A program made the translations under genes and the position numbers. From the NCBI RefSeq assembly GCF_903933125.1, contig NZ_CAIZIZ010000444.1:1-41406 (forward strand): a DNA stretch of 41,406 bases, in the 5' to 3' direction. Positions 1 to 41,406 of this stretch are shown one piece after another. The DNA comes from an uncultured Lamprocystis sp. GTDB taxonomy: Bacteria > Pseudomonadota > Gammaproteobacteria > Chromatiales > Chromatiaceae. The notes under the pieces are model-generated. The model worked only from the letters and a program-made list of their open reading frames with translations, made no database searches and was not told the origin of the DNA. The first letter of the stretch is position 1. The number at the start of each line of letters is the position of its first letter.

Positions 1-931
1 CCCGCCGCAGCATGCCCATTTCGGCATAAACTTCGGCGATATTGCGCCACCGGCCCGGATTCATGTGGCCGACTTCGATCAGCGCCGGCTGGAGCAGCGA
101 CTCCATCTGCCGGGCCTCGAACCGGAGGTGCTCCAGGCTGTGTCGCCGGCTGTAACGGTCGTAGATAAGCCGTGCCACCTCTTCCTGGTGCTGCATCGCG
201 TAGTCCCACCCCTTGAGACTCGCCTCCCGGAACTTCCTGACCAACTCGGGCCGCCGCCGGAGCAGATCCCCGGTGGTAAAGAGGTTATCGCCGTAGAAAT
301 CGATCCCCACCGCCCGGGGGGAATAGAGCAGGTACTCCCGCCCTGCCTCTTTCAGCGCAAAGGGTTCATCGGTGACGTAGACGGAAATGGCGTCTACCGC
401 TCCCGAGAGCAGCGCCTGGACGTCGAAGGTGTGGGGCACCAGCGTGAACTTGTCGGCCGAAATCCCCTCTCTGCGCAGGTAGGCGTGGAGCTCGGCCGAC
501 CCCGGCTCGATCATGACCTTGCGGCCAGCCAGGTCATGAATGGTCTGAATACCATCATCCTTCAGGGTCATGAGCGCCAGAGGGGGATGCTGGAAGATGA
601 CCGCCAGGACCACGATCGGTATGCCCTGTTCCCGCAGCAGAAGCAGTTCCGTGGAGCCGACGCCGAACTCGGCCTTGCCCTCGATCACCTGCCGTACCGG
701 GTCTTCTCCCGGTCCGGCGGGTAGAATGTCGACCTTCAGCCCCGCGTTCCGGTAGTAGCCCATGGCCTGGGCCGCGTAATATCCGGCGAACTGGAACTGG
801 TGCTGCCACTTCAGTTGCAGCCGCACCGTGTCGTCGCCCGCAGCGGCAAAGGGCGCCAACAGCAGCGCCAGCAGCGCCAGACTGCGACCGATCAGATGCA
901 TGGTGGCGTCAGTTTCACGATGATGGCTCAT
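1..931 (-). CDS. NMT1/THI5-like periplasmic substrate-binding protein (partial)
   Basis: The minus frame is open from an ATG at 931 to the window edge, so the C-terminus is missing. A second in-frame ATG at 901 directly precedes a signal peptide (HLIGRSLALLALLLAPFAAA) and may be the true start. The mature part begins VRLQLKWQHQFQFAGYYAA and continues with GLKVDILPAG, typical of the SsuA/THI5/NMT1 fold that binds small organic ligands such as pyrimidines, sulfonates or riboflavin precursors. Later segments (EFGVGSTELL, DAISVYVTDEP) fit the two-lobe family. In many gammaproteobacteria this domain is the N-terminal sensor of a histidine kinase or diguanylate cyclase, so the full gene could be either a transporter component or a receptor. 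The ligand cannot be told from sequence. Confidence 0.85.
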   Translation of the reverse strand, partial: MSHHRETDATMHLIGRSLALLALLLAPFAAAGDDTVRLQLKWQHQFQFAGYYAAQAMGYYRNAGLKVDILPAGPGEDPVRQVIEGKAEFGVGSTELLLLREQGIPIVVLAVIFQHPPLALMTLKDDGIQTIHDLAGRKVMIEPGSAELHAYLRREGISADKFTLVPHTFDVQALLSGAVDAISVYVTDEPFALKEAGREYLLYSPRAVGIDFYGDNLFTTGDLLRRRPELVRKFREASLKGWDYAMQHQEEVARLIYDRYSRRHSLEHLRFEARQMESLLQPALIEVGHMNPGRWRNIAEVYAEMGMLRR

Positions 932-1181
932 GGATCCCTTACTTGGTCCACGTCGGTAGCGCAGCCGGCGGAGTGAGCACGCGCCCCGGCACCGACTCCC
1001 ATCGATCCACGGATTGCCGCCGGGAGCCTCAGAATCGCTGGAAACAGCCCGCGGCGCGCGCGTCCGATGGGATCGAAGCATTCATGGTACAGCACACCAC
1101 GCAACGCTTGCGTGACTTCAGTTCCACACGGGTCGATGAGTGCCCATCGCTTACACTACCGTGAAAGTCGCGCGGCGACGC

Positions 1182-1208
1182 TGTGGGAGCGGCGTCCCGC
1201 CGCGACGG
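1182..1208. repeat. REP-like palindrome (GTGGGAGCGGCG type)
   Basis: Reads TGTGGGAGCGG then CGTCCCGCCGCGACGG. The arms GCGGCG and CGCCGC flank a 3-base loop. It resembles the GTGGGAGCGG-type REP sequences known from pseudomonads. One copy was seen in this window. Confidence 0.55.
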
Positions 1209-1251
1209 GGCCGGGCGCGCAGCCGCAACTTTCGTCACCGCGGCCCCACAC

Positions 1252-1305
1252 GGGGGACTTTCATCTTCCGGGGTGGCTTGATGTTCCGTTCATGGTCGTC
1301 AGCCG
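1252..1305 (-). repeat. Interspersed repeat, copy 1
   Basis: The core GGGGGACTTTCATCTTCCGG, followed by GG(T/C)GGCTTGAT and a looser match through CGTCAGCC, recurs in opposite orientation at 7607-7660. It lies just past the shortened 3' end of the small secreted protein gene at 1325-1687. No transposase accompanies it. Confidence 0.7.
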
Positions 1306-1324
1306 GACCAAGGCCGCGCAGCCG

Positions 1325-1687
1325 TCAGATTGACCGGCTAAAGATTTCCTCATCATTGCCGGATCGGTCATCGCACTTCTCTTTGGCGACGGCGTAATCG
1401 GCCTTTGCCTTGGCGACCAACACGTCGTAGCGGTGCTTGACGGTGGGTTCGTAGCTCGCTTCGAGCGTGGCGTCGGCGACCTTTGCTTTCCCTTTGGCCT
1501 CGGCGTAGCAGATATCCTTGGCGTTGCCGGACAGCAGGTCGCACTTCGCCTTGTCAGCGGTGTATTCAGCCTCGATACGGGCCTCACCGGCCTTATACGC
1601 ATCTTTGGTTACCGTTTCAGCCATCACCCCGACGCTGAAGACGAGGCCGATGGCAATCGAAAGGGCGGTCACTTGAATGTTCTTCAT
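1325..1687 (-). CDS. Small secreted cell-envelope protein, probably C-terminally truncated
   Basis: 120 residues. A signal peptide (about residues 1-23, ending in VGVMA) is followed by a Lys/Ala-rich helical region with the repeated pattern KAKCDLLSGNAKDICYAEAK. I recognise this pattern from conserved periplasmic proteins of beta- and gammaproteobacteria that usually run longer and repeat the CD..xGN.KD.C motif. Here the second copy starts (AKEKCDDRSGNDEE) but the frame breaks to IFSRSI and stops, so the second Cys half and the tail are missing. The interspersed repeat at 1252-1305 lies directly downstream, so the end may have been replaced by repeat insertion. Function unknown. The start is ATG at 1687. 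Confidence 0.7.
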   Translation of the reverse strand: MKNIQVTALSIAIGLVFSVGVMAETVTKDAYKAGEARIEAEYTADKAKCDLLSGNAKDICYAEAKGKAKVADATLEASYEPTVKHRYDVLVAKAKADYAVAKEKCDDRSGNDEEIFSRSI

Positions 1688-1935
1688 AGGGTATTCCAGT
1701 TGGTTATGGGTTCGGAGGTGAAAGGGAGCGCGAAGACGTTGGGCCTAACACGCCCAGGCAGCGTCTTGACGATCAGCGGGCTCAGGGCGAATGCGCGTTA
1801 TCGCGCCGGATCGTAACCTTAGTCAGCAGTCTAATGACGCAGGACGGGGTCGTCGGTACGCTGGCACACAGATGACGAGCGGTGTCCATAAGCGATCAAG
1901 GCTAGCCTGCCCAACGTTCGCCGTTAAAGGCAATA

Positions 1936-1971
1936 ACCGGACGTAGGGGCGGGTTTCAAACCCGCCCCTAC
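1936..1971. repeat. Palindromic repeat GGGGCGGGTTT/AAACCCGCCCC, copy 1
   Basis: ACCGGACGTA precedes a near-perfect palindrome with arms GTAGGGGCGGGTTT and AAACCCGCCCCTAC. The identical palindrome is at 7143-7171, and a degenerate inverted copy lies at 6221-6247. Confidence 0.8.
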
Positions 1972-2007
1972 GCTAAGGCTATGTGTGGAGTCAGTGTGCG
2001 GTACCGT

Positions 2008-2023
2008 ACTGAGCCGGCTCAGT
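2008..2023. promoter_or_regulatory. Perfect 16-bp palindrome upstream of csbD operon
   Basis: ACTGAGCCGGCTCAGT is a perfect inverted repeat about 100 bases before the CsbD start. It could be an operator for a dimeric regulator. That role is inference only. Confidence 0.35.
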
Positions 2024-2121
2024 CTGTTGTGTAGAGTGTCGCTGTAGCGATGGAATCACACACTCCACGCTCGGGTCATGACCAGCCTGGTCACGGCTCA
2101 ATACACCAGCAGGAGATTCCC

Positions 2122-2298
2122 ATGAACAAAGAGCAAGTCAAAGGCCGCGTCGAACAGGCAAAAGGCAAGGCTAAGGAAGTCACCGGCCACGCGGTCGGCA
2201 ATAAGGATCTGGAACGCAAAGGAAAGAACCAAAAGAACTCCGGCAAGGTTGGGGCCGCCCTTGGCGACCTGAAAGAAGATCTTAAGGATACAGCATGA
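2122..2298 (+). CDS. CsbD family stress protein
   Basis: 58 residues: MNKEQVKGRVEQAKGKAKEV, then a Gly/Lys-rich helical sequence with the KGRVEQAKGK and GKVGAALGDLKEDL signatures of the CsbD family (E. coli YjbJ, B. subtilis CsbD). Members are abundant, soluble, general-stress-induced proteins with no known enzymatic activity. The start is fixed by AGGAG six bases before the ATG, and longer in-frame starts lack a ribosome site. Its stop overlaps the start of the next lipoprotein gene (ATGA), so the two are translationally coupled. Confidence 0.92.
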   Translation: MNKEQVKGRVEQAKGKAKEVTGHAVGNKDLERKGKNQKNSGKVGAALGDLKEDLKDTA

Positions 2299-2528
2299 GG
2301 TATCAACTACTGTCAGTCGCGGTATTGGCGACGCTCGGGCTGATCGCTTGCACTGGACCGCAAGGACCGTCAGGGGTTCAAGGCCCAACCGGGCGGACCG
2401 GTGTTGATCAGGTGATCGTAAGCCCGGCTCATTCGGGAACCAAGACCACTGAAACCGTGATCGTCGCGCCGCTACGGCCGACCAGAACGACCACCGTGAC
2501 TCAAGACGCCACCTACTACTCCCGTTAA
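2295..2528 (+). CDS. Small lipoprotein with collagen-like Gly-Pro repeats
   Basis: 77 residues. Lipobox LGLIAC places the lipidated Cys at 19. Next comes a short collagen-like tract (GPQGPSGVQGPTGRTG), then a Thr/Val-rich tail (TKTTETVIVAPLRPTRTTT). It is likely anchored in the outer membrane by the standard lipoprotein pathway (Lnt is encoded at 31349-32866). The four-base overlap with csbD and the small lipoprotein at 2678 suggest an envelope-stress set. The collagen-like tract is too short to predict a triple helix with confidence. Function unknown. Confidence 0.8.
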   Translation: MRYQLLSVAVLATLGLIACTGPQGPSGVQGPTGRTGVDQVIVSPAHSGTKTTETVIVAPLRPTRTTTVTQDATYYSR

Positions 2529-2677
2529 TGGGGGGAAGGGTTGGAGGAATCATCGTCAACCGGCAGCGCGTGCCGGCCGAAAGCGGAGTGATGTCGCGTC
2601 GTCCGGCGCTTTCCTGAAGATGGCGGACGGCGTGCTCGCGCCAGATGTGAAACTGACTGATAGAATGGGTAAGGGTT

Positions 2678-2821
2678 ATGAGAAAGCTACTCGCTTTGAT
2701 TTGTCTGATCACGACCGTCGGGTTGCTCGGCTGCAATACCATGGCGGGTGCCGGCAAGGATATCCAACGGGGCGGCCAGGCCGTCAGCAGTTCGGCTGAA
2801 CACGTCAAGAGCAAGATGTGA
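2678..2821 (+). CDS. Entericidin EcnA/EcnB-like lipoprotein
   Basis: 47 residues: MRKLLALICLITTVGLLGCN, then TMAGAGKDIQRGGQAVSSSA and EHVKSKM. The layout (signal, lipobox LLGC, then GxGKDxxxGGxAxxxxA) is that of the entericidin family, small bacteriolytic or stress-associated lipoproteins controlled in E. coli by the general stress sigma factor. TAAGGG a few bases before the ATG can serve as ribosome site. It follows the CsbD/lipoprotein pair by 149 bases. The stop overlaps the possible GTG start of the damaged DUF599 gene (GTGA). Confidence 0.88.
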   Translation: MRKLLALICLITTVGLLGCNTMAGAGKDIQRGGQAVSSSAEHVKSKM

Positions 2822-3300
2822 TACCGCTTTCCGAGTTCGCGAGGTTGCCTTGGATTTGGGGCCTCGACGCCTTGTGCTTGGCGCTTTTGGTCGGCTACAT
2901 GCTCTATGCGAGCGGTGCCTCCCGCCGCCACCCCGAGTGCACGCATCAGGGCCGATCCAATCGGCTGCGTCGGGCCTGGGTCGAGAGTGTGCGTGCCGGC
3001 AGCAAGGACGCGCTGGCGATCGAGACCCTGCGCAATTGGGTGATGTCTACAACGCTGTTTGCGTCGACCTGTATCCTGATCGGCTTGGGGATCATCAGCG
3101 TGACGTTCGCGGGGTACGATCTGGCGGATCCGGCGCAGGCGCTGAGCTGGGTGCCGAGCACTGTGGACATCGTGCGGGTCAAGCTGTTGCTGCTCGCGGC
3201 ACTCTTTTTCGCCGGTTTCATGCAGTTCTTGTTGGCGTTGCGCTATTACAACCAAGCCGGTTTCGTCATCAATTTGCCGGACGGATTCTTTAACGGTCCG
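2818..3300 (+). pseudogene. DUF599 family membrane protein, C-terminally truncated
   Basis: From a GTG at 2818 about 160 residues match the DUF599 pattern: an N-terminal membrane segment (LDALCLALLVGYMLYA), a basic loop with RLRRAWVESV, the diagnostic ETLRNWVMSTTLFAST, and further membrane segments (LLLLAALFFAGFMQFLLALR). After about FVINLPDGFFNG the similarity ends and the sequence passes into a P-type ATPase remnant in another frame. DUF599 proteins are usually above 200 residues and continue with at least one more membrane pair, so the gene lacks its 3' part. Nominal translation runs on to 3384 with unrelated residues. DUF599 has no established function. Confidence 0.75.
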
Positions 3301-4085
3301 CCGGCTCAACCCATTGCCGATCGGCGAGCCGACCGAGGGCGCGCTCTGCACCCTCGCGCGCAAGGCCGGTTTCGCGCCCGGTAAAGCCAGGCGTCTGGCG
3401 GTCATTCCCTTCGATTCGACGTCCAAACTCATGGCCACGCTCCATCAGGTGCCGCGGACGGGGTTGCGGATTCTGGTGAAAGGCGCGCCCGGCCCGCTGT
3501 TGGAGCGCTGCACCAGCCAGCGTGCCGCCGATGGCGGCGGCGAGCCGCTGGACAGCGACTGCTGGACACCCGAAGCACAAGCTGCGTCTGGTGCAGGCGC
3601 TGCAGGCCAACGGCGAGGTCGTGGCCATGACCGGCGACGGGGTGAACGATGCGCCCGCCATCAAGCGTGCCGACGTGGGCGTGGCCATGGGCATCAAGGG
3701 CACCGAGGCGACCAAGGAGGCGGCCGCGATCGTGCTGGCCGACGACAACTTCGCCTCGATCGAGCACGCGGTGGAACAGGGTCGCAGCCTGCGGCCGCGT
3801 CTGTGGTTTACCAATCCGGCGGTCTGGATTGCGGTCGGGGTGCTCATCCTGCTGCAAGGCCTGTTCGTCTATGTGCCGGTCATGAACCTCTGGTTCCACA
3901 CCGCTGCGCTGGCCGCGCGTGACTGGCTGCTGCCGATTGGCGTCGGTGTCAGCATCTTCCTGTTGATCGAGAGTGAGAAGGCGGTGGTCCGGTGGCTCAG
4001 GCCCAAGCCGAGTCCGCGTCCGAATGGTCGCCCGATCAGTCGTCTGCCCGGTAGCGTGCCTGAATCGCCGTCAAAGCAATCGTGA
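3301..4085 (+). pseudogene. Cation-transporting P-type ATPase remnant with internal deletions
   Basis: Three blocks of a PacL/Ca2+-ATPase-like pump remain. (1) About 3308-3565, second forward frame: N-domain sequence [30 protein letters not shown]. (2) About 3570-3785, third forward frame: P-domain HKLRLVQAL, the hinge motif [10 protein letters not shown], then [16 protein letters not shown]. (3) In frame with block 2, a final membrane region [18 protein letters not shown] to [19 protein letters not shown]. Missing are the N-terminal half with the phosphorylated DKTGT aspartate, roughly 100 residues between N- and P-domain motifs, and the membrane helices between GRSLRPR and FTNPAVW. It cannot encode a pump. 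Its end overlaps pta tail to tail. Confidence 0.85.
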
Positions 4086-6092
4086 AGACGATGTCATCCA
4101 CGAGGGCGCCGCGCGAGAGATCATTGACGGGCTTGCGCAATCCTTGCAGCATCGGGCCGACCGACACGACGTTGGCACTGCGCTGCACCGCTTTATAGGT
4201 GGTGTTGCCGGTGTTCAGGTCGGGAAAGATAAAGACGGTCGCCTGCCCGGCCACCGGGCTGTTCGGCGCTTTCTGCCTTCCCACATCGGCCACTGAGGCC
4301 GCGTCGTACTGCAACGGGCCATCGAGCACCAGATCCGGGTACTTCGCATGGGCGATTTAGTGGCCATCCGCACCTTGTTCACATCATCGCCGGCTCCCGA
4401 CAGACCGGTGCTGTAGCTGATCATCGCCACCTTGGGCGTGATGCCGAACGCGGCGGCACTGTCCGCGCTCTGCTTGGCGATCTCGGCCAACTGATCCGCC
4501 GTGGGGTCCGGATTGATGGCGCAGTCGCCATACACCAGCACCTGGTCCGGCATGAGCATGAAAAAGACCGATGAGACAATCGACGCACCGGGCGCGGTCT
4601 TGATCAACTGCATGGCCGGGCGCACCGTGTTGGCCGTGGTGTGGACGGCGCCTGAAACCAGGCCATCCACCTCGCCGACCGCGAGCATCATCGTGCCCAC
4701 CACGACGACATCTTCAAGCTGTTCGAGCGCTTGGGTCGGTGTCAGGCCCTTGGCCTTGCGCAACGTCACCATGGCATCGACATAGTTGCCGCGAATGGCG
4801 TCGGGGTCCAGGATTTCCAGGCCGGCCGGCAGGGTGATGCCTTGGGCGGCGGCGACCATTTCAATGGCTTCACGCTTGCCCAGGAGCACGCAGTGGGCAA
4901 TGCCTTTCTCTTCGCAGATCGCGGCGGCGCGCAAGGTGCGGGGCTCTTCCCCCTCCGGCAGGACGACACGTTGTTGCGCGGCACGCGCCTTCTGGATGAG
5001 TTGATAACGAAAGGCCGGCGGGGAGAGTTTGGTGTTTTCCCGCAGGTGAAAGGCGGCTGAAATCGTCTCGGCATCCAGATGCTCGGCCACGCAATCGAGC
5101 ACGGTGTTCATGCGCGCGATGTCATCCTTGGGGACCGTTCGTGGGATATGGCTGACCTGGCGCGCCGTTCCGTAACTGTCGTCATCGGAGCGCAGGATCG
5201 GCAGCCCGGATGTCAGCGCGGGGCCGGCGAATTCCATGACCCGCGGGGCAATCGCGCTGGCGTGGGTGAGCAAGATTCCGGCGAGTTCGATGCCGCGGCT
5301 GGCCGCCAGCGCGCAGGCCAGAATCACGTCGTCCCGGTCACCGGAGGTGATCACCAGCACGCCCGGACGCAGTCGCGGGATCACTTCGGCGACGGAACGC
5401 GCGGCGGTCACGAATTCGGTGACACGGCGGGTGTCGAGTTCGCCCCGCAAGACCACGGCGGCATTCAGGTGCTGCGCGATGTCCAGGGTCCGCGGCGCGC
5501 GCAGCGCGGGGTTTTCCGGAATGACGCCCCAGATGCGGGTTTGGCCCAGCTTGCTCTGGGCCGACGTCTGGTCGAAATGCGCGGGCGCTTTGTTGAAGAT
5601 CACCCCGGCCACGCGGCAATCTTCGTTCGCGAACTGACTGGCAGCCAGGCGTGATTCGGTGACGGCATGCGGCAGTGAGGCGTCGGCGACCAGTACCACC
5701 TCGGCCTTGAGGCTGCGCGCCAGATCGACATTCAGTTGAGACGCGAACGGGTGCTCCGCGTCAGTGTGCAATCCCTCCACGATGAGGACGCCGGCACCGG
5801 TGCTCGCGTTCATGCACAGGGCCACCACGTCCTCGAGCAGTTGGCTGGTTTGGTTGGCGGCGATCCGTTCGGCCGAGTCCGCCAGCGCAAGCGCCGCGGG
5901 CACCGGAATCTGAAAGATCTCCCTGGCGAAGTGATCCGAGTTGTCTTCTTGTTCCTGGGCGATCGGTTTGACGAATCCGACCTCCACGCCGAGTCGCTGC
6001 AGGGCGCGCACGATGCCCAGCGCCGCTGACGTCAGCCCCACGCCCTGCCGAACCGGTGTCACAAGGAACGTCTGCGTGAAGCTCGAATTCAT
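4036..6092 (-). pseudogene. pta: Phosphate acetyltransferase with a single-base frameshift
   Basis: Pta interconverts acetyl-CoA and acetyl phosphate. The start is ATG at 6092 (MNSSFTQTFLVTPVRQGVGL), matching the N-terminal P-loop-like domain of long Pta. A DRTGG-type middle domain follows, then the catalytic PTA domain (RVVLPEGEEPRTLRAA, GLVSGAVHTTANTVRPA, ISYSTGLSGAGDDV). At VRMATK the frame breaks. The rest ([20 protein letters not shown] to [20 protein letters not shown]) continues in another frame. Adding one base to the TTT run at 4356-4358 (plus strand) restores [21 protein letters not shown] and about 685 residues, close to the ~714 of E. coli Pta. Because the rest is intact, this is a recent mutation or a sequencing error in a short homopolymer. 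No ackA is adjacent. Confidence 0.9.
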
Positions 6093-6185
6093 AGGATCGA
6101 GTCTCGATTGCGGCCAGTGTTGCGGATGCCCTTCTTGCCAGCCTTGAGTGTAGCGAGTCTGCTGCCGTGTGCGACGGTGTTTATC

Positions 6186-6252
6186 GCCTTCGTACTTGAT
6201 ATCCGGACACGGCCTTGGCGTAAGGTGGGTTTGAAATCCGCCCCTACATCCG
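6186..6252 (-). repeat. Extended ~67-bp repeat, inverted relative to 7138-7205
   Basis: GCCTTCGTAC, GATATCC, GACA, TTGG, GGGTTTGAAA and CCGCCCCTACATCCG all occur in the same order and near-identical spacing in the reverse complement of 7138-7205. This copy has a decayed palindrome arm (AAGGTGGGTTT). Confidence 0.8.
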
Positions 6253-6299
6253 TTTAGGCGATTTCCGGGAAAGATTCTACCAACAGGTAGGGGTGACAT

Positions 6300-6357
6300 G
6301 TAGGTGCGACTTCAGTCGCACCGATTCGTACTCAGGTGCGACTAAAGTCGCACCTAC
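6300..6357. repeat. Tandem pair of GGTGCGACT palindromes
   Basis: GTAGGTGCGACT TCAGTCGCACC and AGGTGCGACT AAAGTCGCACCTAC form two hairpins separated by 11 bases. This is a REP-like pair (BIME-style). Confidence 0.8.
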
Positions 6358-6496
6358 ACAGACCGGTATCCAAATTGTCGGAAATCACCTTATCGCGCTG
6401 GACATCCATATCACCCGACCTGGCGTGTTGGTCAGGTTCGGTTGATCGGCACGCTGCCGGCCCAAGGCCCGCGCAGGGTCATTGCGGTCCCCCAGG

Positions 6497-6922
6497 TCAT
6501 TGCAGACCAGCGATGACCTTGCGGATCAGTCCGAGGAAGATCACGCGCTCGTCCGCCGCAAGCCCCGCCAGCGCCTGGCTGTTCACCGACTCGGCCGCCG
6601 CCGTCGCCACGCCTTCGAGTGCGCGCGCCGGCTCCGTCAGCCAGATGCGCTGCGCGCGCCCGTCTGTGGGGTCCTGGCGACGCTGGATCAGCCCGTCGCG
6701 CTCCATGCGCGTCAGGGTGTTGGCCATGGTGGGCTGCTCGATGTCCAGGCGCTCGATCAGCTCGCGCTGGGTCAGGCCGTCGCCTTCCCACAGCACCAAG
6801 AGCGCCGGAAAGGTCCCGATGCTCAAACCGAGCGGCTTGATGCGTGCCTGCAGTTCGCGGGCGAACAGCCGTGCCAGATGGTTGACGAGATAGCCCGCCG
6901 AGTCGTCTTTGCTGAAGCTCAA
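6497..6922 (-). CDS. MarR family transcriptional regulator
   Basis: 141 residues from a TTG at 6922. Winged-helix core: an N-terminal dimer helix (YLVNHLARLFARELQARI), then LTQRELIERLDIEQPTMANT as helix-turn-helix, and a wing with GLIQRRQDPTDGRAQRIWLT, the DxRxxxxxLT signature of MarR proteins. The C-terminal helix contains LIRKVIAGL. MarR dimers usually repress adjacent genes and respond to phenolic or oxidative signals. Here no divergent partner is adjacent, so the target is unknown. The frame stays open upstream of 6922 without an ATG or a good ribosome site, so the start is uncertain. Confidence 0.88.
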   Translation of the reverse strand: MSFSKDDSAGYLVNHLARLFARELQARIKPLGLSIGTFPALLVLWEGDGLTQRELIERLDIEQPTMANTLTRMERDGLIQRRQDPTDGRAQRIWLTEPARALEGVATAAAESVNSQALAGLAADERVIFLGLIRKVIAGLQ

Positions 6923-7253
6923 CTGATCGCCGGTGCCGTCAATATCGCGCTGCTTGGTCTGAATCTGCGCGATGGTCTGCGGGCGTGCTCGCGCGCTTAC
7001 CAGACCCCCTGAAGAACGCGCCGCCGGAGGCGGGCGACTTGGAGCATCTCCTGCCCGCCGCTTGCTTCATCCTCTGTCGTTTTGACCGGGATCAATGAGG
7101 CTATCTGAGTTGTTGTTTTCGCGTCGAACACGATCACCGGATGTAGGGGCGGGTTTCAAACCCGCCCCTACACCAATGGTCTGTCTGGATATCCGGTACG
7201 AAGGCTATATATTTGTCACACTGATCTCATTCCTGGAAAAACTGCAAGTGTCA
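6923..7253. other. Intergenic region with extended repeat copy
   Basis: Upstream of the secreted protein at 7254. It holds the repeat at 7138-7205 and an AT-rich TATATATTTG stretch (7206-7215) that could carry promoter elements. No gene is seen. Confidence 0.5.
7138..7205 (+). repeat. Extended ~68-bp repeat with intact palindrome
   Basis: Intact palindrome arms GTAGGGGCGGGTTT and AAACCCGCCCCTAC (7143-7171), then CCAATGG, GGATATCC and GTACGAAGGC. It is the inverted partner of 6186-6252. Copy 1936-1971 shares the palindrome and the TAAGGCTAT-like end but lacks about 25 bases between. Confidence 0.85.
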
Positions 7254-7547
7254 ATGAAGCATGTCATCATCACCGTCGCCGCGGCCATGACGCTCTCCCT
7301 GTCCAGCGTACTCTGCGCCCAGACCGCCACGGACGATGCGGCCGCCGCCCAAGCATACAAACGCATGAAGATGGACGAAGCCACTGCCGCGGACGATAAA
7401 TTTCATGCGAATCGCACCCAAGCCAACATGCTTGCCCGCGATAAGGCTGAGGCGGAGGCCGCGGATGCCGTCAAGAAGGCGCACGAAGCCGAGGATCGGG
7501 CGAGGGCTGAGAGGGACAGCGCAGTGAAGCCAGCCAGTCCGCAGTAG
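7254..7547 (+). CDS. Small secreted Ala/Lys-rich helical protein
   Basis: 97 residues from ATG at 7254. The signal peptide MKHVIITVAAAMTLSLSSVL-CAQ is followed by an acidic/basic, Ala-rich sequence (KRMKMDEATAADDKFHANRT, KAEAEAADAVKKAHEAEDRA) predicted to be one long helix or coiled coil. No Cys follows the signal except the CAQ near the cleavage site, which could alternatively be a weak lipobox (SVLC). No family recognised. It resembles in style the secreted helical protein at 1325-1687, and both are followed by the same interspersed repeat. Function unknown, probably periplasmic. Confidence 0.65.
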   Translation: MKHVIITVAAAMTLSLSSVLCAQTATDDAAAAQAYKRMKMDEATAADDKFHANRTQANMLARDKAEAEAADAVKKAHEAEDRARAERDSAVKPASPQ

Positions 7548-7606
7548 CCATGATCTCGGTCTGCGGCCGGACCTTGGTCGTGGTTCCGGCCAGCCGAGGC
7601 GTCGGC

Positions 7607-7660
7607 CGGCTGACGGTCATGAAAGGGATATCAAGCCGCCCCGGAAGATGAAAGTCCCCC
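7607..7660 (+). repeat. Interspersed repeat, copy 2
   Basis: GGCTGACGGTCATGAAAGGG, ATATCAAGCCGCCC, CGGAAGATGAAAGTCCCCC. It matches the reverse complement of 1252-1305 and lies 60 bases after a small secreted protein gene, in the same relative orientation as copy 1 to its neighbour. Confidence 0.7.
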
Positions 7661-7747
7661 GGCCGCGATGCGGTGCCGCTGGCGCTGCGCCGTCAGCGTT
7701 CCGCTTCAAGCTGGTTCCGGCGCGTCGAGATTGGGCAAGTATTCCTT

Positions 7748-7831
7748 GTAGGTTGGGCTGAGGAACGAAGCCCAACGAGGAGCCAAACGTAAGGCGCGGA
7801 AATGTTGGGGTTCGTTCCTCACCCAACCTAC
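7748..7831. repeat. Inverted pair of GTAGGTTGGG repeats
   Basis: GTAGGTTGGGCTGAGGAACG followed by AAGCCCAAC, then 27 bases later GTTGGGGTTCGTTCCTCACC followed by CAACCTAC. Each arm is itself palindromic, and the two arms are inverted copies, so a large hairpin is possible. It sits at the 3' end of the polysaccharide cluster and may help end its transcript. Confidence 0.8.
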
Positions 7832-7867
7832 GGCATTGGGCTGTTTTCGGGTTCCGAGCGAATACGT

Positions 7868-9010
7868 TCACAATCTCGTCGCCAGGGAACGAAAAAACGC
7901 CAGATAGGCCCTCGCGGCAGGCACCAGCCCGAAGGGCTCTGCGGCTCGCTGCAATGCAGCGCGATCCAAATCCCCGGCGGCGAGCCGGGTGAGTTCGGCG
8001 TCGATTGCGGCGGCCAGTGCCGCGGGGTTGCCGATCGGGACCAGGGGGCCGAGTTGCCCGTTCTGGAGCAGGCCTCGCACGCCCCCGGTGCAGTCGGTGG
8101 CGACTACTGGGGTGCCCAGGGCCATGGCCTCGACCAAGGCGTTGGGCAGACCTTCCCGCCGTGAAGATAGCACCAGCAGGTCGGCGCGAGCGAGATAGGG
8201 AAATGGATGGGCGATGAATCCAGGCAGATCCAGTCGCGTGTCGATCGCCAGTTGGCGGGCGAGCGCGGTGAGGCGCATGCGTTCCTTGCCCTCGCCAATG
8301 ATCAGCAGCCGCGCCGACCGCTGCTCCAGGCGCGCGAAGGCGCGCAGCAGGGTCGCAAAGTCCTTGACCTTGCGCAGTCCGCCCAGCGCGATGATGACGG
8401 GCGGGCGTCCGGCGCCCCGTGGTGCGGTCAGCCAGGGGTGGGTGCAGGGGGCGGCGGCCAGGGCTTCGAAGTCGTCCGGGCAGATGGGATTGTTCAGCAC
8501 CGCGATCGGCACGTCCGTCACCCCGAAGGTCCGCCGCAGATCGTCGGCGACTGCCTGCGAGACCGCGGTGAGGCCGTCCAGGCGCCGGTAATAGGTGCGG
8601 ATGCGGCGGGTCTCGCTCAGGGTCTTGAAGGGGTTCCAGCGGTGTGCGGAGAAGCGCCCGGACATCAGGGTCCCCACCGCGGCCACCAGTCGGGGGCCGC
8701 CCCCGGCGGCGGGCGGCAGCGCATCACGGGCGGCCAGGGCCGCCAGGTCGTCCTTGAGCTTGCCGGTGACCAGACAATCGGGGCGCTCACGGGCCATGAA
8801 GTCGCGCAGGAACTCAACGCGCGGTCCGGTGACGGGCAGGATGCGGATGGCCGGGTCCAGGCCCTTCAGGTAGGCATGATTCGGATCCCCGACCAGGAAC
8901 CAGATCTCGACCTCGAGCCGGGCGAGTCCGCGGGCGAGATTGGTGAAGTTGCGCTCGACCCCGCCGTCCTCGAAGTCGCTCGCCACCAGCGCGATGCGAT
9001 CAATCCCCAT
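7868..9010 (-). CDS. GT4-type glycosyltransferase
   Basis: 380 residues, GT-B fold. The N-terminal domain opens IDRIALVASDFEDGGVERNF with the GGVE motif of family-4 enzymes. The C-terminal domain has PPVIIALGGLRKVKDFATLL, LLIIGEGKERMRL, LVLSSRREGLPNALVEAMAL and GTPVVATDCTGG, holding the EGLPNALVEAM sugar-nucleotide motif. It transfers a sugar from a nucleotide donor to a growing glycan on the cytoplasmic face. Donor and linkage are unknown. It is the last gene of the minus-strand cluster, and its start overlaps the upstream glycosyltransferase by 11 bases. Confidence 0.92.
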   Translation of the reverse strand: MGIDRIALVASDFEDGGVERNFTNLARGLARLEVEIWFLVGDPNHAYLKGLDPAIRILPVTGPRVEFLRDFMARERPDCLVTGKLKDDLAALAARDALPPAAGGGPRLVAAVGTLMSGRFSAHRWNPFKTLSETRRIRTYYRRLDGLTAVSQAVADDLRRTFGVTDVPIAVLNNPICPDDFEALAAAPCTHPWLTAPRGAGRPPVIIALGGLRKVKDFATLLRAFARLEQRSARLLIIGEGKERMRLTALARQLAIDTRLDLPGFIAHPFPYLARADLLVLSSRREGLPNALVEAMALGTPVVATDCTGGVRGLLQNGQLGPLVPIGNPAALAAAIDAELTRLAAGDLDRAALQRAAEPFGLVPAARAYLAFFRSLATRL

Positions 9011-10139
9011 GATGGTCGATCACATCGGGGCCGAGCATCAGTCGCAGGTAGAGGTCGGCATTGCGCTGGGCCTCATAGCGCTCACCGCCCTGGCGCAGGG
9101 TCGCGGCCGGGAGCGGGTCGGCGAGGGTGGCGGCCAGCGCGGCGGCCAGGGCCTGCGGATCGCCGGGCGGGACCAGGGGGCCGAGGCGGCCGTTTTGGAG
9201 GATCTCGCGCGGACCGGCGCCGCATTCGGTGCTGACCACGGGTGTGCCGAGCGCCAGGGCCTCGATCAACACCGTGGGCAGGGCGTCCCAGAACGAGGAA
9301 AGGACCACCAGGTCCGCGCGCTGCAGGAAGGGGTAGGGGTTCGACGCCCAGCCGGGCAGGTCGACCGCCGCGGTGAGCCCCAGCGCGGCGCGTGCGGATT
9401 CGATCTCGGGGCGCAGTCGACCATCGCCGATGATCAGCAGCCGACAGTCACGCTCTTGGCGTAACCGGGCGAAGGCGTCCAGCAGGGTGGGCACGTCCTT
9501 CTCATACTCCAGCCGGCCGGCGAAAACCAGGACCGGGATGTCCCGCTGCGCGCGCTCGTCGCGGAACCAGGGGTGGTCGATCGGTGCCTGCGCCAGTGCC
9601 AGCATTTCGGGTGTCACGATCGGGTTGGGGATGGTGGTCACGGGTGCCGCCGCGCCCAGGAGGGTGCGCAGGTCTTGCGCGGTGTCCTCCGAAATGGCGA
9701 CGATGCCCTGATTGCGGCGGTAGTAGCGCTGGAACTCGGCGCGGCGGCGGTGGCCCTTGATGCCCTTGAGGTGGTCCAGCTTGACACTCATGCGGCCATG
9801 CACGGTGACAAAGACCGGAGTGCGGGTGCCGGCCAGGCGGGCGGCTTTGAGCGTGAACACATCCTCGCGGATGCGGTGGGTGAGGATGGCCGCCGGTCGG
9901 CGGCTGCGCAGATAGAGGGCCATGGCCGGCACCCGGCTCCAGGGCGTCATGCGCCCCATCGGGACCAGCCGCACTCCGGGGTCGGTGGCCTCGGGGATGG
10001 GGTCGGGGGCGGCGGTGATCAACAGGTCCGTCGGGAAGCCGCGCGCGACAAAGCCGTTGGCCAGTCGGGCGGCGATCTTGGCGGTGCTGCCGCCGTCGAA
10101 GGGGCCGCAGTAGACGGCGAGCCGGGGGTGCTCAGTCAT
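9000..10139 (-). CDS. GT4-type glycosyltransferase
   Basis: 379 residues. N-terminal domain MTEHPRLAVYCGPFDGGSTA with KIAARLANGFVARG. C-terminal domain has PVLVFAGRLEYEKDVPTLLD, LLIIGDGRLRPEIE and DLVVLSSFWDALPTVLIEAL, where the usual EG before LP is DA (SFWDALPT), then ALGTPVVSTECGAGPREIL. The donor-binding acidic residue EAL is kept. It is similar in plan to the enzyme at 7868-9010 (shared NGxLGPLVPxGxPxALAAA tail), so the two look like divergent paralogues. Overlaps: 8 bases with the polymerase gene upstream, 11 with the next gene. Confidence 0.92.
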   Translation of the reverse strand: MTEHPRLAVYCGPFDGGSTAKIAARLANGFVARGFPTDLLITAAPDPIPEATDPGVRLVPMGRMTPWSRVPAMALYLRSRRPAAILTHRIREDVFTLKAARLAGTRTPVFVTVHGRMSVKLDHLKGIKGHRRRAEFQRYYRRNQGIVAISEDTAQDLRTLLGAAAPVTTIPNPIVTPEMLALAQAPIDHPWFRDERAQRDIPVLVFAGRLEYEKDVPTLLDAFARLRQERDCRLLIIGDGRLRPEIESARAALGLTAAVDLPGWASNPYPFLQRADLVVLSSFWDALPTVLIEALALGTPVVSTECGAGPREILQNGRLGPLVPPGDPQALAAALAATLADPLPAATLRQGGERYEAQRNADLYLRLMLGPDVIDHHGD

Positions 10140-11469
10140 GCGCCGGCTCCGCGCCGTCAGGCTGCCGCGTCCGTCCCAGTTGGAAGCTGTAGAGCACTCC
10201 CAGGAACAGAATGCAGAAGAACCGCAAGTCCAGATTCACGACGCGGAAGTCGTACAGACAATAGAGCAGCAGCATGATCCCGCCCAAGGTCAGGAAGGTG
10301 CGCAGATCCGGGGCCGCGCGCGGGTCCGACCAGAGGCCGCGGTAGGCGCGCAACAGCACCCACAGCAGCGATGTCGCGATCAGGACGCCGACCAGACCGA
10401 AGCGCGTCAGGATTTCCACCGCGACGCTGTGCAGGTGCGAGGCCGCCGGTGCGTTGGCCCGTTGGTAAGCGTCGACAGCGACCACTCGCTCCGGGACCAG
10501 GAACTCGGTGGTACTGGTGCCGGGGCCGAAACCCAGCAGCGGCTGCTGGGCGAAGGTCTGGAGCCCCACCTTGATCAGGTTGAGGCGGATCGTCACGGAC
10601 CCGGTGTAGCTCAGTTCTTCCTGGCTGCCGATCGTGATGGCCTGCCAGTCCTCGATCTGACGGTGCTTGGTGACCCACAGCAGCGCCCCCGCCAGCGCGA
10701 TGGCGAGCGCCGCGGCGGCAAGCGCGACACGCAACTGGCGCGGTGATTGTTGGCCGAGGCGCCGCCATTCACGGCGCCGAATGATGACATAAAGCACCCC
10801 GGCCATCGCCAGGCTCACCGCCGCACCGCGTGACTGGGTGACCACCAGTACGAATAGCGACAGGGCGATGCCCAGCGACCAGAGAACCCAGCCGACGCCG
10901 GGACGTGCCTGCCCGCGGATGCGCAGCCCCGTGATGCGCGCGCGAAACAGCACGAGCCCCAGCAGCACGACCGAGGTAAGAAAGGCCAGCCCCAGCGCGG
11001 CAAAGCCGAAGTCGTAGCGCATCCCACCCAGGATTTCGGGCAGCAGTGACCAGTCGCTCTTGCGCAGCACGCCGCAGGCCAGCCCCAGAGCGGCGGCGCC
11101 CAGGACCAGCCAGATTTGGTTGGGGTCGCGGCGCAGCCACCAGGCGATGACGAAGAACAACAAGGGTGCGCTCCAGGCCGAGATCGCCCGCCATTGATCG
11201 GTCGCGATGGCGGGAAAAATCCAGGCGGCGCGCACGGCCAGCAGGCTGGTCACCAGCACGACGGCGAGCAGCAGCAGGAAGGCCGGGTCCCGGCGCAGGT
11301 GGCGCCACTGGCCGGGGATTTCCGTCAGGAATAAGGCGACCAGCAAGGCCAGTGCCACATTCGCCGGTCCGGTGATCGACCAGGCGGTGAAAGCAAAGAT
11401 CAGGAGCAGACCCCGTGCGATCGAGGGTTTACTCAGGATGGGTTTCAAGGAGCGTTCAGTGGCGTTCAT
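10132..11469 (-). CDS. O-antigen ligase/polymerase family membrane protein (Wzy_C)
   Basis: 445 residues from ATG at 11469, about 11-12 membrane segments (LLLIFAFTAWSI, VALALLVALFLTEI, LLLAVVLVTSLLAV and others). A large periplasmic loop with QEELSYTGSVTIRLNLIKVG, LLGFGPGTSTTEF and HLHSVAVEILTRFGLVGVL holds the conserved pattern of Wzy_C proteins, where R and H act in glycan transfer from undecaprenyl pyrophosphate. The family includes WaaL ligases and Wzy polymerases, and sequence alone does not separate them. A longer upstream frame exists, but the ATG at 11469 overlaps the GT2 stop by 14 bases as elsewhere in this cluster. Confidence 0.9.
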   Translation of the reverse strand: MNATERSLKPILSKPSIARGLLLIFAFTAWSITGPANVALALLVALFLTEIPGQWRHLRRDPAFLLLLAVVLVTSLLAVRAAWIFPAIATDQWRAISAWSAPLLFFVIAWWLRRDPNQIWLVLGAAALGLACGVLRKSDWSLLPEILGGMRYDFGFAALGLAFLTSVVLLGLVLFRARITGLRIRGQARPGVGWVLWSLGIALSLFVLVVTQSRGAAVSLAMAGVLYVIIRRREWRRLGQQSPRQLRVALAAAALAIALAGALLWVTKHRQIEDWQAITIGSQEELSYTGSVTIRLNLIKVGLQTFAQQPLLGFGPGTSTTEFLVPERVVAVDAYQRANAPAASHLHSVAVEILTRFGLVGVLIATSLLWVLLRAYRGLWSDPRAAPDLRTFLTLGGIMLLLYCLYDFRVVNLDLRFFCILFLGVLYSFQLGRTRQPDGAEPAHD

Positions 11470-12418
11470 GGGTGGACGACTGCTCTGTTCCGATCGGCGC
11501 GGGCCCTGGTTTGCGCGGCACCAGCGCGCGCACCCAGCGGGACCAGGCGCGCGGGGTCCAGGGGCGCAAGGCCAGCGCGCGGGTGTGCCATGATAAGGCG
11601 TCACGGCGGCGGCCCTCGCGGGCGAGCAAGAGACCCAGCTCCGAGCAACGGGCGGCAAGTTTCTTGCCGGCGGCCGGCAGGTAGCGGGCCAGGCCGGGAT
11701 CAGCGGACCAGCGTGGATGGCGGGCGATGCGCGCGAGTGCGGCCTCCTGGACCGCGATGCTCTCCTGCAACAGGGCGATGCGTCCGTGGGAGAGATTAGC
11801 CCCATGCCAGCAATAATCGATCAGAACCTCCGGTATCGCCGCGACCGGGAAGGCCTCCACGAGCCGCAGCCACAGATCCCAGTCGCCCGCCAGGTGATAG
11901 GCCGGATCGAAGACTCCGATCTGCTCCAGCGCGCAGCGGCGCACGAGCACGGTGGACGCGGCCATCATGTTGACCCGCAGCAGCCGCCCCAGGGCATCGG
12001 TGTGGTCGCTGGGGACCTGGAGCGGATTGTGCCGCTCCGCAAGCTCGCGCCCCTGCGCGTCGACCCCGCGGGTGTCGGTGTAACAGAGCCCGAGCCGCGG
12101 ATCGGCGGCGAAGCAGGCGAGCTGGCGCTCCAGCTTGCCTGGCCGCCAGGCGTCGTCCTGATCCAGCAGGCCGATGAATTCGCTGTCGCAGGCCGCGATG
12201 GCCGCATTGCGGGTCGCCTGGGTATTGCCGTTGGCGACCCGGATCAGGCGCACCGGCGGACCGAACGATTCGATGATGGCGGCTGAGGCGTCGCGGCTGC
12301 CGTCATCCGCCACCACGATCTCCAGATCGCGTTCGGCTTGGGCAAGCACGCTGTTGATCGCCGTGTGGATGAAGGCTTCACCGTTGTGACAGGGGATGAT
12401 GGCAGCTACGCGGGGCAT
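11456..12418 (-). CDS. Family 2 glycosyltransferase
   Basis: 320 residues from ATG at 12418 (MPRVAAIIPCHNGEAFI). GT-A fold with LEIVVADDGSRDASAAI, the nucleotide-binding DDGS, and FIGLLDQDDAWRPGKLERQL giving the DxD-like DQDD. Then NMMAASTVLVRRCALEQIGV and GDWDLWLRLVEAFP, where the D-W-D-L-W-L-R set is the usual acceptor-side/catalytic region. The C-terminal ~60 residues are helical and Arg-rich. Inverting or retaining outcome and donor sugar cannot be read off. It overlaps both neighbours, so the five genes at 13527-7868 form one translationally coupled run. Confidence 0.92.
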   Translation of the reverse strand: MPRVAAIIPCHNGEAFIHTAINSVLAQAERDLEIVVADDGSRDASAAIIESFGPPVRLIRVANGNTQATRNAAIAACDSEFIGLLDQDDAWRPGKLERQLACFAADPRLGLCYTDTRGVDAQGRELAERHNPLQVPSDHTDALGRLLRVNMMAASTVLVRRCALEQIGVFDPAYHLAGDWDLWLRLVEAFPVAAIPEVLIDYCWHGANLSHGRIALLQESIAVQEAALARIARHPRWSADPGLARYLPAAGKKLAARCSELGLLLAREGRRRDALSWHTRALALRPWTPRAWSRWVRALVPRKPGPAPIGTEQSSTHERH

Positions 12419-13527
12419 CGGGGCAGCCTCATGGCATCCAGATAGGCGTCGGTGGCGGCCTCGATCGCATAGGGCCGGGCGGCCGCGTGCAATTGGGCGG
12501 CCGGGAGGGGGGCGTCCAGGGTGCCGAGCATGGCTTGCGCCAGCGCGGCGACATCGTCCACCGGCACCAGCGGGCCGTAACGGCCATCCTGGAGCACTTC
12601 CCGCGGGCCGCTCGGGCAATCGGTCGCGACCGCCGGGGTGCCTACGGCCAGCGCCTCGATCAGCACGAAGCCCAGCCCCTCCCACCGCGAGGTGAAGGCA
12701 AACAGATCGGCATGCGCCATGAAGGCATAGGGTTCCGGCACGTAGCCCGGCAGCGCGAAGTCCGGGGCGACCCCCAGCTCGGCCGCCAGCGCGAGCAGCG
12801 CGGCGCGCTCCCCGCCGCGCCCCAGGATCATCAGCCGGCACGGACGCTGGGACCGGATGCGGGCAAAGGCGCGCAGGAGGGTGTCGAAGCCCTTGCGCCG
12901 GCACAGTTCCCCGGCACTCAGGATCAAGGGCATCGCCGGGTCACCGAGCCAGGGATGGTCCGGGCGCGGCAGGTCGGCGGTGAACAGCGAATCCGGCACC
13001 ACGGGCGAGGGTACGACCCGGATCAGGTCGCGGGCGAGCCCGGTATAGGCCGCCATATCATCGGCGACCCCGGCGCTGGTGACGATCACCTGATCGGCGA
13101 ATGGATAGAGCCGGCCCATGGAATTGCGCTGCACCCAGCGCTCCAGGCGGCCGCGAGTGGCCAAATCGATGGAGATCGTCGTGCCCGAACTGAAGACCAG
13201 CCGGGTCGGCAGCGACGTCCCGATCCGTGCCAGGGTGCGGGCGAACAGGGCGGTCCGATTCACTCGATCCTTATCCGAGAGCAGCACCGCCGGGCGTTCG
13301 CGCCGCAGGTAACCGGCAATCGCCGGCAGGCAGGCATAGGTATGACGGGAGCCCAGGTCGATCACCCGCACGCCCGGCGGAATCGCCGAAAGGAGCGGCC
13401 CGTGGCGGCGCACTTTGAGCAGATCGACCTGATAACCACGCCGGGCCAGCGCCGGAATCAGGTGCTGCGCCGCCCGATCGACGCCGCTGTGACCGGAGGT
13501 GGAGAAGAAGCAGGCGATGCGGGTCAT
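12406..13527 (-). CDS. GT4-type glycosyltransferase
   Basis: 373 residues from ATG at 13527 (MTRIACFFSTSGHSGVDRAA). An upstream ATG at 13575 would add 16 residues unlike family members. N-domain HSGVDRAAQHLIPALARRGY. C-domain PLILSAGELCRRKGFDTLLR, RLMILGRGGERAAL, LFAFTSRWEGLGFVLIEALA and VGTPAVATDCPSGPREVL carry the EGLGFVLIEAL donor motif. The GVDR/GHSGVD start is common in O-antigen and exopolysaccharide enzymes that use UDP-GlcNAc-type donors, but the substrate is not proven. It is the first gene of the overlapping run, 57 bases after the methyltransferase stop. Confidence 0.92.
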   Translation of the reverse strand: MTRIACFFSTSGHSGVDRAAQHLIPALARRGYQVDLLKVRRHGPLLSAIPPGVRVIDLGSRHTYACLPAIAGYLRRERPAVLLSDKDRVNRTALFARTLARIGTSLPTRLVFSSGTTISIDLATRGRLERWVQRNSMGRLYPFADQVIVTSAGVADDMAAYTGLARDLIRVVPSPVVPDSLFTADLPRPDHPWLGDPAMPLILSAGELCRRKGFDTLLRAFARIRSQRPCRLMILGRGGERAALLALAAELGVAPDFALPGYVPEPYAFMAHADLFAFTSRWEGLGFVLIEALAVGTPAVATDCPSGPREVLQDGRYGPLVPVDDVAALAQAMLGTLDAPLPAAQLHAAARPYAIEAATDAYLDAMRLPRCPA

Positions 13528-13584
13528 GGTCGCATCCGTGCGTGTGCCATCCGAAAGGCGGTTACTATAATCCATGGCCTGGAC

Positions 13585-14556
13585 CTATGATGTTTCAATT
13601 TTAATCGATGCGCTTGAGAACAGCGATTGAGTCGCCCCGCGAATGCGCTGCTCGGCCATTTCAAAATAGTGAGGATCGATCTCGACTCCGATCGAATTTC
13701 TGCCCCATTTTGCGGCGGCGACTGCGGTGGTGCCTGTTCCCATGAAGGGGTCCAATACGGTATCTCCGACAAACGAGAACATTCGAATCAAGCGTTCCGC
13801 CAGGCCCTCCGGGTAGGGGGCCGGATGGTTCCGGGTCGAAGCTCCGGTTAGCCCGGACCAGATGGATTGAAACCATTGTTTATGGTTGTCGCCGGAAATC
13901 ACCGACAGGACACGTGTCGCAACAGTTGGCTTGCGGTATCCGCCGGGCTTTCGCTCCATCAGAATAAACTCGATATCGTTCTTGATGACCGCATTCGGCT
14001 CGAATGGTTTTCCCAGGAATCCACCGCCGTTGCCGGTTGCTTCAAATGCGGCGTTCGCAATCTTGTGCCAGATGATCGGCGACAGATTGTCGTATCCAAT
14101 CACACGGCAATGCTCCTGGATCGAGGCATGGAGTGGAACGACGGTGTGTCTGCCGTCATTCTTGCGCCGCGAGAGGCAGACATCGCCGACGACACATACG
14201 AGTCGACCGCCAGGGACCAGTGCGCGAAAGCAATGGCTCCATACTTTATCGAGCTCCCGTAGAAATGTCTCGTAGTCTTCAATTTCCCCGAGCTGATGCT
14301 CATGGTCCCGGTATTTCTTTAAATTCCAATAGGGTGGAGACGTCACAATCAGATGGACCGATTGGTCTGGGAGAAACGAGAGGGTTCGGGAGTCGCCTCG
14401 CACCAACCGATGCGTGGTTGGCAGTTCTTGAATAGCCGATTCGATCTGCCGGAGTAAGTCCGCATCCTTCGCAATGCGCGGAATGTCGGTCTGTGGATTC
14501 TCCAGATTGGCAACGGCAGGCGGCAAGAACTGCTGGTGATCGATGACGGCGGTCAT
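13585..14556 (-). CDS. Site-specific DNA methyltransferase (beta-type motif order)
   Basis: 323 residues. Motif IV LIVTSPPYWNLKKY (SPPY at residues 73-76) lies near the N-terminus and motif I DTVLDPFMGTGTTAVAAA (~265-280) near the C-terminus, an order typical of beta-class amino-methyltransferases. SPPY fits N4-cytosine or N6-adenine methylation. The middle part (LCSRRK-like loop CLSRRKNDGRHTVV, IIWHKIANAAFEATG, IEFILMERKPGGYRKPT) probably holds target recognition. No restriction endonuclease is adjacent. The gene is visibly more AT-rich than the glycosyltransferases on both sides and interrupts the otherwise tight polysaccharide gene order, which suggests acquisition. It could be a solitary regulatory methylase or the survivor of a restriction-modification pair. 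Confidence 0.92.
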   Translation of the reverse strand: MTAVIDHQQFLPPAVANLENPQTDIPRIAKDADLLRQIESAIQELPTTHRLVRGDSRTLSFLPDQSVHLIVTSPPYWNLKKYRDHEHQLGEIEDYETFLRELDKVWSHCFRALVPGGRLVCVVGDVCLSRRKNDGRHTVVPLHASIQEHCRVIGYDNLSPIIWHKIANAAFEATGNGGGFLGKPFEPNAVIKNDIEFILMERKPGGYRKPTVATRVLSVISGDNHKQWFQSIWSGLTGASTRNHPAPYPEGLAERLIRMFSFVGDTVLDPFMGTGTTAVAAAKWGRNSIGVEIDPHYFEMAEQRIRGATQSLFSSASIKIETS

Positions 14557-14589
14557 GATGCGACAGGAATGCCTATACTGTCTTCATCT

Positions 14590-14718
14590 TTATTCATTTG
14601 TGGGTAGGTCTCCCGGCTCGTGAAATAAGTCATTGAAGGATCGGTTCAGCAAAGAAGAAATCTTGGCGGTGGTCATCATTCCGATCAGCGTGGTGACCGC
14701 GATGACGTTGGTCCGCAC
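14590..14718 (-). other. Possible gene remnant upstream of the methyltransferase
   Basis: A minus frame reads RTNVIAVTTLIGMMTTAKIS then SLLNRSFNDLFHEPGDLPTN-E and stops 34 bases before the methyltransferase ATG. It could start at GTG 14718 or ATG within GMM. It looks protein-like, but 42 residues are too few to identify. It may be the tail of a gene that arrived with the methyltransferase. Confidence 0.3.
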
Positions 14719-14730
14719 AGCGGACCCTAC
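14710..14730. repeat. GTCCGC/GCGGAC palindrome overlapping the asnB stop
   Basis: GGTCCGCACAGCGGACC followed by CTAC. Arms GGTCCGC and GCGGACC enclose a 3-base loop. On the minus strand the repeat begins TAGGGTCCGC, and its TAG is the asparagine synthase stop codon (14727-14729). Confidence 0.7.
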
Positions 14731-16544
14731 ATCCATTCCAGCGGATCTTCCTCAGGCCCCGGCTTGAGCCCCGGTTCTTCGATGAACAGCCGGTGCCAGA
14801 TGGCGAACTGCATGAGCCCGAAGAGTTCCCGGGCGCCGCCCCGACCGGCCTGACGTGCGGCGACCAGGGCGGGGATGGCGGCGGGTTCGAACCACTCGCG
14901 GATGCCGCGGTTGGTGATCAGCCGTTCACCCAGGCGGCGCGCCAGATCGCCGGTCAGCCAATCGCCCACCGGGACATGGAAGCCGCGCTTCGGCCGCGCC
15001 AGATGACCGGGCGGCAGCAGCGGTTCGGCCCACTGTTTCAGCAGCCACTTGCCCTGGTGTCGACGCACTTTGAGCCGGTCCGGCAGGGACAGGCCGAATT
15101 CGACGACGCGGTGGTCGAGGAAGGGCACGCGCCCCTCCAGCCCAAAGGCCATCAGCATCCGGTCGGTCTTAACCAGCAGGTTGTCGGGCAGGGCGGTGAC
15201 CAGGTCGGTGTACTGGCGGCGCTGCATGTCGGACCAGGTCGGCGGGGTCTCCTGCCAAGCCGCGACGAAGGGCGCGCGATCCGCGCCCGGTGCGCCGCGT
15301 AGCGCCGGACCCAATACGTGCCGCGCCCAGCGGCCCGACCACTGCCCGCGGGTGCGGAAGCCGCCGCTGCCGGGGTGCAGCAGTGACTTGAACCAGCGTT
15401 CCAGGGGGCGCGGGTGGTAACGGCGGTAGCCGGCGAAGGCCTCGTCGCCGCCCTCACCGGAGAACACCACTTTGAGTTCGGCGGCAGCGGTCTGGGCGAG
15501 GATGGCGGTGGGCAGGCTGGCGTAATCGCGCATCAGTTCATCCGCTGCCCACACGGTCAGCGGGATGCGGGCGAAGACCTGCTCCAGGGTCAGTTCCAGC
15601 GGGCTGTGGTCGAAGCCGAAGTGTGCCGCCACCCGCGCCGCCTCGGTGAGTTCATGCGCCATGGCGGTGCCGCGGTAGCCGATGGAAAAGGAACGAATGC
15701 GTCCGGCCCCATGCTGATGGAGCAGTGCCGCCAGCACCGCCGAGTCCACCCCGCCGGACAGAAAGAGCCCGAAGGGCACATCGGAGCGCATGTGTTCGCG
15801 CATGGCCGCGTGCATCAGCCCATCGAGTGTTTCGCGCGCCGTGTCGGCGTCGATGGTCCGCGGGGTGACGTCCAGGGCTGACCAGTAACGGTGCCGCTCG
15901 ATGCGCAGGTCCGGGTGGATGATCACGGCTTCGCCGGGCAGGACCCGGTGGATGCCGTGCAGCAGGGTGTTCTCCCCGCCGGCGAACTGGTTCTGCAGGA
16001 AACGGCGCAGCGCCCCCGGGTCGATCTCGGGCCGCCCCGGCAGGACCGGCAGCAGCGCCTTGATCTCGGACGCGAAGGCGACCCGATCCGGCAGCCGCGT
16101 ATAGAACAGCGGCTTGATGCCGAGCCGGTCGCGTCCGAGGATCAGGCAGCCGGTGCGCACGTCGTGCAGGGCGAAGGCGTACATGCCGCGCAGTTGGGTC
16201 AGGAAGTCGAGCCCATGGATCGCATAGGCGTGCAGAATGGTCTCGGAGTCGGAGTCGGTGAGGAGGTGCCGCCCCTGCCGGCGCAGATCGTCGTTCAATT
16301 CAAGGTAGTTGTAGACCTCCCCGTTGGCCGCCAGGGCCAGGGTCCCATCGGCCGCGACCATCGGCTGATGCCCGGTCGCGAGCCCGATGATCGAGAGCCG
16401 GGTCTGGGCCAGTCCGACCGGCCCGGCACAGTGGATGCCATGATCGTCCGGACCGCGGTGAGCCAGCATGGCGGCCATGGTGCGCAACTGGTCCGGGTCC
16501 GGGGCCAGTCCGGCGCGCATCAACAAACCGGTTATGCCGCACAT
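14727..16544 (-). CDS. asnB: Asparagine synthase (glutamine-hydrolysing)
   Basis: 605 residues from ATG at 16544. Cys2 (MCGITGLL) is the class II glutaminase nucleophile. LAHRGPDDHG and LAANGEVYNYLEL complete that domain. The synthetase domain has the PP-loop LFLSGGVDSAVLAALL (~260) and VVFSGEGGDEAFAGYRRYHP. The C-terminal region LPDNLLVKTDRMLMAFGLEG RVPFLD-HR is full length. The enzyme forms an amide from glutamine ammonia and an ATP-activated carboxylate. AsnB-type genes inside polysaccharide clusters often amidate a uronic-acid sugar instead of aspartate. Position between a PAP2 phosphatase (22 bases upstream) and glycosyltransferases supports this, but it is inference. Confidence 0.93.
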   Translation of the reverse strand: MCGITGLLMRAGLAPDPDQLRTMAAMLAHRGPDDHGIHCAGPVGLAQTRLSIIGLATGHQPMVAADGTLALAANGEVYNYLELNDDLRRQGRHLLTDSDSETILHAYAIHGLDFLTQLRGMYAFALHDVRTGCLILGRDRLGIKPLFYTRLPDRVAFASEIKALLPVLPGRPEIDPGALRRFLQNQFAGGENTLLHGIHRVLPGEAVIIHPDLRIERHRYWSALDVTPRTIDADTARETLDGLMHAAMREHMRSDVPFGLFLSGGVDSAVLAALLHQHGAGRIRSFSIGYRGTAMAHELTEAARVAAHFGFDHSPLELTLEQVFARIPLTVWAADELMRDYASLPTAILAQTAAAELKVVFSGEGGDEAFAGYRRYHPRPLERWFKSLLHPGSGGFRTRGQWSGRWARHVLGPALRGAPGADRAPFVAAWQETPPTWSDMQRRQYTDLVTALPDNLLVKTDRMLMAFGLEGRVPFLDHRVVEFGLSLPDRLKVRRHQGKWLLKQWAEPLLPPGHLARPKRGFHVPVGDWLTGDLARRLGERLITNRGIREWFEPAAIPALVAARQAGRGGARELFGLMQFAIWHRLFIEEPGLKPGPEEDPLEWM

Positions 16545-16566
16545 GGGCGCGTCCTCGTCGGTCCGT

Positions 16567-17802
16567 TCACGGCGCCGTCCCGCGGGGACCGCTCTCGTCG
16601 AGTACGACGCCGTTCCTGGTCTCCAGAACCAACTGCGGCACGGTGGCGCCCAAGGGGTGGATACGGATGTCACCGAGCGCGGTCCGGACCTCAATGCGTT
16701 CCCAGTCCGTTGGGTCGATGCCGACGGTGAGCGTAGTGTCTTTTTCGGTGAAGAGGCCGGTGTGGGTGACGGTGTAGGCGATGGCGTCGTCCGTGCGCTC
16801 GAGCGCGCCCAGGACGCGACTGGTCGGCAGACCAAAGCCCCGGCCCTTGAGTCGGATGGAGGCCGCCGCGGTGGTGTCGCCGAGGGGGAACAGGGTCAGG
16901 TTCGCGGCGTCCGCCGTCAGGCGCAGGGTGCGCGGTCCGGATGCGGCGGCGAGGGTCTGGACTTCCAGATTCCGTGTTTCCTGAACCGGGGTGGAGAGCA
17001 GCACGCCGAACAGCATGGCCGCCGCGGCGAGCCCATAGGCGCCCGCCGTGAGCGCCGGATAGCGCAGCGGGCGGGGCGTCGCCGGCGGGTGTCCGACTGC
17101 CGCGGCCTCCCGTTGCGGAATGCGCAGCACCACATAATAGAGCACGAAGGCGATGCCATAGGCGAGCACCGCGGACCAGATGACGTCCGACAGGAAATGA
17201 TCCCCGGCGCTCATCCGACCGATCCCCAGCAGGGTCCCCAAGACGATCGAAGCCAGCAGTGCGGTCAGGGCGAGCCGCGGTCGGCGACGTTGCCAGATCA
17301 TGCAGAAGACCCCGAGCAGGTAGCCTACCGAGCTGTGTCCGCAGGGGAATGACTTGCCCTGGCCTTCGGCGGTGCGCGCCAACGGTGGAACATACGCCTG
17401 GGTGCCGCCCAGGGCGACTGTCTGATGCGGGCGGGGGCGGCCCCAGTGGTCTTTGAAGACGCCATTGATGATCAGACCCGGACCGAGCAGGGTCGCGACC
17501 ATGATCAGGATTGCGTAGATCTGCAGCCGCCGCAACCGCGGCCAGATCCGGGCGGCCCCGATGGTCAGCAGACTGCCGATCAACAAGAGTCCGGCGAGCA
17601 GGGGGGAGGCCTGGTAGAGCAACGCCCAGAACCAGCGGCCGGACTCCCACCAGGGGTCTTCGGCGGCGGGATGGTAGAACAGCGCGGCGGCCCGGGTGTC
17701 CAGGTCGGTCCACCAAAAGGGCAGGGTACCGACCAGGGCCAGCAGTACCAGGACGATGAGTTGAGCGGGCCAGGAGCGGCGCCGGGTCGCGAATGTTTGC
17801 AC
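16567..17802 (-). CDS. PAP2-family phosphatase with a C-terminal beta-rich domain
   Basis: About 411 residues from GTG 17802. A GTG at 17865 would add 21 Pro-rich residues, and neither start has a clear ribosome site. The integral-membrane PAP2 domain shows all three catalytic motifs: KDHWGRPRP, the PCGHSSVG version of PSGH, and GRMSAGDHFLSD. It probably dephosphorylates a lipid such as undecaprenyl pyrophosphate or lipid A on the outer face of the inner membrane. After the last membrane helix (AAAMLFGVLLST) come ~150 residues rich in short beta-like repeats (LRLTADAANLTLFPLG, IEVRTALGDIRIHPLG, LVLETRNGVVLDESG) resembling DUF4097-type adhesin-like strands. The fusion is unusual. It is likely co-transcribed with asnB. 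Confidence 0.88.
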   Translation of the reverse strand: MQTFATRRRSWPAQLIVLVLLALVGTLPFWWTDLDTRAAALFYHPAAEDPWWESGRWFWALLYQASPLLAGLLLIGSLLTIGAARIWPRLRRLQIYAILIMVATLLGPGLIINGVFKDHWGRPRPHQTVALGGTQAYVPPLARTAEGQGKSFPCGHSSVGYLLGVFCMIWQRRRPRLALTALLASIVLGTLLGIGRMSAGDHFLSDVIWSAVLAYGIAFVLYYVVLRIPQREAAAVGHPPATPRPLRYPALTAGAYGLAAAAMLFGVLLSTPVQETRNLEVQTLAAASGPRTLRLTADAANLTLFPLGDTTAAASIRLKGRGFGLPTSRVLGALERTDDAIAYTVTHTGLFTEKDTTLTVGIDPTDWERIEVRTALGDIRIHPLGATVPQLVLETRNGVVLDESGPRGTAP

Positions 17803-18141
17803 GGAATCGTTGCTCGGGGGCGGGCGGGATGGCGGACGACAGGCGCGAGGGTAGCCGTCCGGCACCGGAATCTCAATCGGCAGATGATTGCCGCGTCAGT
17901 GGCGCTGCGGACAACCGGGTGATTTCGCCGAGTCATCCTTGGTACGCATTGCCGGAGGAATGCTCCCGATCGTCCCGGCCGGCGAGCGGTCAGGGAAGGC
18001 GGGCGGGCCTTGATCGTAATCTCGGCCGGCGGCCTGCGTAGTCAGGGCTTCCAGCCCTGACGGTGTCAGGCCAGGATGGCCTGACTACGCACCAGTCGAG
18101 CCCAAGTGACCGGAATCTTGATCGATGCCGTTGGGTGGGGT
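17803..18141. other. Gap between the polysaccharide cluster and algR
   Basis: No gene seen. It contains the compound palindromic repeat at 18007-18091, which may also act as a transcript end for algR (minus strand reading toward it). Confidence 0.5.
18007..18091. repeat. Compound palindromic repeat (BIME-like), copy 1
   Basis: GCCTTGATCGTAAT, then palindrome GTCAGGGCTTCCAGCCCTGAC split by its TTCCA centre, GGT, and palindrome GTCAGGCCAGGATGGCCTGAC, ending in TACGCAC. The whole 85-base unit recurs in the same orientation at 30603-30688 with few differences. Confidence 0.85.
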
Positions 18142-18888
18142 TCAGGACGCGCCGCCGCGCAGCCAGCGACGGATTTCCGGCAGATGGCGACGGCTCACCG
18201 GGAGGCGCTCCGGGCAGTCGCGCAGGTGGACCTCGAGGTTGCCTTCGGCATCCTTGTCAAGCGCGCTCAGCCGGGAGCGCGCGACCAGGGCGTTGCGGTG
18301 GATGCGCACGAACAGATCCTGGAATTCGTCCTCCAGTGACTTCAGGGACTCATCCAGCAGGAGTTCGCCGCCGATGTGGTGAACCGTGACGTATTTGTGT
18401 TCGGCCTGCAAATAGAGGATGTCCCCGAGCGGGACTGTTTGCAGTCCGCCCCGGTAGTGAGCGCTGAGCGAGTGTCGACGCCCCAGGTGCGTCTCGTCGC
18501 GGGTGGTCAGCGCGGCCTGTTGGGGGCGATTGGGGATGCGCGCCCGCTCCAATGCCTCCTGCAGTCTTTCACGCCGTACCGGTTTGACCAGGTAGTCGTC
18601 GACCCGATGCTCGAAGGCCGCCAGGGCGTACTGTTCATACGCGGTGACCAGGATGATCGCCGGCGGCGGTTCGAGCCGGGCGATCTGCTTGGCTGCATCC
18701 AGGCCATTGAGGCCAGGCATCTGCACGTCCAGGAGCACCACATCCACGGGTTTGGTGCAGCACAACTCCACCGCCTCGATCCCATCGCTGGCCTCGCCCA
18801 CCAGTGCGTAATCGCCGGGCAGCTCCGCAAGCATTCGCGCCAATCGCTCCCGTGCCGGAGCCTCATCATCGACGACCAGGATGTTCAT
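18142..18888 (-). CDS. algR: LytTR-type response regulator AlgR
   Basis: 248 residues from ATG at 18888, which overlaps the algZ stop as ATGA. An ATG at 18900 would add MATK only. The receiver domain has MNILVVDDEAPARERL, the phosphoacceptor Asp at 54 in VLLDVQMPG (the position known for AlgR of Pseudomonas), and the Lys in VDDYLVKPVRRERL. The LytTR DNA-binding domain (about 145-245) includes DILYLQAEHKYVTVHH, FVRIHRNALVARSRL and LPVSRRHLPEIRRWL. In relatives AlgR controls alginate, type IV pili and virulence genes together with AlgZ/FimS. Targets here are unknown. Confidence 0.95.
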   Translation of the reverse strand: MNILVVDDEAPARERLARMLAELPGDYALVGEASDGIEAVELCCTKPVDVVLLDVQMPGLNGLDAAKQIARLEPPPAIILVTAYEQYALAAFEHRVDDYLVKPVRRERLQEALERARIPNRPQQAALTTRDETHLGRRHSLSAHYRGGLQTVPLGDILYLQAEHKYVTVHHIGGELLLDESLKSLEDEFQDLFVRIHRNALVARSRLSALDKDAEGNLEVHLRDCPERLPVSRRHLPEIRRWLRGGAS

Positions 18889-19964
18889 TTTCGTTGCCAT
18901 GGATAGGGGAATACCAACCGAACCTGATAATCGCCTTCGACTCGCGAGACGATCACCCGTGCCTCACCCTCGAACATCGCGGCCATACGTTGCTTGACGT
19001 TATCCAGCGCGATATGGTTCCCGCCCGTGTGGCCTTCGCCCTGCTCGTCCTCTTCCGGCAGGCTGTTGCGGACGCTGACATTCACCTGCGCGCGGCGATA
19101 GCGCCCGCTGATCCGGATCAGCCCAGGCCGGCGCGATGCGGCGATTCCGTGATAAACCGCATTCTCCACCAAGGGTTGAAGGATCAAGGGCGGCAGTATC
19201 GCGTCGCCCGGCAGGTCTTCGACGTCCCACAGGACCTGGAGTCGGTCGCCGAGTCGCTGCTTTTCGATGTTGAGGTATCGATAGGACAATTCGAGTTCCT
19301 TGGCCAGGGTCGAGGCCGAGTTTGCGTTTGCGAGGGTGGCGCGGAACAGATCAGCCAAATCCTGTACGACCTCCTCGGCCACCCGCGGGTTGGTCTGCGT
19401 CAGGTTGGCGATGGTGTTCATGCTGTTGAACAGAAAATGGGGTCGGATCCGCGCCTGAAGCTTTTGAAAGCGGGCTTCCGCCTCCGCCTCGACCTGCAGC
19501 CGCCACAGGTGATGAAGATAGAGATAGCGCAGTAACATCCCTCCGAGGATTGCGCTGATACCCAGGCTGCGGCCGAGGATCACGGCGAGTCCCTCGTCCG
19601 GGAAGACGTGAACTCGCAGTGTCTCTTGCGGAAAAGCATACGCGCCCCAGGTCACCAGGGCGGCAACGGCCATCAGGATCAGCCAGGCCAGCAGTGCCGC
19701 CGTGCGATCCCCGACCCGCCGTAGCAGCGGGCGAAAGGCACAGAGAACCCCGCAGGCGAGTAAGGAGAAGATCAGCATGAACAGTGACATGGGGCCCAGG
19801 CGTCCCCAGACCTCGGCGACCCTGCAGTGGGATGCCAGGATCAGGCTGATGCCGAGCAATTGGGTGGCCAGGACCACACCGACGGTCATCCGCAGCCCAC
19901 AGAAATCGGGCGAAAACCCGCGGTGCGGCGGGGGTGGGGCGACATCATCAAAGGGGTTTTGCAC
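18885..19964 (-). CDS. algZ: LytS/AlgZ-type sensor histidine kinase
   Basis: 359 residues from GTG at 19964. N-terminal half: about six membrane segments (VGVVLATQLLGISLILA, LFMLIFSLLACGVLCAF and others). Then a coiled linker (EAEAEARFQKLQARI) and the His_kinase motif RPHFLFNSMNTIANLTQ with the phosphorylated His at 176. The ATPase part has LILQPLVENAVYHGIA. The pair algZ-algR facing argH across a short gap is the arrangement known from pseudomonads and many other gammaproteobacteria, which supports the name. The signal sensed is not known. Confidence 0.94.
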   Translation of the reverse strand: MQNPFDDVAPPPPHRGFSPDFCGLRMTVGVVLATQLLGISLILASHCRVAEVWGRLGPMSLFMLIFSLLACGVLCAFRPLLRRVGDRTAALLAWLILMAVAALVTWGAYAFPQETLRVHVFPDEGLAVILGRSLGISAILGGMLLRYLYLHHLWRLQVEAEAEARFQKLQARIRPHFLFNSMNTIANLTQTNPRVAEEVVQDLADLFRATLANANSASTLAKELELSYRYLNIEKQRLGDRLQVLWDVEDLPGDAILPPLILQPLVENAVYHGIAASRRPGLIRISGRYRRAQVNVSVRNSLPEEDEQGEGHTGGNHIALDNVKQRMAAMFEGEARVIVSRVEGDYQVRLVFPYPWQRK

Positions 19965-19996
19965 GCCTTAAGGTCCAGCCCCGACGGGGGCGCATG

Positions 19997-20002
19997 TAGA
20001 AT
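19997..20002 (+). promoter_or_regulatory. Possible argH -10 element
   Basis: TAGAAT preceded by TG (TGTAGAAT) lies 30 bases before the argH ATG in the 67-base divergent gap. No clear -35 box is present. Weak support only. Confidence 0.3.
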
Positions 20003-20031
20003 GCTTTATTTAACACCGGTCGGACTTCTCA

Positions 20032-21444
20032 ATGCACGAGCCAAGCCACAATTCCAGCGCCGGGGCCGCAAAGCCCTGGGCCGGGCGTTTCAACGCCCCC
20101 ACCGATGCCTTTGTCGAAGCTTTCACCGCCTCGGTCGACTTCGATCGCCGTCTCTATCGTTACGACATCCAGGGCTCCATTGCCCACGCCACCATGCTGG
20201 CCCGGCAAGGTATCCTGAGTCAGGCCGAGTGCGACCAGATCGTGACCGGTCTCGAGGCCGTCCGGGCGCGTATCGATGCCGGCGCGTTCACTTGGTCGAT
20301 TCCGCTGGAAGACGTCCACATGAATGTGGAAACCGCACTGACCGAGGCGATCGGCGACGCCGGCAAACGCCTGCATACCGGCCGCTCGCGCAATGATCAA
20401 GTCGCGACCGACGTACGGCTGTGGTTGCGCGACGAGATCGACTTGATCCGGACCGCCATCACCCGCCTGCAAACGGCGCTGCTCACGCTGGCCGAGCGTG
20501 AGGCGGACACCGTCATGCCCGGCTTCACCCATCTCCAGGTGGCCCAGCCAATCACCTTCGGACATCACATGATGGCCTGGTTCGAGATGCTGGAGCGTGA
20601 CCGTGCCCGGTTGGCCGACTGCCGCGGTCGGGTCAACGTGATGCCGCTCGGGGCGGCCGCCCTGGCCGGTACCACGTACCCCATCGACCGTCACCTGACC
20701 GCGCAACTGCTGGGGTTCGATCGTCCTGCCGAGAACTCACTGGACGCCGTGTCGGATCGCGACTTTGCCATTGAGTTTACCGCCGCCGCAGCCATCCTGA
20801 TGATGCACCTGTCGCGTTTTTCGGAAGAACTGATCCTCTGGGCCTCCGCGCAGTTCGCCTTCGTCGACCTGTCCGACAGTTTTTGCACCGGCTCCTCGAT
20901 CATGCCTCAGAAAAAGAACCCGGACGTGCCGGAGCTGGTGCGCGGCAAGAGCGGACGGATCTTCGGCCACCTGATGGGCCTCCTGACGCTGATGAAGGGT
21001 CAGCCGCTGGCCTATAACAAGGACAATCAGGAAGACAAGGAGCCGCTGTTCGACACGGTCGACAACCTCAAGGGTTGTCTCAAGGTGTATGCCGAGATGA
21101 TGGGGCAGGTCACCTGCCGGCGCGAGCGGATGCGCACGGCCGCGGCCCAGGGTTTCAGCACCGCCACCGACCTCGCGGACTATCTGGTGCGCAAGGGCAT
21201 CCCCTTTCGCGACGCCCACGAGATCGTCGGCAAGGCGGTGGCATTGGGGGTGCGTGAGGGGCGTGATCTGGCCGAGTTGACCATCGATGAATTGCGGGGA
21301 TTCTCCGAGCGCATCGAACCCGATGTCTATGCGGTGCTGACCCTCGAAGGGTCGGTCGCCGCCCGCGATCATCTGGGCGGCACGGCGCCCGCCCAGGTGC
21401 GCGCCGCGATTGGCCGGGCGCGGTTACGGCTGGCCGAGGGCTGA
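20032..21444 (+). CDS. argH: Argininosuccinate lyase
   Basis: 470 residues. It splits argininosuccinate into arginine and fumarate, the last step of arginine biosynthesis. Fumarase/ASL superfamily motifs: [20 protein letters not shown] at the start, [40 protein letters not shown] with the catalytic region, and the signature loop [20 protein letters not shown] (about 285-305). Full length, no defect seen. It is divergent from algZ and followed after 5 bases by the MazG-like gene, so the two are probably co-transcribed. Confidence 0.97.
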
Positions 21445-21449
21445 GGGTC

Positions 21450-21803
21450 ATGGATTGCCTGGACGATCTGAACGCCCGCCTGGTCCGCTTCGCCCAGGAA
21501 CGCGACTGGGAGCAATTCCATTCCCCCAAGAATCTGTCGATGGCGCTGGCGGGGGAGGTTGGTGAGTTGCTGGAACATTTCCAATGGCTCACCCAGGAGC
21601 AAAGCCGGACGCTCAGCCCGGAGAAGAAAGCGCAGGTGGCGCTGGAACTGGCCGACTGCCTGATCTACATCCTGCGTCTTTGCGAGCGTCTGGACATCGA
21701 CCCCATCGCCGCCGCCTACCGTAAGATCGCCATCAACGAGCAGCGCTATCCGGCCGACCGAGTGCGCGGGGATGCGCGGCGGGCGGGGGAGTATGATGAC
21801 TGA
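21450..21803 (+). CDS. MazG-like nucleotide pyrophosphohydrolase
   Basis: 117 residues. All-alpha NTP pyrophosphatase fold of the MazG/RS21-C6 (dCTPase-like) group. It starts DCLDDLNARLVRFAQERDWE, with metal-binding acidic residues in LAGEVGELLEHFQWL (ExxE) and VALELADCLIYILRL (ExxD). It probably cleaves non-canonical or surplus nucleoside triphosphates to monophosphates. The ribosome site GAGGG lies just before the ATG, 5 bases after argH. The preferred substrate (dCTP-like or other) is inferred from similarity in layout only. Confidence 0.9.
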   Translation: MDCLDDLNARLVRFAQERDWEQFHSPKNLSMALAGEVGELLEHFQWLTQEQSRTLSPEKKAQVALELADCLIYILRLCERLDIDPIAAAYRKIAINEQRYPADRVRGDARRAGEYDD

Positions 21804-21832
21804 ACCGATCCTCGCGCCATTGATACGCCGCC

Positions 21833-22558
21833 ATGCCCGAGCCAATCCAGCGTTGCATCCTGATCGTCGAGGATGAGCAGGCGATCGCCGATACCCTGAT
21901 CTATGCCTTGAGGACCGAGGGCTTTGTCACCGAGCATTGCCTGCTCGGGCGGGACGGCTTGGCGGCACTGGGCCGCGGCGGGTTCGCTCTGCTGATCCTG
22001 GATGTGGGTCTGCCGGACATGAACGGCTTCGATCTGTGCCGGGAGATCCGCCGCGAGAGTGAGATTCCGGTCATTTTTCTCACCGCCCGCTCGGCTGAGA
22101 TCGACCGGATTGTCGGTCTGGAAATCGGCGCCGATGACTATGTGGTGAAGCCGTTCAGCCCGCGGGAAGTCGCGGCGCGGGTGCGCACCATCTTGCGACG
22201 GGTGCATGTGCCATCGGTCGCCCTGTCCGACGCCAAGTCGGATCAGGCGCCGGCCCCGACATCCGACCCAGGCTTCCGAATCGACGACGACGCCCAGTGC
22301 ATCTATTTCCAGGGCCAGGTGCTGGCACTGACACGTTACGAATACCTGCTGCTCAAGACCCTGATCGAGGCGCCCCGCCGGATCTTCTCCCGTGAGCAAC
22401 TGATGCAGCGGGTCTGGGTCGCCCCGGACCACAGCCTGGAGCGGACCGTCGATACCCACATCAAGACGCTCCGGGCCAAGCTCAAGGCCGTCGACCCGGC
22501 GTCGGATCCCATCGTCACGCATCGCGGGATCGGCTATGGACTGCGGGGGCGCCGATGA
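21833..22558 (+). CDS. creB: OmpR-type response regulator CreB
   Basis: 241 residues. The receiver domain has ILIVEDEQAIADTLIYALRT, Asp57 in LLILDVGLPDMNGFDLC, and Lys in DDYVVKPFSPREVAAR. The winged-helix domain has LTRYEYLLLKTLIEAPRRIF, SREQLMQRVWVAPDHSLERT and VDTHIKTLRAKL. The order creB-creC-creD and the presence of CreD identify the system, which in enterics and Aeromonas/Stenotrophomonas responds to carbon source or cell-wall damage and activates creD and sometimes beta-lactamases. Its stop overlaps the creC ATG (ATGA). Confidence 0.93.
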   Translation: MPEPIQRCILIVEDEQAIADTLIYALRTEGFVTEHCLLGRDGLAALGRGGFALLILDVGLPDMNGFDLCREIRRESEIPVIFLTARSAEIDRIVGLEIGADDYVVKPFSPREVAARVRTILRRVHVPSVALSDAKSDQAPAPTSDPGFRIDDDAQCIYFQGQVLALTRYEYLLLKTLIEAPRRIFSREQLMQRVWVAPDHSLERTVDTHIKTLRAKLKAVDPASDPIVTHRGIGYGLRGRR

Positions 22559-24021
22559 GGGTTTCGCTCCAGGTTGCCCTGGGCTATTTCCTGATCGTCG
22601 GCCTGGCGGGCTGGTTCGTCCTCACGGTCTTTGTCGCCGAGATCAAACCCGGGGTGCGCGAGGCGACCGAGGATACCCTGGTGGACACGGCCAACCTGAT
22701 CGCCGAATTGATAGCCCCCGATTTGGCCGCGGCCCAGGTTCTGATCGATGACGGGCCTGCGCCAGCCGATATGGAGGATCCGGGCAACCGCATCGCCGCG
22801 GCCCTGGGCGCTTACACCAGACGCACGGTCACGGCCGGGATCTGGAACATTGAGAAGCGCAGCCTGGATCATCGGGTCACCATCACCGACGCCGCCGGGC
22901 GCGTGCGTTATGCCACCGACCCCGCCCTGGTCGGCCAGGATTTCTCTCAGTGGAACGACATTCACCGCACCCTGCGCGGGGGCTATGGAGCCAGATCGAC
23001 CCGGGACCGACCGGATGACGACGGGACCTCGGTGATGTATGTTGCCGCGCCCGTGCGCTGGGGCGGGCACATCATCGGGGCGGTCTCCGTGGGTAAGCCG
23101 AGCGCGACCGTCGCCCCCTTCATCGCCCGTAGCGAGGCCAAGATCCGCGACCGCGGAGTGCTCCTGTTACTGGTTTCCGGTCTGATCGGGGCACTTTTCA
23201 CCTGGCATCTGACCCATGCCATCGGGCGGATGCGCCGCTACGCCCTGGACGTGGCGGAGGGTCGGCGCAGCCCGCCGCCGCGGTTCAGTGCCCGTGAACT
23301 GGCCGATTTGTCGGCGGCGCTGACCGCCATGCGCGAGCGTCTGGAGGGGCGCCGTTACGTGGAGCGTTATGTTCATACCTTGACGCACGAGCTGAAGAGC
23401 CCGCTGGCGGCGATTCGCGGGGCCGCCGAACTGCTGGCGGAGGAGGACATGCCGGCGGCACAGCGGCGGCGCTTCCTGGCGAACATCCGTGATCAGGAGG
23501 AGCGCCTGCGCAACCTGGCGGAGCGGATGCTGAGCCTGGCCCGGGTGGAGCAGCAGGAGTCCCTTCAGGAGTCGGTTCCGGTGGATTTGGTCCGCCTGGC
23601 CGGGGATGTGGCAGAGGCCGTTGCCGGCACCGCGCGCGGGGTCGGGATCGCCATCACCGGCCCCGCAACCCTGATCGTGATCGGTGAGCCCTTTCTGCTG
23701 CGTCAGGCGCTGGTCAATCTGCTGGAGAACGCCATCGCCTTCTCGCCGCCGGGCGGCCGTATCGACCTGGTGATGGAGGCCGCACCCGGGTCCGCGATGA
23801 TCAGCGTCCGCGACCACGGCGCCGGCGTGCCGGATTATGCTCTGGAGCGGGTGTTCGAACCCTTCTTCTCGCTGCCGCGACCAAACGGGTCCGATAAGAG
23901 CACCGGGCTGGGATTGAGCTTCGTGCGGGAGGTAGCCGCGCTCCACGGCGGGACCGTGTGTCTGCGCAATCATCCGGCGGGCGGGGCGCTCGCCGTGCTG
24001 GAACTGCCCCGGTTGACTTAG
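22555..24021 (+). CDS. creC: Sensor histidine kinase CreC
   Basis: 488 residues. Membrane helix (VALGYFLIVGLAGWFVLTVF), a ~170-residue periplasmic sensor domain, a second helix (GVLLLLVSGLIGALFT), a HAMP-like linker, then the dimerisation/phosphoacceptor helix with His278 in THELKSPLAAIRGAAELL. The catalytic ATP-binding domain has LVNLLENAIAFSPPGG (N box), VRDHGAGVPDY (G1) and STGLGLSFVREVAALHGG (G2). It is a complete kinase that phosphorylates CreB. Four-base overlap with creB. Confidence 0.94.
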   Translation: MRVSLQVALGYFLIVGLAGWFVLTVFVAEIKPGVREATEDTLVDTANLIAELIAPDLAAAQVLIDDGPAPADMEDPGNRIAAALGAYTRRTVTAGIWNIEKRSLDHRVTITDAAGRVRYATDPALVGQDFSQWNDIHRTLRGGYGARSTRDRPDDDGTSVMYVAAPVRWGGHIIGAVSVGKPSATVAPFIARSEAKIRDRGVLLLLVSGLIGALFTWHLTHAIGRMRRYALDVAEGRRSPPPRFSARELADLSAALTAMRERLEGRRYVERYVHTLTHELKSPLAAIRGAAELLAEEDMPAAQRRRFLANIRDQEERLRNLAERMLSLARVEQQESLQESVPVDLVRLAGDVAEAVAGTARGVGIAITGPATLIVIGEPFLLRQALVNLLENAIAFSPPGGRIDLVMEAAPGSAMISVRDHGAGVPDYALERVFEPFFSLPRPNGSDKSTGLGLSFVREVAALHGGTVCLRNHPAGGALAVLELPRLT

Positions 24022-24050
24022 TGCCGTTGGCGGGGATTGCTCATCCTGAC

Positions 24051-24097
24051 TTCACGGGACTTCACCCGAATTCACCCGGCCTCGATCAGGTCTTCAC
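24051..24097 (+). promoter_or_regulatory. Array of four TTCAC boxes before creD (cre-tag-like)
   Basis: TTCAC occurs at 24051, 24061, 24071 and 24093, always followed by CGGG or CCCG. The first three have a strict 10-base period and the fourth is 22 bases on. The known CreB site is two TTCAC boxes with six bases between (11-base period). Here the gap is five, with extra copies. It lies in the 123-base gap before creD, so CreB control of creD is likely. Confidence 0.75.
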
Positions 24098-24144
24098 CCG
24101 GACCTTCCAGACTGTACCTGTCCATCAATCCACAGGAGACAGTC

Positions 24145-25539
24145 ATGCAAAAAACACTCTTACTCAAGGCACTGATCACCGCGGCCCTGGCCTTGCTGCT
24201 GCTTGTACCATTGGAACTGATCCATTCCACCGTCGCGGAGCGGCAGGAGCGACAGGCGTCGGTGGTGCAGGAGGTCGCGGCGAGCACCGCCGGCGCCCAG
24301 ACGCTGGCCGGTCCGGCCTTGATCTTCCCCTACACCATCGAATGGACCGAGGTGGTCCTGGAGGACGTCGCCGGTGCGCCGGCCGGGACCAGCCGCGTGC
24401 GTCGCGAGTATCCGCGCCGCACCGAGGGCCGCTGGGTGATCCTGCCGAGCGTTGCCGATTGGGATAGCCAGGCGGCGACCGACTACAAGCGCCGCGGTCT
24501 GTTCAAGGCACTGGTCTACGATCTGGCGACCACGGTGACGGGGCGCTTCGAGGTGCCGACGGCACCGACGTTGCCCGGCGTTCGTGAGGGGGCCAAGGTC
24601 ACCTGGGGGACCGCATTCGTCAGTCTCCTCATCAGCGACACCCGCGGTTTGTCCAGCGCGCCCCGCCTGACCCTGGATGGGCAGGACCTCGACTTCCGCA
24701 ACGGCAGCGGGCTGGGCGCAATGTCCAACGGGATCCGCGCTGAGTGCGCGGGCATCACGCCGGGATCGGCCCGCGCGCTGCCTTTCACCCTGACCTTCTC
24801 GGTGCGCGGCACCGAGAGTCTGAGCTTCATCCCCTTGGCCGAGACCACGCGGGTCGCGCTCGCCTCGGCGTGGCCCCACCCGAGCTTCAGCGGCGCTTTT
24901 CTGCCCAGTGCCCGCGACCAGCGGATCGACGCCGACGGCTTCCGCGCCAGTTGGGAGGTCACGGCGCTGGCGACCCAGGCGCCGGCCGCCTTCGTTGCGG
25001 CAGCGGCTGAGCGCACGGCGTGTCAGGATGCCTGCCTGGAGTCATTCGGGGTGCGTTTCGTCGAACCGGTCAATGTCTATTCGATGGCGGACCGGGCGCT
25101 GAAGTACGGTTTTCTGTTCGTCGCCTTGAGCTTCGCCGCCTTTTTCCTGTTCGAACTGCTGCGGTCACTACGCATTCACCCGGCCCAGTACCTGCTGGTC
25201 GGGTTGGCCCTGGCGCTGTTCTTCCTGTTGCTGCTGAGTCTGGCGGAACACCTTCCCTTCGGTTTGGCCTATGCGATCGCTGCCGGTGCCGGGATCGGGC
25301 TCCAGGGGTTCTACCTCAGTTATGTCCTGGGCAGCAAGGCGCGCGGACTGGGTTTTGCCGGGCTGTTGGCCGCCCTGTTCGGTGCACTCTACGGGTTGCT
25401 GGTGAGTGAAGACCTGGCCCTGCTGATGGGATCACTGCTCCTGTTCGGGCTGCTCGCCCTGGTCATGGTCATCACCCGCCGGTTCGATTGGTACGCGGTT
25501 GAACGTGGCGGCTTCGGTCGCGATGCCGGAGTCGTGTAA
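24145..25539 (+). CDS. creD: CreD inner-membrane protein
   Basis: 464 residues from ATG at 24145, with CAGGAGAC seven bases ahead deciding the start. One N-terminal membrane helix (LLLKALITAALALLLLVPLE), a ~300-residue periplasmic domain, then about six C-terminal helices beginning VNVYSMADRALKYGFLFVAL, followed by FFLFELLRSLRIHPAQYLLV, LALALFFLLLLSLAEHLPFG and a terminal TRRFDWY, all hallmark CreD segments. In E. coli CreD is the main target of CreBC and affects envelope resistance. Its biochemical role is not known. Confidence 0.95.
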   Translation: MQKTLLLKALITAALALLLLVPLELIHSTVAERQERQASVVQEVAASTAGAQTLAGPALIFPYTIEWTEVVLEDVAGAPAGTSRVRREYPRRTEGRWVILPSVADWDSQAATDYKRRGLFKALVYDLATTVTGRFEVPTAPTLPGVREGAKVTWGTAFVSLLISDTRGLSSAPRLTLDGQDLDFRNGSGLGAMSNGIRAECAGITPGSARALPFTLTFSVRGTESLSFIPLAETTRVALASAWPHPSFSGAFLPSARDQRIDADGFRASWEVTALATQAPAAFVAAAAERTACQDACLESFGVRFVEPVNVYSMADRALKYGFLFVALSFAAFFLFELLRSLRIHPAQYLLVGLALALFFLLLLSLAEHLPFGLAYAIAAGAGIGLQGFYLSYVLGSKARGLGFAGLLAALFGALYGLLVSEDLALLMGSLLLFGLLALVMVITRRFDWYAVERGGFGRDAGVV

Positions 25540-25651
25540 TCCGCTTGTTGAGTTCGCCGACCGCAGGTACGATCGTCCCCACGGCGGCGGGCCCCGGCGC
25601 CCGTCGCTGTTCGTTTCGGTCTACAGTCTGGTCTTATTGGGTTAAACGGCG

Positions 25652-26017
25652 ATGAAATATTATTTTGGGGCGGTTTGTGTGCTCTTCGGCGCCTGGTTGG
25701 TTTATCGGGCGCTGGCCCATCGCAAGGCGGTGCTGGGCGCGCGCGAACGCGTGGGGGGCGTCCCGCGCGAGCGACCGGTCTCACGGCAATTGCAGGGGTT
25801 GCAGTCGATGCGCGCGGGTTTGGCGCCGCTCTTTGTGCTGGGTGTCCTGCTGGCTGGTATCGCCTTGTCCATCCTGTGGTTCGTGGTCGATCAGCAGGGG
25901 CTTTTCTCGGTTGTCGATATCCTGGGCTTCCTGGTGGCGATCTGCGCCTATGCCTACTCGATGTTCGTGCGCCTGCGGTACAGCAATCTGGGTCTGGATC
26001 TGAGTCCGGCGGATTGA
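25652..26017 (+). CDS. Small three-helix membrane protein, unknown
   Basis: 121 residues. An N-terminal helix (YYFGAVCVLFGAWLVYRALA) is followed by a basic cytoplasmic-type loop (KAVLGARERVGGVPRERPVS) and two helices (LAPLFVLGVLLAGIALSILW, VDILGFLVAICAYAYSMFV). No motif I recognise. It stands alone between creD and the damaged TonB receptor. The ATG follows GGCG without a strong ribosome site, so confidence rests on codon pattern and membrane topology. Confidence 0.65.
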   Translation: MKYYFGAVCVLFGAWLVYRALAHRKAVLGARERVGGVPRERPVSRQLQGLQSMRAGLAPLFVLGVLLAGIALSILWFVVDQQGLFSVVDILGFLVAICAYAYSMFVRLRYSNLGLDLSPAD

Positions 26018-26123
26018 GGCCGGACAGCAGACCAGACTTGGGACCGGGTGACGGCACAACGCGGCCGTCCGGAGTGCGGCGCGCCTTGCTTTCCGGCCCC
26101 TGCAGCGCCGTGCTGATGCCCTC

Positions 26124-27816
26124 ATGACCGCATCGGCGCCAGGACCCGCGGGTTCACGCGGCTGCGCCCTGCGCCGACACGCCGGGCGGCGGCCGATCCT
26201 CGCATTGGGTCTGGTGCTCGTCGTCGGCGCAGCCCCTGCAGGCGACCGCGGGGCCGACGACGAGCGGGATCTCCAGTGCCGGGGTGATCAATGTCATCAC
26301 CCGGCGGCAGGAGCGCACCCTGCATGTCCAGGCCGATCAGGGGGCGACGGCCGGCGGCGGCGGCATCTGGTATTGGCAGGACCCGGCGCGGGACCTGACC
26401 TTGTCACTCAACGCGACCGGCCTCACCGGGGATGGCGGAGAGGTCCGGGTGGCGCAGGACGCCTTGTATGCCGTCGGCCGATCGACGTTGTCCCAGGCCC
26501 CTGGTCCGGCCAACGATGCGCATCGCTATGGCGGGCTGTTTGCCGAGTTGCGCTGGCAGGGCGCCTTCGCTACGCTCAAGCTGCTGGATGACGCCTACGG
26601 GGATCAGTTCGGGATCAACCACTTCCTGCCACCGGCAGACCAGGATTTGGTCACTCATCAGCGCGATCTGGCCGTCGAGGTCGGACGAGATCTGCGCTTT
26701 TCAGACACGTTGAGTGCCCGCGTCCGCCTGGAGGGCCTCCAATACGAGCGGGAACGCGACGGGCTCTATGTCTTTCCCGCGGGCTACCTCGCCGAGCAGC
26801 CGATCTATATGAATCAGCGGTACCGCGAGACGCGCTACCTGGGCGCGGCGGAACTGCACTGGCGGCCGGAGCCCCGCCATGACCTGCTGTTCGGTCTGGA
26901 GGCCAGCCGGATAGATATCCATGACGCGTCCTGGGACTGGCCCGCGTTGCCCTTCCCGATCGCCGCCACCTGGTTGGACGCGACGCGGGAGCGGCGGATC
27001 CTGAGCGGGATTATTCAGGATGTGTTCCGCGCCGGCGAGCAGGTCACGCTCACCGGCAGCCTGCGCTACGATGACTACAGCGATCTGGATGCCTACCTGA
27101 GCCCCCGGTTGGCCGCGGTCTGGCGCCTCGATTCCAGGAATATCCTCAAGTTTCAATACGCGCAGGCGTTCCGCCCCCCGACGTTCTACGAACTGGAATA
27201 CCCCAGCCGGGAGCCGCTGGTAGCGAGCGAGATCGCCACCTATGAGTTGGGCTATATCCGGAAACAGCCGACTTGGGAGACGCGCCTGATTCTTTTTCAT
27301 TCCGACCTGACCGGGCCTATCAGCTTCGACTATGTCGGATTGAACGGCTACGTCAATAACCCCGATGCCCATCTGTCCGGAGTCGAACTGGAGTACCAGC
27401 AGCGGCTGAGCGCCCGCGTGAAGATCGATGCCAATCTCTCCTACGTGGATGCGGCCTGGACCGGTACCGGTACGGCGCTCCCCGGGGGCACCGATCTGCT
27501 TGGAAACTTTGCACTGCTGTGGCGGGTGGCGGACGACTGGACGGCGGCCCTGCAACTGCGTTATGTCGGCGAGCGCAGCCGGGTGGAGCCCGACCCGCGC
27601 GAATCGCTGGCGGGCTATGGCTCACTGGATCTGACGCTCAATTACCGTCGGGCGGGCGCCGGGCCATTTCTCTCGGTCGGTGTTAAGAATCTGACCGACG
27701 CGGACCAGCGTTTCCCGGACATTCCGACCCGGGTCGCGGATGTGGATCTGGTCTATCCCCAGGACTATCCGCAGCCCGGACGCCGTTGGTGGCTTTCGGC
27801 AGGCTACACTTTCTGA
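26124..27816 (+). pseudogene. TonB-dependent receptor lacking the plug domain
   Basis: A signal-peptide-like start (ATG 26124; RRPILALGLVLVVGAAPAGD) in one frame is followed, in another frame from about 26260, by a receptor barrel beginning SGISSAGVINVITRRQ. In the family GVINVITRR ends the plug, after TonB box and plug motifs. Here the TonB box and ~120 plug residues are missing and the frame changes at the junction. The barrel (about 510 residues) is otherwise intact: FRPPTFYELEYPSREPLVAS, FDYVGLNGYVNNPDAHLSG, VGVKNLTDADQRFP, and a terminal aromatic (SAGYTF). A GTG at 26284 could begin translation, but without signal and plug it cannot be a working importer. It overlaps yfiR (TGATG). Confidence 0.85.
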
Positions 27817-28418
27817 TGCCTGGGGCGTGCCTGAAATCGTCGCTATTTGCCCATGCTCGTGTCTGGTCGCTGGTCTGTTGCGGACTCTGCATCCTGGCCT
27901 GGGCACAGGCGGGTTGGGCGGCGGATCCCACCCTGTTGCAGGAGGATGAACAGCGCCTGCGGGTCGGATTGAAGATCTTTCCCGCGGTCCTCGGCGCCAT
28001 CGAGTCACTTGATTCCCGAGCTGCCGCGGATGGAACCCTCCAAGTGCTGGTGGTCTACCAGGGGTCCGCCGCGGATGCCCGTGAGGCCGTTCGCGGACTG
28101 GAAGCGGTCGGCGAGGTGCGGGGGCGCAGATTACGCGTCAAGGCACTGTCCGCCGGCGCGCTCGACCAGTATCCCGCGACTGGGGTGGGCGGGATTTTCG
28201 TCACCAGTGTCGCGGTCGGTGGTGCCCGTCTGCGGGCCTGGTCGGAGCGTCTGCAGACCCTGGTGTTCTCACCCTTCGCCGGGGACCTGGAGGCCGGCGC
28301 GGTGGCTGGGCTTTATGTGGCCGATCGGGTGTTGCCCCACATCAATGTGCCGCAGGCGCGGCGGGCGGGGGTCCGGTTCAAACCCTTCTTCCTGAAGGTG
28401 GCCCGAACCTATGAGTAA
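27816..28418 (+). CDS. YfiR/HmsC family periplasmic protein
   Basis: 200 residues from ATG at 27816 (TGATG overlap with the receptor stop). The long signal region contains LVCCGLCILAWAQAGWAA, then a mature domain LRVGLKIFPAVLGAIESLDS, LQVLVVYQGSAADAREAVRG, GIFVTSVAVGGARLRAW, and GDLEAGAVAGLYVADRVLPH INVPQARRAGV. This pattern (first strand with VGLKIFP, central VFVT, end with N-x-x-x-A-x-x-x-G-V) is that of YfiR/DUF4154 proteins, which restrain a membrane diguanylate cyclase from the periplasm. The disulfide cysteines of P. aeruginosa YfiR are absent. The gene looks intact, but both its receptor and its cyclase partner are broken. Confidence 0.85.
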   Translation: MPGACLKSSLFAHARVWSLVCCGLCILAWAQAGWAADPTLLQEDEQRLRVGLKIFPAVLGAIESLDSRAAADGTLQVLVVYQGSAADAREAVRGLEAVGEVRGRRLRVKALSAGALDQYPATGVGGIFVTSVAVGGARLRAWSERLQTLVFSPFAGDLEAGAVAGLYVADRVLPHINVPQARRAGVRFKPFFLKVARTYE

Positions 28419-29141
28419 CATGGGCTCTACCGGCAGCGGGACGCTCCGCTTCGAGGGACACCTGGCGCTGATCTTCGCCTTGCTCGGGGTGTTGCTCACC
28501 GGGGTGATCACCGCGCATTGGCTGCTGGTCATCGAGCCCCTGCTGCGGGCGGACGCCGCCAGTCGCTCTCATGCGCTGGCGCAGGCCGAGAGTCGGAATC
28601 TGGAGCGCTTGTTCATCAACGAGCCCGCTGACCAGGCGGGCCTGGAGACCGAACTGCGGGCCACGTTGGGCTCCATCCTGCTGATCAAAGACCCCGCGAC
28701 CGGGACGCCCTTTATCCGCCGGATCGACCTGCTCCTTACCCTGACCAGCCATGCTCCATCATCCTGATCGATCTGGATCACTTCAAGGGGATCAACGACA
28801 GCTTTGGACATGCGATGGGCGATGAGGTCCTGATCAAGGTTGCCGCGACCTTGCTGCGCGTCGTCCGCAAGGCCGATCTGGTCGGCCGCTACGGGGGCGA
28901 AGAGTTTTTGGTGATCCTTCCCCAAACCGGCAACCACGAGGCCATGAACCTGGCCGAGCTGGTGCGGATCGCGGTCAAGGCCCTGACTTGGGCTGACTCC
29001 CGTGTGCGTTTGACCGTGAGCGGGGGCATCTGTGAAGCTCAAGGGGAAACGGTGGATGCGTTGATCGAGGCCGCGGACCGCAAACTCTACTTGGCTAAGG
29101 CGGCGGGGCGTGATCGAATGGAGGGCTATCCGTCAGAATGA
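28411..29141 (+). pseudogene. GGDEF diguanylate cyclase with internal deletion
   Basis: The 5' part (28411 to ~28735) encodes a membrane helix (LALIFALLGVLLTGVITAHW) and the start of a periplasmic sensor (LLIKDPATGTPFIRRI). The 3' part, in another frame from ~28745, resumes inside the GGDEF domain at CSIILIDLDHFKGINDSFGH and keeps YGGEEFLVILPQ (active site GGEEF) to AKAAGRDRMEGY. The rest of the sensor, the second membrane helix, HAMP and the beginning of GGDEF (usual LTGLxNRR) are missing. Translation from 28411 stops at 28767. The eight-base overlap with yfiR shows the original operon. A cytosolic fragment from ATG 28815 is possible but would lack substrate-binding residues. Confidence 0.85.
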
Positions 29142-30502
29142 GCCCCCAGCGCATCCAGCAACTTCTGATGAATCCCCCCGAACCCGCCATTGCTCATGAC
29201 CAGGACCTGATCGCCGTCGGCCGCCTGCGCGGCCACCCGCGCCACGATGGCGTCCACGCGGTCGAAGACGGCCGCCCGCTCGCCCAGCCCGGCGAAGACG
29301 CTCGCCGCATCCCACCCCAGATCCTGCGGCGCGTGGACATAGACGAGGTCCGCATCCGCCAGTGAGGCGGCCAGTTCCGCGTTGTGCACGCCGAGCCGCA
29401 TGGTGTTGGAGCGCGGTTCCAGCACGGCAAGAATGCGCGCCGTGCTGACCTGGCGGCGCAGCCCCTGGAGGGTGGTGGCGATGGCGGTCGGGTGGTGGGC
29501 AAAGTCGTCGAAGACGCGCACGCCGCGCGCTTCCCCGCGCAGTTCCATGCGGCGTTTGACCCCTTTGAAGCGCCCGAGCGCGTCGATACCGACCCCGACC
29601 GGGACGCCGGTATGGCGGGCCGCGGCCAGCACCGCCAGGGCGTTACTGACGTTGTGCAGCCCGGTCTGGCCCCATTGGACGACACCCTGAGGGACACCGT
29701 CCAGCAGGACCTCGAAGCGGGATCCATCGGCAGCAATGAGACGGGCGTTCCAACCCTGGCTGTCGGCGGCTGAGATCGCGAAGGTCTCGCGCGGCGTCCA
29801 GCAGCCCATCGCCAGCATCTGGTCCATGGCCGGTTCGTCACTGGGGTGGATAATCAGTCCGATGCCGGGGACGGTGCGCACCAGATGGTGGAATTGGCGC
29901 TGAATCTGCGCCAGATCGTCGAAGATGTCGGCGTGATCGAACTCCAGGTTGTTCAGAATCGCGGTGCGCGGCCGGTAGTGGACGAACTTGGAGCGCTTAT
30001 CGAAAAAGGCGGTGTCATATTCGTCCGCCTCGACTACGAAGAAGGGCGTGGAGCCCAGGCGGGCCGAGACCCCGAAGTCCAGGGGGACACCGCCGATCAG
30101 GAACCCGGGAGCGAGACCCGCGTCCTCCAGCACCCAGGCCAGCATACTCGCCGTCGTGGTCTTGCCGTGGGTACCGGCCACCGCGAGCACCCAGCGTCCG
30201 GTGAGCAGGTTGTCGCGCAGCCAGTCGGGGCCGGAGCAATAAGGCAGGCCCCGATCCAGCATGGATTCGACCGCGGGGATGCTGCGGCGCATGGCGTTGC
30301 CGACCACCACCACGTCCGGAGCGGGGTCCAGGTGCGCGGCGGCATAGCCTTCCATCAGGGTGATGCCGGCCGCCTCGAGCTGCGTGCTCATGGGCGGATA
30401 GACCTGGGCATCGGAGCCGGTGACCCGATGACCCTGGGCGCGGGCGAGCAGCGCGATCCCGCCCATAAAGGTGCCGCAGATCCCGAGGATGTGCAGGTGC
30501 AT
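29126..30502 (-). CDS. mpl: UDP-N-acetylmuramate:L-Ala-gamma-D-Glu-meso-DAP ligase
   Basis: 458 residues from ATG at 30502, with AGAGGA upstream. Mpl attaches recycled murein tripeptide to UDP-MurNAc. Mur-ligase features: MHLHILGICGTFMGGIALLA, P-loop AVAGTHGKTTTASMLAW (110-117), VEADEYDTAFFDKRSKFVHY, LNNLEFDHADIFDDL, and the C-terminal ligase domain VRVFDDFAHHPTAIATTLQG with LEPRSNTMRLG. GGVPLDF is an Mpl hallmark compared with MurC. It converges with the damaged cyclase, overlapping by 16 bases. Confidence 0.95.
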   Translation of the reverse strand: MHLHILGICGTFMGGIALLARAQGHRVTGSDAQVYPPMSTQLEAAGITLMEGYAAAHLDPAPDVVVVGNAMRRSIPAVESMLDRGLPYCSGPDWLRDNLLTGRWVLAVAGTHGKTTTASMLAWVLEDAGLAPGFLIGGVPLDFGVSARLGSTPFFVVEADEYDTAFFDKRSKFVHYRPRTAILNNLEFDHADIFDDLAQIQRQFHHLVRTVPGIGLIIHPSDEPAMDQMLAMGCWTPRETFAISAADSQGWNARLIAADGSRFEVLLDGVPQGVVQWGQTGLHNVSNALAVLAAARHTGVPVGVGIDALGRFKGVKRRMELRGEARGVRVFDDFAHHPTAIATTLQGLRRQVSTARILAVLEPRSNTMRLGVHNAELAASLADADLVYVHAPQDLGWDAASVFAGLGERAAVFDRVDAIVARVAAQAADGDQVLVMSNGGFGGIHQKLLDALGAHSDG

Positions 30503-30556
30503 AGCGATCGATCCTCTTTCGTAGCGAGTCAGAAATGAGTAAAACAACGAATACAA

Positions 30557-30583
30557 TCGTTGTCGTTGTCGTTGTCGTTGTCG
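30557..30583. repeat. Hexanucleotide microsatellite (TCGTTG)4
   Basis: Four perfect copies of TCGTTG plus a partial fifth (TCG), 55 bases upstream of the mpl ATG and just before the compound palindrome at 30603. A short CGACAACGAC match in inverted orientation lies at about 30752-30762. Confidence 0.85.
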
Positions 30584-30602
30584 CAGTCGGATAAGCGATT
30601 CG

Positions 30603-30688
30603 GCCTTGATCGTAATCCCGGCCAGCGGTGTGCGTAGTCAGGGCTTCCAGCCCTGACGGTGTCAGGCCAGGATGGCCTGACGACGCAC
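30603..30688. repeat. Compound palindromic repeat (BIME-like), copy 2
   Basis: Direct repeat of 18007-18091: GCCTTGATCGTAAT, then the GTCAGGGCT/AGCCCTGAC and GTCAGGCCA/TGGCCTGAC hairpins. The last arm here reads GACGACGCAC instead of GACTACGCAC. Confidence 0.85.
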
Positions 30689-30774
30689 CCGGCGAGCCGG
30701 AACACGCATGGGACCAACGCATACCCGCGGGGATCATCAACCGAACTCGATTACGACAACGACCGAGACGTCAC

Positions 30775-31290
30775 TCAGGCGCCGCCCAGGAACTTCCCGA
30801 TCAGCAGGACGGCCGACACCTTGAAGATGATGGCCAGGGCCACGCCCTGGCCCAGGCTGATCCCGAAGGTATGCCGGATGATGTGACCGGTCACCACCAT
30901 GCTCCAGGCGACCAGCGTCAGTAGCAGGAAGGCACCCAGTGCCGCGACATTGGACGGATCGCCGCCCTGCGGATTCATGGACAACGGCAGCACGGCGAGG
31001 AAGCCGATCAGGGCGCCGCTGCCGAGCAGCGCCGTGGCGGATTGGATGAAACGCCCGAGATGACCGGTGAAGTAAAGGCCGGCGTAGAGCAGTCCGAGGG
31101 TCAATGCGAGTTCGGCGATCCCCTGCACCAGGCCGAGACCCAGGCTCAGACCCGAGACCAGGCCCATCAGCAGTCCGGCACCCAGATCGGTGACCAGGGT
31201 GACCCAGAACAGGACCGGTGCGGCAGGCAGATCCTGGGGGCCCCGGCGCAGCAGGCACAGCTCAACAAAAAAAGTAATCAGGGCCTGCAC
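30775..31290 (-). CDS. Multi-pass membrane protein, possibly Yip1-like
   Basis: 171 residues from GTG at 31290, preceded by AAGGA seven bases ahead. A GTG at 31359 without a ribosome site would overlap lnt. Begins MQALITFFVELCLLRRGPQD LP, then about five membrane segments (VLFWVTLVTDLGAGLLMGLV, ALLGSGALIGFLAVLPLSM, GAFLLLTLVAWSMVVTGHII, VALAIIFKVSAVLLIG). The spacing and the terminal helix recall Yip1-domain proteins, but no signature is decisive. It lies 58 bases downstream of lnt on the same strand and may share its transcript. Confidence 0.7.
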   Translation of the reverse strand: MQALITFFVELCLLRRGPQDLPAAPVLFWVTLVTDLGAGLLMGLVSGLSLGLGLVQGIAELALTLGLLYAGLYFTGHLGRFIQSATALLGSGALIGFLAVLPLSMNPQGGDPSNVAALGAFLLLTLVAWSMVVTGHIIRHTFGISLGQGVALAIIFKVSAVLLIGKFLGGA

Positions 31291-31348
31291 GGCGGCGTCC
31301 TTCGGCGAAACGATGCCGCCATCATAACCCGGCCGGGCCGTCTCTGGC

Positions 31349-32866
31349 TCACACCGCACCGCGGCGGCCGATCAGGAGGCCCGCGCCGACCAGCCCCAAG
31401 GCAAGCAAGAGCGCCGGCCAGTTGCCAAACCGGACAAAGGGTGTGGCGCCGGTACGCGGCTGGACCTGGGCACTGGCCGTGCCGCGTACGAAGATCGGGA
31501 CCTGATTAAGCACACGCCCGCGCCAGTCGATGATGGCCGAGACCCCGGTGTTGGTCGCGCGCACCATGGGGCGGCCGCCCTCCAGAGTGCGCATGCGGGC
31601 CATTTCCAGGTGTTGATGAGGTGCCAGCGAGTCGCCGAACCAGGCATCGTTGCTGACGTTGATCAGGAACTGGGCTTCCGGCAGGGCCTGTGCGACCTCG
31701 GCCGGAAAGACGTCCTCGTAACAGATCGAGGCCCCGGCGGTCCGCTGGCCGACGCGCAGCAGGGGGCGGGGGGCCGTGCCCGCGCTGAAGTCCGACATCG
31801 GGATCTCGAACAGTTTGATCAGCGGGCCGAGCCAGGCGCCGAACGGCAGGAATTCACCGAAGGGCACCAGATGGCGCTTGGTATAGAGATCCTCAACGCT
31901 GCCGATGCTGACCAGCCCGTTGTAGTAACGCTCGGCCTCCAGGTCCAGCACCGGAATGCCGAGCACGATCTCGGTCCCGGTCTCGCGCGCCCGCTGAGCC
32001 AGCGGGTCGAGCAGCGGGTCCCGGACCTCATGCAGGAAATTCGGGATGGCCGTCTCCGGCCACAGGATCAGACCTGAGTCCAGGTGCGGCAGGGTCAGAT
32101 CGACATAGGCCTCCATGATGCCGATCCGCGCTTCCGGTTCCCACTTGATCGCCTGGGGGATATTCGCCTGGATCACGGTCGCCTGGAAGGGCGCGCCCAC
32201 CGGCTGAGTCCAGTCGACCTGCTGCACGGCAAGCCCACCCAGCCAGAGCGCCGCCAGACCCGCTCCGGCCGCCGCCCGCGCGCGCCAGCCCCAGCGGATC
32301 AGGCCCCACAGGAGTCCGCCCGAGAGGGCCGTGAGCAGGCTCAGGCCGTAGACGCCGAGGATGGGCGCATAGCCGGAAAGCGGCCCATCGATCTGGGTAT
32401 AGCCCAGATTGAGCCAGGGAAACCCGGTGAAGAGCCAGCCGCGCAGCCATTCGAAGAGGACATACAGACCCGGCAGCAGGAGCACCGGGCCGGTCCAGGC
32501 GGGACCGCGGTGCAGGGCGCGGGCGAGCCAGCCGACCAGTCCGTAGTAAGTGGCCATCAGCGCGATGAAGAGAATCATCAGCAGATTGGCGGCCCAGGCG
32601 TCCATGTTGCCGAATTCGTTCAGGCTGATGCGGATCCAGAAGACGCCGAAGCCCAGCAGGCCAAGGCCGAAGGCATAACCGCGCAGGAACCCGGCGCGAG
32701 CCGATCCCTGCGCCAGCGCTGCGTTGAGCTGGGCGAGCGCGATGACCGCGACCGGAAAGAACGCGAAAGGCGCAAAGCCCAGGACCGCGATGGCCCCGGC
32801 GGTGAGGGCAAGGAGTAGGGGCAGTGACGCGGCGAGGCGCCCTGGTCGCGCGAGGTTTGGGTACAT
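31349..32866 (-). CDS. lnt: Apolipoprotein N-acyltransferase
   Basis: 505 residues. Transfers the third acyl chain to the N-terminal Cys of lipoproteins in the inner membrane. About six N-terminal helices are followed by a periplasmic nitrilase-like domain with the catalytic triad: Glu in LILWPETAIPNF (~268), Lys in TKRHLVPFGEFLPFG (~330), Cys in AGASICYEDVFPAEV (~382). A last helix (NWPALLLALGLVGAGLLIG) closes it. Intact and full length. It serves the small lipoproteins seen at 2295 and 2678 among others. Confidence 0.97.
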   Translation of the reverse strand: MYPNLARPGRLAASLPLLLALTAGAIAVLGFAPFAFFPVAVIALAQLNAALAQGSARAGFLRGYAFGLGLLGFGVFWIRISLNEFGNMDAWAANLLMILFIALMATYYGLVGWLARALHRGPAWTGPVLLLPGLYVLFEWLRGWLFTGFPWLNLGYTQIDGPLSGYAPILGVYGLSLLTALSGGLLWGLIRWGWRARAAAGAGLAALWLGGLAVQQVDWTQPVGAPFQATVIQANIPQAIKWEPEARIGIMEAYVDLTLPHLDSGLILWPETAIPNFLHEVRDPLLDPLAQRARETGTEIVLGIPVLDLEAERYYNGLVSIGSVEDLYTKRHLVPFGEFLPFGAWLGPLIKLFEIPMSDFSAGTAPRPLLRVGQRTAGASICYEDVFPAEVAQALPEAQFLINVSNDAWFGDSLAPHQHLEMARMRTLEGGRPMVRATNTGVSAIIDWRGRVLNQVPIFVRGTASAQVQPRTGATPFVRFGNWPALLLALGLVGAGLLIGRRGAV

Positions 32867-33165
32867 CGTGAGAGGCCGTCCTGGTGCTGGGTGAAGACCG
32901 GCGCCGTTCTAACAGCCGCGGGCGGTCTGGTCAAATCAACAAGCGCCGCATGCCGGGTTTGCCGCGGCCCCGATCGGATACGGGTCGATGGCGGATCGCC
33001 TGCCCTCCCGCTGCATCATCACCCCTATGTAAGTCTGAGCGGAGTACCCCGCGGATGTCCCATCCCTAGGATTCTCGGTTCGTCGGCTGGTGCCGGCCGC
33101 TTTCTCCTGGCTGCCCCCTAAAATGGACAGATTACGGGGCAGTCGCAGACACAACAGACCCTACA
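32867..33165. other. Gap between lnt and the BASS transporter
   Basis: About 300 bases with no gene and no clear hairpin recognised. Presumably holds the lnt promoter. Confidence 0.4.
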
Positions 33166-34107
33166 TTAGCGAACCGGGGCGTTCGTCTCCCGGTCGTGCG
33201 CACCTGAACCAGGTTCCTGGCCCGCCGGTTCGGCGGTGTCTGTTGGCCCGGCGCGGCGTCCATGCAAGCCCGCCAACAGCAGGACGATAGGCATCTCCAC
33301 CACCAGGAAGAGCGTGGCGAACAGCACCATCTCGACCCGTCCGAAGACCGTGATCCCGATCAGCGCGACCAGGGCCAGGTTGCGCACGCCGAATTCCAAC
33401 AGGAGGGTGAAGCGGTCCTGCCGATTCAGCCCGACCAGCCAGCCCAGCACCCAGCCGGTCAGCATCGCGGTCACGGAGAAGGCCAGCGCCGCCGTGACCA
33501 TCGGCCCCAGACCGCTCGCCAGGTCTGCCCGCTCCGCATAGAGGATGGCGCCGACCAGGACCGCCAGTCCCAGTAGACTGAGCCGCCGCAACCACCGCCT
33601 GCCGTGGTGCACCAACGCCGACCACCCATGCCGCAGCCCCATCCCCAGGCCCAGCGGCAGGAGCAGCAGCAGCGCCAATTGACCGACCATGCGCCCGACC
33701 GGGGCCGGGATCGCGTCGTGTCGATCCAGAAACAGGGCGATACCGGCGGCAGTCAGCAGCGGCATGCTGACCAGGGCCAGGAGCGTGGAGAGTGCAGTCA
33801 GGGTCACCGACAGGGCGAGATTGGCCCGCGCCAGGTAGGTATAGACATTGGAGAGTGCACCGCCGGGGCTTGCCGCCAGCAGGATCATCCCGGCCGCGAC
33901 CGTCGGCTCCGGGCGCAGCGCCCAGATCAGCGCGGCGGCGATGGCGGGCAGCAGCAGGAGCTGGCCCAGGGTCGCCACCAGGACCGCCTTAGGGTACACG
34001 ACAACGCGCCGCAAGTCCCCGGGCGTCAGCTCCAGCCCCACCGTCAACATCAACAGCCAGACCAGTGCCGGGACGGCCAGGTTGGCAAGCGGATCGAGAT
34101 TGGTCAT
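33166..34107 (-). CDS. Bile acid:sodium symporter (BASS) family transporter
   Basis: 313 residues from ATG at 34107, with AAAGGA ahead. About nine or ten membrane helices. Family features: LVWLLMLTVGLELTPGDLRR near the N-terminus, AAGMILLAASPGGALSNVYT (the SPGG-x-x-S-N motif that lines the sodium and substrate sites), and RFTLLLEFGVRNLALVALIG with the ExGxRN/QN element of the second crossover helix. BASS proteins import bile acids, pantoate, pyruvate or other organic anions with sodium. The substrate is unknown. The C-terminal 40 residues are hydrophilic. It sits 38 bases downstream of a sigma-54 activator, so they are probably one operon. Confidence 0.9.
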   Translation of the reverse strand: MTNLDPLANLAVPALVWLLMLTVGLELTPGDLRRVVVYPKAVLVATLGQLLLLPAIAAALIWALRPEPTVAAGMILLAASPGGALSNVYTYLARANLALSVTLTALSTLLALVSMPLLTAAGIALFLDRHDAIPAPVGRMVGQLALLLLLPLGLGMGLRHGWSALVHHGRRWLRRLSLLGLAVLVGAILYAERADLASGLGPMVTAALAFSVTAMLTGWVLGWLVGLNRQDRFTLLLEFGVRNLALVALIGITVFGRVEMVLFATLFLVVEMPIVLLLAGLHGRRAGPTDTAEPAGQEPGSGAHDRETNAPVR

Positions 34108-34145
34108 CGGTGTTTTCCTTTGTGCCGGCGTGCCTCGTACGTTCC

Positions 34146-35795
34146 CTAAGGCCGCCGGGGCCGAGACCCAACCGGCCGCACGATCCCCAGTTTCAGCATC
34201 CGCGAGCGCAGGGTGTTGGGATTGATCCCAAGGCGTTCCGCGGCGTTCCCTGTCCCGTTGATCCGCCAGCCGCAGACGGCGCAGATGGCCAGGATGTGGT
34301 CACGCTCCACCTCGGCGAGGGTGCGCTGGTCGGCCCCGGCGGACGGATCGCGCGCCGTTGCCCGGGCGCCCGCCGTGGTTCGCGGGAGCACGTCCACCGC
34401 CATGGTCGCGCCCGGCGACAGGATCATGGAGCGCTCCACGATGTTCTCCAACTCCCGCACATTGCCCGGCCAGTCATAGGCCACGAGCGCCGCGACCGCC
34501 CGGTCCGGGACGCGCATCGCCGGCCGGTCAAGCTTGGCCCGCAGCTTTTCGACGAAATAGGCGGTCAGAAGCGCGATGTCCTCCTTGCGCTCGCGCAGGG
34601 GCGGCACCGTGATCGGAAAGACGCTCAAGCGATAGAAGAGGTCCGAGCGGAAACTGCCGTCCCGGGTCATGGCCTCCAGATCCCGGTTGGTGCTGGCGAT
34701 CACCCGGGTATCGCTACGCCGGGTCGCCGTCGCGCCCAGTCGCTCGAACTCGCCGCTCTGCAAGACCCGCAGCAGCTTGGCCTGCAACTCCAACGGCAGC
34801 TCGCCGATCTCGTCCAGGACCAGGGTCCCGCCGTGCGCCACCTCGAAGCGCCCGATCTTGCGCGCGATGGCCCCGGTAAAGGCGCCTTTCTCGTGACCGA
34901 ACAGTTCGCTCTCGATCAGGGTCGCGGGCAGGGCGGCGCAATTCACCCGGATCAGCGGGCGTTCCGCCCGGCGGCTGCGCCGATGGATCGCGGTCGCGAT
35001 CAGGTCCTTGCCGGTGCCGGTCTCGCCCAACACCAGCACCGTGCTGTCCGTTGGTGCGACTTGCTCGACTTGCAGCAGGACCCGGCGCAGCGCCGGGCTC
35101 TCGCCGACCAGCTCGTCGAAGCTGTCGCGCAGGAGCACCTCCTCCCGCCACACGGCGTTTTCCGCCTCCAGCCGCTCCCGCAGGGCCACGTTCTCCGCCA
35201 AGGCCTCCTTGAGCGCCGTCTCCTTGCGTCGCCGCATCAGGGCATTGGCGAAGATACCGGCGACGAGTCGCAACCGCCGCACCAGGTCATCGGGCCAGGC
35301 GTGCTCCCGTCGCACCGCCCCGAAGGAGGCCCAGCCGAGCACCTGGGCGTCGGCAGACAGCGGAAAGACCGCCAATGACTTCTGCCCGAGACGCGCCAGT
35401 GATTGGCGGTCCACCGATGCCTCCGGCGGCAGGTCCGCGAGCCGCTCTGCGAGCGTCGGCAGCCCGGCGCGCACCTGCCCCACCAGATAGGGAAAGTGGG
35501 CCTCCGCGAGCGGCGAGGGGATCGGCGCGATGCCGTCCTGTGCCCAGGAATGGGTGACGGTCCACTCCGCCCGCACGTCGTCGAAGCGGCCGATGGTGCA
35601 GCGGTCGAGCCCCAGGAACAGCACGATCCGACGCAGTGCCGCCTGGATGTGCGCGTCCAGCGCGCTGGCCTCCACGTTGATGAAGGAGGCCGCGAGATCC
35701 GTCAGCAGGTCCTCGAAGCTGGTCTCGGTGTGGGCCGCACACTCGGGCGGCGTGGTTCCCCCAGGGCAGCGGGCGAGCGGCGTTGGGTCGATCAT
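34146..35795 (-). CDS. Sigma-54-dependent activator with GAF sensor domain
   Basis: 549 residues from ATG at 35795, preceded by GGAGG. An N-terminal GAF-type domain (about 30-190, [20 protein letters not shown] to WASFGAVR) senses a ligand or redox signal. The AAA+ domain has Walker A GETGTGKD (~256), the sigma-54 contact loop GAFTGA (~303), Walker [13 protein letters not shown], and the arginine region [17 protein letters not shown]. The C-terminal Fis helix-turn-helix is [20 protein letters not shown]. It resembles the FhlA/NorR type. A likely target is the adjacent BASS transporter and its own operon. A palindrome at 35833 may be its site. Confidence 0.95.
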
Positions 35796-35832
35796 GGCGT
35801 CCTCCGGCGGGTCCCCTGGGCAATCGGCGCGC

Positions 35833-35850
35833 ATCACGATATTTCGCGAT
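35833..35850. promoter_or_regulatory. Imperfect palindrome upstream of the sigma-54 activator
   Basis: ATCACGATATTTCGCGAT pairs ATCnCGA with TCGnGAT around a four-base centre. It lies 38 bases before the activator ATG and could be an autoregulatory operator. Unproven. Confidence 0.35.
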
Positions 35851-36067
35851 AGAGATTACCGGAGTTTGCTCAGGCCGTCATCAACCGGGGATGCCGTTCC
35901 GCCAGCGGAGTCCGTTGTCGAGCGAGGCCGACAGACGGGCGGGGTCGGCGCGGAGGGTAAGCGAAAGCACCGGACCGATCGCACTGTACGCAATGAATAA
36001 GCGTGTTCCGTCCTCGGTGACGCTGTAAACTTGCGGACATCCACCGCAGACGACCCGGGCAAAGCCG

Positions 36068-37216
36068 ATGCACCAACGCCTTGAGCAACCCCCACTGCGG
36101 CTGAGATCCGTTCAGGTTCAAAATTTCAAGGCGATCGCAAACAGCGGTTACGTCCGGCTTGGCCCAGTCACCGTCTTCGTGGGCCACAACGGGAGTGGAA
36201 AATCCAGTCTAATCGAGGCATTGGAGACCTACCAATCGATCGTGCTGGACGGTTTGGACACGGCCATGCAGCGCTGGCTGGGTATCGAGCACGTTCGCCA
36301 CTTCGCAGCATCTCAGGGCGAGCCGAAAGGGCAGTCGCGAGCGCTGATGTCGTTCGATCTCGATCTCGGGCCTGACGTGTTTGCGCCGAAGACGGGTACC
36401 TCTCTGCATATGGAGATCGAAAGCGACCCGGATGCGAGCCAGATCCGGATCACCAAGGAGACCGCGAGACACGCCAACGGCAAGCTTTTCGACCGCTCCG
36501 GCGTGCGGGATCCCGGACGGTCGATTCTGACGTTCCCTGGAACCCAGGGACTCGAGAAGATCGCCAACCACATCCGCGACTGGCAGTTTCTCAGCCTTCA
36601 ACCGGAAAGGATGGGGCTTCCCGTGCCTCAGCGGCGCACGCCAGGGCGGGTCCGGCTAGCGAGGGACGGCAGCAATATCGCGGATTTTCTGCTCGATATT
36701 CAGCGTCGCGACCCGAGTGCGCTGGAGGGAATCGTTCAGGCGATCGGCTACGTCCTGCCCTACGCCTCGGATCTGCAGCCGCTGTTGACCTCGGAGATCG
36801 AGCGCAAGGCATACATCCAGCTATCCGAAGCCGGACACCCGGTTCCGGGCTGGATGCTCTCCACCGGCACATTGCGAGTCCTTGCGCTGCTCGCCCTCCT
36901 TCGCCATCCCGAGCCACCCCCGCTGATTCTCATCGAGGAGATCGAGAACGGACTGGATCCGCGCAGTATCCATATGCTGGTGGAAGAGATCCGGTCTGCG
37001 ACCTTGGATGGCGCGACCCAGGTCGTGCTCACCACCCATTCGCCTTACCTTCTGGACTTGTTCGAGCTCCGGCATCTGGTACTGGTCGCTCGCGACTCCA
37101 AGGGCGAACCGAGGTTCCACCGTCCCTCGGATGACGCGTCCCTGCGCGAGTGGTCGCAGGAGTTTGCGCCGGGGCGCCTCTACACGATGGGGTCGCTGCA
37201 CGAGGCGGTGAAGTGA
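36068..37216 (+). CDS. SMC/OLD-like AAA ATPase (AAA_21/AAA_15 type)
   Basis: 382 residues. It starts LRLRSVQVQNFKAIANSG, the RecF/SMC-like first strand, then Walker A VGHNGSGKSS (39-47). The middle section (about 60-270) contains a helical insert and the WMLSTGTLRVLALLALL signature-like segment. Walker B is PPLILIEEIENGLDP (~285-300), with the H-loop VVLTTHSPYLLDLF (~318-330). Such stand-alone ATPases form OLD-, Gabija- or PARIS-type defence systems or act with a nuclease partner. The next gene starts by GTGA overlap, so the two proteins are made together. No TOPRIM domain is fused here, unlike OLD itself. Confidence 0.88.
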   Translation: MHQRLEQPPLRLRSVQVQNFKAIANSGYVRLGPVTVFVGHNGSGKSSLIEALETYQSIVLDGLDTAMQRWLGIEHVRHFAASQGEPKGQSRALMSFDLDLGPDVFAPKTGTSLHMEIESDPDASQIRITKETARHANGKLFDRSGVRDPGRSILTFPGTQGLEKIANHIRDWQFLSLQPERMGLPVPQRRTPGRVRLARDGSNIADFLLDIQRRDPSALEGIVQAIGYVLPYASDLQPLLTSEIERKAYIQLSEAGHPVPGWMLSTGTLRVLALLALLRHPEPPPLILIEEIENGLDPRSIHMLVEEIRSATLDGATQVVLTTHSPYLLDLFELRHLVLVARDSKGEPRFHRPSDDASLREWSQEFAPGRLYTMGSLHEAVK

Positions 37217-37833
37217 CAGCCCCCTCGCTTGGCCTGATCCTGGAATGCGGTCCCCAAGGCGCCGACAAACAGGTCTGCGAATACGTGATCGAGCGTATCA
37301 GGCCCGGGATGCGAGTGCGCAGCGAAACACTGGATAACAAAGCGAACCTCTTGCGAGACTCCGGAAAGGTCGCGGCCAGGTTGCTCAAAGACGGCTGCGC
37401 GTGCGTACTGATCGTCTGGGACCTGCGCCCAGCCTGGCCGGACCGCACCGACAAACCTTGTCGGCATGCCGAGCGCCGCGAGCTCCTGAGCCGGCTGATG
37501 GAGGCTGGCGTACCCGAGGATGCGCCGGTGTATCTGGTCTGTGTCGAGCAGGAGTTGGAAAGCTGGCTAATTGCCAACGAAAGATCGCTGAGCGCGTTCT
37601 TGTCTACCCCCGCTCATCCGTTCCCGGTACCGCGAGTCAGGAGCCCGGATCGACATCCGCAACCGAAGGCCGAGGTCATCGGACTATTCAAACAGGCCAG
37701 AGGTTGGCGCTATAACGACACTGTTCACGCCGTCCGGGTCCTGAAGGCAGTCCAGTTGGATTTTGGGCGCTTGCGGTGCTCCGAGAGCTTTTGCCGGTTT
37801 GAGAAGATGGTGTTGGCCTGTCGCGGTCGCTGA
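37213..37833 (+). CDS. TOPRIM/DUF4276-like partner protein
   Basis: 206 residues from GTG at 37213, which overlaps the ATPase stop by four bases. An ATG is not available near this point. The N-terminus LGLILECGPQGADKQVCEYV places a Glu (11) and GAD after the first strand as in TOPRIM folds. The second acidic site is CVLIVWDLRPAWPD (Asp70), and a later VCVEQELESWLIAN resembles the E-x-W-L-x-A/D motif of DUF4276. DUF4276 proteins pair with AAA ATPases in putative defence loci, where the TOPRIM part may cut nucleic acid. The family call rests on motif reading, not on a search. Confidence 0.7.
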   Translation: MTAPSLGLILECGPQGADKQVCEYVIERIRPGMRVRSETLDNKANLLRDSGKVAARLLKDGCACVLIVWDLRPAWPDRTDKPCRHAERRELLSRLMEAGVPEDAPVYLVCVEQELESWLIANERSLSAFLSTPAHPFPVPRVRSPDRHPQPKAEVIGLFKQARGWRYNDTVHAVRVLKAVQLDFGRLRCSESFCRFEKMVLACRGR

Positions 37834-37951
37834 TCCGGTGGCGATGGAGTAGACCCAAAAAAACAGGAAAAAAGGCCAAGCTTAATCTATTAAATTCTCA
37901 TCCGCCCGACGGATTTAATTGAGCCTGACCCCTTAGTCCTCCCTACGGCTC

Positions 37952-38101
37952 TTGACCGTCATCGAGAAGAAGGGGATTCAAGCCATCGCTTGAAAAACGG
38001 GCCACGACAAGAAGCGGCACAAAGGGCTCTGACCCGATGAGAAGTATGCCTTGAAGCCGGCAATTCAAACCAAACAGGCACAGAGGAGACCGCAACGATG
38101 A
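37952..38101 (+). pseudogene. Possible decayed toxin gene upstream of the antitoxin
   Basis: In one frame the DNA reads LTVIEKKGIQAIA, stop, KTGHDKKRHKGL, stop, PDEKYALKPAIQTKQAQRRP QR, then a TGA that overlaps the antitoxin ATG (ATGA). RelE/HigB-type toxins partnered with NadS antitoxins commonly end with a TP-x-x-x-x-x-ALK-x-x-I helix and overlap the antitoxin in this way. Two in-frame stops and the missing catalytic middle mean no toxin can be made. Identification is tentative. Confidence 0.35.
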
Positions 38102-38430
38102 CGCCTAAACGCAATCTGTTCGCCGAGATCATGGATGGTGTGGGGGCGATGCGGGCGCAACGGGAGGGCAAGATCACCCTGCGCACGCGCGAGGCGGAAG
38201 ACCTGCCGACGCTGCGGGTCGATGCGGCGCTGATTCGGGAGACCCGGGAGCACCTGAGCGTGTCGCGGGCGGTCTTCGCCCGCCGACTGCGCGTGGCGAC
38301 GCGCACCCTGGAGAATTGGGAGCAGGGGCGGGCAACTCCCAACGCACAAGCCGCGGCGCTGATCCTGATGGTGCGCCAATACCCGGATACCTTCGATAAG
38401 CTTCGGTCGCTGGCCAGCGCGGCGGCATGA
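38098..38430 (+). CDS. NadS-type helix-turn-helix antitoxin
   Basis: 110 residues with AGGAG upstream. N-terminal helix NLFAEIMDGVGAMRAQREGK, then ITLRTREAEDLPTLRVDAAL, and an XRE-type HTH: LIRETREHLSVSRAVFARRL, RVATRTLENWEQGRATPNAQ, AAALILMVRQYPDTFDKL. The SRAVFARRLxVxxRTLENWEQGR core is that of NadS/HigA-like antitoxins that bind their own promoter and neutralise a RelE-like toxin. Normally the toxin gene lies just upstream and overlaps. Here only a degraded frame is found, so the antitoxin appears orphaned. Confidence 0.88.
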   Translation: MTPKRNLFAEIMDGVGAMRAQREGKITLRTREAEDLPTLRVDAALIRETREHLSVSRAVFARRLRVATRTLENWEQGRATPNAQAAALILMVRQYPDTFDKLRSLASAAA

Positions 38431-38522
38431 TGCCAAGGCCTTGACATAATAGGGTGCAGATCATGTTTGATTCTCCACCCGTCGATATCACCATTCTTGG
38501 TGAATAAACGTGTGGTCTATCT

Positions 38523-38551
38523 CTCATTACGCTCATTACGCTCTCATTACG
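38523..38551. repeat. CTCATTACG triple repeat
   Basis: CTCATTACG at 38523, 38532 and 38543, the third offset by CT. Lies between the antitoxin and the 3' end of the helicase. No function evident. Confidence 0.8.
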
Positions 38552-38604
38552 CTTCTGGACGGCCGCCGACTCCCCCGGACACTCGCAACCGCCATCGTCC
38601 TGAA

Positions 38605-41145
38605 TCAGCCCGAAATATAGAACTTCGAGCAAAAATCGAACGGCTGTCGGTTTCCGAACCGCCCCAGATTATCCAATACGGTGATGATCCGGCAGCGCGC
38701 CGTCCCGCCATTTAATGGTCCACGCAGCCCGCGCCCCACCATCTGCATGTAGCGGACCGGGCTCTTCACCTGGCGGGCGATCAGCACCAGGTCCGTCTTG
38801 GGCGCATCGAAGCCGGTGGTCAGCACGCTGTGATTGCACAGTACCCGAATCTCCCCGGACTGGAAGCGGTCGAGGAACCAGCGGCGTGCGGTCCGCGGGG
38901 TCTCGCCGCTGACCGCTGCGGCCGGGATACTGCGCAGACAGAGCCGAGCCGCCATCTCCTCGGCGTGGCCGACCGAGTTGGTAAAGAACAGGATGCTGTG
39001 AGCGTCGCTTGCGTCGATGGTCTGGAGCAACAACTCGTTTCTGGTCGCGTTACCGGCCAAGTCCTGGTTGACCCTCTCGAACAACCCGTCGAGCCGGATA
39101 TCTTCCGTCGTTCCGTCCCAATCTTCGAGTTCAGTGAACAGGTCCGTGGACACTGTTGTGTTCGACTCCAGGGGCTCGTGATCGGCGTGGGCCAGGACGC
39201 CCTGACTGCGCAGTCGCGCATAGAGGTCCTGCTGATTCGTCGGCAGCCAGCGTTGGTCGAAACGCCGCGCGAGCCGGTCGCTCCCCTCCTCGTCGATCCC
39301 GCGGAAGGGCGTCGCGCTGAGCCCGATGAACGGCGGCTCCTCCTTCGCGGACGCGCCGGGGCGCGGGGCCTCCGCATCCAGCCAGCGCAAGACGTTGGTA
39401 TAGCTCTTGGTGATGGCGTGGTGACATTCATCCACCACCACCAGCCCAGGGGTCTTGAGCCAGCGCAGTGCCTCCAGATCGATACGGCTGTTGAGGGTCT
39501 GGATCGAGGCGACAACCACGGTCGGCTCGCCCGCAGCGGGTGCCGACGGATTCCCCGCGCCGCCCCAGAACCGAACCACCCGCAAGTCGGTCGCCTGCGC
39601 CCCGCGATTCAGCCAGACTTGGCGGAATGACTGCACCGCCTGCTCGCATAGCTCGTCGGTCTGGGCGATCCACAGGACCGTGCGCCGCGGGCCGGGCGGA
39701 GCCAGCACCCGGTCCACTGCCGCCTGCACCGTAACGCGGGTCTTACCGCCGCCGGTCGGCAGGCTCACGACGGCGCGGCGTCGACCGGTGCCGCCCTCGA
39801 TCAAGGCCCGGAGCCCATCGGCGACTTCCTCCTGAAAATCGTGCAACGGCGGTAGTGGGATCGGCCCCGAGACCCAAAACTCCGCATCCCGGCGCGCGGT
39901 CTGGGCGACCGCGAAGGCCTCAGGAAACCTCAACTCCAACACAAAGGCCCGCGCCTCCTCCGTGCCCCACCGATTGGGCGGGCGCAGGTCGGCCGCTTCC
40001 AGCGCCCCACGCAACGCTTGCAGCACGGTCGGACCCAACAAGGCCAACGCGAGCTCGGCCACCTGCAATGGCTCGGCATCCGGCGGCAAGGCGGAACAGG
40101 CCCGCTCGCCCAGGGCAGCCATGAGGGCCTCCACATCCCCGCCGACCGCCTGCAATAGACGCTCGGCAAGTCCCGCTGCCGCCGCAACCTCCGCCCGACG
40201 GGCTTCCAGGGTCGCATCGGCGATACGGCGAATGGCCTCATCGGGACCACAGTTGAGCCAACCGGCCGTCGATGCCTCCCGCAGGACGCGAAGCAAGCGA
40301 TCTTGGCGTGGCAGGGCGTCCAATTGCCCGGGATCGAGATACAGCACGCCCTGCCAGTGAATACAGAACACCGGGTCGGGATGATCCTCAATACTCAGAT
40401 GAAGTCCCTGGACCGATTGGCTATAAGTTTGATCCGCTTGGTCCTTGGCCAAGACCACGGCGATGTCAGGGATAGCGTCCTGGAGCAGACAGACTGGCGC
40501 CAGTGCCTCGGTCCAACCAACCTTGAAGGCATCGTCAAGACTCTGCGCCCCCTGTCCCAGCCACAGCTTGCGGGCGACCTCATCCAGTTCGAACACCAGT
40601 CGACCGCGGTCCCGGGCGCGTCGGGCAAGGTCCTGAGAACCTGTGACGTAGGCCTCAGTGAGGGGCACATTGCCGTTCGGGCTGGGCAAGGATTTCCAGA
40701 ACTGGCTGTCTGCCGCCGCTCCATTCCAAAGATCTTTCAAGTCGCCGTTGCGGATTCGCTCGGGGGTGGCGAGGTTCTCGCGCAATCCCCGCCAGAATAG
40801 GCCCAACTCTTCGCTGCTTGGCTTGGGCAATGATTGGGTCGCCAGTGCTATCAGCCTGGGTATCGAGTCTTGAAGCTCCTTGACTTGCTGCAGAGCGGGC
40901 GAGCCGATGCGCGCGAGGACGGTGTTGACCTGTACAATCTGTTTGCCGATCTGGATGGACCCATACTCACGGAGCAGCCAGCGCAAGGGGTGCTCGACGG
41001 GGACCTTCTCAAATTGGTTCCGCCGCTCATGGTGCTCGAATGTCAAGGTCTTAGGAAAGTTGCCCAGGTTACGCAGGAGTTCCTGGGTCAGACGCGCTCT
41101 CGCGACGCCCGCGAGCCGGGGAAGCAGGACAAACCCTGCTGGCAT
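38605..41145 (-). CDS. Large DECH-box helicase with long N-terminal region
   Basis: 846 residues from ATG at 41145. Residues 1-430 form an N-terminal region of unknown fold, starting FVLLPRLAGVARARL. SF2 helicase: motif I VVSLPTGGGKTRVTVQ (~461), WIAQTDELCEQAVQSFR, motif II VVVDECHHAITKSY (~568), motif III GLSATPFRG (~608), then the second lobe with ILFFTNSVGHAEEMA, VLCNHSVLTTGFDAPKTDLV and motif VI YMQMVGRGLRGP (~800). It ends VLDNLGRFGNRQPFDF CSKFYISG. DECH helicases of this plan occur in defence loci and in some restriction-like systems. The frame stays open and protein-like for about 44 codons before the ATG, without a usable start codon, so the gene may be the 3' part of a longer one. 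Confidence 0.85.
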   Translation of the reverse strand: MPAGFVLLPRLAGVARARLTQELLRNLGNFPKTLTFEHHERRNQFEKVPVEHPLRWLLREYGSIQIGKQIVQVNTVLARIGSPALQQVKELQDSIPRLIALATQSLPKPSSEELGLFWRGLRENLATPERIRNGDLKDLWNGAAADSQFWKSLPSPNGNVPLTEAYVTGSQDLARRARDRGRLVFELDEVARKLWLGQGAQSLDDAFKVGWTEALAPVCLLQDAIPDIAVVLAKDQADQTYSQSVQGLHLSIEDHPDPVFCIHWQGVLYLDPGQLDALPRQDRLLRVLREASTAGWLNCGPDEAIRRIADATLEARRAEVAAAAGLAERLLQAVGGDVEALMAALGERACSALPPDAEPLQVAELALALLGPTVLQALRGALEAADLRPPNRWGTEEARAFVLELRFPEAFAVAQTARRDAEFWVSGPIPLPPLHDFQEEVADGLRALIEGGTGRRRAVVSLPTGGGKTRVTVQAAVDRVLAPPGPRRTVLWIAQTDELCEQAVQSFRQVWLNRGAQATDLRVVRFWGGAGNPSAPAAGEPTVVVASIQTLNSRIDLEALRWLKTPGLVVVDECHHAITKSYTNVLRWLDAEAPRPGASAKEEPPFIGLSATPFRGIDEEGSDRLARRFDQRWLPTNQQDLYARLRSQGVLAHADHEPLESNTTVSTDLFTELEDWDGTTEDIRLDGLFERVNQDLAGNATRNELLLQTIDASDAHSILFFTNSVGHAEEMAARLCLRSIPAAAVSGETPRTARRWFLDRFQSGEIRVLCNHSVLTTGFDAPKTDLVLIARQVKSPVRYMQMVGRGLRGPLNGGTARCRIITVLDNLGRFGNRQPFDFCSKFYISG

Positions 41146-41406
41146 GGCGATGGAAGACGGAAAGTAACTATCTTCAGATACGAAGGGATGATGGCGTTTG
41201 TAAGCAGAAATCTTCGATTGCGTCCACTGCTGAAGGGTTGTGCAAACGTCCGTAGGCGCTCGTTTATAAGTACTTCAACTAAAATATTTGTACGCACATC
41301 TTACTCTCAGGAAAACCATAAAATCAGTGTTTTATTGCAACTTTTTTCGATACTGATTATCTAAAGCAGTATAGGAAGAAACCACAGTGGAGGTATCGTC
41401 TGTCGC
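41146..41406 (-). other. AT-rich segment upstream of the helicase ATG
   Basis: In the helicase frame it reads, from the edge, TDDTSTVVSSYTALDNQYRK KLQ, stop, NTDFMVFLRVRCAYKYFS, stop, STYKRAPTDVCTTLQQWTQS KISAYKRHHPFVSEDSYF and into the helicase. It is either the decayed 5' part of a larger gene or the end of another minus-strand gene plus a leader. GC content is visibly lower than elsewhere. Confidence 0.45.

What the first reader, a model, noticed from the sequence alone, without database searches (positions are those of the whole stretch)
36068..37833. Coupled SMC/OLD-like ATPase and TOPRIM/DUF4276-like pair: candidate defence module
The ATPase has Walker A, Walker B and H-loop but no fused nuclease. 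The next gene begins by GTGA overlap and shows acidic TOPRIM-like positions (E11, D70) and an E-x-E-S-W-L element. This split arrangement resembles PARIS (ATPase plus TOPRIM/DUF4435) and OLD-type systems but with a different second protein. It sits beside an orphan antitoxin and a large helicase, as in defence islands.
Basis: partly seen in the sequence, partly recalled or inferred. Interest (0 to 1): 0.65.

Follow-up and report, generated by a model that had tools for sequence, protein, structure and literature searches.

The report
Solitary OLD-ATPase/TOPRIM nuclease defence pair
Two coupled genes of a purple sulfur bacterium encode a sensor-like ATPase and a partner predicted to cut nucleic acids, which in related bacteria usually sit inside a larger DNA-methylation defence operon but here have been kept on their own, probably as an emergency anti-virus system.

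Summary
A (36068-37216) is an OLD/Rad50-type ABC ATPase. B (37213-37833, GTGA overlap) is a DUF4276 protein (31.1 bits, cut-off 30.2) with a confident model (pLDDT 92) whose five best VIA matches are OLD-family structures, four of them isolated TOPRIM regions (Z 9.2-10.4). PADLOC's candidate HEC-01 fits both proteins. Both refutation tests failed: the profile match exists, and A lies directly upstream of B in 17 of 19 relative loci.

The surroundings add most. In 16 of 21 relative loci (two on plasmids) the pair ends an operon led by an Eco57I-type methyltransferase, often preceded by an SNF2 helicase. In two Thiodictyon genomes one helicase locus carries either MTase-A-B or PIN-MTase-Schlafen, exchanged up to the B stop codon. 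The window's pair is a methyltransferase-free derivative: solitary copies form one clade among linked ones, keep the conserved residues and show dN/dS below 1. I read it as a TOPRIM-linked OLD-ABC backup effector that left its restriction-like operon. Such effectors are described in print; defence activity and substrate are untested.

The parts
36068..37216 (+). A: OLD-type ABC ATPase, 382 aa, the presumed sensor
   Evidence: Pfam AAA_21 E 3.8e-30; PADLOC HEC-01A 4.1e-45; model (pLDDT 75.8) with VIA Z 15.8-17.9 to SMC/Rad50 heads, T. scotoductus OLD, PtuA, AriA
37213..37833 (+). B: DUF4276 TOPRIM-fold protein, 206 aa, the presumed nuclease effector; GTG start overlaps A's stop
   Evidence: PF14103 31.1 bits vs cut-off 30.2; AlphaFold pLDDT 92.0; VIA rows 1-5 are OLD-family structures, Z 9.2-10.4; E11, D18, D70, E114, E116, K152 invariant in 20 of 20 proteins
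36025..37938 (+). Solitary unit: A, B and short flanks, shared with a second Thiodictyon genome (G404) at 95.7% DNA identity with unrelated flanks
   Evidence: blastn of L044 and L046 against the window; the match starts at 36025 in both, and L046 ends inside B
35934..35996 (.). Left edge of the presumed insertion site: this 63-bp stretch lies 114 bp (G403) or 72 bp (G401) from the antitoxin-side match in genomes without the pair there
   Evidence: in G401 window 37943-38033 lies inverted further on, so the site has also been rearranged
38036..38097 (+). Remains of the 3' end of a RelE-like toxin gene, no open frame here
   Evidence: match to G403 and three-frame translations; toxin identity recalled from the look of the peptide, not profile-tested
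38098..38430 (+). HTH antitoxin (MqsA/NadS-like), neighbour, not part of the system
   Evidence: Pfam HTH_31 1.7e-6; NCBIfam TIGR03830 and NadS below cut-off
38605..41145 (-). RadD-like superfamily 2 helicase, 846 aa, neighbour, link to the pair not shown
   Evidence: ResIII 1.2e-18, Helicase_C 5.8e-14; RadD 97.8 bits vs cut-off 720

Best explanation
The pair is a two-gene, TOPRIM-linked OLD-ABC module of the HEC-01 kind. Shown: a coupled OLD-type ATPase and a DUF4276 protein with a TOPRIM-like predicted fold, conserved as a unit, in most relatives found the last two genes behind a methyltransferase, and in the window a derivative without that operon whose codons still show purifying selection. 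Inferred: A is an ATP-dependent sensor that holds B inactive; a phage event (an anti-restriction protein, or damage to a host DNA-processing complex) changes A and frees or activates B; B is a metal-dependent nuclease that cuts tRNA or DNA and aborts the infection. In the operon form the pair would be the backup that fires when the methylation-guided restriction is disabled. In the window it would work alone, in the manner of PARIS.
For: Family matches: AAA_21, DUF4276, HEC-01A/B. Fold: B's best VIA matches are OLD-family structures (Z 10.4, 169 residues aligned for 6nk8); A resembles OLD, PtuA, AriA and Rad50/SMC. Residues: the metal A glutamate and first aspartate, a metal B glutamate and a lysine of the B. 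pseudomallei OLD active site (PMC6755086, passages) have invariant candidates in B: E11, D70, E116, K152. Linkage: A directly upstream in 17 of 19 loci. Operon: a c2 methyltransferase precedes A in 16 of 21 loci (19 plus 2 plasmids), overlapping A's start by 4 bases in 15, with a 190-aa frame between in L022; a c3 helicase precedes it in 10 of the 14 with enough flank; PLD-SNF2 domains in the two helicases read in full. Backup role: at one locus MTase-A-B is replaced by PIN, another MTase and a Schlafen/HATPase protein; TOPRIM/OLD, PIN and Schlafen are named as backup suicidal effectors of BREX and related systems in PMC12839542. Autonomy: solitary copies are one clade (support 1.000), A dN/dS 0.14, B 0.32; no close relative of the methyltransferase or helicase in the window's genome (best E 9.1e-11 and 2.0e-17, partial domains).
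Against: Nothing here shows phage defence. Plain Foldseek gave B no PDB match at E <= 0.001; the OLD matches come from the second aligner only, and unrelated folds reach Z 9.0. At the second aspartate of the TOPRIM DxD motif, B has Arg (18 of 20) or His/Tyr (1 each), and the position that would match OLD E404 is variable (Q15), so the metal site must differ or activity may be altered. PADLOC's HEC-01B match is weak (best 7.4e-8, profile positions 75-148 of 204). In G402 B runs into unrelated sequence at a contig end after about 101 codons. No promoter-like site was found in 35700-38700 (0; 0.7 expected in shuffles). Four of 14 methyltransferase loci with enough flank lack the c3 helicase.
Confidence: 0.6

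Rival explanations
1. The pair is a DNA-cleaving OLD-type nuclease split over two genes: A loads B onto foreign DNA (ends or stalled forks) and B degrades it directly, with no abortive step. (It shares the nuclease step with the best explanation, so the odds overlap.)
For: The closest solved folds to B are OLD TOPRIM regions that cut DNA; a lysine corresponding in order to OLD K562 is invariant (K152).
Against: AriB and, by the passages seen, P2 OLD cut tRNA, so the fold does not fix the substrate. Position 72 is not acidic. The solitary form lacks a linked methyltransferase to protect the host's own DNA.
Confidence: 0.25
2. The pair is a part that cannot work without the methyltransferase and helicase: the true restriction nuclease of that operon. 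The window copy is then a non-functional leftover.
For: The methyltransferase precedes A in 16 of 21 loci, and the MTase-A-B block is exchanged as one piece behind a constant helicase. The aligned methyltransferase N-termini show no acidic residue two before the conserved K110, so that protein itself may not cut.
Against: Solitary copies are a conserved clade, A and B frames intact in three of the four genomes seen, dN/dS 0.14 (A) and 0.32 (B). The helicase already carries a PLD nuclease domain in the two full-length proteins read. The other cassette at the same locus carries PIN and Schlafen genes.
Confidence: 0.17
3. A housekeeping or repair ATPase-nuclease pair with no defence role.
For: OLD relatives outside defence exist (Cran1; start of abstract in search listing). 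The left neighbours are ordinary genes.
Against: Patchy distribution (4 of 8 genus genomes; 5 of 210 in the order), plasmid-borne copies beside a methyltransferase, and exchange at a restriction-like locus.
Confidence: 0.08

Closest known systems
HEC-01 (PADLOC Hma-embedded candidate)
   Same: Adjacent ATPase (HEC-01A, E 4.1e-45) and DUF4276 protein (HEC-01B, E 7.4e-8)
   Different: B matches the HEC-01B profiles weakly and in part. Its clade has D-x-R/H/Y where the two other DUF4276 proteins compared (L030, first pair of L014) have D-x-D and D-x-E. Usual neighbours are an Eco57I-type methyltransferase and an SNF2 helicase.
PARIS (AriA/AriB)
   Same: Separate OLD-type ATPase and TOPRIM protein; A's model resembles AriA (Z 16.9 to 8v46)
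   Different: B is DUF4276; no DUF4435 or AriB profile matches at E <= 1
OLD family nucleases and Gabija GajA
   Same: ABC ATPase plus TOPRIM; B's nearest solved folds
   Different: Two genes, not one; no second DxD aspartate; no UvrD-type partner seen
Backup effectors of BREX and BREX-related systems (Rakesh and Krishnan 2026, PMC12839542)
   Same: TOPRIM-linked OLD-ABC, PIN and Schlafen modules beside an N6-MTase and an HKD-Snf2 helicase
   Different: The paper's Type-2 BR systems also carry DUF499 and DUF3780; neither was matched among the neighbours scanned, but most neighbours were not scanned
MADS
   Same: A and a relative's methyltransferase match mad3 (1.2e-23) and mad2 (best 8.8e-15)
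   Different: A scores 122.5 bits against a cut-off of 420 for MAD3; other MADS genes were not looked for

Membership tests
HEC-01 candidate system | HEC-01A-type ATPase | tested here: met
   PDLC04178 E 4.1e-45 over residues 8-378
HEC-01 candidate system | HEC-01B/DUF4276 partner | tested here: met
   DUF4276 31.1 bits vs 30.2; PDLC04196 E 4e-7 over 28-199; all 18 members match PDLC04194. PADLOC's own score and coverage cut-offs were not available
HEC-01 candidate system | the two genes adjacent in one operon | tested here: met
   17 of 19 loci; the other two are a contig edge (L026) and a partial B not preceded by A (L030)
HEC-01 candidate system | anti-phage activity | not testable with these tools
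   no wet assay; passages seen report activity for HEC-04 and HEC-06; none seen gives a test of HEC-01
PARIS | AriB-type DUF4435 TOPRIM protein | tested here: not met
   no DUF4435/AriB match at E <= 1
PARIS | AriA-type OLD ATPase on its own gene | tested here: met
   PDLC02980 3.7e-30 (its coordinates and length equal AAA_21's, so it is generic); VIA Z 16.9 to 8v46
OLD TOPRIM nuclease | TOPRIM fold | tested here: met
   predicted model only: VIA Z 10.4, rmsd 4.6, 169 aligned to 6nk8; no Foldseek E <= 0.001
OLD TOPRIM nuclease | invariant glutamate and first Asp of DxD (metal A) | tested here: met
   E11, D70 in 20 of 20; equivalence inferred from order and aligned range, not from coordinates
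OLD TOPRIM nuclease | second Asp of DxD (D457 in B. pseudomallei OLD) | tested here: not met
   R 18, H 1, Y 1 of 20
OLD TOPRIM nuclease | metal B glutamate (E508) and catalytic lysine (K562) | tested here: inconclusive
   E116 and K152 are invariant candidates, distances not measurable here
Gabija | single GajA ATPase-TOPRIM protein plus UvrD-like GajB | tested here: not met
   two separate genes; nearby helicase is ResIII/DEAD, minus strand
MADS | MAD3 equivalog | tested here: not met
   122.5 bits vs cut-off 420
BREX-related Type-2 (for the relatives' operon) | HKD/PLD-Snf2 helicase and N6-MTase | tested here: met
   PLDc_2 and SNF2 in the two full helicases read; Eco57I methylase
BREX-related Type-2 (for the relatives' operon) | DUF499 ATPase and DUF3780 | tested here: inconclusive
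   none among the neighbours scanned, but most neighbours were not scanned

The most novel reading that the evidence does not exclude
A modular restriction-like system not named in the papers I could search: a constant PLD-SNF2 helicase with interchangeable cassettes, each a methyltransferase bundled with its own suicide effectors (OLD-ATPase/TOPRIM in one, PIN plus Schlafen in the other), swapped as a whole between strains. The TOPRIM effector uses a variant D-x-R site, and its two-gene core can leave and persist as a self-sufficient defence unit, as in the window.
Probability: 0.3. Interest if true: 0.6.

Novelty: new variant of a known kind. Interest (0 to 1): 0.42.

Why it matters
Backup suicide effectors inside methylation-based defences have been inferred from gene neighbourhoods. 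Here one locus in two close genomes shows the effectors and the methyltransferase exchanged as a block, and a sister lineage shows that the effector pair can persist without the block. That gives a direct test: does the two-gene core work alone, and what triggers it? The D-x-R change also offers a natural variant of the TOPRIM metal site in a clade whose other putative active-site residues are mostly unchanged.

Tried and rejected
Phage origin: no relative of B in viral contigs (30 pattern stretches, none confirmed) nor in phage records. Plasmid copies of the window's own region: none; the protein has 2 plasmid relatives. Solved homologues of B by sequence: none convincing (three rows, best E 0.24). 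AriB did not appear among the 50 VIA rows for B; this excludes nothing. A second DUF4276 gene in the window's genome: none at E <= 0.01. A partner methyltransferase or helicase elsewhere in the window's genome: only partial domain matches. The 'defence island' reading of the window's left side: not supported. Papers: DUF4276 gave 0 papers. 'HEC-01' gave 5: one, PMC12724379, lists HEC-01 among systems detected in Desulfovibrio piger (passage); the other four are unrelated by title. MADS component names gave 0. The HEC source preprint was not found in the library's listings. Papers seen: passages of PMC8565338, PMC10855318, PMC9252829, PMC12988326, PMC10568477, PMC6755086, PMC12409363, PMC12904381, PMC12926258, PMC12458937, PMC12111858 and PMC12724379; outline with abstract, sections 30 and 35 (part 1 of 2) and passages of PMC12839542. 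Other papers named were seen in listings only. Results against my reading are in the Against line.

Full report
What is there. A matches the whole AAA_21 profile (E 3.8e-30), and B passes Pfam's cut-off for DUF4276 by a small margin (31.1 against 30.2 bits). PADLOC's library calls them HEC-01A (4.1e-45) and HEC-01B (7.4e-8, partial). No NCBIfam model matched B at E <= 1, and A is far below the MAD3 cut-off. The pair is the only DUF4276 locus found in its genome.

Relatives. One scan of genome contigs gave 19 loci with relatives of B. A lies directly upstream in 17. The exceptions are L026, where B begins near the contig edge, and L030, where the end of a B-like gene is joined to a start that does not match B, next to a second ATPase-DUF4276 pair. 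A 4-base start/stop overlap holds in 16 of the 17 loci with both genes. Two cyanobacterial plasmids carry further relatives, 46% and 39% identical, with a 2-base gap between A and B. In the alignment of 18 B proteins the putative active-site residues are invariant. With the two plasmid proteins and G404 added and L026 left out (20 proteins), E11, D18, D70, E114, E116, W118 and K152 stay invariant, while R72 and E112 do not.

Fold. B's model is confident (pLDDT 92.0, pTM 0.88). Foldseek gave no PDB match at E <= 0.001. The second aligner put OLD-family structures in rows 1-5 (Z 10.4, 9.4, 9.3, 9.3, 9.2; rows 1-4 isolated C-terminal TOPRIM regions, row 5 full-length T. scotoductus OLD); unrelated folds, largely riboflavin and lumazine synthases, follow from Z 9.0. 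The OLD rows thus stand only a little above unrelated folds, but rows 1-4 align 161-169 residues against 101-133 in rows 6-20. In the B. pseudomallei OLD paper (PMC6755086, passages) metal A involves E400, D455 and D457, metal B E404, T506 and E508, and K562 is catalytic. The aligned range starts at B residue 2 and OLD residue 391, which puts E11 at E400. By order I take D70 as D455, E114-x-E116 as T506-x-E508 and K152 as K562; I could not measure distances. The DxD motif is D-L-R in 18 of 20 proteins (H and Y in the two cyanobacterial ones), and position 15 is not conserved while D18 is. Two other DUF4276 proteins have D-L-D and D-A-E there, so the arginine looks like a feature of this clade, on a sample of two. 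A's model (pLDDT 75.8) matches SMC and Rad50 heads, retron/Septu PtuA, T. scotoductus OLD and AriA at Z 15.8-17.9.

The operon in relatives. Of 21 loci (19 plus the two plasmids), 16 have the same protein (cluster c2, 1143-1224 aa where complete) upstream of A: overlapping A's start by 4 bases in 15, with a 190-aa frame between in L022. Of the other five, L014 and L028 have the pair without it, L016 and L026 end at a contig edge, and L030 is the partial copy. In the 14 with enough flank a helicase of cluster c3 precedes c2 in 10. c2 is an Eco57I-type methylase in the two proteins scanned, with the N6-adenine motifs DPAxGSGAF and NPPW conserved; its aligned N-terminal region shows no acidic residue two before the conserved K110 (motif judgement recalled). 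The two helicases read in full, on the Anabaena plasmid and in G404, have a PLD domain before the SNF2 helicase; the best PADLOC matches of the Anabaena one are HKD+Snf2 and DrmD.

A natural exchange. In G404 a helicase gene, 98% identical in protein to that of G403 over the 426 residues compared, is followed by a PIN gene, another Eco57I-type methyltransferase (about 40% identical over some 370 residues) and a Schlafen/HATPase gene. Against G403 the DNA is 95% identical to the end of the helicase gene (L079 2509-6191 = L045 355-4040), then differs but for two 66-73% stretches inside the methyltransferases, then is 94% identical again from L079 11625 = L045 9365 (L031 6602), two bases past the B stop codon. 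So one locus holds either MTase-A-B or PIN-MTase-Schlafen. TOPRIM/OLD, PIN and Schlafen are classes that Rakesh and Krishnan (PMC12839542) call backup suicidal effectors in BREX and BREX-related systems.

The window's solitary pair. The genus is taken as Thiodictyon, since G403's contig 131 has the length of NZ_CAIKKU010000131.1 (18872; 'uncultured Thiodictyon sp.') and its helicase and MTase are 100% identical. B was found in 4 of 8 genus genomes, G000 included, and in 5 of 210 genomes of the order, those four included. In G403 it is in the operon; in G000, G402 and G404 it is alone. Window 36025-37938 matches G404 at 95.7% with unrelated flanks, and G402 has the same left end; in both, an Abi_2-like gene lies upstream (below Pfam's cut-off in G404, above in G402). 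In the window the unit lies between a 63-bp stretch (35934-35996) and an antitoxin-side stretch (38036 onward in G403, 38097 onward in G401) that are 114 bp and 72 bp apart there. The toxin frame before the antitoxin is broken in the window; in G403 and G401 it is short too, and in the two further copies read it could not be made out. That the unit's arrival broke it is inference.

Derived and still selected. In a FastTree of A plus B (20 taxa), window, G404 and L014 form one clade (support 1.000) inside methyltransferase-linked lineages, with L013 and L015 next (0.995, 1.000); IQ-TREE did not run. Window against G404: A has 18 synonymous and 8 non-synonymous changes (dN/dS 0.14), B 17.5 and 18.5 (0.32); A against G402 0.145, B's first 100 codons 0.22. 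In G402 B is cut after about 101 codons at a contig end; I cannot tell an insertion from an assembly edge. The window's genome has no close relative of the methyltransferase or the helicase; G404 has the helicase locus with the other cassette.

Mechanism. The best reading is an OLD-ABC sensor with a TOPRIM effector that works as an emergency module: embedded behind a methylation-based restriction system in most relatives found, free-standing here. That A senses, that B cuts, what B cuts (tRNA as for AriB, or DNA as for OLD) and that the result is defence are inferences. The rank is moderate: the kind is known (HEC-01; [quoted passage not shown]

Noticed in passing
L079 (G404:C1:5818000-5834000) 2485-11688 against L045 (G403:C131) 355-9365: Exchange of a methyltransferase-effector cassette behind a constant PLD-SNF2 helicase: PIN-MTase-Schlafen in one genome, MTase-OLD-TOPRIM in the other.
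   Followed up: yes
window 41266-41400: A repeat of about 135 bp at the window's right end occurs at 98-100% identity in seven other contigs of the same genome (one a 69-bp part), several times at a contig end, so it is probably the end of a mobile element that breaks the assembly.
   Followed up: no
window 37886-37935: A short hairpin-like repeat downstream of B recurs at about 75-86% identity in several genomes of the genus; it may be a terminator or REP-type element at the end of the unit.
   Followed up: partly
L030 5614-6342 and 6515-8473: A B-like C-terminal half with a start that does not match B lies just before a second, different OLD-ATPase/DUF4276 pair: a decayed copy beside a whole-looking one.
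   Followed up: partly
L014 1666-3837: A second, distant HEC-01-like ATPase (HEC-01A 7.4e-93) with a weak DUF4276 partner lies about 1 kb upstream of the solitary pair in this Chromatiaceae contig.
   Followed up: partly
L024 3-1229: Upstream of the methyltransferase, in place of the c3 helicase, this locus has a HATPase_c_4 protein 31% identical in part to the Schlafen/HATPase protein of the other cassette.
   Followed up: no
L046 3135-3854 and L044 6348-6896: Abi_2-like gene upstream of the solitary pair in two Thiodictyon genomes but not in the window.
   Followed up: partly
window 38605-41145: RadD-like helicase of 846 aa with no Pfam match in its first 430 residues; a 70%-identical DNA copy lies on another contig (C263) of the genome.
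   Followed up: no
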